A stretch of DNA of 64,000 bases from Diphasiastrum complanatum (lineage: Eukaryota; Streptophyta; Lycopodiopsida; Lycopodiales; Lycopodiaceae). The position numbers were made by a program, and so were the translations under genes. The notes under the pieces are model-generated. The model saw nothing but the letters and a program-made list of their open reading frames with translations. It did no database searches and was not told the origin of the DNA. How positions within the stretch are numbered: position 1 is the stretch's first letter; the number at the start of each line of letters is the position of its first letter. Shown here in pieces: positions 1 to 64,000 of the stretch. The stretch lies in contig CM055103.1 in the NCBI GenBank assembly GCA_029204225.1, forward strand, positions 57,401,705 to 57,465,704, given 5' to 3'.

Positions 1-8
1 AAATATAC

Positions 9-165
9 ATGGTGCAACTTGATGGCTTTGTGATCCAGGGAGAGGAGACCAAGGCATGCAAATTGCATAGAGTCTTATATGGTTTAAAGCAGGCTCCTCG
101 TGCATGGTATGGACGCATTGATGAGTACTTTATAAATCAGGGCTTTACACGTACTACATCAAAGA
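9..165 (+). pseudogene. Copia reverse transcriptase fragment
   Basis: A short stretch of Ty1/copia reverse transcriptase is readable, including the conserved YGLKQAPRAWYGRID block that follows the palm core. It enters from outside the window and loses similarity after about residue 50. The same block occurs in the copia copies at 14.8 kb and 16.6 kb, so it belongs to that family or a near relative. No YVDD box or RNase H follows. A different retroelement appears to take over within about 20 bases, so this is a truncated, non-functional relic. Confidence 0.8.
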
Positions 166-167
166 GC

Positions 168-402
168 TGTAACGAAGAGATGGACTGTCACAAACATTTT
201 GCAAATAGAATCTGTTCGGCCCTAGAAATAGAGCATCTATTTGAATATCAACCATCGTAAACGGTTAGATTTACTATTACAGAATTAAAAGACCAAAAGA
301 CCTATAATTAAAAGGCCAAAAGACTTGTCCTGTAGCAATATAAATACATGTGCAATACTCGTTGTAACCAACTCTCAGACAATAATTACTATTTTTCCTA
401 CA
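168..402 (+). repeat. Putative LTR of broken copia element 1
   Basis: The stretch begins with TGTAAC and ends in CCTACA one base before a primer-binding site. It holds a TATA-like ATATAAATAC about 60 bases before the end, as expected for the U3/R part of a copia LTR. The left boundary is uncertain. No matching copy was found at the other end of the element, so the LTR pair cannot be confirmed. Confidence 0.4.
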
Positions 403-403
403 G

Positions 404-515
404 TGGTATCAGGGCATATAGGTTCAAAATTGATACAGTGGTATCAAAGCTTACGAAATTAAAACTGATACAGTGATATCAGAACGAATCAAAGTCGATA
501 CAGTAGTATCTTCGT
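404..515 (+). promoter_or_regulatory. Primer-binding site with array of PBS-like repeats
   Basis: TGGTATCAGGGC at 404-415 matches the plant initiator-Met tRNA primer site of copia elements, with one change. Three further variants follow at 439, 474 and 504 (TGGTATCAAAGC, TGATATCAGAAC, TAGTATCTTCGT), each preceded by a GATACAG-like string. Starts are 35, 35 and 30 bases apart. The reverse-strand copy at 50.7 kb keeps the inner repeats, so the array is a property of the family. Confidence 0.6.
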
Positions 516-583
516 ACCCCTCTCAGCAAATTTCTTCATACATCCATCAGCAAGCCGCATCTGGAGTTATTCAGAAAATAGAA

Positions 584-3500
584 GATGTCATTGATCAGCA
601 ATATTTAGGCTAAGATCACTACGATCTTGGATCTAGAAGATTCAAACTACTTGATTTGGAAATTAAAGACTTAACTCATATTGAAGGACGAAGGTCTATG
701 GCAATGGGTAGAACCAATAGAGGAGAAGCCAGTAGCTACTCCTGGTAAAGAATTTCGAGAATGGAGTTTAAGAAATGACAAAGCTATAGCAATTATTGTG
801 TCTTTAGTGCATGACAATATAATGCTAGATCTTACATCAATTTTGAACGCAAAATATTTATGGGAAGAATTGCAAACCGAAAATGAGACTCGATCTCGTA
901 ATCAGATCATGTTCTTGGAAGACCAATTAACCTAGCTATAGTGAGACGGCAAAGACCTGAACACATTTGTGCAAAAGATAAAAGACCTGTTTATTTCCTT
1001 GCAGAATTCTGGCGTAGAAAATACAATTTCTAAGGAAAAACAGCTTAGTTATTTTCTTCGAGCCCTACCCAAATCATTCCACACAACTAGAACCTTATTG
1101 GCGAAAGATGCGACAATGACACTTCAAAAGGCAATAGACGAAGTTAAAGAGGAAGTAGAAGCTCATGAACGCTATGACAACAATGGTGATTCCGAAAATG
1201 CTCTATTTACTCAGAAGAATAAATCTTTCAAGAAGTCTAAGTTTAAGAGGGAGTCGTTTAAAAAAAATGAGTCTTAGACAAATGAACAACAATATAAACA
1301 AAAAATTCTCGTGATAAGAAGATCTGCAACAGATGCAGAAGATCAGGTCACACAAAAGAAAAGTGTTGGTTAAATCCAAAGATTGAATGCATTCATGGTC
1401 ATAAACGGGGTCATGCAATAGTAGAATGTTATCAGAATCCCAGGAACAAAAAGGAGCAGAATCAAAGCAAACTTTCAGATTCAAACTATGTCGAAGACAA
1501 AGCAGAATGCTCCAAAGCAACAGATGACAGGACAACAAGGAACTCAGTAGCTTATGTTAGTGCTGATCTATTTTGTTCATCTACTTCAATTCGAGAAGTA
1601 GTACTTGATTCGAGAGCCACCTCACATTTTGTTTTTTTGAAACAAATATTGTCTGAGTACAAGAAGATGAACTATTCGAGATTCATTATACTTGAAGATG
1701 GTTCTAAGCACGTGGGTGATGGAACTGGTGTATTATAGCTAGACACGAATCAGGGTGACAAGAAACTTGAGGAAATTCTCTATGTCCCTACTCTTGACAA
1801 AGATCTTCTATCTGTAGCAAAGATAGTCGATACAGGCATGTCAGTAACCTTCACAAAGAACTCTTGTAAACTATTCGAGGAAGATTTTGATAACCTGGTT
1901 GCTAAAGGCAACAGAGAAGGAAATTTGTATCACTTGAATATTCGAACTAGAATCGAACAAGCGAATCAAACTCAAGAATCAACACATATTCTGTGGCACA
2001 AGAGGCTATGTCACGTGAACATGGAAGCCTTGTACCAAGCCAACAAAAGTCAAAAAAATTGAAGGAGTCGAAATTAAAAGTAGAGATATTCTAACCACCT
2101 ATGAATCTTGTCTCAAAGGCAAGATGACTAGAACACCTTTCAATAAGGATGTTTATAGAGCAACTAAGGTACTTGAAATTGTGCATTCAGATATTTGGAC
2201 CATTCGGAGTATTGTCGTTGGGTGATGCAAAGTACTTCATTACATTTATTGATGACTTTAGCAAGTTCGCTGTGGTATACTTTATATGTACAAATTTTGA
2301 AGCTTTCGAGAAACTCATTGAGTATACCAATTGGGCTGAGAAGCAGATAGGCAGCAAGTTGAAGCAGATTCGCACAGCTCATGGAGGTGAGTACATTTCC
2401 AATGAATTCAAAGCTTACTGTACTGATCGAGGTATTATGCATACAAAGACTGCATAATACACACCTCAGCACAATAGAATAGCTGAACGAAAAAATCGTA
2501 CACTTATGGAAGCTGTAAGGTGTATGATGGCTCATGCAAAAGCACCAAAACAGTTGTAGGTAGAAGAAGTGGCTACATCAAATTATCTTCAGAATCGTAT
2601 TCTGAAATCTCGAATACCGGATAAAACTCCTCATGAGATATGGTGGAAGTCGAAGCCAAATCTTGCACATGTTCGGACATTTGGATGCGTAGTGTATATG
2701 CACATACCAGATAGGCTAAGAAAGAAACTCGATGAATCGTCGTATTATCATGTCTATGTACCTAAAATTGGCAAGATAAAAGTTGTTCGAGATGTTGAAT
2801 TTGATGAGTCAAAATACATAGCAAACAATGATCTAGTCGGCATGAAATTCTCAAAAACTATTATGAGCTACCAACGATGAGAGAATTAAAACAAGCAGAA
2901 GATTAAAGAGAATTACCAGATTCAGAGGGAGGTCAAGATTGAGTACCTAACATACTCGAATCACACAGCTCAAATTCCAACAGAAAAGCTCGAATCAGAA
3001 TCGAACTTGAAACCACCTGTGAGAAGATCTGACAGACAGCGTAAACCACCAGAAAGGTATGGTCAGGATGTTTTTTATATAGCCATCAAATTTTGTGGTT
3101 TTTTTTATGAATTTCAGACATTCGAAAAAGTTGTTGATGGACTAGATAAAGATCGCTGGATTCAAGTCGTGGAGGACAAAATGTCATCCATATATAAGAA
3201 CAATGTATGGACACTTGCACCTATACCTGATGGCAGAAAACCAATCAAATGCAAGTGGATCTACAAGATCAAAATAGGTCCTGATGGAGAAAACATCATA
3301 TACAAAGCAAGGCTAGCTGCTAAAGGATTTTCACAGAAGTATGGGATCGACTACACTGATACTTTCTCACCGGTAGTCAAACATACATCAATTCGCTTGT
3401 TATTCGCGTATGCAGTGGCTCATGATCTGAAAATCCATATTGTGGATGAGAAGACTGCTTTCTTGCATGCAGAATTGGAAGAAGACTTATTCATGGACCA

Positions 3501-4682
3501 ACCACTTGGTTTTTTAAGCCAAGAATATCCAGAATACGAATGTGACATGAATAAAAGCATTTATGGTCTGAAACAAGCAGCAAGACAATTGTATAGAAAG
3601 AAGGATGAAGCACTACGTTCTTTAGGCTTCAAACCTCTATTTGTTGAATCAAATGTCTATATCAAGCATGTCCAAAATGAAATAATTATTCTAGCTGTCT
3701 ATGTTGATGACACACTTATCTTCTCAAGAAGAGATAAGTTAATTTCATATGCCAAAAGAGACATTTCTGAAATATTTGAGATCGCTGACCTAGGAGAAGC
3801 AAATCTATCTAGGGTTGCAGATCGTGAGAGACTTTGAAGGTGATAAGTTGTATCTTCACCAACAAAAGTACACTCAAAAGATCATTAAAGGCTTCAACAT
3901 GCTCGAATGCAAAGGTGTGCATACTCCCATGATACCTGGAACAATACTGAACAAGGCAAATTGTCCCCAGACTCTCGAGGAAGAGGAGTGAATGGCCAAA
4001 ACACCCTATCGTAGGTTGATTGGATCATTGTTATATCTAGCAGACAACACCAGACCTGATATAGCGCTTGCAGTATACAAGCTGAGCCAATATAATCAGA
4101 ACCCAGGATTGTTGCATTGGAAGTTGGCGAAAAGAATACTACAATATCTCCAGGAAACAAACGACTATGGACTGTGTTATTCGAAGGAAGCTGGATTTCA
4201 CATCGAATCTTATAGTACGCAAGTTGGGAATCCATGAAAGATGATAACAAAAGTATTTCAGGAGGTTGTACTCTAGTATCTAGCATAGCCATAGTCTAGA
4301 TAAGCAAGAAGCAAACAGTAGTACCTTAATCTTCCTGTGAAGCGAAATATGTAGCAACAGCCAAAATGGCAAACGAACTGATCTGGATCAAACAAATGTT
4401 GGAAGGATTTGATGAATCTATTTTTGAACCTTATGTCTTGTTAATGGAAACACTTCAGCAATCTATCTTACGAAAGATCATGTATTTCATTTGAAAACGA
4501 AGCACATAGCTATCAAGTATCATGTGATTCGGGACTTAGTCAAGACGAAGATACTGAAGACAGTCTTCATACCCACAGAGGAAATGACAGCTGATATCTT
4601 TACAAAGCCACTCAGTAAAGCTTTGTTCGAGAAGCAGGGAAGAAGATTGGGGTTAATCGAACTGCCCACTTTGAGAGGGAGT
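584..4682 (+). pseudogene. Degenerate Ty1/copia gag-pol, element 1
   Basis: Domain order is gag, protease, integrase, reverse transcriptase, RNase H, as in copia. Gag starts at 584 but has a stop at about 605. A zinc knuckle CNRCRRSGHTKEKC is encoded near 1325, with a second, damaged knuckle after it. The protease motif reads DSRAT instead of DSGAT near 1600. Integrase (about 1990-2800) has several frame breaks, and the second catalytic Asp is lost (TAHGGEY). Reverse transcriptase at 3007-3830 is the best preserved part and keeps YVDD. RNase H pieces lie at 3992-4237 and 4491-4688, the latter with the usual ADIFTKPL block. A purine-rich GAGAGGGAG follows. Stops and frameshifts throughout make it inactive. 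Confidence 0.9.
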
Positions 4683-5060
4683 TGTTAAACACCTGATCAG
4701 ACATATCACGATTCTACTAACAAAGTGCGTAGTTTACTTGACGAAGGATGAGAAACGAACACAAACTCGAAACATCTTTATTCGTGATCAACCTCGAAGG
4801 ATTCGCGAAATTTGTCTTGTACTCAACTCGAAAGATTAACGAAAGATTCATGAAACAGATTCTTGTAGAAGCTCATGGTGTCTCTTCGTGATATTTTTGT
4901 CTTTCACAAATTGTTTGCGATAGATGACAACTTTGAGCTTGAAGAAAAAATCTTGAAGATTTCGCAAATTGTTCGTGACAATTTCGTGACATCTCAGGTT
5001 TGAACAAGAAACAAAATATTTCGCGACAAGATTCTGTTCGCGGATTTTTTGAGCTTAACA
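4683..5060 (+). repeat. Possible 3' LTR of copia element 1
   Basis: The stretch starts TGTTAAACACC directly after the polypurine tract of element 1, where a 3' LTR belongs. It is rich in CGAA and TTCG words. One string, CGAAGGATTCGCGAAA at 4795-4810, closely matches CGAAAGATTCGCGAA at 62323-62337 in the LTR-like region near the right edge. It does not visibly match the presumed 5' LTR at 168-402, so the element may be chimeric. The right boundary is not defined. Confidence 0.35.
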
Positions 5061-8000
5061 CAACAGCGAGATAAGACAGCAAGACATGTATACTGATTCA
5101 AATTCAGAATTATAAATTTGTTTTTGATCAATACTTTTAAAAATTGAGAGAAACCATTATCAAATGGATTTTCATTCCACTTCAAAAAAATTCAGAGAAT
5201 CCCTTAATAGAAGTTTTTATGTCACCAACTTAAAGGCCAGCCACGTGTCAAATTCGCAGCAGTGCTATTTTATACAGAGTGCCAAGTGCTCAATTTTTCT
5301 TTGTATTTGTGTGACACCTTGGGACACAAAAATTGAATTTGAATGGAAGGAGTATCAACCTTTGCTTTCATTATTGCATGGCATTCGAGAAAGATATATC
5401 CCAATTAGAAAAACATAATAATATAGAAAATGACAAAAAATTTATTTTCACAAATTGGCATTATATAGAAGAAGCTAATAATATTCTTACTTGATTGTTC
5501 TCTTAATGAGTACCTACTAAATTTGTAAAAATGCTCACGTACACATTCTACAAAAAAAAACATAGAGTGCACAATTTACATAAATGAACGAAGTTCGGCG
5601 CAGACCAACAAATGTCGAACAGTAAAAAATTGTCGAATGATTCTTTCTGATGAAAATTCGACTTTGATGTCAACTTAGTGCAAATATTGAATCAAAAATT
5701 GTCGATAGGCATTCTTTGGCATTATCATGGTACCACTCGCATGCCAAGTGTCATCATGAGGTCGGGCCTCAATATCCTCATTACTTGTACAAATCAAAAG
5801 CATGGTTAGGCATAGGTATTTGGGTCATTACCTCTAGATCAATCAAAAGTCAACACATGTCCTATTTTGTAGGGATGCAAAAGTGAAAGTGCTACCACCC
5901 TCATTTCATTGGTCTATAGGGTCCAATCAAAAGAATGGCCCAATCACATTTCAAAGCTCACCATGTGAAAATTAGTGTAGGAACTCAAAATACCACTAAT
6001 ATGATGATAGCTCCTTTGTACATATGAATTTTGAGAGTTAATCAAGTTTTTGTCTCGTAAACTTTTTTTCGTCTATTCTCTACCCAAGAGCTTGGTGGTT
6101 TTCTGTCTCTACCTGAGAGCTAGGTGCTTGTTTGGCTCTTCCATAAGATTTACTTAGTTTTTTCAAGGATATGCATGAAACTTTCTTGACTTTGGATGAT
6201 GATTGCCTTTTGTATACAAGAACTCTTGCCTAGATACAAATTGTGTTTGATAGCTCTTGAAAATCCGAGTTGATCAAAGAGTAATTTGGTAGCGTGCAAC
6301 CTCTCATGAATGTGGATCATGGATGATCTATTCAAGGTCCTCAAAATCACTTTGTTTGACATGGTATCATATCTAGATCAATTCATGCTTGAAGGTAGAT
6401 CATCATAAAGCAAGATTTTGTGTGAAAAATCTAGGTTTGGGAGTGCTCTTGGATTGCGATTGTCATCTAGCTTCAAATTGGTCAATGATTGATATATTTG
6501 GTTGACCAATAGTAAGAATTTTATATGTGTAAAGTGCAAGCCACATCTGAGTTGTACATCCACTTTGTAATTTTGTAGCAATCTCATTTTTTATCCATTG
6601 AGTCCAAGTAGACATTTGATGAAAAGAGCTTGAAGTGCAGATTGAGAAGACTAAGGTACCAAGGGTCATCGATGCATCATTTTGGTGTTTGGATCTAATC
6701 TTTGATGGTAGGTAGGTGTGCCCATCTAGTGTTTTTTAGATCATTATGATTCAATTCTCTTGATTTCAAAAGTTTTGTCAAAAACTGATGTTTCTCTCAA
6801 AATAGTCAAGTGATAGAGATCTAGGACATTGTTTGCAATTGAATCTTCAAATCCATTACAAATCTAGGATAGGAACCATTCCATTTGGCTTGAATCAAGA
6901 AGAAGAGAAAAGCTTCAAAATGTCTTATATGTTCCTTCAAATGCTAGAAATTTGTTGAGTGGAAGTCAATTGATTGACAATGGATGTAATGTCAAGTTTG
7001 ATTGCAATACTTGCCTTATCATCAAGAAAGAAAGTGTCTTTGCCAAAGGGATTAGAGATGGTGGGCTTTTCAAACTTGATGTTTGTGTGAGATCTATCAC
7101 AATTTAAATGTGAAAGGAGGGCGCATTTCTCAAGAGGAGAAAGTGGAGAACTCAAATCTCAAACCCATGGATGTTGAATTTGATGTTAATGTCAAGAATG
7201 TTTTTTCAAGTGTGAATGGAAGTGCTTCTAATGTTGTTGGTGTCAAGGATCTTGCAAGGCTCAAGGAGGATTCAAGTGAAGAAGAATGTGTAGAGAGCAG
7301 CAATCTCTACAACCAAGCACACCAAGGGGATCATCAAGATCCAAGGAGGAGTCATCAAGGCTTGTTTGAATGAGCAAGGATATGCAAATGGACGACACTA
7401 TCTCATCCACTTATAACACTTTCATGACGTCTTTGATAGATGGATCAAGTTGCTTTGATGATGTGCCTAAATCTCAAAGTAGACTTGAGATAATTCCACA
7501 TGACTATGTTGTGTCGATGAGATTCTCTACTTGATGGCATGCCATTAGTTCATGTGTGGAATGTCTATCTACTTGCTCTCGAATTTTATGCAAGTAGGAT
7601 TGGTCAATTCATCCATTTGTTGGATGATGGTGTGTTTACTTGTAGTGAGGCAATTTGTAAACACATTATGAGAATAAGTGAATCATCCTCGAAGGACACT
7701 TATATCCATAATGATGTATTTAGCCTCATTAGATAATCAAGCATAAAGATATGATGCAAACTCTTAGTTATTATAACAAGCATAGTCTTGCCAATCTTGA
7801 TGTGTCTAATTCTCAAGATCTTGGTAATATGATGATGGATCTTTGTTATCCTTTTGAATCAAGGAGGAGCCTTGATCTCCTCATGAAGTTGCAGCTATTT
7901 TCAGGAAGGAGGAGCTTTGTAATCAATCATGTTCTTCAAGGATGGAAGAAATCAATGGCAAAAGTGCTCAAATGGTGGAAAGCTCTTCTTATTGCTTGGA

Positions 8001-10700
8001 AATGGTTCTCAATCAAGGAAACCTTGTCATGGCTATGGTGATCTTCTACAATTGTAGGTTTCTTGGTTGGTTTTCCCATCAAATTCATGCCCAAGGATCT
8101 ACTTGAAAAGCTACTTTTAGCTACTTAAGTTGTGGAGAAAACATAAAATAAAATTTGCAAATGCTCATTTCATAGGGAAAGGCTCGAAGGACTTGAGCCT
8201 TTTGCCATGGTACTACACACCCTTGGGCTCTCGCCCTAGGGTAGTCACGTCCCAAGGTGGAAGGCCTTTGCATTGAGGCCTTTCTCCCACATAATTTTGT
8301 AGTTTTTTTGCATTTATGTAATCCAAAATATCACAATATCATTATTGTGTCCCTCTTTATCATAAGTTTGTATTTAATCCATAAATTGTACTATTACCAT
8401 TTTGTGTCTGTTTTGATTGTGATTTTGTATTTTTATGGTTTCTTGTTGTTATATTATTTATTAGAGAATGGCCTTTTAGTGGCCTTTGAGTGTAAGATTA
8501 CGATGAGGCCATTAGTCCAAGCCATTATTAATAAACGGCTATTGAACAAGGTGTAATGTGGTGCCTCAAATTTTTATGGAAATTTGATGAGCTATAAGTT
8601 GCTTTTAAAAAGTGTTATGCTTTGAAAAGTTTTATTGACTTCAATTTATTGTAATGTGTTGTATGTCACTTTCATCAATACTAACCTACAATACGTTTCA
8701 TTTTACAACTCTTTACCATAAAATAGCATTGTAACCATAATTTCCAAAGGAATGAAGTTTTTTGCACGATTTAATCCGCTTGCATGTTTGATGTAATTTG
8801 CCAACACGATCATTTAGTCAATCCAATTATGTTGTCCCTAGAAGTAGAACCAATCATAGCATAGAATTCTCAGTGTTTTGCATATCTCCTATCAAATATC
8901 CAACTATTTGGGAGATGTACAAGAAAGCCAAAACATGTTTTGGGATAAGTAGTTCACATATTATTGATTTTCAAGATAGTTGTCATTTATAATGCCTTTT
9001 TTTAAGTTTGTTTGTTTAAAAATAGTATATCATATAATCATTCTATATTTTAAATGATGGAAATATATTTTATGCTACTTTATTGGCAATGCAAGTGAAG
9101 AGGGTGATAATCACACGACACAAGCATTGAAAATATTTGACAAATGATGAGAGACTGTTCTGTTACTTGCATGCTTGCATTTGAGCATTAGATAAAATTG
9201 TCTTGGAAATTTTGGCTCTTAGACTCTAAAGGAGATCAATATTTTTGACGAAAGCAATTGTTTCTACCCATTCTATATAGTTATAGATTATCGCTCTTGC
9301 TGTTCAAATTAAATCTCAAATGTTTTGCTCTTTTTGAATTGGTTTGCTATTTGTATTGGTGGATGTAACTTTTGGAGTACCTAACGACGATGTTGTAGAG
9401 ATAGATTGTTGTTCTAGCAATGACTAATGTTCATTGCTTTCATTTTCTTGAACAAAAACTTGGAATGTTAGCAAAAAAAATAACTAGATGTTTAACAACT
9501 AATGTATGGATGTCTCTAATCTTCAAATAGAAACAAGACAAAACATGTACATTTGAACAAACTGATAAAACACCAACAACCTTCATATTAGTAAGAATGT
9601 TGACATAATTCTCTTATAACAAGAGTTCCAACTTGAAAAGAGTTGCACAAGCAATAAGGAACTTGAATGTGTCAGCCTTTAATGATCAAATGTGTTAGTG
9701 CACTTGATACAAAACAAAACTACTTAGAAAGAATACCAAATGACCAAAAAGACCTATTTGAGTAGCAAACAAATGAAAAGTTGAAACACCCCAAATAGAT
9801 TAAATCCACATTCGAGTAATGACGCATTCAAGTTTGTAGATGTTTGCATCACAAGTGAGAATTAAGATAAAGCAAATTTATTAGGAAAGCGAGTGAGGGA
9901 CTCATTCACAATCAAAACAAACTTGGCAAATTACCTCTCCAACATATTCACTCGTAAATGATTGATAGTATGAGTTGCAATAAATGCTTCAGGATTTAGC
10001 ATAAATGGGATCAAAGCACTTAATGGTGAGCTTGATAGTATGAGTTGGAAGAGGGAACTTGTTCAAATTGTTCCTATATCATCCCAACTTAGTGCAAATA
10101 GAGCTCATGTTCTAGGTGATGCTAAAAGTTTTGGCATAGATTCACTCTATCCATCAAAAGAGTAGACTGCAACAAAGCATCGATTAGTTTATAGGAGAGC
10201 TATGGATCTACCCATATTACTCTTTGCTTTTCTCTAGACCTTGGTGTTTAAATGAGGAATCCTACTTTCATGTTTAGAGCTTGGCATTGATCATAGAGTT
10301 TTTTGCTTTGCAATTGTGATACATATTCTATATGGCATGGAGTTGGGTAGGAGCGGTTTGTGAGCTCAAAACGTCCTTCTCCGATTCTGTTCCAACGTTG
10401 CCCTGATTCTCTGAAACGGTTCTAGTCAGTTGATCTGGTGGAGTTATCAGTTGAATCATCTGTTAGCTGGCTGCAGCATAGTTTTTGCAACCTATTGTTT
10501 ATAGTTTTCACTCGACTCAGCTCAAATTGTGATATTTTTGAAGCCTTTTGGTTTTGCTTTGAGATTGAACTCAGTTAACAATTTGCTACACAATTGCCTT
10601 TTTTCACTCACACTGCCAATTCTGATGCACGCCGTGTTGGATGATGGGTGAATACTTCTCTCAAGTGGGGCGTTACAGGTAACGGCTTTATCATTTCCAT
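5061..10700. other. Sparse region, probably old repeats
   Basis: I see no supportable gene here. ORFs are short and have no recognisable motif. At 6361-6372 a TGGTATCATATC follows TTTGACA, which resembles an LTR end plus primer site, and a long non-coding stretch follows, so a gag-less retroelement relic around 5.9-8.3 kb is possible but unproven. The 8170-8300 part has a CCTTGGGCTCTCGCCCTAGG inverted repeat. Nothing readable was found from about 8300 to 10380. Confidence 0.3.
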
Positions 10701-10709
10701 TGCTTCATC

Positions 10710-10717
10710 TATTTAAG
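10710..10717 (+). promoter_or_regulatory. TATA-like box of the secreted-peptide gene
   Basis: TATTTAAG lies 54 bases upstream of the start codon at 10771, which leaves room for transcription start about 30 bases downstream and a short 5' leader. This is an inference from position and sequence only. Confidence 0.4.
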
Positions 10718-10770
10718 AAGCGAGATTCCTCTGAACCCAAAGAAAAGACTTACAGAGATAATCCGAGAGA

Positions 10771-11375
10771 ATGGGTATCAAAATGTTCACGTTGTTAAGT
10801 TATGTTAAGACTACTTTTCTGCTTCTGCTTTGTGTTTTCACAATTCTGCCCTACTCGACTGGAAGTAGATTGCTTGGATCAAGAAATACGAGCCCAGGTT
10901 TCGCGCTTTGAACTTTTGAATCTGCCTTAAGATAATGAGCTGAAGTTAAATACATGGCTTTACTAATCACTGATTGATGTGCCTATTCGCAGGTGGCAAC
11001 AGTATCAACACTGCACTAGAACATAGTACAATCGATAGTAATGTGAGCTACATTCCATTCTTATAATTGAATTCAAAATTTTCGGAACACTCAATTTTAC
11101 TATATCTGCACCTTGGAGTGTACACATATGATATGTCCACTAACTGCTGCTTCTTGCAGGAGGCTGCCAAAATGGGCAACTCTCGGTATGCCACCAACTA
11201 CAGCAGCATAAAACAGCTTCCAATCAAAGAATCCGTACCATTTGTACGCGATTCCCAGGAGCAACACAAACACAGAGTGCTGGTTGTAAATCAGCTACCA
11301 CCTTATAACCCACCAAACAGAGCTGACCCTGGCAATGGCCCAAGTGGGGGAGCTCATCCTCCTGCAGTTCCCTAG
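10771..11375 (+). CDS. Small secreted peptide precursor, three exons
   Basis: Exons are 10771-10897, 10993-11042 and 11160-11375. All borders are GT-AG and the phases agree, giving a 130-residue protein. Residues 1-32 form a signal peptide: a short positive start, then a Leu/Phe-rich core (TTFLLLLCVFTIL) and a small-residue cleavage site near YSTGSR. The mature part has no cysteines. It ends in a Pro/Gly-rich tail, LPPYNPPNRADPGNGPSGGA followed by HPPAVP. Short signal peptide, variable middle and Pro/Gly/His-rich C-terminus is the plan of plant post-translationally processed peptide hormones (CLE, CEP, PIP and IDA types). The GPSGGAH string is weakly like the PIP core SGPSxxGxGH, but no family match is exact. 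Introns are about 95 and 117 bases. Function is not assigned. Confidence 0.65.
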
Positions 11376-12129
11376 ACAACTCCAATTATCAAAAATAATT
11401 ACCTGTTTGGCATGTTAATATTTCTCCTATGCAGCAGAGGTGTTAGTTTCATAATCTTTAGTTGGCAGTAGGCATTAAGACTTGAATGATAACAAAAGTT
11501 ACACAAGGTTTCTTAGAACATAAGACAATAAATGTAGGCCTTTAAGTTAAAAAGATGGAGAAGTGATTTTCTTGACAATGACCTCTGCCTGGAATGACTT
11601 TCTTATTGATTAATTTTGTAACATTGATAAGAAGAATCATTCTAAGTCGTTGCATCTAAGTGCATTGCATCTAAGTGCAGTTATTATTTTAAGTTTCTTG
11701 ACATGGTCTTTTTCCTCCTGATTGCTCGGCTATAAATCTCCCCATCCCTCTCCATTGATCTTTTCACCTTCCATAAAGGTATGATTTACTCCTCAATGAG
11801 AGGCCTATACTGCTGCCAGATCACTCGAGAGATTTCAGCTTACAAGCATGCATGAATCATGACACGTCTTGGGGGTTTCTGGGCATATCCCAAATACATT
11901 GAACTATCAGCACAAAACCACACAGATAACAGCCTAACATTAAAGAAATTGACCACTTCCACAAAACCAGTAGAAATGGCAAGAAAAAATACCACTAAAG
12001 AATCAAGTGATGATAAAATAATCTGAATCAAGTGATAAGGGATCCAGATTTCATGAACGAAGACAAAAGCATCCAATATTGACCTGCGAGCACAGGAAAA
12101 CCTGACTAATCTGCCAAAGCAATCCTTAC
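11376..12129. other. Intergenic stretch between convergent genes
   Basis: This holds the 3' flank of the peptide gene and the downstream side of the minus-strand exons. A direct repeat (TTGCATCTAAGTGCA, twice) sits at about 11650-11682. No convincing exon was found, although the minus-strand partial gene should continue somewhere here. Confidence 0.4.
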
Positions 12130-12570
12130 CTGTCACAATTCCCAATGCTTGATATACTCCAGGCTCCAGCAGGGAGCACAAGGCCTTTTTGTAGTCACTC
12201 TTATTCAATGATTCTGCAGCTTCTATTTTCCATTGTCACCCACTTGACAATTCTTACCGCTTGTATCAAATTGTTCAAGTAGCTAAAAATTTTCTGACCT
12301 GGTGGCAGAATGCGAGGGGGAACCTTCCTCTTCTGTGAACAGATAATCTAAACGGTCTGAGCACGGTTACAATAACTAGCTACAAACATACTCATCCAGT
12401 TTATGGGCTGCTGTTGATAGAAATAAAGTTCAAACAACCAGAAAGTATCCACCAATACTCACTTGTGGTATCAATGCAGTAGTGATGTAGTTAGCAACAT
12501 TCATCATTGAGCAAAAGAGTTTGGACTCAAAAGAGAAATCTCTTGATGTTGTGGACAAGACAGCACAAGC
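12130..12570 (-). CDS. Partial gene, three consecutive exons, unrecognised
   Basis: Three exon-like segments join in frame on the minus strand. The first ends at 12463 before GTGAGT and encodes a stretch ending NVANYITTALIPQ. The second is a 34-base exon, 12332-12299, encoding KRKVPPRILPP. The third is 12222-12130, before GTAAGG, and encodes ESLNKSDYKKALCSLLEPGV and more. Acceptors end in AG and the phases 0, 1, 1 are consistent across both junctions, which is unlikely by chance. An in-frame TGA lies at about 12581, so the first exon has its acceptor downstream of that. I do not recognise the protein and did not find exons on either side. It could be a real gene with distant exons or a captured fragment. 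Confidence 0.5.
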
Positions 12571-13320
12571 TCAGGCTAAATCAAGAGCTAATTTTCAACA
12601 AGTATGCAAATCATCATTGTGAAGAGCAAGCAAAAGCTTCAGAATGTGCTACTAGACCAAGGTAAAGTTAAAGCCATGTTTGTTTCTTAGGATTGATTCA
12701 AGGAGATATACAAACCACTTGAACAAGCCTTAGGGTGGGGTTAAATGGTTACCTTAAAACCACAAGGAACCCAAAGCAAGGGAGGCCATAGTAAGGGCAC
12801 GAGAGAAGCACACTCCACCTACCACCAATTTGACTTCGATTACTAATTAATCAACTTAGACTTTGGGCCTTTTTACATTATTTTATTTACATGGCCCAAG
12901 TCTATTTTATTCCATGATCCACTATTTTACATGTGCTCATTGGGTTGTGGACTTACACTCGTAGGATGCCACAGCCCTCGCACATTATTTTCTATTTTAT
13001 GGGCTTGTTTATTTATTTACGGAAAATACCCTCAATAACCATCTCCATGATTCAAGGAATTTGGTCCTATAATTTAAGAATTATGACCAAACAAACCTAA
13101 CTATCCCTATAATGATATCTAACCTATTTGTGGTAGCCTACACACGTGGCAACTTTGATTCACACGTGTGGGACATGAATCCAATCGATAATTTGAACCT
13201 GCTTTGAACCACCTTATTGGTGTTAGGCGATTGAACTCAACACCTTTTGGGGTGTATGAGTTCTCACCATAAAAAAAAAACAATGAACTATTGTAACAAT
13301 AGATTCAAACTATTGAATTC
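12571..13320. other. Non-coding stretch
   Basis: Low-complexity AT-rich sequence with several ATTTTATTTAC-like strings. No ORF with coding character and no clear repeat boundary was seen. Confidence 0.3.
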
Positions 13321-13324
13321 AGAA

Positions 13325-13495
13325 ATTTTTTTAGATCATTTGACCCTTTTTGCCACAATAAAAGCACTTGAGTTTAGAATTATTCTTCTTACCACCATAA
13401 GAGAATGTTGCCTCACCTTGCCCTTGATCCATGGTACTCTTATTGTTGAAGTTCCACTTGCTTTTCTACTTTGCCATTGCTTTTCATAAAAAATG
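13325..13495 (-). pseudogene. Copia gag fragment, antisense
   Basis: Read on the minus strand, this encodes a gag tail ending in a damaged zinc knuckle, CFYCGKKGQMI, in which the expected His is Gln. An upstream basic stretch with KWNFNNKS and GEATFSYGGKK supports a copia gag. It abuts, head to head, the plus-strand copia relic that starts near 13520, so it is a separate insertion or a rearranged piece. Confidence 0.65.
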
Positions 13496-13519
13496 CCTCT
13501 TCATCTCCAACATTGGTAG

Positions 13520-15148
13520 ACGTAGGACCACGTGGGATGGAAAAGGATTCCTAAGAAATCCAAGGATGATGATGGCGAGGGAGAGTCGTCATCAAAAGGG
13601 AAAAAGAAGAAGAAAGGCAAATGCTACTATTGCCACAACTGGGTCATTGGGCACGTGAGTGTTACAAGAAGAAAGCGGACATAAAGGCGGGAAAGACAAC
13701 TCAACGAGGCAACATTGCCGAAGATGATGGAGAAGATGACGAAACAAGTGTCTTCTCATCGGCATTGGCATCCCAAGTTGATGATGGTGCCAGATGGTTC
13801 ATAGATTCAGGCACCACAAGGCATATGACCGGGAAACATGATTGGTTTGAGAAACTCTCACCAATCCATGATGGGGATAAGGTCACTCAAGCCAATGGGG
13901 AGGAATGCCAAATACAGGGTGTGGGCAATGTACCTGTACAGTTTCTTGATGGTAAAATTAAGAACATCCCTAATGTGCTTTATGTTCCTGGACTCAAAAA
14001 GAGTTTGCTTTCTGTTGGTGTAATGGCAAATCAACATCTTAAGGTTGAATTTGTCAAGGATGGATGCCTTATGAGGGATATGAACCACGACCATAAAGTG
14101 GTGGCGAAGGGTTATAGAGATAGTAACTGTGGCCTTTATAAATTGGATGCTGCAAAACCACAAGAATGTGGTTTGGCTATCTCAACAGCATCTCAATCTG
14201 AGTTGTGGCACAGAAGACTTGGTCATTTGAACTATGGGAGTTTGAGATTGATGGCGAAGCTGAATATGGTAATAGGGTTACCGACATTGCAGGATGATCA
14301 TGATGCAATATGTGAAGGATGCGTCATGGGAAAGCATCATAGGGAGACATTCAAGAAAGGCGGAGCTGCAAGAGCTAAGAAACCGCTGGAACTCATTCAC
14401 AGCGACCTGTGCGGCCCAATGAAGACCATGTCATTGGGGAAAGCATATTATTTTATGACTTTCATAGATGATTACTCTAGGAGGACATGGATTTATTTCT
14501 TGAAGAAGAAATCTGACGCTTTTACTCGCTTCAAGGAGTTCAAGACTTTGGTAGAGAACCAACTGGATGCATGGCACGATAGCAAAGCATAAGGCACGCC
14601 TAGTAGTGAAGGGTTATGAGCAAAGCAAAGGAATTGACTATGAAGAGACATTTGCTCCAGTGGCTAAGTGGACTACGCTACGCCTTATCATTGCCTTAGC
14701 ATCTCATTTTGGGTGGAAGATCAATCAAATGGATGTGAAGTCCGCATTTTTTAATGGTGACTTAGAGGAAGAAGTTTACATGGTCCAACCGCAGGGCTTC
14801 ATAGCAAAAGGGCAAGAACAGAAGGTATGTAAACTACACAAAGCACTTTATGGCCTTAAGCAAGCGCCACGCGCATGGTATGGACGCATTGACAATTACT
14901 TTCTTTCTCATGGGTTTGTAAGAACAAATTCAGATCCAAATCTTTATGTTCTTATAAATCATAACAACATTGCCTTGATTGTACTTTACGTTGATGATAT
15001 CATTATCACGGGCAATGACAAGAGCCTCACTCGTTCTATCAAAACAAACTTATGCAAGCAGTTTGAGATGACAGATTTAGATCTTATGCACTATTGCTTG
15101 GGTGTCGAAGTATGGCAAACTAGCAGTGATATCAGGTTATGTCAAAAC
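13520..15148 (+). pseudogene. Truncated copia gag-PR-INT-RT, split by a nested element
   Basis: The relic starts inside gag just before the zinc knuckle (frameshifted) and continues with a protease that keeps WFIDSG. The integrase zinc finger has LWHRRLGHLNYG and CEGCVMGKHH, and the first catalytic Asp is kept (LIHSDLCGPM). At about 14570 the integrase core jumps directly into reverse transcriptase, losing the rest of integrase and the linker. The join is at a short shared GGATG. RT runs to RLCQN with YVDD intact, then stops at 15148 where the minus-strand element begins. About 20 bases of continuation (QNKYAGE) are found beyond that element at 21126-21145. Sequence is very close to the nested element, so both are one family. 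Confidence 0.9.
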
Positions 15149-15398
15149 AGTTAAGAAAACACAATTGAAAACACCCGACCGGATCAATCACCACAACACA
15201 ACATCAAGTGCAACAAGAATTCAGAATTGCTCAATTCAAACTATATATTACCAACTGCTTGTAATTGCAAAGATGAGTTTCTTAAAAACACTCAAAGGGC
15301 TAGTAAAAGAAAGATGGCCTGGTAACTCTAGAACTAAGCACACGTGGTGCCGTCGAAATAGGAAAGCACTGTATAAGTCGATCATTGCTATTTTAACT
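15149..15398 (-). repeat. 3' LTR of nested copia element
   Basis: 250 bp, direct repeat of 20876-21125. On the element strand it starts AGTTAAAATAGC directly after the polypurine tract and ends CTTAACT at the target duplication AAAAC. Confidence 0.93.
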
Positions 15399-15489
15399 CT
15401 CTCCCTCAATGATCAACGTCACTTTTTATTTTAGATTATACTCTATTCATGGAACATACCTCCATGATAGCATCACAAGTAAAAGCATT

Positions 15490-16440
15490 TTACATAACTT
15501 GGTCAAGTTTGGCTCTAAAAGTTTCATCTTTACTTAAGGCTTTTGTAAATATATCAGCAACTTGTAACAACGTAGAACAATGTACAATACCTATGTCTTC
15601 AGATTGTAATTTTTCATGCACAAAGTGATATTTTGCTTCGATATGTTTTGTCCTTGCATGAAATATTGGATTTTTAGCCAATTGTATTCCGCTTTGACGG
15701 TCACAGAAAATAACAGTGGGATCTACCTGCTTCATGCCAATCTCACATAACAACTTATGTAGCCAAATAGCTTCCTAGGTAGCAGAACTCAACGCTTTAT
15801 ATTCGGCTTCTGTGGAAGAAAGAGAAATAGTATCTTGCTTCTTGCTAGACCATGAAAAACAGCCGCTACCAAAATTGAAGGTATAACATGTTGTTGACTT
15901 TCTATCATCTATACTTCCAGCCCAATCAGCGTCAACATAACCTTGCAACTTAGGTAAAGCACTTTGTCTTTTGTAGACTAGACCAAGATTCGGTATACCT
16001 TTTGCATACCTCAAAATCCTTTTTGCAGCTTTCCAATGGTTCATAGTGGGTGATGACATGAATTGGCTAATCAAACTTACAGCATAGCAGATATCAGGAC
16101 GTGTAGTCATAAGATATATTAAACTTTCAACTAGTTGACAAAATAGTGTAGCATCAACATGTGCACTATCATCAATACGAGATAATTTCTTACCAGTTTC
16201 ACAAGGGGTGATGGAATGTTTGCACCCTGTCATGTGAAATCTCTCCAATATCTCGCCTGCATACTTGTTTTGACATAACCTGATATCACTGCTACTTTGC
16301 CATACTTCGACACCCAAGCAATAGTGCATAAGATCTAAATCTGTCATCTCAAATTGCTTGCACAAGTTGGCTTTGATAGAATGAGTAAGGTTCTCATCAT
16401 TGCCAGTGATAATGATATCATCAACGTAAAGTACAATCAA
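15490..16440 (-). pseudogene. RT end and RNase H of nested copia element
   Basis: Two reading frames separated by a stop near 15775 cover this part. The upstream one (16440-15775) begins at the palm box VLYVDDIIITG and runs into RNase H, with DADWAGS and SSTEAEY motifs that carry RNase H catalytic acids. The downstream one (15753-15490) holds the C-terminal DRQSGIQLAKNP and ADIFTKAL blocks. Together they are a normal-length copia RNase H with one break. Confidence 0.88.
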
Positions 16441-16515
16441 GGCAATGATGTCATCATTTATAAGAACATAAAGATTTGGATCTGAATTTGTTCTTACAAA
16501 TCGATGTGAAAGAAA

Positions 16516-17271
16516 TTAACTGTCAATGCATCCATACCATGCGCGTGGTGCTTGCTTAAGGCCATAAAGTGCTTTGCGTAGTTTACATACTTTCTGTTCT
16601 TGCTCTTTTGCCATGAAGCCCTGCGGTTGGACCATGTAAACTTCTTCTTCTAAGTCGCCATTCAAAAATGCAGACTTCACATCCATTTGATGGATTTTCC
16701 ACCCAAAATGAGATGCTAAGGCAATGATAAGGCGTAGCGTAGTCCACTTAGCCACTGGAGCAAATGTCTCTTCATAGTCAATTCCTTTGCTTTGCTCATA
16801 ACCCTTCACTACTAGGTGTGCCTTATACTTTGCTATTGTGCCATCCGCATGAAACTTTGTTCTAAACACCCATTTGTTATCAATGGGTTTCTTTCCAAGT
16901 GGTAGATCAACCAACTCCCATGTATCATGTCTTTGGATGGATTCTATCCCTTCTTCCATTGCCCTTTGCCACACTTTGTGACCTTTTGCCTCATCAAAGG
17001 TTGATGGCCCTCGACACTTCAAAATGTCAGTCATTAGGGCATAGTTCACATGATAACGATCGGGAGACTTCCTTTCTCGTGTTGATCTTCTCACTTCACT
17101 TTGTGTGCTAGATCTTGTTTGATTTAGCTTTGCGTCCTTCATGATCTTTTCATACCATTTTGGTATCTTAGATTCAGGTTGTATACTACGTGGAGAGTAC
17201 GTATCCCAAGGAGTGTCCAAGTAATGTCTCTTACTTCCAACCGGTTTCTCCTTCATTGCTCCTATTGGCAA
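16516..17271 (-). pseudogene. Linker and reverse transcriptase of nested copia element
   Basis: The frame begins in the integrase-RT linker and enters RT at the usual W-x-x-A-M-x-E-x-x-S region, followed by KARLVVKGYEQ, FAPVAKW, MDVKSAFLNGDL and YGLKQAPRAWYG. The YVDD box lies in the next frame downstream, after a stop at about 16515. Upstream, integrase ends in another frame at 17323. Membership in the copia RT family is secure. Confidence 0.88.
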
Positions 17272-17322
17272 GTACCTCCCCCTAGGCTCTTGAATAGGTG
17301 GTGTTCTTTCATATTCGCCCTC

Positions 17323-18336
17323 TCAACTTTCGTCTTCATGTGCATCATTTTGTGGAGCATCTTCTTCATTTTCTTCCTCCAGAATTGTGGGAAGTCTCTT
17401 GATGCTTTCACCTCTTGCATGGTCTTCATCTTCATACCTATGCGTTTCATCAAAGATCACATCTTTGCTAATGTGAATCTTGTTCATTACAGGATCAAAA
17501 CACCTGTAAGCTTTCGTTCTTTCATCATAACTGACGAAGATACACTTGATTGCTTTGGCATCAAGTTTATTTCGCTCCTCCTTTGGCACATGTACATAGG
17601 CCTTACATCCAATGACACGAAATTTGTCGATTTTTGGCTTTATTCCAGTAAATGCTTCTTCAGGAGTCACATTTGGAACCGCAACTGTAGGGCTCCTGTT
17701 TTGCAAGAACGTTGCCGCACTGCACGCTTCCGACCAAAGTGAATGGTTCAAGCCCATTTGCTTCATCATGGAGCGTGCACTCTCCATAATAGTTCTGTTT
17801 TTCCTTTCAGCTACACCATTACTATGCGGCATGTGTGACTGTGTGAATTGTCTTTTAATGTCGTGTTCTTTGCAAAGGTCTTCAAAATCATCAGATTTGT
17901 ATTCACCCCCTCTATCAGATCTTAGCACTTTTATGCGTGCATCTAGTTGGTTCTCTACCAAAGTTTTGAACTCCTTGAAACAAGCAAAAGCGTCAGATTT
18001 CTTCTTCAAGAAATAAATCCATGTCCTCCTAGAGTAATCATCTATGAAAGTCATAAAATAATATGCTTTCCCCAACGACATGGTCTTCATTGGGCCGCAC
18101 AGGTCGCTGTGAATTAGTTCCAGCGGTTTCTTAGCTCTTGCAGCTCCACCTTTCTTGAATGTCTCTCTGTGATGCTTTCCCATGATGCATCCTTCACATA
18201 TTGCATGGTGATCATCCTGCAATGCTGGTAACCCTATTTCCATCTTCAGCTTCGCCATCAATCTCAAGCTCCCATAGTTCAAATGACCAAGTCTTCTGTG
18301 CCACAACTCGGATTGAGATGTTGTTGAGATAGCCAA
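17323..18336 (-). pseudogene. Integrase of nested copia element
   Basis: A 337-codon open frame holds the HHCC zinc finger (LWHRRLGHLNYG, CEGCIMGKHH) and a complete DDE core: Asp in HSDLCGPM, Asp in RSDRGGEY and Glu in VAERKNR. The C-terminal PEEAFTG and VPKEERNKLD blocks are also present. This is the only catalytic domain of the element without an obvious inactivating change. A stop lies between protease and integrase near 18345. Confidence 0.9.
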
Positions 18337-18348
18337 ACCATATTCACC

Positions 18349-18888
18349 TTATTTTGCAGCATCCAGTTTATAAAGGCCACAGTTATTATCTCTATAACCC
18401 TTCGCCACCACTTTGTGGTTATGGTTCGTATCCTTCATAAGGCATCCATCCTTGACAAATTCAACTTTAGGATGTTGATTTGCCATCACACCAACAAAAA
18501 GCAAATTCTTTTTGAATCCAGGAACATAAAGTACATTAGGGATATTTTTAATTTTGCCATCAAGAAATTGCACAGGTACATTGACCACACCCTGTATCTG
18601 GCATTCCTCTCCATTGGCTTGAGTGACCTTATCCCCATCATGGATTGGTGAGAAGTTCTCAAACCAATCATGTTTTTCGGTCATATGCCTTGTGGCACCT
18701 GAACCTATGAACCATCTAGCACCATCATCAACTTGGGATGCCAATGCCGATGAGAAAACACTTGTTTCGTCATCTTCTCCATCATCTTTGGCAATGTTGA
18801 CTTGTTGAGTCACTTTTCCCGCCTTTATGTCTGCTTTCTTCTTATAACACTCGCATGCCAATGGCCCGGTTTGTGGCAATAGTAACAT
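18349..18888 (-). pseudogene. Protease region of nested copia element, active site lost
   Basis: The frame covers the end of the zinc knuckle and the aspartic protease. The catalytic motif reads WFIGSGATRHM, so the Asp of the family motif D-S/T-G is replaced by Gly. The sister copy at 13.8 kb keeps WFIDSG. The downstream NVLYVPG block is intact. Without the Asp, the retropepsin could not cleave. Confidence 0.88.
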
Positions 18889-19615
18889 TTTTTTTTCTTT
18901 TCCTTTTTTCCTTTTGATGACGATTCTCCTTCGTCATCATCATCCCTGGATTTTTTAGGAATCCTTTTCCATCCTTTCTGCTTGCCTTTAGCAAGCAAGG
19001 CTTGATCCTCCTGTGGGGTTTGTCTTGGCTTCACCATTTCGCGACGCTGCTCTTCTTGCAACTTGATTCCGTGGAACTCTTCAAAAGTAGGCAACCTCTC
19101 CCTCGAAGCAATGCCGCTCACAAACATATGTAGCCCTTCCGAGACACTGCTCATTGTGGTATGTACCAATTCAATATCTCTGATTGGTTTTCCAATCGCC
19201 ACAAGTTGATCTTCACCTCCTTTATCCTGGTGATGAAGGATCCCACTGATTCATTTTCTTCCATCCTTACTGTGTTCAATCTCGACTTCAAGAACATGGC
19301 TCGAGCTGGATTGCAAGTTTGAAATTGCATTCTAAGAGCTTCCCAAGCTCCCCTAGTCGTCGTGGCATCACTTATGTGAGTGATCACATGTTCTTTCACT
19401 GAAAGATTGATCAAGGATAATGCTCTCTGTGCCTTTTTATCAAAGGCCCTTATGTCATCTGGAGTGGTATTTGGTCGGACTTCAATACCTGCCACTATTT
19501 CCCACAACTCTTTTTCCATCAAAATGCTCTTCATTTTGAATTTCCAGATGTTGTAGTTAGAAGCCCCATCAAGTTTGCTTGCATCGCCCAAAATTGCCTC
19601 ATTGATGTTTGCCAT
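18846..19615 (-). pseudogene. Gag of nested copia element
   Basis: The first frame (19615-19151) starts MANINEAIL and has the copia gag core: YNIWKFKMKSIL, then TTRGAWEALRMQF and FLKSRLNTVRM. A frameshift near 19190 moves to the frame ending at 18825, which carries the basic tail and the zinc knuckle CYYCHKPGHW. A second frameshift falls within that knuckle. The leader from the primer site to this start is about 1.25 kb. Confidence 0.88.
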
Positions 19616-20862
19616 CTTCGAACTGCTTAAGACTTCACCTATAGGCTATAAAGTGTATGCTAGAGCCAACCGTGATGTCAAAAATCGATAATAATGACCT
19701 GCAATTTTTAGCTTACCAGGCCACCCGTCGCTTTTTCGCCAAACTGGCGTCGTTTTCCAAAATGCTTCACGTCACCAACTCCCAAGTTCATGCCTAGTGG
19801 AATGGTGAAATCACTTCTGACGCACTCCGAACACTTTCTCCACGGCAATCACTCTGTTTTGGTGTACCGTACTTGTAGGTACAGTCAGGGTGCCCTTCGT
19901 TTGGAGGCCATAGCCTTTCGTTTGGTCAAAATAGGCTAAAGGATGTGAAAATAAGGGCAATTTGGATTTTTGAACTGTTTCTTCAGTGTGAAGAAACTTC
20001 ACCCTTCAAAGACTTGGGACCCAACAATTTTTTCAGTTTGAAGATTTTTAATGAAGTTGCAATGCACTTTGCACTTCAGACCCCTTCAAACTTTTTCACT
20101 TCAATCCAACGGATCCTTTAGATCCAACAACCCACCTGTTGTGAAATGACCATTGTCGATTTGTATGAATCAAGATCGGACAGCTGTCAACGCATTTGTG
20201 CGTTGATCAAAGGCCTTCGAAGCACTGAACACTTCGGGCCGCTAGCTGGTGATCAGGACTGAGCGCGCGATAGCTCCCGCGACCTCTCCTCCTCCTCTCT
20301 CTCTTCCAGCGATGGAGTTTTCTCTCTCCTTCACGGGCTATGGCAGCTCCTCATGAATCGCACTAGATGCCTTCCTCCTCCACGGCCAGTCGCGGCCTCC
20401 CTACCACTAAATTGCGCTACCAGGGCGCCCATTCACAGCCTCTCACAGCTTTGAAAACGTCCTCCTACAAGGAGATATCTCTGATTTTGTCCCTTGAAAC
20501 CCTAGCAATTTTGAAGAGAAGAATATACTGAGCTTTACTCAGGCTTTCCTTGAGCTTTCCTTTGCAGCTCCTAGCTGACTGAGGTCGCCCTACTGTAGGT
20601 TATCTTCTGCTCCAAACCGCTCTTCAAACGGTATTCGATTGGATTCAAACCAATCACAAATGCCAAGCAACCCTCCAGAAGAATTTTTCAGCTTCAAACT
20701 TGCTTGCTTTTTTATTCAACCAACCATTCCCTGTCTCTGAATCCTTTTTACAGTTTTGAGCCGTTCCACGAATCTCCAGTGACTCGGTTTTGTGCTTCCT
20801 AGCCAACAAACCGTCGTGAATTCACAGCTCTCTGTTCTTGTCCGATGATTCCAACCACCAAG

Positions 20863-20875
20863 GGCTCTGATACCA
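20863..20875 (-). promoter_or_regulatory. Primer-binding site of nested copia element
   Basis: On the element strand the sequence is TGGTATCAGAGCC, the standard plant initiator-Met tRNA primer site. It directly touches the LTR end ...CTTAACT, which fixes the LTR boundary. Confidence 0.92.
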
Positions 20876-21125
20876 AGTTAAGAAAACACAATTGAAAACA
20901 CCCGACCGGATCAATCACCACAGCACAACGTCAAGTGCAACAAGAATTCAGAATTGCTCAATTTAAACTGTATATTACCAACTGCTTGTAAGTACAAAGA
21001 TGAGTTCCTTAAAAACACTCAAAGGGCTCGTAAAAGAAAGATGGCCCGATAACTCTAGAACTAACCACACGTGGTGCCGTCGAAATAGGAAAGCACTGTA
21101 TAAGTCGATCATTGCTATTTTAACT
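20876..21125 (-). repeat. 5' LTR of nested copia element
   Basis: 250 bp, direct repeat of 15149-15398. Its outer edge at 21125 is followed by the target duplication AAAAC, and then by the rest of the interrupted host element (AAGTATGCGGGCGAG). Confidence 0.93.
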
Positions 21126-21145
21126 AAAACAAGTATGCGGGCGAG

Positions 21146-22739
21146 AGTCTATGCCTCATAAGATTATGTACAACCTCCTACCTCCTTGAGAGGCTCATTT
21201 GCAATATTCATCTTGATGATGGGTAAAGACCTCTTGGCCTTTCTTTAATAAATTATTTGATCTTGGATAATATCATGATCCTCTTCAATTACTAACACAA
21301 TATCACTTGATCCTGTGAAATTTCGCACATGTGGGAATGCCCTAAAATGTGTGATTGATTTCTTAAGCAAGCTTATGCACTTGTTGATGGATTCTAGATT
21401 GAATTCCAAGATCTAGATCAAAAAACCAAGGCATAGAGACAAAGATAGATGAATTTGTTGATGAACAAAGTAGATACACTTGAAAGGAAGTGCTTCTTGA
21501 GAAAACTAAGTAAAATTAAGCTCCTCTCCTCAAGTAAGAGAGAATAGAGCTAATTCAAAATTGGGTAGAGAGAGAAGGTTAAACAAGCAAATCTCACCAT
21601 ACACAAGTTTGACTCAAAAACTCAACTTGAATTATGATTGGAAAGTGATGTACATATAAAACTCAAGAACCCTCCTTGCATGCTATTGGACCCCTATTCC
21701 TAGCCTCTTTAATGCTATTGGATGAGTGATGCATCCTTCTTGCAATTCTATGAAAGTGATATAAAATTTGGATTTGGCCTCGGTCCACGTCCTAAAGGCC
21801 ATCATAATGAATTGCATATTATTTTTTCTCGAAAAGGCTCACTCGTAGATTCCCTTTGTCATGAGCAAAGGCCCGGCAAGAGTCATCCACTGAGCGACCA
21901 TGCTTGTGCTAGGGAGCATCATGATGTCCATTGTAGTTGGAACACCACAATGGATGACATAATGCGGAGATTGCGAGGTACCAGTAGAAGACATGATGAC
22001 AATAAGGAGAAGACTAAAAATAAGACGCAGGAGTGTATCAGATAGTTGTAGGAAAGTTTTAGAAGGTTTTGGTCATGAAAAAAAAATTGCAAGGGCTCCG
22101 CTAGCACAAGTGAGAAATGAATCGAATTCAACCTTCTTATAGGTGAGTTTGGAGGGTCCATTAGACAAAGTACTAGTTTGGCTTATCAGTTCTGGACAAA
22201 AACCTACAAGCATGTTCAATACTGTGATATTAGCTTCCAAAAATCTCAGCGAAGGTTCTTGACCAAAATAGCAGTCTAACGAACGTTCTAAAGGTCTGGC
22301 GAAGGTTGAACATTTGCCTAAGACCATCCTTTGCCGAGTTCAACCTTCGTCGATGTGCTATAATAAATGCAAATTTTCAGGATCTGAACCTCTGACCAGC
22401 CTAAATCTGGCATTCTGAATCCATCTGGCATGTTGGCGAAGGTTCATAATGATGATTTGATGCTCGGCGAAGGTTCCCCAAATGGCAAAATGCTGAACAT
22501 TTGTCTAAGGCCAGGTATTAATTGGTGAAAAGAACGTTTGCCCAACTCAGTGTGGGTACATCTAAGGTGGATCTTCCCTCTGAAAACTCAACGAACGTTT
22601 TCTATAATTGTAAGTACAAAATATGACCCAAGAAGTGATTTTACGAGTCATTTTCCATAAAGATCTAATTCTTGAGAATACTTTTTTTCAACTTTTTCTG
22701 ATTTGATGACATTTTTTACTTTTGCTCTTCAATCTTTTG

Positions 22740-22780
<41 letters not shown>

Positions 22781-22900
22781 TTTCTTTTTTTACTGTCATT
22801 TCCAAAGAAGAAAATCAATCAAGTAGTGAAAAAAAAAAATTGTAAAACAATAAAACTAAAATCATAGTGTCGAATCATGATGGCTAAACTAGCGGAACAG
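21146..22900. other. Non-coding stretch with a CA microsatellite
   Basis: No supportable gene. A perfect (AC)18 tract lies at about 22743-22778. Several CGAAGGTT words recur between 22240 and 22480 (six or so), which suggests a small degenerate repeat. The rest is unassigned. Confidence 0.35.
22743..22778. repeat. (AC)n microsatellite
   Basis: About 18 uninterrupted AC units. Confidence 0.95.
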
Positions 22901-22904
22901 GCTG

Positions 22905-23765
22905 CCAAAATTTGCATAATCAGCTACCATTTAGTGGAGTGTCAAAGCGTTTTCCATCCAAATGTTCCAAAATAACTGCTCCATAGTTCAGTATTTCTTT
23001 AACTTTGTACGGTCCTTCACCTGTAAACTTCAATTTTCCTTTAATCAGTTTTGTCTTATACATTAGTACTAGATCTCCTTCCTTCAAATACTTTTTGTGT
23101 AATCGGCAATCGTGCCATGCCTTGCGACAGACTTTCTCTGCTGCCAATGCATGAATTGCCATCAATCTAGTTTAAAGTTTTTGTAAAGCCTCATGGTGCA
23201 TCTGTAAGGATTTCGCATCATCCAACCGTTCTGTTGCCGCTATGCATAGGGATGGTACTAAAAATTCAATTGACATAACTGCATCTTGACCGTAGACAAG
23301 CTGGAATGGCATTTGATTCGTACTACCCTTGTAAGCTGTTCTGAATGCCCATTCCCAATCAGAACGACTTGTTTCAACTATTTTCGTCATAATGGTGTAG
23401 AGAATCTTATTGGAAGATTCAGCTTGACCATTACCCCTCGGATAATAGGGAGTATTAAACCGATGAATAATGAAAAATTCTTCCAATAGACACTTTATCA
23501 TTTCATTCACAAAATGTGTTCCACGATTACTTACGATCTCGATAGGACATCCAAATCTGGTAATGACGTTTTCATAGAGAAACTTAGTCGTCGATTTTGC
23601 ATCTGCAACTCGAACTTCTTTTGCTTCAACCCATTTGGTCATATAATCAATTGCAACAATGATATATTGGGCTTGAGATCCTTGTGTCGTAGGATGAATA
23701 GGACCGACATAGTCAAGGCCCCATTTCTCGAATGGTGCTTGTGATAAAACTGGATGTAAGGGTTC
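22905..23765 (-). pseudogene. Ty3/gypsy integrase fragment
   Basis: Minus-strand reading begins with WGLDYVGPIHP, which holds the first catalytic Asp. It continues through IDYMTKWVEA to a block that should read SDRGTHF but reads SNRGTHF, so the second Asp is Asn. The Glu block NGQAESSNK is present. After a break at 23170 the C-terminal GDLVLMYK and KLKFTGEGPYKV motifs of gypsy integrase follow. No protease, RT or RNase H is attached, so it is a truncated relic. Confidence 0.9.
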
Positions 23766-25915
23766 ATAATTTTGTCACGTAGGACGACGTGCTCGTTGAC
23801 AAATATCTCATGACTAAATATAATTTTGAGGATTTCATGCCAATTCCCACGAGTAGTTGGTTTTCTTTAAAACATAATTGACATAGAGTTTTTATCATAT
23901 AAAACCACTGTTCTTCCTTAAGAATCAAATTTTGCGTAGGTATGTTCTTTTGCCAAAAACGTATTTAAAGAGTATGTTATAGCATGGTTTTGCAAAAGAC
24001 ATACCTGTGTGAAGGCTTATCGATGTATAGTTCGAATCCAAACCTAAACGAATTGAGGTGGTAGGCCGTAGTAACAATCGATGCTACATAATAACAAGAC
24101 GTAGATGCTCATTTAATGTTCAAATGCTACAAAATCATAACTAGAAGTGCACAGCATTTGAGAATACATTTTGGTTTAGTGGAAAAGACATTACACATCG
24201 TTATGTGAGTGATAGATCATTGTCCATACAGCAGTAACCCAATATGCATCATTCTAAACAAACAGACTTGTTATGGAATTGTACAAAGTAAAGTGGGCTT
24301 CCTACAATCCATCACTAGACACAGGAAGCATGAGAGATAGACTTTCTTTGACCAAAAATGTGTTTTTGAGCTAGCTGGACAGCGGCCACTAGTCATTAGT
24401 TATATCACCATTGTTGTCTAGCATGCATACAAGTTAGCAACAAAGGATGATTAAGTGTTTTGCATCGCTGTCTTTTAGGCAAGAATTATGCTTTTAGCAA
24501 CAACAAAGTGTATTGTAATCCATCGCTACCTACAAGGCATAAAAACCCATTTTCAAAAATGAAAAAGAAGAAGTGGTGGTCAGCAAGCCACGATAGAGAT
24601 GTGTGTGTGTACTGTAGATCATAAGAAGAGTGGTCCATCGTTGGTCAACGAGCCACCATAAATACATTTGCAGATTATAAGTTGCTATGAGCACACATAT
24701 CATATGTAGTTGCAAAGAAGCATAAACCAGAATGTAAACAACATAAAAGAGAATCTGATGATCACATTGTCATGAAATGAGAATTACCCTGAGATAGAAT
24801 CTTAAGGACGAAAGCTTGGTAGGGCGCATTCACGAGAGGAGAAAAGTGATGAACTCTCTTCACAAAGTCTTGTGAGAAAAAGTGGTCAAAAACTGCATGA
24901 TATATAGTGGTATGTAGTGAAGCTTTATGGAAGGTGGCTTATTGCCTTGAGAGACAAAACATGTCCATTCAGTATGGCTAAGCATAAAACCTTTGTAGAG
25001 CTTATCAGCAAAACAAGGGGGGGGAAATTTTTTGAAATGTTATAGTGCAAGTTTGGAATGGTATTAGTGTAAGACCTTAAAATTATTGTGAATCATTTTA
25101 GAGGCAAGAAGAATTTGGAAGGCCTCCATGGGTGAGTATATGAGAGGCGTAGTTGTGTTCATTCCAATGAGAAAAGTTTGGATTAAAGGAGAGGTTCAAA
25201 CACAATATCAAGAGTGGACATTATGAGTCATTATATCAAAATGGATTGCCATTATTTCTTGATAGAGAGGTTATTAGCAAAGGGGAGCTTATCTAAAGCC
25301 TTTAACAAAAATGACACTAGGGGACCTTATCAAAGGCCTTTTCAAGCAACTAGTGTAAAAATTTAGGTCACTCTTTTGTCAATTCTTGCTTTTTCTTCTC
25401 TTTGGCCATTTTGCAAGGAGGGAAGTGTACCCTACTTACATATGGAGCTTAATGCCAAAACCCCATTGACAAGGATATTTCTATGTCCCTAGGTAAGGTA
25501 GTGAGGCCTCAAATGGCATATAATTAAGTATGACCTTATTATTCCTTGTAAAAGGTACCTAATTAATATGTGAGACATGTGAAGTGTTACATGGCATGTG
25601 ATGGTTATATGCATGATGAGTGACCATTGATTATAACTGGAGTTCAGTCTAGTTAGCACGAGGGTTGCATGGACACATGCACGAAATCTCTATATTTCTC
25701 GGTGAAGACACCATCCAGACGTATTGGTTTTCATATTTGATAGCTTGTCCTGCTTCTCTCATTAGGTAGTCATTTGCCATGGCTTGGGGATGAGATGGAG
25801 ATCTTAGAAAGATCCATATCTATTCGGTTGGGTGGTTTTTCCTATCATTATAGGAAGCAATATGGTTATGTTAGCTGTTAACAGAGATTGGTCTCCAACA
25901 ATATTTTAGAAGCAT
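23766..25915. other. Non-coding stretch
   Basis: No coding motif or clear repeat boundary was found on either strand. Base composition is AT-rich and uniform. Confidence 0.3.
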
Positions 25916-26164
25916 CATATTTTGTAATAGCAAAAGTGGAATTCAACTTGTAAAAAATCTTGTTTATCACGCTAGCAGACTAAGCATATAAAAATTAACT
26001 GTCACTTTGTACTTGAACATCTACTTAACAAAGATGTTAATATAGTACATTGTAGTACTATAGATCAATTAGCAGGTGTTCTTACAAAACCTTTAAGTAA
26101 GGACAAGTTTGAGATGTTTAGAGAGAAGCTTTTTATATGTGACATTGAGGGTATATTTAAGCTT
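25916..26164 (+). pseudogene. Copia RNase H C-terminal fragment
   Basis: With frame changes, the plus strand reads SGIQLVKN, then a degraded H-x-x-H-I block, LEHLLNKDVNIVHCST and LAGVLTKPLSKDKF. This is the C-terminal end of copia RNase H. A purine tract AAGGAGAG follows and leads into a TG-starting repeat. Confidence 0.8.
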
Positions 26165-26173
26165 TAAGGAGAG

Positions 26174-26462
26174 TGTTAAAAATAAAAGCTAAAAGTTTAC
26201 ATCTCTGGATAGTGTTTTAAATTACATAGATGTAGCTATTCTATTTCTCATTAACTTATTTTGCATTCAAACGAAATTGTATAAATGTCAATTAGGTCAT
26301 CTTTGAACGTAGGTTTTCATTAGAACGTTATTTGTAATTATGTCATTACCGCATTATGAGTGATTAGTTCCTTTGTGTGTTTCACTTATAATAGTCGCTT
26401 TGTATGCAATCTAATCCTCAAACATATGTCGAAAGATTGTACTATATTTTTGAGGGTTCTAA
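26174..26462 (+). repeat. Putative 3' LTR following the copia fragment
   Basis: It starts TGTTAAAAATAAAAG right after the polypurine tract of the RNase H fragment. It ends near GGGTTCTAAC, where TGGTAGCATGG, a primer-site-like string, follows. The right end is tentative because no partner LTR is in view. Confidence 0.45.
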
Positions 26463-27316
26463 CTGGTAGCATGGTAAAACTTATAAACTACTATCTAAAT
26501 TCACATTCTTAATAAATTTGCAAAAACATGTATAACAATTATGTTGTGAACTCATGTGCTAAGCAAGGGCATTCATGTAATGATATAACCAATATGTACT
26601 AGTATATGATGGAAAGTGTGTGCATTTTGTTGTTCATAGTGAAATGAGCTCTCATCTTACCTCAGAGAATGGGTGTCAATGTGTGTAGCAACCAACCAGC
26701 ACATCGTATCGACAAGTAAGGTGAGCAAGCTAGTGTTTGTTGAAATGTTGTAACGGTAAGGCAAACTTGCTTTGAAGTCAAATCCATGTCAATCACATTC
26801 GTAAAGAATTGTATGCAGCATGTAGTGAAGTCATCCAAACAGAGCCTTAAAAAAGTGGTCGAAGTTTACATGGTTCTAAATTACCATAGGTTCTCGTTCT
26901 CAGCCAAAGCATGTATCCAAAATTGTTTTGGAGAAATGCTCCCAATATGTACCTCAATGAGTAGTGTAGTCGCTCCAAAAAGTCATGCGTAGAAAATGGG
27001 ACATGTGTTTGGAAGACTTAATGGGTAATTTCTCACAGGGGTAGCTGGAAACAACGAATGGTATAGCTCTATGCTTTCATGTAGTGTGGCTATGAAAAAA
27101 CATTCTTCATAGGCAATGATCTTAGAAAGATGAGAGTTGGCATTCACCTCAAAAACATGTGGATAGCAGCTGAAATGAACTATTTTCAACATGCAATATT
27201 TTATGTCATGCTTGCTAAAAAAGTGTGGATTATAGTGTTGGATGCGTTCCATCAACTTGTGTAGTGCCCTCAATCACTTCCTTTTGTTGTCAAATGGCCA
27301 TTGGTAGTTGTATGTT

Positions 27317-27320
<4 letters not shown>

Positions 27321-27399
<79 letters not shown>

Positions 27400-27413
27400 C
27401 GGGGGGGGGGGGG
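27321..27413. repeat. (GA)n microsatellite followed by a G13 tract
   Basis: About 38 GA units (27321-27397) run into GGGC and then 13 G bases (27401-27413), so about 90 bases of one strand are almost pure purine. Confidence 0.95.
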
Positions 27414-27858
27414 AGCATTCTTGAGGCCAAGTTGTTTTCCTTCATATGGTTTATGTGAGAGTTGTGTGGGCCATAGAACCTCCAAATTTTGCCCTTAGAC
27501 TCAAGGCATGAAAGGTGAAAGACAAATACGGTCCCATAATTTTAGGTCGCTATTATTCCCAATGACTCTTTAGAATTTCATTTTTAAAGAAAAGACGTAT
27601 GCCCTCTTGACAAAGACCACTATATTCTCATATAGCAACAATTGTGAGTCATTGTAGTTCCATAACATTTTGCAACCTTCTGTCAACTATACGAAACGAT
27701 AAGCAATAAACTGTTAGAAATACACGTGAATACAAAATAACATCTATATCCCATTTGAATAAGTATGATTCAGCTTACTCATTACCAATAAGTGTTCATA
27801 CGCAATTGACTATGCCTCCTATTATCAGTTTGTTCTACGAACTATATATTTTCTTCAT

Positions 27859-27890
<32 letters not shown>

Positions 27891-27894
27891 TGCA

Positions 27895-27937
<43 letters not shown>

Positions 27938-27953
27938 CGCGCGCGCGTGCGTC
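27859..27953. repeat. (CA)n-(TG)n inverted microsatellite with CG run
   Basis: About 14 CA units are followed, after a short GTCTGCATGTGCG spacer, by about 19 TG units and then ACGCGCGCGCGTGCGTC. The CA and TG arms are reverse complements. Confidence 0.95.
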
Positions 27954-29667
27954 TACGTGTATCTATGTATATGTTCCTTTCCGACTCATTCTTATCTAAG
28001 ACTGGGCTTTCTATTGCTATGAGAGGCAGCACCCTTATCCAGCTTAGCTATGGTTTGGGATTCTTAAGAGGTTTGGCCTAACAAGCTTGTTTTCATTTGA
28101 GGTTTTCAGTATTACTTGGCCAAAAAAATGACAAATTATCATTTCTAGCATTATGTGAGCAAACCATTCTTCACCCCTCAAGGAATTTTAACAAAAAGGT
28201 CGGTTATTTCTACAAACGCTCTAAGGTAGAAACCAGGTTTAAGGCCACATTGAAAGATCTATGAAAGTTGAATAGCTAAGACCATCAATCTAATATATTA
28301 CCTTGATGCTAGAGCTCTATCACAGTCCCTTGGCACATTTCAAACATAACTAATCAACATAGGTACATTATTGTTCACTTAAAATGTGTTCTGATCTTTA
28401 TATTTCATCTCAACCACATTTTAAGCACTGCACGTTTAGATACCTCATTAATATTTTAGTTTTCTAGCCTTGTTTCCGTATTCCCATATATTGCACAATG
28501 CTCCCACAGTCCTGAAAAAATGTTTTCAGCTCACCATGATGTGCAGATTTCCACAATATTACATTTAGAACATTTTTTTATATTAACGTTTATGATGAGG
28601 AATTAAGCCAATTTTGAAATAGAAAAAAAGTTCTTTACAAGGGAGACTTCAGGTGAGTTGAGTACACTTTATCAAGATTAGTCACAGCACACTACTACAC
28701 ACCAGGGGCACGACATATGACCACACCACCACGTTGCCACCGTTCGTTCTTTCACCAATAGTAAGGACAGGAAAGCAACATCCTCAGAAATTTCTCAGAT
28801 GCAACTCACCAGGCAAAAGAACCTCGTAAAACACCCAAAAACATTGCTCTAATCCTTAGAAACCCATTCCAACCGTTTACAGTCAGAACGTACTGTACGG
28901 TCTGGATCACCATTGTCCCTTTTTGGTGCAGCTTTTCTGCTTATTTTGGGCATCATCTCTTTGTTAAAGAATCACGATTGTTATTTTTATTTTTCCTGGC
29001 CACGTTCCAGAACGAATTGCATTCTGGAACGCAACGCAACGGGCAACTATGCTCTTTTGTTTCCTCACTTTGTAAAAGCTGTCTAAAAAATAGTCTTCTG
29101 AGGTTTGTGTTTTTTCAGGTCTGTTTTGCTGAAAATCAAAATGTGTTTTGCGGTTCAGAATGCTTGTTCCAGAACACAGATGCAGTGGAACGTATTTTGC
29201 TGCATCTATGCATTGATTATCATATCAACCAGCGAATACATATATCAACTATAAAGGCATATGCACCTACCAAATTACATATGACAACACCATATCTATA
29301 TTATGGTGACATAGAAGATAGTCTCGTTAAGTTCACAGGCTTCCTAGTGAGAAAACGTTCAATCACATCAAAAAGAATGTAAAAAAGACTTTGCAGCTTT
29401 CTGAACTCCCAAAACTGGCTACTCCTCTCTCTATTGCCAATGCCATTGCTCCAACAATTGGCAACCCACCAAAATTCTCTAGTGCTCCCTGGCCGTCTTC
29501 ATAAACTGGCTGGTGAAACAACACACTCGGTCCTTTCTGCTCTCTGAAAAATCGCACAATAAAAACAACCGTTCCGTTTGACCCAATTTTTCTCCAAAGT
29601 CAAACTTTCATGAACATGGGCATACTATGCACAAAAGAGAGTAATTGCAAATGTTTTTCCAAGAATC

Positions 29668-32600
29668 TCAATGCTCCACACCAATCATGGGTTCAACTTT
29701 TTCATTTTCATGTGGATCGTCAGTATGCTGCGCATCTGTGTCTTGGTAGTCCACACTGAAGTCATAAGTACCTTGAAGACCGGTATTCAAATATGTTTGA
29801 TCAGATTTTGTAGCCTTTTTTCTCCGTTTCTTTTCAGCACGAGCTAACCGTGGGTTCAATATACCATCTGCATCATAAAGTTTTTCGTTCTGACTAAGAC
29901 CATCAGCACGGACTCGATTGACTCTAGTTTCATTTATATCCATTTCTTCAGGTTCAGCCTCCTCTGCTTCAACATTGCCAAACTGTTCACCCTCTGAAAC
30001 CTGCACAACGTTACTGCTGTGTTAAAGCTTAATGCAACAGCAGTACAAAAATATGAGAAGCTAATTGACACGAGTGAACTAGATTCAGAAGAGGCCACAA
30101 ACGAGGGGAATAAGTTGCTAACCAGTGATGTTTCCATGTCCAAGGTCATGGGAGCACCGGAAGGTATTTCTGTATGACTGCCATCAAGAAGCGAGGATAG
30201 GCCTGCAATCACTGCAGATTGCTCATCTTTATAGACTTCATCTACAACAAACTCCTTTCCCCAATCGGCAACTATTGCTGCTTCAGAACACTGACTTGCT
30301 TCTCTAATAGGAGGTAAGGAGTAATGAGGAATTTTCCCTGTAATTTCAAATATGAGGCACTCCTTGAGTGTGTAGAGGGATTTGGATAAGCAATGATTCT
30401 TAAACTGATACCTATCGAAAGATCTACTTTTAATAAAGATAGCATGGCAATATGCTAAAAAAGAGTGCAAATACTTTCCATAGACACCAAAATAATAATT
30501 TGATATTAACAAAAGTGAGATGCTAAAATTTTACTGGTCATACCTTCATTCCAATCATGGAGAACCACTCGTGCAGCGGCTATCTTGTCTACAAGGCCAC
30601 CTTTTTTTAGTTTTCCACGCACAAGAGCCACATTTTGCAGAAAATCATCCACTGAACTGAAATGTGTAATCTTGTACAATGACATCAACTTCTCAGGACG
30701 GCAGAGTTGTAAAATTTCTTGCACTGCAACCATATGACAAAGCACATTCATGGATTGCCAAAACAACTCAAGCAAAAGTCAACATTCCTTTCATGTTTTA
30801 AAAAAGTCCTGTGCAGACCAATGTAGCACGCACCTAGTGTTAGAATTTAATGTTTATTTGACACCCCTTAATGATAGTTTGGCCATGCCTGTGTGCTATT
30901 TTTAGGGGCTATTACTAATTATAGTAAGTCATATTTTAGGGTCATTACTATTTATAGTAAATTAGTTTTTTGGTCATGCATGTAAGTAGGTGCACTACTA
31001 CTAGAATAGGATTTGCTTTTATCACTTAGAAACTCATCTTGGGTGTTTACCCAATATAGGTAGTATTGTTAGTAAATAGCTTTTGCTATTTTGCTATTTA
31101 CTTTAGGCTCATTAGCTTTTATTAATCATTAGAGAAACTATATAAGAAGGCTGGCGCCCCACCACAACTATACCATTCAATTCAATGAGCTAGAGCAATT
31201 GCTCAATTCTCCTATGATCTGAATTCTCTCTATGCTTGGTTTTGTGTGAGTGCTAGTAGGACTAGTAACTCCATCTAGAATTTGTATCACAAATTTTGAC
31301 ATGGTATCAGAGCCAAGTCAGACCTAACAGTTCATGGTGTCAAAGCCATGGTTAGGTGGCCCAAGTTGTGGGGCAGGTGACAGCTAGGACCCCAACCAAG
31401 TGTGGCTTGAGGGGGGGGGTGTTGGAATATCAATCCACACTCTAGAGAGAACTATCAAATAGGGCGGATAGCTCAGTGGTAGAGCATCCCATCCGGTATG
31501 AGGGAGGTCCTGGGTTCGAATCCTAGTATGTCCATCCATATTATGATTTATGGATTTCTAACATGGTATCAGAGCAGGCTCTTTGGTGAGAAAGAGAGTT
31601 TGTATGCAGGGTTGCAGGAAGATTGTTGGACGAGCTGATCGCTGGCAGCTTGTTGGATCGTTGCCTAACCAGAACTGTTTTCTGGTTGATCGCTGCTGGC
31701 ACAACAAGTTCAAGAAAAAGCAAGATAGAAATTTTGCTGAAGAAGAAGAAACTTCTGATGCAAAATTGAGTGCTTTGGATCTTGAAGACTATGAGTTGTT
31801 TTCGGCATCGACATCTTCTGGTAGTACCTTCTCGAAGGAAGAAGAAGACTATTGGTTTATTGATTCAGGAGCTTCTAAGCACATGACACCCAGGCGAAAC
31901 TGGCTATCTAATTTTCAAAAATTAGATAATGGATCAAATATGAAGTTGGGGGACAACTACACATATGATATAAAGGGAGTTGGAAAAGTACAAGTACAAC
32001 TACCTTTAAGGAAGATTGGAAACATAAAGGATGTGCTTTATGTACCAGGAATCAAGAAAAACTTGCTCTCAGTATCAGCTATTGCAAAGCAACACATGGT
32101 GGTGCAGTTTGATGAACAGCGGTGTCTCATCAAGAAGAAAAATGATGAAGTAGTAGCTGAGGGCATACTTGCAGGGCGGTTGTATAAACTTCAAGCTCAG
32201 GTGGTGGATCATCATGCAAGTGTTGCGGATACTGAATCATTAAGTAAGTTATGGCACGAGAGGTATGGACATCTGAATCACAAAAGTCTACAAGTCTTGA
32301 GGAAACTTAACATGGTTACAAATCTACCTCAAGTCGTTTCTGATCACAAGGTTTGTGAAGGCTGTGTCTTAGGCAAGCATCATATGAAGAAATTTTTGCC
32401 TAGTACATTCAAGGCGAAAAATGTCCTAGAACTTGTTCATACATATTTGTGTGGTCCTATGAAAACTCAATCTTATGGGGGAGCAAGTTACTTTATGGTG
32501 TTTGTGGATGACTATTCTAGGAAGACATGGATCTATCTTCTGAAGAATAAGGGTGAAGCTTTCAAATATTTCACATGGTTTAAGACACAGGTGGAGAAAG

Positions 32601-35600
32601 AAACGGATAGACAAATTAAGATACTTCGCTCGAACAAAGGGGGAGAGTATCTTTCTACGAAATTTCAAGTGTTTTGCAAGGATCATGGTATAAAGAGACA
32701 ATTTGCAAATACGGACACGCCTCAACAAAATGGAGTTGCGGAAAGAAAGAACCGGTCCATAGTGGAAACTGTGAGGAGTATGCTCAAGAGTAAAAATCTT
32801 CCAAATATGTTTTGGGGTGAAGCAGTTAAGACGGCAGTTTATCTTTTGAATCGAAGTCCTACAAAGGTTGTAGAGAATCGAACTCCAGAGGAAGCTTACG
32901 CGGGTCGGAAGCCAGATGTAAGTCATTTGAGAGTGTTTGGAAGTATTGCTTATTCTCACATACCTAAGGATTCAAGGAGCAAATTGGATTCTAAGGCGAC
33001 CAAGTGTTTATTTCTTGGTTATGATAATCAAGAGAAGGGATACAGTATGACTTGGAGGGTAAGAAAATAATCATAAGTAGGGATGTAATCTTTGATGAGG
33101 AGGCAACTCATATAGATATAGAGATATATTTTGATAAAGATCAAGATGGTGGAATCCCTATATTATGTGACGAGTTATTACAGGAACCTGAATCGACACA
33201 TGTATCGCCTACGCCAATTCAAGAACCTAAAGTGTCTTTGGTTGAGATAGGAAAGAGGAAGGAGAGGTCAAGTGTATGGGATACTTATTCACCTCCTACT
33301 TCTCCAAGCAGGAAGCATCCTACGTCAGAAGCTAGAAGATTGCCTAGGCGATACTATGAAACAATCAAGGATAGTGTTATTATGGAACAGGGAGAGTCCA
33401 GTACACATGGAACTAGGAGATCAACTAGACTTGAAAAGCAACATGAAGATCAAGATCGACAAGAGGTTCGACAAGAGGATCATCATGAAGATGGGGATGT
33501 ACATTTTGCATATATGGCCACAGTATTAGAGACCAAGGATCCATCTACTTTCAGAGAGGCTGAAAAAGAGGATATTTGGAGGAAAGCTATGGATGAGTAC
33601 GACTCAATCATGAAAAACAAGACTTGGAGACTTGTTCAGCTACCTACAGGTAAAAAGGCCATTGGATGCAAGTGGGTCTGTTTCATGGGTTGGTTTTTTT
33701 TACATGCCCACGTGTGGACAGATAATTTAATTTGAGTGTACAAGGCCAACCGAAACATATTACACCACCACACCATGCTAAGGGCCAACAAGGCTTCATT
33801 GTTGCTGAACAAAAAAACTCTAGGGCCACAACACAATAGGCTGAACACTTTGCAGATGTAGCAAATCTGAAAAACTGACTCACTAAAAATACCCACACCC
33901 TAGTATGCCCCATGAATAGTCTGATTACCTGCTTATTCCAAAAGTTCAGAAATACAGAACATCAGGCTAGGTCTTTAGAAATCAGTAGAGCGATTGCATA
34001 AAGGCAAGATAACGGAAAAGATTGCTGGAATGTGTGTCAAGGCACATGAATGATTCAGCGAGAAAGCTATCATTTATTCAAATTATAGACAGGCTTACTG
34101 TATTTATCGTGAACTTGAGATGTATTTTTCATCCACTTCAATTCATCCACAACAGAGTTCCTTACCTGTAAGCATCTTTCATACTATTGGAACAAATCAA
34201 TCTTCTAGATCTTCATTTTCTTAGCATTTCCTTCAAAAAATGTCAATCAAATAGATTTTCTTTTAAAAAGAATAATAAGAATTTTTCAACATACAGTCCA
34301 CCATTGAGAGTTCTTCCAGCAATATATATAATACTTCGCTCTTCAAAAAAAACGCTGAAACATTCGCTTAGAGGTGAGAAAAAATGGTTATAAGGATTCG
34401 CTTAAGAGATAATCAGCTTCAAAATTGTGACTAAAAAAAAAACTGATGCATAACCTTACCAGATTTTGAAATGCTTCGACATAACAAGCTTACAAACTTT
34501 ACGTCTAGTAGTAATTTTAGCCACACCACAAAAAATATATATAATCGTTTAATAGTGGATAAGAGATTGAGATAGAGCTATTAAGAAAACAACAATCCAA
34601 CCTTTAAGAACTGTCCTCAACTTCTAACCAATCCCAGAATACATATCATGCTCCAATCAAAGGACAGAACAAAAAGCACATCAATCACAAACTTGAAATG
34701 TAGGCTAATGTATCAGTCGCTAATGTATCAGCCTCAGAAACCAGTTCCAACCATTTATAGTCCCAAGAAATACTCTCAACTTTTCTGGCATAACCCCATT
34801 TTAATGAGACAAATATTTGCCACGTCATTGCTGACAAAAGATGCTGCAAACTGTAGATATTATAAACAAAATAGTTGCAAAATGCAGGTGCTACAAAATT
34901 TCAGGTCAATGAGGACCCGATAGAGAAATTTTATAATTTTTCCCCCCCGAACTAGCTTAGAATTTCCGCTATAACTTTCTAGCCAAAAAATTCTGTCTGG
35001 TAAGTACACTTACATTTCTGCTCGACCTTCCAACCTACAAAAACGAAACTTTTTAGGCACCTGGGGGACCCTTAAGATTTAGCACTGAATCTAAAAAAGA
35101 GGATGGTTTTTCAAAGCTAGAATGTAAGATATCGTTTGCATTGAAAATACACCCCTCCCTCCAGAAAAAGTCAGAAGAACTAGCACAACTTTCAAAAAAA
35201 AGCTTTATCCCATTTCAGACAGTGATATATAAAAATGTTGAGGAACATTTGAAGAGAAAGGAAAGATGTCGATAGAGCGCAATTTACTACAAGTGTCTGA
35301 AGAACATGAACTGCAGGGAGAAAGTCGTTTCCTACTATGAGCTACCTTATGCTAATTTCAAAGGTGTTTTTGAAATTAAGAATGCACAAAGGTAATGATC
35401 AAACTTCACAAGAACAAAAACAACCCAATTAAATCAATCAATGTATAATCTCACCAGAGACAGTAGGATCTTCCAGTTTCTCGATTCTGACACAATTTCT
35501 CAGACTTGCAATTGTGCCTTGTCCCTTCGAATTTGAGAAAACAATCCCAGGAGAATCCAGCAGTTTCACATGCTTGTCCAACTGAATCTCTTGAACAACT

Positions 35601-38600
35601 CTAGTTACACCCGGAGTGGCACCTGTACTAACAGCGCGCGCTCTCTTCAAACTATTAATCAAGCTACTTTTGCCAACATTTGGAAACCCAACAACCCCCA
35701 CAGTGATGGCTGTCTTCAACTGCAAACCAGAGATATTATTAGCTTGTATATTGGTAAAAATTATAACCTGAGCATCACTCATCGATACATATAAACACAA
35801 TATGTGCAGCTTTGGAGTGGATATCCCTATGTTCCTTTAGTTGCAATAACTCATACTGTCATTCTCTTCAGGGACACTATTCCAGTACATTTCCCTTCAG
35901 AAAGTACAGGAGAGGTTTAAAGCAAGGCTGCTTCTTACCATCAACATGCTATGAAAAAAATTCAAAGTGAAGATTGACATGGAAAATCAACACTCTGGAG
36001 ACGCAAATATCTTGTGAATTGGATAATATCAAGAAAATAAGCACCATATACGAAAATATAGATGATTATGTAAGGGAATTTGATGTTAGTTTTGATGTTG
36101 CAAAGAGGGTCCCTTTTGTAGTTTACTTGTGCTACTTCGCCGGCCACAGTTGCAACCAAATAGTTGAAACATCCAAACGTTTGGAACCTTTTTACCCACT
36201 TTTAGAGTATAAAACTTAAGGTTTTTACAGTGGTATGTCTAAAAAAATGATCATTGCCAGTTATACTACAAAAATAGGTTTCTTTGTGATGCAACTTAGA
36301 TAAATTAAATCATTCTGAGTCATACATAGCAACGACAGCATTTAGCATTAGATAATCACAGAACAAGACCATACAAATGTAGATCAAAAACGTATTAACC
36401 AATTGCAAGGGGTTAGGACCACAAATTCTCAATGTAGTCATAACCAGAGAAAAAGATTACATAAAATTTTGAATTACAGGTCCAATATCTCAGAATAGCT
36501 TGATTTTCAGTTTGATTTAAAGCTGCCATTAGCTTCAAAATGGGCCAAAACCCTTACCTGCGAATTTTTGCAGCTGTTGGAGCTCAAATGATGGCTAAGG
36601 CTCAGGCGGAAGCCTCCTCCGAAGTGTGCTGCAGCCTACAAACGACCCTTCCGTAGATGTCTGATGAAAATTTGCCAGGGGGTTGGGGGCTGACCTCATA
36701 GGGCACCATAATTAGGCCCTTTAGCCTTGAGGTCACACATCCCCCAAAAGCAAAACAATTTGCAATTTTTTAGGAGGGGGCATGGGGACTTTTTTTGGGG
36801 GGAAGAAAATCTTTTGGAAATTTGTTGCATGGCGATTCTGTGAGTGTTTCTAACATGCATGGATGGTCTATAGTTGTTTGTCAAGAGAAATAGACCCCTA
36901 AAGTATGAGATTAAATGAAAATTAACAACTACATTAGGCCATGTTTTCCATGGGCACGAGGAGTTGAATCGAAAATATTCAAATTAACCTTTCTATTTTC
37001 TGATAGCATAGTTGCTCTATTTTCTTTTAAAAACATAAAATTTAGGGAAATAGAACTTGGGATGTTACCAATGAAACCCATTCCTAAGGTTTTTCCTTAG
37101 GAACGGGTACCATTCCATTCCTAAGGAACAGTTTTAAGAAAAGGGCTTCACCATAACTTTGGATTGCATGATGTCTGAGGAGTTGCCTTGATCAGACAAG
37201 AGGGTTTTTTCAAAAACTCTCAGGAACGATTTTTTCTGATTCGATTACCTACATCCTCACAGGAACAGGAACGATCAGAGTCGGATCAGACACGAAAGGC
37301 AGATAGGAATGATCAAAATAATTTTTTTCTGATGTAACTAACCCACAGCCTCACAGGAACAGGAACGATCAAAATCAGATCAGACAGGAACGGCAGATAG
37401 GATAATTCCCCATGTGAATTGACGCATACTAGCAATAGAATTCGAAGTCGTTTTGCAAGGCATTCAAGGTGGTAAGAAGGCCACCTTGAAGGCCTTGCAA
37501 AACTCCTTTCATGTCTTGGGGGCTTCAGGCTTCCCTCGTCGATCTTGGCACCATGTAAAATCTTTTCCTCACAGGTACATGATAGTCAAAACTGATCTTG
37601 TTGTCATCCGTTGAATCGTGCATGGAGAATTCTAAACTCCATTCATCCACCCACAAAATCACGACATTGGGGGATCTGTCCTTCTTATCACCATATCCAT
37701 AAATAGAGGAACATAAAAGGAGAGCAACAATAGCAAAGGAAGAAGAGGTGCAATACATCAACCAAAGCATTTACACATATTTTTTGATTCCCACAACCCT
37801 ATGTGGTACTGTCCATGGCTGACACAAAACTTAGAAATCAGAAAAATGTGGAATAGGTGGCAATCCACCACCCTTCCCCCTCTCTCAATCCATCCCCAAG
37901 GCATCCAAGGAGGCAGCCAGATGGCCGCCTCACACCCAAAAGACATCCCCCCCGCAACACAGGTTGAATGCAGGAAGCCACGCCAGCAGGTGAGTTGGCT
38001 GCCAGCAAACTTGCTGGCCACGCTGGCTGCCAGCAAAGGCCAACAGCCCAGCTGGCAGTTAGTGAGGGCAGCCAACTGGCTGCGCCAGCCTGCTATTTCC
38101 TGTTTTTCTTTCTTTTTCTTTTCTTTGTTACTTTAAAAAAAACAAAAAAAGGTGAAACCAAGAAAGGGAAAGTATTTTCAAACTTGCAATCTTTAATCTA
38201 ATAAGGAGATCAAGGAGAGATCAGCAAGTAGAAACAAAGACATGGCAAACGTGGGGTTAGGTAAGAACCAAGACATGGAAATTTAGGTGGCGGCACTAGA
38301 AAGGTAGGTCAGCAAAATACAAATACTCAATGTTATGTCTATGATAATACCTAACATAAATAGGAGACGCGCACTCTTCAACCCTATCTTTTCACAAAGT
38401 AATCATTAATACAAGTATTCCAAGCTCATGGTGCTTGTTTTAATCCATAGATAGCTTTCTTCAACCTGCATACTAGACTTTCTTTACCTTCTTGTGCAAA
38501 TACCTCAAGCTGCTCCATGTATGTTGGGTACTTTGTGGGTCCTGCCACTAAATACCATCCACAAAGTTTATCATATATAGCATGGACCAAATGCTACGGC

Positions 38601-41600
38601 ATCCCTACTCACTTTGTCAACACCCAAGAGTAGGCATAGGTCACATATACAAACATATATCCACAATAACTTTCATACATTTTGTACAAAGATCAAAGTA
38701 GTTTCTATCACTTCTCCAAAGGTGAAGGGCATACTTGGTCATGATAAAGGCCAAAACTACTCAAAACCTAACTGAATAGCACACATCGACAAAAAAAGGA
38801 TCCACATGGGTAAAGAGAGTCTAGTTTCTAAGGCCAAATAGGAAATTGTTGGAATGTAAATGGAATTGCTTACATTACCATAGGTTACTTTGACCCAAAA
38901 GGTCGAGAGTTGTGTAACCATGGTCATTTATTATATTAGGCCTACTAAACTTAGAGTTAGCTAAGTTAGTATGAAATTAACTTGGTAGGGACTCATGGGT
39001 CCACTAGGCCTAATTGTGACATTAAGTACCCCAACTTGACATATTGGAGGTACCTTATTCGTTCTATTTAACTTATAGAAAGTTGGATAGTCAATAGTCA
39101 AGTAGTTGGATAGCCAATAGTCATGAAGTTAGATAGTCATCTTGGACTATATATATGTGTGCATCCCATTTGTATTTGGAACATGTGTAAGCAATACTGA
39201 CTATTCTCCTTGGCTGTCCACGAGTTTCTACAAGAGGGTAGCCATCTCTCTCTTTCTTTTGAGAATGCTTTGTGTGATTGAATAGTTAAGATCTTGGATC
39301 CTTAGGCTTCTATTTCTTACAAAAATATGGAAGGTCAAAGACAAGGAAGACACTAACTAAGACTAAGAGGAGGAGTTGAAGAGAGAAGCTTAAGAAAGGC
39401 GATCTTGACAATGGAGGCATTGCAAGGAGCAAAATGAAAACAATTTTCTGCTTTGTGACGATAGTTGTTGACTAATAGCAAGATTTGCAATAGAACATGA
39501 AGCCATATATGTGTTTGTTACTTTGTTTGATGGGTGTCTGAACAACTCCGTTGCAAGTGTCCACATTTCATGACAATGGTCTCCAAGGATCATGCCTATA
39601 ATCTCTACTTCAATAACTCTCTTTATTTCTTAGCACCATTTCTCTAGAATCCTCAAATACCTCTTCAAAATTTACCTTCTTAGTAAAATTGTAAGTGTGG
39701 AGCACTACAAATGCTTTCACCCATTTCTTTATGCTTCACTCAAATCACATGCAAGACAACGGCCTTGTCTCAAAAATTATACACGATAAGATGAGATGAT
39801 GTAATTGCGACTACACACAACAATTGGTCCATCATGTCAAACGAACCACACATAGCAAGATCTTTCTTGAAATTTGAAAAGCAAAAAATTTGCTTTAGGC
39901 CCTGAAAATGCTTTCCCTTTTGCCAAAAAATTTGCAAACTTTTTTGGCATCCCGTACTGCATTTTAAAGTACCTATTCTAACATTTCGAAGCAGTGGGCC
40001 TGTTAGAATGCGTTACGATGCAACTTAGCTTCGAAATAGAGCCATATACTATTCAAGTTGCTACTTGATACTCTAGCACCAGGTACAGAAAATGTCATGA
40101 AGCTTATTAGCTATATATAGAACTGCCTATAGAACTTATGACAAATTTACAGTCCATGCTAGAGAAATAAATAAACTTGTAATGATATAACACAAAACAC
40201 CAAAAATAACTAGAATACGTGACCAAGTAGAAAAGATTCACCTGTTGATTTCTTGAATAATTCTTCAAAAGCCTAAGAAGTATCTCTGCACCCAAGCTAT
40301 CACTCGTTTGTGTGCTATCAACCACTTCTCTAGCTCGCGCAGACTTCCTCCCCAGATTTGACTTTTGTTTTTGTGTGCTGCATTTGAAAGCCACAGTAGG
40401 TAGTTCTTCTCTCAAGTAGCTAAGCCACTTTTCAGCGATCTCTTTTGGAACCAAATCTACCAAAAAAGAACAAAAGTCAAATGCCCCATACTTTATCACA
40501 GATTACCCATCAACTCTACAACTTAACAACACTATATTTGTATTTAGCCAATTTTGTGGGTCAGTCCATGTAAATGGCCTCGAACCCCTTTCGATTTAGA
40601 AATATGTTGCACTATCAAAATTGCTATCAACTGGATATTCTTGAAATTAAACTAAACCTGTGTAAGATAGACATTGTGCTACTTCGTTATTCATATTTCT
40701 TTGCTGTTTAGTTTTACATATGATATAGACTAGTCATTTTTGGAAAAATAAAAAGAGATTGAGAATCAAAACATTTCTAGGATTCTTTAATTTTTTCAAA
40801 AACAGCTCAACTTTCAAGGCAATAAATGAGCTTATGGTTTTTATTTTTCCTATCAGAGTGGTTCAGATAGTAACATAAACTATAATCAACATATAAAATT
40901 TGCCCTGAAAATACGTGGCATGTATATGATTGGGCATGTTGTTCCAAAGCTTTGAGAATTTTGAAAAATTACAAGAAATAAATTGTGTTCGTGTTTTTGA
41001 CAAATATACAAAATGAATTGTCTCCCAAATTGCTCTCAAGTGCAAGTTGGTAGGTTCTCCAAGCATCAAGCATGAGGTTTTGATGAATACTCATTAGCCA
41101 TGTGGTAAGTACTTAATAAACCAAGTTGAACGACTACATTAACGAGTAGCAATGCTTTTCTAAGGGCCATTTTATAGTAAAGGTTGTGTTCACTTAATAC
41201 TCACAATTTATTTACATTTGGGGTCCAAAGAGCTTCAATCCATCTATTTAGTCTTGTCTACAAACAAGGACCTTCAAGTCTTCGACTCCAAATGTTGAGT
41301 AATATTGACTATCATCGTTTCACCCCTACCCTCTAATATCCGGTAGGACTTGTACCAAAGGTCAAGAACAAGGTTTATATCTATTTGTGATATTAGAATA
41401 TATCCAATTTCACAAATTTATATAGAAAAGTCAATGATGTCATAAGGTAAACCTTAGAAACAATATACGAGCAACTCAAAAAGTCAAAGGATCTAAATCA
41501 AAACAATAATAAAAAATTCAATAAACAAAAAAACAATCAGCAAGAAGAAAGACAAAATAATAATAATTTAAATAAAATGAGATTATTTGGTTCCATCGTG

Positions 41601-44600
41601 TAGGTGGTGGAGATAATCATATATCACCAACTTAAAAAAATAGGTGCGCTTATTCGCAATTTCTTTACATTTGGGGGGTCCAAAGAGCTTAAATTTTAAG
41701 TCCATCAATTTAGCCTTGATCATAGATGCACAGAAACGCATTTCTGAGGGCACACATTTCTCCTCCCAGAATCGCAAAAAAAAAAAAAAAATTGGAAAAA
41801 TAGCTTATGGCTGAAATTTTTTTAGGGGATCAATGATCAAACCAGCATTTTGCCTCTCAGAAGTGCAGTAGATGGGGCACAAACAAATCTTATTTTCAAT
41901 AGCTATTTGGTTGTTATTTGCTCTGGTTTTCAATAAATGCTCAGGGGTTTCAGGGGGCTGTAGCCCCCTGAGAAACGGGGGGTTCGGGGGGCTATAGCCC
42001 CCCGAGAAACATGGGGTCCGGGGGGCGGTAGCCCCCAGTGGGGGGTTTGGGGGGCAACGCCCCCCAACGGCAGGGTCCGGTAGACCTCATTGCCCCCCAA
42101 CGGCAGGGTCCGGTAGACCTCGGCCCCGATGGTAAGGCCTCTTCATGACTTGGCCTTCCAACTCCCTGAGCGAAAACACACTTACTGGGACCATCTGTGA
42201 TCGTAACAGACAGGCTAGAGGTTAGTTTTGAATATTTATCCTTGACAGAACCCAACATGGATTAATGCACCTGAACTGGACCATCCTGCACCCGAAACAG
42301 TCGACAAACTACATAGTAATTATGCTCTTAATAAGAGCTTTCATCTGATACCCATATTGCCCATAAAAAAACCAAAAAATATATATATATAAAAAACGTT
42401 TCTGGAATTTTTTTGTACTTTTCAGAAACGCGTTTCTGAACCACGTTTCTGAATGCGATTTTGAAACGCATTTCAGAAACGCAGTGCATCTATGGCCTTG
42501 ATTAGGACAAATAAAACACAACTTCTTTCCCGGATGGTAATAATTAGTTTCAAGTCTCTGATTCCAAGTGTCAAGCAATACTGATTATAATCATTTCACC
42601 CCTAACTTCTAATACCTAACAAGACTTGTACCAAAAAACAAGGTTATCCAGTGTTGTCCTATGGTGGTTAAGATAACCATGTATCACCAACTTCAAAAAC
42701 TAGGTACCCTCACTCACCATTTAATTACAATTGGTGTCCATATAGCTTGAGTCCATCTATTTAGCCTTGATTAGAACTGATATAGCACATGATTTCTCAA
42801 CTTTTGAAGATGATAGTAATTAGTTAGTTGTCTACCAACATCTAGCAACAAGAATCTTCAAGTCTCTAACTCCAAATGTGGAGCAAATTATTGTCGTTTC
42901 ACCCCTAACTTCTATTATGCGGTAGGACTTGTACCAACATATTCTACCATACGTAAGATTGTCGATCAATTATGATTCTTAGTTCATTTCAAGTACAAGG
43001 ACTCGCTATATCACCCAATCTTCCCTTTGCCACAATAGATTTCTAACCCGTTGGTATATGGAACACATCAATTTCACATTCAAATGTTCAAAATTTCCAA
43101 AAAACTTTTGTAGACTTTTTTCCCATTCTGCGTACATATGCACATGCATGTAGATACGCATATGCATATAAATAAATAAATACATACATAACGTTTTAAG
43201 CATCTTTACAAATGTGCATTTCATGATTTTGCCACATTTTGAGACACATCCAAAACAAGTGCTTCAAAACGGTTCATTGAAAATATTGTATATCATTCCA
43301 AAACACAATGATAAATGCTCTTTTTTCTTATAATACAAAATTTAAACCTTGTACTAGAATTGGAATTTAACAACACAAACAAGAATAGGGTATATCAGGA
43401 ATTTGTGTTGCCATGTCAATGGAGGATCCGATACATAGATGTCAACTCTAGGCAATAGTAAATAATAAGAATGGCATTAAAAATCGCAAACACAAACAAG
43501 AACAATATATATCAAGAAAATGTGTCATTAAGTCCATGAACCAGGATCCAATACACAAATGTGAAATAATAGCAATGGCTCTAAAAACTTCTCCACATCA
43601 TTCCCACCTTTTTGATGAGATTTCCTTACTATCAATAGAAAACGAAGATAGGAATGCATTTAGAATCTGACCATGCATCTTTCTCTACCATGGCTGCTTG
43701 AGCGACCACAGCACCGGCTCTAATGCTCGTGCATGGGGTGTTGCATCTAATGTGCCTGACCCTAACTTGAAATGCAAATCCATGAGCTTCACATTGTGTT
43801 AGCCTATGTTTAACACAAAAACAACAAAAAAAAAACGGACGCGTCCGGGGACCCGGATGCACCCCTGGCGCGTCCGCGTCACGTGGACGCGCGTCCCGAC
43901 GCGCGTTCGCGTCTGGGGTCCGCCACGTTAGATCCACGTTAAGATTGTCCCCCGGTAGCGCTTTCTAATAACCCATCTTGTTTTGTAATCATCAACATTT
44001 CTAGGATCTAACAATGTCCCCTATATTTGTGCAAGCCAAGAGACAATGTTGGGTTTTGAACGCAGACGGGGATGTTTCATTGAATCTTAGGTGAGTATGA
44101 CAAGTTCACATGGTGGGGTGTAGTGTGTAAATCCACCCCGGACATTACTCCTCTTGCCACTCGCATCCTTGCTTAGGCCTGTGAGCAGAACTGGAGCAAT
44201 TGGTCTCTTATGCACACCAAGAGACAAGTTCAACAAGCTCAACATTCCCCGGCTAAACATGTTGCTTTATTGCACCACCAACTTGAGGCTAGTCAGGCAC
44301 AAGCAAAGAGATCGTACCCTTAAGGCAGGTAAACCCCAAGGCATGCCTTAGATCCATAAACACTACAACAGGCCATGCACACACAAGAGATCTTTTCAGA
44401 GTATCATCGGGAGATGGCACGTCATGATAGGAGGCAACACAAGACCACTAGGTCCATGGCTAGGGCCGATGCAGAGGATGCAAGAGAAGAGGGTGGGGAT
44501 GAGGTTGAGGAAGGATCTGATGAGGAGGAGGCCTTGGATGATGAGATGGAGATGGAAATAGGTGAGGATGTGGGGTTTGTTGACCCCTATGCCAAAACAC

Positions 44601-47600
44601 AGGCCGAGCCTGCACCACCTATACGCAAAAGGGGGATGGTAGGGCCTAGGGTATACCTAATGCATTTGCATGTTGAGCCGAAGACAACAGTATCACAAGC
44701 AACAGTCGGGCGAGGCCCTGGTAGACCTAGAGGCACCGGCAGAGGCAATGGTAGAGGTAGAGGCAGATGCAGAGGCAAAGGTTCACAGAAACGGCAACGC
44801 ATCCTTGAGGAGGATACCCTATCTTCCTACTCATCCAACAATGATAGTGATGAGGATGATATTGGAATATCAATCCACACTCTAGACAGAACTATCAAAC
44901 AGGGCGGATAGCTCAGTGGTAGAGCATCCCATCCGATATGAGGGAGGTCCTGGGTTCGAATCCTTTTGTCCATCCATATTATGATTTATGGATTTCTAAC
45001 ATGGTATCAGAGCCAAGTTAGACCTAACAGTTGATGGTGTCAAAGCCATAGTTAGGTGGCCCAAGTTGTGGGGCAGGTGACAGCTAGGACCCCAACCAAG
45101 TGTGGCTTGAGGGGGGGTGTTGGAATATCAATCCACACTCTAGAGAGAACTATCAAACAGGGCGGATAGCTCAGTGGCAGAGCATCCCATCCGGTATGAG
45201 GGAGGTCCTGGGTTTGAATCCTAGTCTGTCCATCCATATTATGATTTATGGATTTCTAACAGATGAATCTTCATCTAATCATGATGATCCGAGTCATAGG
45301 GATTTTCATGTCATAAGACTCTATTAAGTCTATTGTCCATCTATCAAACTCATGTACTTAGCCATTGGCCTACTCCTTAATATATATCAGATGGTATATA
45401 ACAATTTGATCATTCTCATGTGTGGAATGTGGATCAATTTCCATGTTTTGGTATCTATAATTACTTTCAAGTTTCAAGTTTAGTCTGCTAAGTGCTTTGT
45501 GTATGCTTTGTATGACCTATTTAGTATGCGTCGTTGCATCATATTTGATAACGGTTAAGAATCTAGAAGTCTTTACATGCTAGCCTCTAGGGTCTATGTC
45601 CATTCTTATTCTAGTTTGGTAGGATTCCGTAATTTTTTGGACGGTAGTTTGCTTGTCCTTAGCCCTTTGGTCATTCTCAATAACTGTATAATTTTGGATT
45701 CTGCAATAAGTGATATATTACAAAAAGCTTGCTAAACGGCTCCTTCATAACTCATTACCATGTATGATTGTAAACAACAAACCGGAGTCTAGACAATAAT
45801 AAAATCAAACACCATGCATCAATGATCACTCAACACTAGTACTAGATAGTTTGATTCATAGTTCACAGTGTTTTTTACAACCTATATGTGTTGCTTTTTT
45901 CCACTCTACACATATTTGATAACGGTTTGTATTGAATGGTAGTTTGGTTGTCCTTAGCCCTTTGGTCATTCTCAATAAGACTAAATTTGGATTCCGAAAT
46001 ACCATACTAGATAGTTTGAATCACGGTTTTCACTGTTTTGGATTTTTTTTACAATCTATTGTGTTGGATTTTTACACCGTGCACATACATGAAAAAAAAA
46101 CCCAAGAAAAAAGGCACTCTTTATGCTCATCTTGGAATTTCATTCGTAGTAGACTGTACTATGTGCTCACCTCAGGCCCGTGAACAGATGCATCTGCCAT
46201 CATGCATGTCAAATTTCAATTTTCAAAAACCATTAATCATTAACGAGTGTCTCGGCATTGAGCCTAAACTTCGAAGTGATTAAAAGTTGGAATTTTCAGG
46301 TTTCAAACATATAAATAGTCAAGTCATAATTGCACAGAATCGCGTTTCTAGGAGAAGACGTTTCGGAAACCGCGCTTCTGAGAAACGCGTTTCTCCTCCC
46401 AGAATCGCAAAAAAAAAAAAAAAAAAAAATATTTTCGATAGCTATTTGGTTGTTATATGCTCTGGTTTTCAATAAATGCTCAGGGGGTTCAGAGGGCGGT
46501 AGCCCCCCAAGAAACCGAGGGTCCGGGGGGCGGTAGCCCCCCGGTGGGGAGTTTCGGGGGCAACGCCCCCCAACGGCAGGGTCCGGTAGACCCCGGCCCC
46601 GTCGGTAAGGCCTCTTCATGACTTGGCCTTCAAACTCCCTGAGCGAAAACACACTTACTGGGACCATCTGTGATCGTAACAGACAGGCTAGAGGTTAGTT
46701 TTGAATTTTTATCCTTGACAGAACCCAACGTGGATTAATGCACTTGAACTGGACCATCCTGCACCCGAAACAATCGACAAACTACACAGTAACTATGCTC
46801 TTAATTAGAGCTTTCATCTGATACCCATATTGCCCATAAAAAAACCAAAAAAATATATATATAGAAAAAACGTTTCTGGAATTTTTTTAATAATTCAGAA
46901 ACGCGTTTCTGAACCGCGTTTCTGAACGCGATTCTGAAACGCGTTTCAGAAACGCAGTGCATCTATGAGTCAAGTCTAAGACTTAAGTAGAATGCAGTTA
47001 TTTCGAATTCAGCGTTCAATCAACAACTCAACTCTTTAGTCTCAGAATTTACACATTCAAATTTAAGGGCATTCAGCATAGTTTCCAGGCTCAAGCCGAA
47101 GTTCAGGCACATCTCATGATGGAAATTCACTTACCTGGCCTGATAGTGGCAATATTTTTAGTACAAATATGGATGATCTGAAGAACCTGGTCTATCACCA
47201 GCATATTCATCAAAAATTACAAAACAAAAATCGTGAAATATAAAAAATAAAGATGATTCGTGTCCTAAAGGGCTATTCAGAACTTGTGAAAATGGATTAT
47301 CAAACAACTCTGAATCAGCTGGGAACTATCATGCAGATGAAAATAACTTTGCTACTGAGGTGACTCCAAAATGCTCTGGTCTATCTGTTACCATCTAAAA
47401 TCTGCTAAAAATCACCATAAGAGATTGTATTTATTCTCTATAGTGTCAGTAAGAAATTCATACCAATTTTATTAAGGAGAAGGATAACGCGCTTGTTCAC
47501 ACCAGACTTTAACACAAGGCGTTCCAGATCAGGGCATCGAGTGCCTAGAGGATCACGGGCGTCCAAGACTTGGATTACCACGTCCGATGCCTCAATTACC

Positions 47601-48800
47601 TTCAAAAGTTCTCTGTAAAATGCCTTGTAAGACCCATCTGCACAAGGCAACGCCATAGCCAGTACCAAGTTACAAAAGAGGATTGGCAGCTTCAATCTCT
47701 GAACATTATTCATCACATAGGCATTTTTAAACAAATACCTTGACATAAAATTAGCTCAAAACTCATACTGAGAGGAGAGAAACCAAAACCTTGGACGGAT
47801 TCATTTGTGGCCAACACTGCAGAATTAGCATTTCTCTCTGCAAATTCAATGTCTCGGGCTGTGGCATCCGCTGACAGGTGTGTGAGTCCGTCGTCATCTT
47901 CATCTATCAAACCTAACTTCCTTTTTTGAGCCTGCATATGCCGCACTCATCATAAATTCTTTGTTTTTAAAGAAAAGGTACCTCGTAGCCATTAAAAAAG
48001 AAGAATCCAATCTTACACAGCAGATTTATCCATCCAAAAGGATGAGTATATGCAACCCAAAGATATCAACCGTGTGAATGCCATAATCATCAACAGGCAA
48101 CAGAAATCACAGGTACGTGATAAAAAACATAAACCCGAAATACCCGCTCCTTTCTGGCTTGTTTTTTGTCCTCTATTTCTTTAAGAGCCCGAGCGCGTCT
48201 AGCCTCAAGCGCTTGCAGCTCCTGCTCTTTAAAAGGCCAAGCATTTGGAATGCCTGGATCCTTCTCGACCTTGGCTTTGCGCTTCCCTAACTTCTTAGCC
48301 TCCTTTGCTTTTTTCTTATGATGTTCTTTCACCTTCTTCAAAATCTTGTATTTCTTCCGCAAGGGAACCCGCTTACTTTTACTTTCTTCACGAAAAGTTG
48401 TCAAGAAGACTTTAGATTATATTTGAAAACCTCTGTTCAATAGCGCCCACTACACTTTAATCTGGAATGCTACACATGTTACAAGGAATAAAGGACCCTC
48501 TTCCATCTCCAACCCTCCTCGGAAGTTGTATAACACCAAAAAACCAGACCATCAAGACAAAACCAGAAAAAGTATATCATGAAGACAAATACATAAAAAT
48601 ATATGAAGAAGACAAGAGCAGGAAAATCATATCATGAAGACAAAAGCATGAACATCAAGACAAAATCGGAAAAATCATATCATCAAGGATAAACCAGAAA
48701 AGTTATATCATCGAAAGAAAACAGAAAAATTATGTCATGAAGACAAAACCCTAGAAAAGGTAATATGATGAGGAAGGATACTCTTGCTACGCTTAACCAT
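29668..48800 (-). CDS. NSN1: Nucleostemin-like nucleolar GTPase, complete nine-exon gene
   Basis: Exons on the minus strand are 48800-48782, 48385-48144, 47931-47790, 47637-47464, 40456-40242, 35719-35455, 30723-30544, 30337-30123 and 30000-29668. All introns are GT-AG, every phase matches, and no stop interrupts 594 codons. The start lies in GGCCATGG, a good plant context. Residues 1-90 are the Lys/Arg-rich GN3L/Grn1 domain (VEKDPGIPN block). The GTPase motifs are circularly permuted: DARDP at 160-164, NKID (G4) at 190-193, GFPNVGKSS (G1) at 275-283, GATPG (G2) at 297-301, DSPG (G3) at 319-322. A C-terminal acidic stretch ends in a basic [11 protein letters not shown] patch at 536-546. In the family this protein acts in the nucleolus in large ribosomal subunit maturation. 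Introns 4, 5 and 6 are 7.0, 4.5 and 4.7 kb and hold transposons. A truncated copy lies at 52902-54055. Confidence 0.93.
30838..31301 (+). repeat. Copia-type LTR in NSN1 intron 6
   Basis: It starts TGTTAGAATTTAATG and ends TTTTGACA, directly followed by TGGTATCAGAGCC. A TATATAAG promoter-like box lies near 31140. The left flank CACGCACCTAG is also present in the NSN1 pseudogene copy at 53905-53913, which lacks the LTR, so 30838 is a genuine insertion edge. It differs in sequence from the shorter LTR at 31420. Confidence 0.75.
31302..31419 (+). mobile_element. PBS and internal domain shared with the TRIM at 45 kb
   Basis: TGGTATCAGAGCC at 31302-31314 is followed by a short domain with words such as GGTTAGGTGGCCCAAG and a purine tract of 9 Gs. 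It is almost identical to 45002-45117, the interior of the TRIM. Here it follows a different LTR, so the left TRIM LTR has been replaced. Confidence 0.85.
31420..31563 (+). repeat. tRNA-bearing LTR (TRIM type)
   Basis: 144 bp, from TGTTGGAATATC to GATTTCTAACA. It closely matches the two LTRs at 44860-45001 and 45118-45261. Its middle is a tRNA-like sequence. It is followed directly by a second primer site, TGGTATCAGAGC (31564-31575), and then by a copia ORF. Confidence 0.88.
31462..31533 (+). other. tRNA-like sequence with Pol III boxes in LTR
   Basis: The 72-base stretch starts GGGCGGA, has the A box TAGCTCAGTGG, a perfect D stem GCTC/GAGC, and the B box GGTTCGAATCC with a pairing T stem. 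The 3' arm TATGTCC pairs with GGGCGGA at 6 of 7 positions, allowing GU. The anticodon stem is imperfect and the base before the loop's middle triplet (CGG) is C instead of U. I read it as tRNA-derived but not a working tRNA gene. Confidence 0.8.
31583..33690 (+). pseudogene. Gag-less copia protease-integrase with RT stub
   Basis: A 495-codon frame (31583-33070) follows the second primer site almost at once, so gag is missing. It has [11 protein letters not shown] (protease, intact) and the integrase zinc finger ([22 protein letters not shown]). In the integrase core, two of the three acids are changed: VHTYLCGPM has Tyr for the first Asp, and RSNKGGEY has Asn for the second. Glu in VAERKNR is kept. 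A frame change near 33060 leads into the linker and the first RT block, which stops at GCKWV near 33680, where NSN1 intron sequence resumes. It cannot integrate or reverse transcribe. Confidence 0.9.
33691..35454. other. NSN1 intron 6, proximal part
   Basis: The first 130 bases are also present at 53935-54050 beside the NSN1 pseudogene. The rest is AT-rich intron sequence without recognisable ORFs or repeats. Confidence 0.5.
37229..37404. repeat. Two-copy tandem repeat, about 93 bp
   Basis: Two units each start TTTTTCTGAT and contain CTCACAGGAACAGGAACGAT, then a GATCAGACA-like string and GGCAGATAGG. They differ by a few substitutions. Confidence 0.75.
38405..38522 (-). pseudogene. Copia RT scrap, antisense
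   Basis: Minus-strand reading gives [20 protein letters not shown], then [10 protein letters not shown], a stop, and AWNT. This is the conserved copia RT block with a stop in the usual PRAW motif. Only about 40 codons remain. Confidence 0.8.
38847..39321 (+). repeat. Solo LTR candidate in NSN1 intron 5
   Basis: 475 bp from TGTTGGAATG to TTTCTTACA, with a TATA-like CTATATATATG near 39150. Flanks are GAAAT on the left and AAAAT on the right, a near-match of a 5-bp target duplication. No primer site or coding sequence adjoins, as expected after LTR-LTR recombination. Strand is set by the TG start, the CA end and the TATA box. Confidence 0.55.
41205..42960. repeat. Three imperfect tandem units in NSN1 intron 4
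   Basis: Units at about 41205-41380, 41670-42640 (split by a transposon) and 42720-42945 share words such as TCCATCTATTTAG, TTTCACCCCTA and GGACTTGTACCAA or close variants in the same order. The middle unit carries the hAT-type element at 41721-42494. Confidence 0.6.
41721..42494. mobile_element. Non-autonomous hAT-type element, copy A
   Basis: 774 bp. Left end CATAGATGCAC and right end GTGCATCTATG are an 11-base perfect terminal inverted repeat. GCCTTGAT at 41713-41720 and 42495-42502 is an exact 8-bp target duplication, the hAT signature. Subterminal regions are full of GAAACGCGTTTC-like inverted words. The middle has GC-rich hairpins of the form GGGGGGC-loop-GCCCCCC. There is no transposase. 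The third intron repeat near 42758 carries a single GCCTTGAT in the same context, an apparent empty site. Confidence 0.88.
43837..43930. repeat. GC-rich block with repeated CGCG words
   Basis: About 90 bases with ACGCG, CGCGTCC and GACGCGCGTC words in both orientations stand out in AT-rich intron DNA. The block lies just upstream of the hAT transposase tail and could be part of that element's subterminal region, though this is not shown. Confidence 0.45.
44902..44971 (+). other. tRNA-like sequence in TRIM 5' LTR
   Basis: 70 bases with A box TAGCTCAGTGG and B box GGTTCGAATCC. The 3' acceptor arm is shortened (TTTTGTCC), and the TTTT run could act as an early Pol III stop. Confidence 0.8.
45160..45231 (+). 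other. tRNA-like sequence in TRIM 3' LTR
   Basis: 72 bases. The acceptor arms GGGCGGA and TCTGTCC pair at all seven positions if GU is allowed, which is better than in the other copies. The A box is TAGCTCAGTGG. The B box has one change (GGTTTGAATCC). Confidence 0.8.
45540..46090. repeat. Imperfect two-copy tandem repeat
   Basis: GGTAGTTTG, TTGTCCTTAGCCCTTTGG and TCATTCTCAATAA recur about 290 bases apart (near 45645 and 45938), and ACTAGATAGTTTGA recurs near 45840 and 46006. Spacing differs between words, so the units have diverged by indels. Confidence 0.55.
46325..46967. mobile_element. Non-autonomous hAT-type element, copy B
   Basis: 643 bp, same family as copy A. The left end CATAATTGCAC is slightly changed and the right end GTGCATCTATG is intact. 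AGTCAAGT at 46317-46324 and 46968-46975 is an exact 8-bp target duplication. It shares the GAAACGCG words and the GGGGGGC hairpins with copy A, plus the long ACTGGGACCATCTGTGATCG segment. Copy A is about 130 bp longer. Confidence 0.88.
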
Positions 48801-49591
48801 GGCCTCTGCTACAGCGCGGCGCCTGCAGCTTGATCTGCTAAACAGGCAAAATCCAGGCCTTCTGATTCGAAAGGAGACTCGATGAATGCTTTGCAAATCC
48901 CAGCTCTTCCTCCGTAAAGCGAAGGCGAAGGTTTGCAAGCTATGTATGTATGACTGAAAAACACAGGTCGAACAAAGTGAGGCATTCTAGGGTTTTAGGA
49001 AACCCTAAAACAAAACTCTTAGGGGGCCTCTGCACACACAAGAGGGGACCATTCCACACCGCCTCTATTGTTAGCATGGTGTGTCCCACCAACCTGTTGA
49101 GTCGCAATAGTGCTTCTTGGTTTCCAAGGGGAGGCTCGAACCTGAGACCAAAGAAACTTTGGATGTCAAGCTAACCAACTAAGACAACCCCGTTGGGTAA
49201 GAGTCGCAATAGTGGAAGAACTATACGTGTAACCAGCCAAGCCCCTGCACCTGGACCAGCACAAGAAAGAAGACGAGCTCGAACTGTCAATTGTCTCCTT
49301 GGTGAATGACTAATTTCTATTTCAAGATTCTTCCTGCACGTTTATTGATCGTTGATCTAGGGTCAGGTGAAACCAAGTTTAGTTCTACGTCTGCTCCTCT
49401 GATACCTGCAAGAATCACAACTTAGACAGCCAAACTATTTGAAAAACGTCTACAACGGGCTTCGGCTAATCTCTAGCAAAGGGTGACCAATATGGTCCTC
49501 TTCGGTACAGTTGGACTGCAATCAGCTGATAAGGTCTAGCTTTCAAGATCAATTTTCGATGATCCGCCTTTGGAATTGATTTGTCTGGTTG
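48801..49591. other. NSN1 upstream region
   Basis: The NSN1 leader and promoter should lie here on the minus strand. The first 130 bases upstream of the ATG are GC-rich with CTTCGCCTTCGCTTTAC near 48912-48930. No clear TATA box was found. The rest, to 49591, shows no readable gene. Confidence 0.35.
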
Positions 49592-50162
49592 GATGAGGAC
49601 TCTATTCAGGTTTTGCAACAGCTATTTGGGTATCTTGTGGTAGAGGAGGCTTTTTTTGATTTTGTCACCAATCAAACGATTTTCGTTAAAAGATCAGAAC
49701 AAGTCAAATGCAAGAAGATAATGGTGTCTCCTATTATCCATTACAACAAGAGCCCTCTTCAAGCATATCTCTACTTCATTCAGTTTGTGTACGAATGCCG
49801 AGCTGTCAAGATGATGCTGCCTCGTAATAGGGTGGAAGTGAGTTTTTCTTTCTTCTATTTTCAATTTGGTCTGATCATTCTTTTACATAGTCGTATATCT
49901 ATATAATAAACAATAAAAAATATTGGTTCTTTGATCTAATAGTTCAACTCCCAATTTCAAATTTTACTCTTTTTTGTCATAGGTGACTCCTGCGTCAGGC
50001 TATCATTTGAAACTCCCTGTTTCAAGAGTTGCTGGAACAAGAAGTGGACGCACATCCTCAGTCCCGAACCCTAAAATTTTTGTTAGAGCAAAGAGAGAAG
50101 GAAAGAGAGAATGTGCAGAAGAGGCATGTAGCTTTCAATGTTTGCTCTTAGAGACTTTGTCC
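49592..50162 (+). pseudogene. Unknown two-exon unit, copy 1
   Basis: Exon one encodes DSIQVLQQLFGYLVVEEAF, then a Lys-rich stretch and HYNKSPLQAYLYFIQFVYEC, ending RNRVE before GTGAGT at about 49840. A 140-base intron ends TTTTTTGTCATAG. The second exon continues VTPASGYHLKLPVSRVAG and PNPKIFVRAK. Frame is open through both exons. The unit is repeated at 52309-52901. I do not recognise the protein. No start exon or stop was established, so it may be a captured gene piece. Confidence 0.5.
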
Positions 50163-50329
50163 ATACGTCTTTGCCTGAAATGGATTGGTTTTTGACAAGT
50201 TGAGTATTCCAAGGTACTACTTTTTTAAATCTTTCTTCTTAAAGGTTATTGGCAGGTAGTCTATGTTTTTTTGCCTTGATCTAAAGATCAGTTGATTAAA
50301 GATTGCTTGCTTTTTTTAATACAGGTAGA

Positions 50330-50757
50330 CATAATTGTTGAGGTAGACACGAAGCAAATGGAGCTGGATATGACATCAAGTATTGAAGATAAAGACACAA
50401 TAATTGCTATAGCTTTGTCATTTTTTAAACTCCATTCTCGAAATTCTTTACCAGGAGTAGCTACTGGCTTCTCCTCTGTTGGTTCTACCCATTGCCATAG
50501 ACCTTCGCCCTTCAATATGAGTGAAGTCTTTAATTTCCAAATCAAGTAGTTTGAATCTTCTAGATCCAAGATCGTAGTGATCTTAGCCTGAATATTGCTG
50601 ATCGATGACATCTTCTATTTTCTGAATAACTCCAGATGCGGCTTGCTGATGGATGTATGAAGAAATTTGCTGAGAGGGGTACGAAGATACTACTATATCG
50701 ACTTTGATTCGTTCTGATATCACTGTATCAGTTTTAATTCCGTAAGCTTTGATACCA
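50330..50757 (-). pseudogene. Copia leader and gag start, antisense copy of element 1
   Basis: The reverse complement matches about 439-800. It includes the inner PBS-like repeats (GCTTTGATACCA at 50746-50757 is the complement of one) and a gag start at 50611 with IQAKITTILDLEDSNYLIWK and then LILKGEGLWQWVEPTEEKP. The stop seen in element 1 at the start of gag is absent here. It breaks off after about 75 codons. Confidence 0.85.
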
Positions 50758-50815
50758 CCCAGCCAGGAGAACACAAAAAGGATTTTTAGATTTTGCAAGC
50801 TGACAACTCAATGAT

Positions 50816-51100
50816 ACAGAAATGAATTATTCAACCTCAGAGAGAGAAGCACTGACGATGATATATGCGGTTAAGAAGTTTCGGCACTACTTGATGGCCA
50901 CACACTTTGCTTTTTATACGGACCATCAACCTTTGCTCTATCTCGTTAACAAAACCTGCAACATAGGGAGAATCACTCAATGGCTACTCTTGTTGTTAGA
51001 GTTTCATTTTCAGATAGTAGTTCGCAAGGGAAAACAACACTACATGGCAAATCATGTGTCGCGTATCAAAGGAAAGGAGGTTGCACTCCAACCCGACGGG
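50816..51100 (+). pseudogene. Ty3/gypsy RNase H fragment
   Basis: The frame reads YSTSEREALTMIYAVKKFRH, then FYTDHQPLLYLVNK and GKQHYMANHVSRI. This is the RNase H of gypsy elements, with the SEREAL and YTDH acidic motifs in place. Only this domain is left. It ends at the outer edge of the palindrome at about 51109. Confidence 0.88.
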
Positions 51101-51108
51101 CCGATGCT

Positions 51109-52232
51109 CTGAAGATGCGGGAAGACGGTGATTCATCTTCATCTCGATTTGGGACAACTTGACTCCTATCAAGAATCACCCCATCTTTGTGGCTAAGACC
51201 TCTGCCACTTCCCCCCTCTTATACTCGATCAGGATCCCAACTGTTTTTGGCAAAGGTTGGCCCAATGGTAATAAAAAAGATCCACATACCCACGCACACG
51301 AGCTTCATTTGCTGGTGCTCGCAAGTTGTTTCCATAAACTGCAATGTTTGGCAGATAGACAACATTGGTATCATTCAACCGTTGCATGAGGGCTTGAGCA
51401 CTAGGCAAGAAATCTGACCACTCTTCTATTCTGAAAAAGTACGGGGTGCAGTGGGTCGTGTAACTGAACGAGATTTTCTTGGTGAGCCTCGGTTTTCCAT
51501 GCATGGCACATTCATGAATGTCAATTCCCTTGCGGTTACCACAACCATCTTCAGCACATTGTAAGACCACTTTAGTTTGTGATGTGCTTGGATCTACAAC
51601 AGATGTCTTCTCCAACTATCACTGTAGCATTTTTGACAAGTCGTTATGTCGCTAGCAGAAGGTCCTGCTAGCGACATAACGACTTGTCAAAAATGCTGTA
51701 GTGATAGCTGGAGAAGACATCTATTGCAAATCCAAGAATACTATCAACCTACCACATCACAAATTAAAGTGGTCTTACAACGTGCTGAAGATGGTTGCGG
51801 TAACCACAAGGGCATTGACATTCATGAATGTGCCATGCATGGAAAATCGAGGCTCACCAAGAAAATCTCGTTCAGTTACACGACCCACTGCACCCCGTAC
51901 TTTTTCAGAATAGAAGAGTGGTCAGATTTCTTGCCTAATGCTCAAGCCCTCACGCAACAGTTGAATGATACCAATGTTGTTCATCTGCCAAGCATTGCAG
52001 TTTATGGAAACAACTTGCGAGCACCAGCAGATAAAGCCCGTGTGCGTGGGTATGTGGATCTTTTTTATTACCATTGGGCCAACATTTGCCAAAAATAGTT
52101 GGGGATCCCGTTCGAGTATGAAGAGGGGGGAAGTGGCAGAGGTCTTAGCCACACAGATGGGGCGATTCTTGATAGGAGTCAAGCTGTCCCAAATCAAGAT
52201 GAAGATGAATCACCGTCTTCCCGCATCTTCGG
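51109..52232. repeat. 1.1-kb near-perfect inverted repeat (palindrome)
   Basis: Two arms of about 550-565 bases are reverse complements, with a centre at about 51661 and a six-base spacer (AAGGTC). At the centre GCTAGCAG (51651-51658) pairs with CTGCTAGC (51665-51672), and the match continues through GTCGTTATGTC / GACATAACGAC and outward to GAAGATGCGG / CCGCATCTTC. Arms differ by scattered substitutions and about 17 bases of net indel. Both arms encode the same protein segment in opposite directions. Confidence 0.95.
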
Positions 52233-52527
52233 AGCCAGAGAGATTACAGGTCCTCGGCAGATGAGTCGGCCTCAAGGTTCATCCTTTATCAAAATGGTGA
52301 GAACTGCAGATGAGGACTCTATTCAGGTTTTGCAGCAGCTCTTTGGGTATCTTGCGGTAGAGGAGGCTTTTGCCAGTTTTGTCACCAAGTATAATGAAAT
52401 GATTTTTATTAAAATATCAAAGCAAGTCAAATGCAAGAAGTTAATGGTGTCTCCTGTTATCCATTACAACAAGAGCCCTCTCCTTCAAGCATATCTCTAC
52501 TTCATTCATTTTGTGTACGAATGCTGA
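51646..52527 (+). CDS. Unrecognised ORF spanning palindrome arm and unknown unit copy 2
   Basis: One frame runs for 294 codons with a single internal stop (TAG at 52096-52098). The first part lies in the right arm. It has a Cys/His cluster (CGNHKGIDIHECAMH) and ends RVRGYVDLFYYHWANICQK. The second part, after the stop, is acidic (PNQDEDESPSS) and leads without a break into the unit repeated at 49592, with DSIQVLQQLFGYLAVEEAF. A stop at 52525 follows YEC, where copy 1 reads on. I do not recognise the protein. The continuity suggests that the arm and the unit are parts of one gene, and that copy 1 lost the front part. Confidence 0.45.
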
Positions 52528-52901
52528 GCTGTCAAGATGTTGTTGCCTCGCAATAGGGTGGAAGTTAGTTTTTCTTTTTTCTATTTTCAATTTGGTCTGA
52601 TCGTGAATTGAAGTACATATTTCCTGGCCAGTGATAAACCTATATAATAAACAATAACAAATATTGGTTCTTTGCTCTAATAGTTCAACTCCCAATTTCA
52701 AACTTCGCCTTTTTTTGTCATAGGTGACTCCTGTGTCAGGCTATCATTTGAAACTCCCTGTTTTAAGGGTTGCTGGAACAAGAAGTGGACTCGCATCCTC
52801 AATCCCAAACCCAAATTCTTGTTAGACCAAAGAAAAATGGAAATAGAGAATGTGCAAAAGAGACATGTAGCTTTTAATGTTTGCTCTTATAGTCTTTGTC
52901 C
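52309..52901 (+). pseudogene. Unknown two-exon unit, copy 2
   Basis: Direct repeat of 49592-50162, about 2.7 kb away. The first exon stops after YEC (TGA at 52525-52527) where copy 1 has CGA. Its presumed donor is GTTAGT instead of GTGAGT, and the intron has a larger middle. The second exon reads TPVSGYHLKLPVLRVAGT and PNP. It ends at the join to the NSN1 pseudogene. Confidence 0.7.
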
Positions 52902-54055
52902 GATTTTGAAACCTTTTTTCTCCGTTTCTTTTCAGCACGAGCTAGCCGTGGGTTCAATATACCATCTGCATCATAAAGTTTTTCGTTCTGACTAAGACCA
53001 TCAGCACGGACTCGATTGACTCTAGTTTCATTTATATCCATATCTTCAGGTTCAGCCTCCTCTGCTTCAACATTGCCAAACTATTCACCTTCTGAAACCT
53101 GCACAACATTACTGCTATGTTAAAGCTTAATGCAACAGCAGTACAAAAATATGAGAAGCTAATTGACACGGGTGAACTAGGTTCAGAAGAGGCCACGAAT
53201 GAGGGGAATAAGTTGCTAATCAGTGATATTTCCATGTCCAAGGTCATGGGAGCACCGGAAGGTATTTCTGTATGACTGCCATCAAGAAGCGAGGATAGGC
53301 CTGCAATCACTGCAGATTGCTCATCTTTTCACAAACTCCTTTCCCCAGTCGGCAACTATTGCTGCTTCAGAACATTGACTTGCTTCTCTAACAGGAGGTA
53401 AGGAGTAATGAGGAATTTTTCCTGTAATTTCAAATATGAGGTACTGCCTTCCGTGTGTGGAGGGATTTGAATAAACAATGATTCTTAAACTGATACTTAT
53501 CAAAAGATCTGCTTTTAATAAAGATAGCATAGCAATATGCTAAAAAGAGTGCAAATACTTTTCATAGACGCAAAATGGAGCCAAAATAATAATAATTTGC
53601 TAAAATTTTACTGGTCATACCTTCGTTTCAATCATGGAGGACCACTCGTGCAGCGGCTATTTTGTCTACAAGGCTGCCTTTTTTTAGTTTTCCACGCATG
53701 AGAGCCACATTTTGCAGAAAATCATCCACTGAACTGAAATGTGTAATCTTGTACAATGACATCAACTTCTCAGGACGGTAGAGTTGTAAAATTTCTTGCA
53801 CTCCAACCATATGACAAAGCACAATCATGGATTGCCAAAACAACTCAAGCAGAGTCAACATTCCTTTCATGCTTTAAAAAAGTCCTGTGCAGACCAATGT
53901 AGCACGCACCTAGATGCAAGATTAAATGGGATACGTGCCCACGTATGGACAGAAAATTCAATTTGATTGTACAAGGCTAACCGAAGCATATTACACCACC
54001 ACACCATTCTAAGGGCCAACAAGGCTTCATTGTTGGTGAACCAAAAAACTCATGA
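52902..54055 (-). pseudogene. Truncated NSN1 copy, exons 7-9
   Basis: Direct duplication of about 29800-30837 and 33690-33815 of NSN1, in the same orientation, introns included, so it is a DNA-level copy and not a processed one. The last exon is truncated and its Gln codon for residue 490 is a stop (GGTGAATAG). Exon 8 has an 18-base-scale deletion near 53328. The copia composite found in intron 6 of the real gene is absent here: the sequence goes from CACGCACCTAG to GCCCACGT in about 25 bases. Confidence 0.9.
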
Positions 54056-54299
54056 GGGTTTCTAATGTCAGCATAGTGGAAACTATATTGTGCAATTCAA
54101 TGTTATTTGAGTAGCTAGACAAAGCATTAATCAGATCTTTGAATTAGTATAAACATTGACTACAAATTCTATGTTCTCGTATTAAGTTCTGCAACAATTC
54201 ACGAAAAACAAACGCTGGAAAGTATAGAAAAGATATACGTACCATCAGGATGGTCACAGTATGACTTCCTCTGTCCCGAGCATCAGCAGCTTCAGATTC

Positions 54300-54730
54300 A
54301 GCAACTGTGTAGTTCATCTGGTATGTGTGCATACCCAACACAGCCAAGCACTTTCAAGTGACTGATGTTGGGCTTTCTATTATGCCATAGCTCGTATGGA
54401 GTATGCTTACCCAGATGTTTATTGGGTAGACGATTCAGCACGTACACGACAATATTCACAGCTTCCGCCCAAAACTTCATATGCAGTTGTTTCTCTATGA
54501 GAAGACATCGAACAAGATTCAAGAGCTCGTATGGAGTATGCTTACCCAGATGTTTATTGGGTAGACGATTCAGCACATACCCAACAATCTTCACCGCTTC
54601 CGCCCAAAATTTCATACCATGAGAAGGCATCGAACAAGATTCAAGATCGTTCTGTTCATGCTCTCTGCGATGCCATTTTGTTGGGGAGAGTACCTCACCG
54701 TCAATTCTGTACGAATGCCAAATGCCAAAT
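54300..54730 (-). pseudogene. Copia integrase C-terminal fragment with internal duplication
   Basis: Minus-strand reading gives MKFWAEAVKIVGYVLNRLPN, KHLGKHTPYEL and HLKVLGCVGYAHIPDEL, the post-core region of copia integrase. The segment from FWAEAV to PYEL is present twice because of a 135-bp tandem duplication (54389-54523 and 54524-54658). The period is a multiple of three, so the frame is kept. No catalytic residues are included. Confidence 0.85.
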
Positions 54731-55355
54731 GCAATGAGTTTTGCAGTAATCTTTGCATTCATTTGAAATGTACTCTCCTGAGATAGCCGATCCTCCTCCC
54801 AGGTACACTTCTTTTCATTTGTGGTATACTATAGCTATAAATATGCTAAAGTTACTTCATTATATATTTCAAAAGTTACTTCATTATATATTTCACTTTG
54901 ATGTTGAATTGAAGAGAAAAGATCACACTACATTGTTTATATATGGATTAGAATGAAACATTTGTTGGCCTTGCATTGCAAAGGCAATATTATGTGGTGA
55001 GGTTGGTCAATGGAGTTATTTAAAAAGTTAACATTAAAAATATGTTGGTGGTGAGAGCTCAAACTTTAAAGGCCTGTCTTTCGTTAAGGGCTTTTGTTAT
55101 GCATGACTATTTTGTTAACGGTCTAAATAGAACATGGATCAGTTGGCATGCAAAACTTCAGCGTGCAAACCATGCAGATCGTTGAAGTGCAGGCATAATC
55201 AAAAGCAAAACTTAATTTGGTTATGAATTATTATGGATTCATGCATTGTTTTCATGAGCATAACCAAAAGCAAAACAAATGCATGGATGGATAATTTTTT
55301 AAAAGCAAAATCTTAAATCTTAAAAAACAATATTTATACTAGTAGTAGTAGATGG
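54731..55355. other. Non-coding stretch
   Basis: AT-rich. A short direct repeat (AGTTACTTCATTATATATTTCA, twice) lies near 54850-54900. No gene seen. Confidence 0.35.

Positions 55356-55357
<2 letters not shown>

Positions 55358-55398
<41 letters not shown>
55358..55398. repeat. (CT)n microsatellite
   Basis: About 20 uninterrupted CT units. Confidence 0.95.
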
Positions 55399-55400
<2 letters not shown>

Positions 55401-55424
55401 CTTGCCAAACCCATTTTGGATTTT

Positions 55425-55611
55425 TCTGAAATGCATCTAAGTAGTTGTGAATTGTCAAAAATTCTTAACTCAGTGGACTTAGATCATGAGCAAATAGAGA
55501 AGAATAAGATCTTAGCTGAATTCAAAGATGTTTTTCTAGTTGAATTACCTCATGGAATACCACCGTCTAGGTCGGTAGACCACATGATTGAGCTAATTTT
55601 AGGTAGTCACC
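55425..55611 (+). pseudogene. Ty3/gypsy pre-RT fragment
   Basis: The frame reads ILAEFKDVFLVELPHGIPPS followed by RSVDHMIELILGS. This matches the block just before gypsy reverse transcriptase, normally E-x-x-DVF-x-x-x-LP-x-G-x-PP. It is cut at 55611 where a CAGTGTTGGGTGGG end begins. Confidence 0.8.
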
Positions 55612-55859
55612 AGTGTTGGGTGGGTATATGGGGTTATGGCTGGTATTAACCCGAGTATCATAACCCCTACCAGCCTGGTATATAAAAATGAGATATCCAC
55701 CAATTACTAGGATGCCTCTGGTATTAAGTCGACAATACCATGGTCAAAATCAAACCAGTGTGGTATACAAATCTAAAATACCCGGGATATATCCAGACTA
55801 GGACAAAATTGAGGATACAACCCTATGTCCGGGTATCATATCTCAAAAAAGATTATTTT

Positions 55860-57500
55860 AATTACAAGCCTTCAAATAATCATTAAATGTCATTAATACT
55901 CATATTAAATAGACCATCCATCTCTCATGTCTCATTAATTAGACTACAGCCGGTTCGCTATTCCCATCGATCCTCTATCTCCTCCATTTTTCCTCAGGGC
56001 TCCATCGAACTTGTTTCCTTTGCTTGCGCCTCATTGCTCACGCCTCATTGTTCTTTGCTCGTTGGTGTTGATGCTGCGCCTCATTTGCTCCTTGCTCCTT
56101 GCTGGTTGTTGGAAGCGCCAACCACCTCATTGCTTTGCTTGTTGCTGGCTGTTGGAAGTGCCACCATACACAGGGATACAAAGGACCATGTATTTGAATT
56201 GAAGTTGGTATGATAGTCCGTTTTGACAATATGTTTGATGTGGATGATAATTTCACCAGTAGTCTGAGTATTGCATTTATGAGTTCTGAGAAGTAATGCC
56301 TTGTCTCAATATTTGTAAAAGTTTGGTTTGGTTTTGTCATAAGCGGTGTTGAGAAGTAGTCTATGCCTTAGGAATGGTAGCATATCTTTCCTAGCCAGAA
56401 GGCCTTAGCCTCAACAGATAGTCATTGGATCAATATTAGTCTGCATTGCAACACATATCTGGCTCAACACTCACAAGGTAGCAAGCATCTGTGGCCAGAA
56501 ACATCTGCTTGAGATGATGTACCCTACTTCCACATCTTCAGATAGCTATCCAGCAGTCGTGCTCAACCATTAATGGATACAATGATCTGGAAAAGATCCT
56601 TTCAGAGGCGAAGGAATGTTGAAGAGCACCCTTGCCCAGCCGTTCATGAGTCTGTCAACAGGGCGTTGACAACCCTGTCCCTCAACGCAGCCTCACTTCT
56701 CCTCTTCCTCTCTGATTAGTATAGAGTCATCCTATCCCCCATAGTTAGTCACGATCCCTACTCTCTCTTTCTCAATGGACAACATTGTTTGATCTTGCGC
56801 TCTGCCAGAGCCTTCAACAAGCTCTACATCTCTCTCTATCGAGCCAGCAACCTCTTCTGCCAACGAACTTCATCTCCTTCAATGGACGAATGAAACACAT
56901 GAAGAAGAAGAAAGGGGGGGCCTTGAAGAAAGGGGATCCGTGATTTTAAATTGGTGTGAAGAACTAAGACCATCGTAGTAAGATATGCATTCCCATTATG
57001 CTTATGCTGATTATACTACTTTTGAACTCTGCTCCTCCTTTAGGAACAATAATTCATTGGTAGACATTAACTACTGTTTTTTAGCTCAATGATATCAAAC
57101 TTACAACAATTTTTTTGGAGGTAAACTATGTGAGTAAGTTATCAAATTTTGATGCTAACCCAAAGTAATTTTCTAAAGTTCCATCATCTAGTCTTCAGCA
57201 AATTATTTCAATGCATAACAGATTGAATAAAATCTTACTCTTATGGAAATTCCTCAGTGTCAGTTGTCCTAGTAGATACACTGTAGATTAGTCCATGGCT
57301 AGTAGGCTTGTATAGCTTACATAATCACGTTAAATTGCTCAAATGTTCCCAAAAAAATAGTTTTCCTAATACTATGAATTGAATCGCATGAAACTGATGA
57401 GCATGCTTTGTATGGACTAAAAAGATGGCAACATCTTTCTTCTTGTAGATCTATGCTGTTAAGGGGGTCACGCTTCTTTTGTAGAAAGTTTGACAGTTAC
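55860..57500. other. Non-coding part of hAT element
   Basis: Lies between the subterminal repeats and the transposase. It has CT-rich and GCTCCTTGCTCC-like strings but no readable gene. Confidence 0.35.
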
Positions 57501-57529
57501 CAAAGAGGAAGAGGCATTGTGGAGAGAAT

Positions 57530-59239
57530 ATGTGGTCCACTTGCAGAAAAATCAAAAAAAATTGGGCACCCTATAACATGAACTCTACAACATGGGGCTT
57601 TTATGTATTGAATGAGCCCAACATTGAAGTAGATGTCACATGTCCTCAGACTATGCGATGTTTCATATGTCACTCTGTAGAACGGGCTCAGAGTAGTACA
57701 CATACTGTCACACGATCTAGGAAGGGAATTTTGAACTACAATCCGACAAATGGAGTAACTGCTATGAGGAAACATGTGGCTAATGAGCATGCCAAAACAT
57801 TGTATAGGTATGAGATAGAGAGGAAGTCCATAGAAGTAGAAGAGATAGAGGGTCAAAGTAAGTCTAAGAAGAGAAAGACAACTCCACCTTCAACTATCAC
57901 AAAGTTTTTTGGGAGCAAAATCCTTACAAGAACAACGATCCAGCCCAACAACAATTCCTTGAAGATCTAGTCCTTTATATTACCAAGGGCTATAGGCCAC
58001 TTTCTAGTGTAGAAAACCCATGGCTTTGCCGATTGGTGATGAGGCAATGTGGTAAAGTAACTTTTCCTTCTCGCAAACAGCTTGTTGATGAAGTCATCCC
58101 TTCCATGGTGTCAAAGACAATGGAGCGATATGTACTCCCCTCCCTTGCTAGTTGTACGATAGCAACAGCCACCTTTGATTTGTGGATGTCTCAAGCTGGC
58201 TTTGATGCTTTCGCTCTTGTCATCAATTTTATAGACAATTCTTGGGTTCCTCGCCATATTATAGCTGGGTTATTTGAGGTTCATGACACAGCAAGAGCAG
58301 CTATGGGTAGGCAAGTGAAGGAGCTCCTAGCTTCCTTCAATCTCACCAACAAAATTGTGGCATATGTGAAGGATGAAGGTGCCAACCTAGGTACACTTAC
58401 TGTTGCTCTCACCTTCGTCGTATCTTGTGTGCCTCTGCAGCTTTTACATCCATATGAGGAAACCTGTTTTGTCATGCAATGTCAATATGCGACAAATGAT
58501 GCAAAGATTTGTGTGGGCATGAAGGAGGTGAGTTTGAAGGAAGCACAAGCTGCCCTTCAGACAATCACTTGGACCAAGAAATCTGGCAAAGGTAGACAAG
58601 AGTGGGCAAAGGCATGTAAGGATGCCGGGCTACGACCTCAAAAACTCAAGACACCGGTGAAAACACGATTTGCATCGAAGGTAATTTTGTTTGAAGAGAC
58701 ATTGGAATTTAGAGATGCAATCAATCTTCGCTATGGGAGACAAAGCCTAGCATTACAATCTCGTGTCCCGAGCCCACAAACATGGTCTATAGCCATGGCG
58801 GTCACCAACACTTTAAAACCCGTTGTTCATCAATGCATTATCGACCAATTTAGAGGGCATTGGCTGCTTTTTGATGCATTGGCTGCATCACTTTCCATGT
58901 GTATGAAGATGCAATGAGATTCTGCCCAATGAGCTGAAATGAACCCTCCCTTGCAGCTAGGGAATTTTGATTCCGAGCTGGAGAATTTATGTGCCCGTAT
59001 GCAAGTTGAGGTAGTTCACGTGTTGCATGCATTCCTCTCATTTGCAATTTCATTTTTGCCCGACAAAGCACACAATATGCTAGCTCATCCTCAAGAATTG
59101 GCTAGATGATGTGCGAATTGATTGCAATGTTGCAGAGCAAGGGGTTAAAGAGTTCTTAATGTCGAAGGACATGATGATTGATGACAATGAGGATCTCATT
59201 GCATATGCAGGCCTATTCGAAGATGAGGATTCCCCTTGA
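57530..59239 (+). pseudogene. hAT transposase, BED zinc finger type
   Basis: The first frame (57530-57970) holds a BED-type finger: CFICHS, a long loop, then RKHVANEH, followed by a basic KSKKRK stretch. A frameshift near 57950 leads into the main frame, which reads EDLVLYITKGYRPLSSVENP and continues to 58917. The catalytic core includes FDLWMSQAGFDAFALVINFI, HIIAGLFEVHDT and NKIVAYVKDEGANLGTL, then TPVKTRFASKVILFEE and WSIAMAVTNTLKP. After a stop at 58917 the C-terminus continues, with breaks, to IAYAGLFEDEDSP at 59239. The usual CHAH-like segment after VPLQLLHPYE is shortened. Two or three small lesions separate this from an intact protein, so it is a relatively young relic. Confidence 0.85.
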
Positions 59240-62170
59240 CATATCTCTCAATGTTTTATGAATGCAGATTTTTGTTTGTTGCATATTATATATAAAGATT
59301 TTGTATAGCGATTTTCACTTTCCTAGTCTTAGAAAAGCAGTTGAAAGCCAAAACACAATAATAACTGTTTAGCATGTATATTTATTTTATTGATGGCTAC
59401 ATTAAAAGGACAACTATACAACTGTTATAATATTGCAAGTTAGATCAATGGGTGTACAAAAGAGTTTTCTTGTTAAAGAAGTGTAGTTCTTTTGCAGGCC
59501 CTAAAATGGGAATTTTATGATGCCTTCAGTGAAGCAGGTAAAATAGGAGTTGTGTGCAACTTAGAAGGCTTGTAGATGCATAATAAATGTTTTAAAATAG
59601 TGTTCTTATGCTTTTGTTTTGTCAAGTTTGGGCCAACAACACTTAGAAGGTTAAACAATCTTTTTTTCAATGTCAATTTTGGGTCGGTAAGATATTCAGA
59701 CAGTTCAACCAAGAAATCTAGATTCTGAAGAAGAGTGAGAACTCGGAATGATTAGACATCCCCACAGCATTAAGATCACATGCTTCACAGTTCAGAACTG
59801 AACTTAGCAAAACAAGAATGCCACAAGGCCAAATGATTGCTGTAGGCAATGCTTACAATGGGCTACGTTGACCCTCAACAGTCTTCATAAACTTGCTACT
59901 CACTTATTCTAGCAAGCAGTTCCAAACACAACATAGTTCGATTAATTACTGGGTTCAGTTCTAATTAATAATCTATGCATAGCATAGAATCCATCATTCT
60001 GCAGAATCACCATGAATTTCCTAGGATCAGTCAGATTAGATAGTAACGGTAAGAGGTGTGATTCATTCAACAAGGAACTGAAATGTAATATAACGTTCTT
60101 GAAAAACAGAAAGTGTCTGTCACACACTTTTTCAAATTCTTGTGAAGATACAGTCTACATATACAAAGTTTGTGAATCACTGCATTGATTCAAGCTGACT
60201 AAGACAACAGACAATATTTTATTCTGCCATAAATAGCATAGACAGAAGAAGAGCAAGAACTCTACTCCTGCTTCCTACTTTGCAGAACCATGAACGAACA
60301 AATGATAATGAGCGTGAGCTCTGCTATATGTGTTTGAGAAAGCAGGGAGAACGCCCGGAAGATCTGAAACGTCCTATCTTGTGAGGTAGCCAATGGTTTG
60401 CTGCCATGTAGAGATAGTCCAGTTCAAAATGCTACCTCAGCCATCTGGAAACAAGTATGTTGTTATCGAGAAACCATGTTGAAAAGAGCCCTTCAAATAA
60501 TACGTAAAATATATGAAGTCTCCATCTTCTGCCTCTAAAATGTTGAGAGTAATGAGTTATTGAATCAAAGTGAACTGGCATATCTTCTTTTGTATCAACT
60601 TCTAATATTGATAAGAAACCTTGTACATCGATCTTTTTTCATTGACGACGAACTGAAAATGATGTTTGTCTAATCAGCCTAAGTTGATTGTTCAAAATAG
60701 ATATAACTAACTTTAGATGTGTAAACATAGCCTTCAATACTTCAAAAATGAAGTTCGGAGTCCGCCTAACTGCCAACTGTTTTTCAATAGCTTTAAAACA
60801 GACTTCAAACTTCAATGGTAGATGCAATACGTACGTTCTGGTTTATATCCAGCCTGGTGTAAACCATAAAAAGGCTACACGTGGTCAGTCTCCTGCCACG
60901 TACATCAGAATGAATGTTGACTGGTCAACTCAAATATTTCTTCTGCACAACAAATATTTGTCTGTTGGTCGAACGTTTGTCTGATCCTCAAATTTATCTG
61001 AGTAGCATTCTTCTATGGTCGAACATTTATTTGTCTGACATCCGAATCTATAAGTTTTTGGTAGCCGACTGTAAACCGCTTCTGAGAACAAGCATTATGT
61101 GGATTCGCCGTAGACAGGTAGAATATAGCCTCAAATATCAGAATACTCAAATGCCAAAAAGACATGCAGATATATTCGAATAAAATATAGTCTAGCATTT
61201 TTTATGATCCTCTGAACAACAACAAGGTATAAGTTTGATAAATCGTGATAATAATTCAATAAGAACGTGCATACCTTGCAAACAGCCGCTTAGAAGAGAT
61301 TGTTGGCTGATGGCCGATACCTGACTATACAAGTTGTAAACAACCATGTATAACCTTTAGTATGAAAGAAAGTGTGCAATTAGATTGGAAGAGAGAGAGA
61401 CAAACATATCAACAGAGAGTTCAAATGCTCGATAGAATGTTGTTCGGATGTGCGTAATAGCAGACCCTTGAACCTTCAGCATTCGAATAGTCAGCATGCC
61501 CCTCCGAGTTCAACTGACTGAAATGAAGAGCTTTTTCAAAACAGACCTTTGAATATTCGGATCTCAAATCATAATCACGTGATTAAGTTACCAACGCGAC
61601 TGCTGATCTTCAAATTAAAACCTTTCAAACTTATCTGTCTTGCCCTTCAATGATATATAAAATCAATCGCCAGCATCAGCCTTGGTTAATGGGTGCGTTG
61701 CTAAAGCTTTTCTGCAGATTGCCATTTAGTATTCCGCGTGAAAGAATCTTCAAAAAGAATTGTTATAGACAATCGTTCAGAGCTTTAAAATAACCTTCAA
61801 CAGGAGAGTATTTTGATCTTTCAGATAATCATTTTGACAAAGATACATCCACTGGAATGTCGCTATAGATTCTCAAAGATGTGTGCCATTTGATAATCAT
61901 TATCAAATCTGCCTTGATACATTAATGCGCTGCTAGAAATTTATTCAGGCTACTTCAGTGATGATCTCCCCAGATATATGAGTGATGATCCTGCGTGCAT
62001 AATCAATGTGCTGGTTGCCTTAGAAGATGGTGAGAGAGCTCGAATAAAGAATGTTTGCTTCAAACTGGCTCAAACAAAAAAGGAGAGAACATCTAATTTG
62101 TCTTCGAACTGGCTTGAAGAAGAAATATTCGTCTGTGGGAAGATGCCAATCTGCTTCTCTGGCTGCCACT
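59240..62170. other. Non-coding stretch
   Basis: No supportable gene or repeat. The 60900-61050 part has a recurring TTTGTCTG word near GGTCGAAC, possibly a decayed LTR. Confidence 0.3.
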
Positions 62171-62199
62171 GAAGAACACATAATTTGAAGAAACAAAAC

Positions 62200-63104
62200 A
62201 TTTCTAATTACAAAGCTTTGCTAGCTTTTAGCCCTCTACCTGACGAAGATGTTCGCAAACACGAAAGTCAAGAGACACGAAGCACGAAAGTTTTGCGAAC
62301 ACCTGACGAAAAGACACAAACACGAAAGATTCGCGAACGAGAATCTTTTGCGGTCGAGCACGAGAGAGTCAGACGGCGAAAACGAAACCAACGACGCGAC
62401 ACAAAGAACGTCGTGAAAGACTTTCTGCCCTCATGCTCGAAAGAGTACCAGCGAAGATCATGCAAGTACCTAGAAGTACAGAGATCTGATCTGATGGCAT
62501 GACTTCAGCAGATACACTCTAGATCGTGGCTAATCTGCCACTCTTGTAATTGCTAGATGATACTTGACACAAGATGACAGAACACACATACAGTGTAGCA
62601 GTCTGATGCTAGTAAGCAATCAAGACGCAATACAAACAAGAAGTCCACCTGCGTGCGAGACGAGTTCTGTGATCATGATCCATAGATATCCACAAGTCCG
62701 CTAGTAAGCGAGACATCTATTCGTGAGAGAACTGTATTTCTCTCACGCCAACGCACTGCGTGGATCTGCATGCAATGCTTGAAGAATCAGAGAAAAATCA
62801 ATAGATGATTTTGTAGCAATTGTGCACATGTCAATTTATGATGTATGATCTTGAATGCAGATGTATCTGCTGTTATTCGTGTGTCTGATTCTCCATTCAT
62901 TTCAATTCCACACATTGGTTGAATTTGTTGAATGCTGCATTAATTTATAAACGTAGATCAGTTGTGCCTGACTACATTCTGGAGGACTGTAGGAGTGACT
63001 TAGCTGGCAGTGTCCAACTACCACATCTGAACTCCATCCGAATTGCGTTGAATCGTGGTTGCTTCACTTTCGCGACTATTTCACGACCGCGAATTCTTTC
63101 ATCA
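62200..63104 (+). repeat. Copia-type LTR, left boundary undefined
   Basis: The stretch ends TTTCATCA, one base before a primer site. It is rich in ACGAAAG and TCGCGAA words (62250-62450), which also occur after element 1 at 4.74-4.81 kb. A CTCTCACG/CGTGAGAG inverted pair lies near 62722-62758. The left end was not found. Confidence 0.55.
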
Positions 63105-63105
63105 A

Positions 63106-63117
63106 TGGTATCAGAGC
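63106..63117 (+). promoter_or_regulatory. Primer-binding site
   Basis: TGGTATCAGAGC, a perfect plant copia primer site complementary to initiator-Met tRNA, directly after the LTR-like region. Confidence 0.85.
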
Positions 63118-63144
63118 ATATCACCAATTCTCCTCATCATAATT

Positions 63145-63252
63145 ATGGCTGCGAACCTGTCTTCGAACAAGAAAGAATGTCGCGACAAGGGGCCTTCGTG
63201 CTCGATCTTCAATAGGTGCCCTTCCAATATGCCTTCAATAGCCTTTTCATAA
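63145..63252 (+). pseudogene. Gag start of a truncated copia element
   Basis: The ATG lies 28 bases after the primer site, the usual place for copia gag, and opens MAANLSSNKKECRDKG. The frame ends after 35 codons and no gag core follows, so the element is truncated here. Confidence 0.5.
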
Positions 63253-64000
63253 AAGTGATCATGGTAGTATGGCTAAAGGCTCGAAGTATTATTCAGGAGG
63301 CCTAGTGACCAATTAAGGGCTCGAATATTTCAATGTTGAACATCAAAATGAATAAGGTTCAAAGAGTGACCTTATATTTCCACACTTAGACTAAAAAGTT
63401 TCCAAGGCCTCTTCCACAAAATGAGTAGCCTCCACCCATGACGATTTTTAGACCATGCGCAACATTAGACTCAGAATCACGACTGAGAATGCCCAGAGAA
63501 CATATCAGTTAAGCTTCAAAAATAAAGTTAGCACCAAATATTGGCAAGCCAAAAAAGTGCCTCCAGAAATACATACAGGACTTTGGCAATTAAAATGCTC
63601 ACAGTCAATGCCATAAATGTAATATCTTCATCTTAGAACTGGCCTCAATTATGTCTTGTCGACACAAACTTATAGCTTGACCATGGCAAATAATATCAGG
63701 AATAAGTGACAACTCCACCAAGTACTGCATCAGTTAGCAAAACCACCGATTTTCTGACAGAATGGTCAATAAAATTGACCATTATAAAATTCAGTGTATC
63801 ACAATAGATTTCTCAAATAACAGTGATTCACATGGCCTTGAAATGGGCTGCAAAATAATGAGTACAAGCTAACAAAGTGGCTGTAAAATGTGTTATTTCA
63901 TGTTGGTAAGTTGACCGCAACAATTGGTAGTTCCAATAAATATCTTCATATGCGAGATTGACAAAACACAATTTGGCCTCATTTTTAGCAACCTATAGGG
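63253..64000. other. Non-coding stretch to window end
   Basis: AT-rich sequence with no readable gene or repeat. Confidence 0.3.

Follow-up and report, generated by a model that had tools for sequence, protein, structure and literature searches.

A 1.1-kb short-loop palindrome, probably a foldback duplication of the 5' half of a pseudogene

How does a genome come to carry two arms of about 550 bases that are reverse complements of each other and only six bases apart, and does such a structure silence anything? We addressed this question for a palindrome in a window (the whole stretch of DNA analysed) of 64,000 bases, C12:57401705-57465704, from a genome of 1.74 Gb, presumably that of a plant to judge by its genes, its retrotransposons and the CHG bias of its decay. 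Here, we propose that the palindrome is probably a short-loop foldback inverted duplication of the 5' half of a pseudogene (X1), lying among clustered pseudogenes and since then subject to methylation and decay.

Geometry and pairing of the palindrome

The initial annotation had described arms of about 550 bases, a 6-base spacer and scattered mismatches, and the arm alignment bears this out. Three nested inverted pairs from the repeat search together make up the two arms (Table 1). In a gapped alignment of 571 columns, 523 of 553 ungapped positions are identical (94.6%), and the mismatches, which had been left for counting, amount to 30 substitutions (26 transitions and 4 transversions) and 3 indels. 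The gaps, of 16, 1 and 1 bases, each represent bases absent from the left arm. The longest run of perfect pairing between the arms is 90 bp, 144 windows of 24 nt pair perfectly, and the RNA of 51106-52235 is predicted to fold as a single hairpin (-989.1 kcal/mol). By comparison, when 15 further segments of 10 kb from this genome were scanned (blastn E 1e-8, arms <1000 bases apart), the longest palindrome measured 230 bp, at 70.5%, in what is a small sample (150 kb).

Table 1. Positions (in the window) of the palindrome and its neighbours
Feature	Positions	Strand	Basis and remarks
Unit copy 0 (X0)	49592-50162	+	Truncated second family member without arm sequence; direct repeat of unit copy 1
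GN3L_Grn1-domain exon	48090-48416	-	Only such match found in the genome
Repeat fragment	50390-50758	.	98% inverted match to 438-806
Retrotransposon fragment, presumably Ty3-type, RNase H, truncated	50760-51105	+	Pfam RT_RNaseH 6.8e-19; abuts left arm; left coordinate is the query start, not a mapped boundary
Left arm	51106-51658	-	Inverted-repeat detection and arm alignment; truncated inverted copy of the X1 5' half
Spacer, palindrome centre	51659-51664	.	6 bases
Right arm	51665-52235	+	Arm alignment and family match; X1 5' half in its original context
Pseudogene X1 (arm and unit)	51844-52569	+	Match to intact relative L015, aa 25-263; in-frame stops
Unit copy 1	52309-52901	+	X1 continuation, outside the palindrome; direct repeat of unit copy 0
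Partial copy of 29796-30837	52902-53913	-	Junction with unit copy 1 lies at 52901/52902

A third copy of the arm was not found by DNA and protein searches of the 1.74-Gb genome, which short matches can escape. Searching the genome for the single-arm sequence, as the initial annotation had suggested, returned only the two arms matching each other, and within the window none of its 15-mers recurs outside the palindrome. There is thus no sign of a multicopy element.

Coding ancestry of the arms

That the arms are of protein-coding descent, as had been claimed, is confirmed by their homology to a host gene family. The right-arm frame does continue past a stop into a duplicated unit, and its length is no more than moderate given its composition (an equally long open run occurs in 31 of 2000 shuffles and in 12 of 112 window segments). 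The query for the X1 match, L015, is a relative on C11 of 344 aa that is open throughout. By tblastn, X1 matches it with 33% identity (E 1.4e-31), and in the genome search the same interval was recovered at E 1.6e-27 with one TGA and one TAG in frame. The left arm matches L015 on the minus strand in two pieces (51516-51196 and 51215-51147, aa 14-142, E 5.7e-9). Taken separately, the arm ORF matches L015 weakly (29% over 82 residues, E 2e-6, in that single comparison) and the unit frame more strongly (36% over 142, E 2e-20). Because one L015 match spans both the right arm and the adjoining unit, the two make up a single degenerate gene, X1, of a small host family, and the left arm repeats the front half of that gene in inverted and truncated form. 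The right arm is the original, since it is continuous with the rest of the gene.

Unit copy 1 is an 86% direct copy of X0, whose own family match (49610-49843, aa 184-263, E 1.5e-14) begins beyond the part held by the arms. DNA search of the genome found no further copy of the unit. Distant relatives of its protein are present on C11, C14, C21 and on smaller contigs, and the frames of some of them are open over long stretches.

What might this family encode? The arm proteins alone matched no named family convincingly in Pfam, NCBIfam, PHROGs or PDB: hits to Pfam DUF681 (E 0.18), to PHROGs (E 0.078 or weaker) and to PDB (E 0.58 or weaker) were treated as noise, and NCBIfam gave none. Relatives of the arm protein were not confirmed among viral or bacterial/archaeal contigs, nor, among viral contigs, were relatives of L016, a longer protein of the family. 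A single-sequence structure prediction for the arm ORF (mean pLDDT 38.9) was set aside. By reading, the family relatives carry a D and, after it, an E-V-K-like motif (a D...ExK-like stretch), and the members on C14 and C21 extend into a weak kinase-like C-terminal region. Two relatives (L014 and L015) gave no Pfam match. None of the matches of L016, to PK_Tyr_Ser-Thr (E 0.041), and of L017, to Pkinase (E 0.014) and to Pkinase_fungal (E 0.029), reaches the cut-off. Against PDB, L016 weakly matches a kinase chain (E 0.52), and the best match of a profile search is a putative transmembrane protein (E 0.97), with kinases at 1.5 and 1.8.

The CR, or Crinkler, REase-kinase proteins may be similar to the arm-gene family. 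Proteins of this type are present in land plants, and about one sixth of CR C-termini couple the REase to a kinase, according to passages of PMC5289972. What the family relatives would have in common with the CR (Crinkler-RHS-type) REase-kinases is, by our reading, a D...ExK-like stretch, together with a weak kinase-like C-terminus; unlike in those proteins, no Pfam family reaches the cut-off, the link being made through motifs and weak kinase scores. Kinship with the CR REase-kinases is accordingly offered as a lead, to which profile searches lend no support.

Other family loci also contain rearranged copies. A second locus, C20:6313695-6314128 / 6314407-6314818 (L019 2196-3319), holds an older inverted repeat, whose arms match at 69% and are separated by about 280 bp; contigs C1054 and C1531 contain it too, at 99.6-100%. 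In this repeat the 3' ends face inward, opposite to the geometry of the palindrome, and the frames are interrupted by stops. In L025 (C2911:26500-34000) the C11 family gene recurs as a split copy, its halves oppositely oriented and separated by about 2.7 kb, which is either an inversion or a misassembly. Upstream of an open family frame on C11 (L027 2569-2691) is a 123-bp imperfect palindrome (73%), also found in L025 and L026. The inverted arrangements are thus the C12 palindrome, the C20 repeat, a C14 pair at 37.39/37.40 Mb and the rearranged C2911 locus, and the direct ones are a C11 pair and X0/X1. Since inverted and direct neighbours are about even, we claim no family habit of inversion.

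Divergence, age and methylation imprint

The arms have diverged by a K2P distance of 0.057 and the X0/X1 unit pair by 0.104, so that the palindrome would be younger than the X0/X1 duplication if rates are alike. Substitution rates of 1.3e-8 to 2.5e-9 per site per year would put the age of the arms at about 2 to 11 million years. The copy of 29796-30837 that adjoins unit copy 1 stands at a K2P of 0.051, and a neighbouring 120-base piece (33701-33820) at 0.0885; beside the value for the arms, these would allow, though they do not show, a single complex event. The 22 of 30 arm substitutions that fall inside the ORF are spread over codon positions 1, 2 and 3 as 7, 7 and 8. Hence we see no sign of selection on the protein after duplication, a pattern that suggests neutral decay.

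The transitions are biased in their context. Of 26 arm transitions, 20 are at CG or CHG sites where 10.8 are expected, an excess reached in 0 of 2000 simulations. The CHG sites account for 11 (4.5 expected, P 0.0025) and CG sites alone for 9 (6.4 expected, P 0.17), while CHH transitions are depleted (6 against 15.1 expected). This CG/CHG excess is best read as an imprint of methylation: in Arabidopsis mutation lines, deamination of methylated cytosine has been described as a source of mutations, which are in excess where CG and CHG sites are methylated (PMC8145854, in part). The CHH depletion, in turn, gives no support for strong RdDM. Methylation would not be special to the palindrome, because the same CG+CHG bias is seen in 2 of 6 other pairs (the unit pair, P 0.0025, and the 41891/46430 pair, P 0.0035), with P values of 0.05 to 0.16 in the remaining four. 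The imprint thus appears to be partly common to the neighbourhood and strongest in the palindrome. We do not claim the transition excess itself as special to the palindrome, its 26:4 ratio giving a Fisher P of 0.18 against the other pairs pooled (leaving out pairs copia, D5 and 31), 0.026 against the unit pair alone and 0.39 against 29796/52895 alone.

Origin of the palindrome and prospects for hairpin RNA

In light of the arms being two copies of the front half of one gene, how might the second have been made? The palindrome has the hallmarks of a foldback: a short spacer, one arm continuous with the native gene, and another truncated at a foreign junction. The mirror symmetry stops at 52235/51106, where the left arm adjoins the RNase H fragment, which we take to be of Ty3 type. 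The family of this fragment is very numerous (3326 first-look candidates); among the 40 scored, which include the window itself, the two of 39 relatives that were aligned keep their match to 51098, and five of the 39 reach 51108. The proposed course of events is that a break near the X1 5' end exposed a single-stranded end, which would have folded back on a short inverted repeat with a 6-base loop and primed synthesis over about 570 bases. The newly made inverted arm would then have joined the retrotransposon fragment, and the locus may thereafter have been a methylated, silent relic, possibly maintained by its own hairpin siRNAs in cis.

Foldback inversions in yeast have a median loop of 5.5 nt in mre11 and 5.0 nt in sae2 strains, and of 35.5 nt where MRE11 and SAE2 are intact (PMC7467729, in part). 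When DNA was broken next to an imperfect 11-bp repeat, the spacer of which was 6 bp, inverted duplications arose mainly in nuclease-deficient strains, and two of three inverted duplications in wild-type yeast used a 35-bp spacer (PMC10622511, in part). The 6-base turn of the palindrome agrees with the short loops of mre11 and sae2 strains and with the 6-bp spacer, which speaks for a foldback, but in yeast a loop of this length is typical only of nuclease-deficient cells. Also counting against a foldback is that the primer repeat is invisible for want of a known pre-duplication sequence. The palindrome resembles the inversions described in these sources (PMC7467729; PMC10622511) in its adjacent inverted copies, its short loop and its native sequence on one side with unrelated sequence on the other. 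It differs from them in that they are fresh and of chromosome scale, whereas it has arms of about 570 bases that have diverged, lies in a plant-like genome and has no identifiable primer repeat.

Several other routes to an inverted repeat were weighed against this one. A similar outcome could result from template switching at a fork (PMC10766183) or from the fusion of sister chromatids. An assembly artefact, with a foldback chimeric read incorporated in the contig, deserves mention because the palindrome is found at one place only and so has no haplotig to confirm it; but the arms differ at 5.4% of sites, with context-biased transitions, and the left arm runs on into Ty3 sequence instead of a mirrored right flank. 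Given the divergence and this continuation, such a chimera would be an unlikely source, and we give it very little weight. Even less probable is a transposon of foldback or MITE-like type, its terminal inverted repeats being long, which would account for the shape but not for there being one copy found in 1.74 Gb, for the continuity of one arm with a gene, or for the outer flanks, in which no target-site duplication was seen by eye. A foldback duplication of X1 hence remains our preferred origin, and on this reading a short-loop palindrome has persisted in a plant-like genome until its arms are 5% apart, with the original arm still recognisable from the continuation of the gene.

What, then, of silencing? 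The initial annotation had suggested that a hairpin RNA might silence the related unit, and this we find unsupported: X0 begins after the part held by the arms, and a third copy of the arm was not found in genome searches that short matches can escape. A possible, though tentative, alternative predicted from the structure is that of an endogenous hairpin-siRNA locus acting in cis, in which long dsRNA would be processed by DCL2/3/4 to 21-24 nt siRNAs that methylate their own locus. Consistent with this are the near-perfect 1.13-kb predicted hairpin that folds as one, the many perfect 24-nt windows, the methylation imprint, and the descriptions of Arabidopsis IR71, processed likewise (PMC12825306, in part), and of a 621-bp aquaporin inverted repeat in soybean that yields siRNAs (PMC3534067, in part). 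Against it, CHH transitions are depleted, and the family match starts a mere 180 bases or so beyond the turn (51844 against 51665), so that little of the upstream region of X1 is left at the centre. Like IR71 (PMC12825306) and the soybean CHS and aquaporin repeats (PMC3534067), as far as these sources describe them, the palindrome is long, self-complementary and a potential source of long dsRNA, and like the soybean repeats it is gene-derived (PMC3534067). Unlike them (PMC12825306; PMC3534067), it has no close homologous target that we could find and little original 5' region at its centre.

Action in trans is much harder to support. MIRNA genes have been described as arising through inverted duplication (PMC3237417, in part), and the arms stem from a family with long open frames elsewhere, so that the palindrome could be a silencer of its gene family or a young MIRNA gene. 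However, no other arm copy was found by DNA (to E 10 with the left arm as query) or protein, the two relatives compared with X1 are only about 33% identical to it as protein, none of the 12 family loci fetched has a blastn match to window positions 48001-56000, and unit copy 0 lacks the arm region. Similarly, no homologous target in trans was found elsewhere in DNA and protein searches of the genome, which matches of 21-24 nt could escape. As in young MIRNA genes (PMC3237417, in part), part of a gene has been copied in inverted orientation; the palindrome differs from them in its far longer stem and in that no near-identical target was found. We thus regard a trans-acting role as improbable. 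A little less credible still is a broader scheme in which the family, perhaps of nuclease-kinases harmful if expressed, repeatedly makes inverted duplications whose hairpin RNAs restrain it; touching on it are the inverted repeat at C20:6313695-6314818 and the opposite orientation of the C14 pair. At the palindrome centre, two Rfam models scored below their gathering thresholds, MIR7526 with 63.9 bits (threshold 110), on both strands and mostly through compensating pairs with few consensus letters, and MIR6274 with 50.2 (threshold 80), again mostly through compensating pairs. We rejected both matches, which most likely reflect no more than the near-perfect pairing of a hairpin.

Should small RNAs arise from the palindrome, it would represent a hairpin locus that lacks obvious targets and could serve as a test of whether such loci persist for cis methylation alone; otherwise the palindrome would be an ordinary repair scar.

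The surroundings hold further rearrangements. At the junction 52901/52902, inspection of the sequence gave essentially no evident microhomology. Among the frames tested, the GN3L_Grn1 exon is the nearest host gene recognised by a family model. Judging from motifs, 29796-30837 may belong to the same gene, and four frames of its copy searched against Pfam did not confirm this membership. A larger, nested inverted repeat spans 13535-18974 (13535-14571 / 17938-18974 at 92% and 14571-15149 / 16266-16844 at 94%) and is accompanied by a direct copy, 15149-15398 / 20876-21125. A direct repeat at 41891-42494 / 46430-46967 is partly GC-rich, with CG-biased transitions. Finally, a 100-bp near-tandem duplication lies at 54382-54616, within a frame matching a retroviral-polymerase SH3-like domain.
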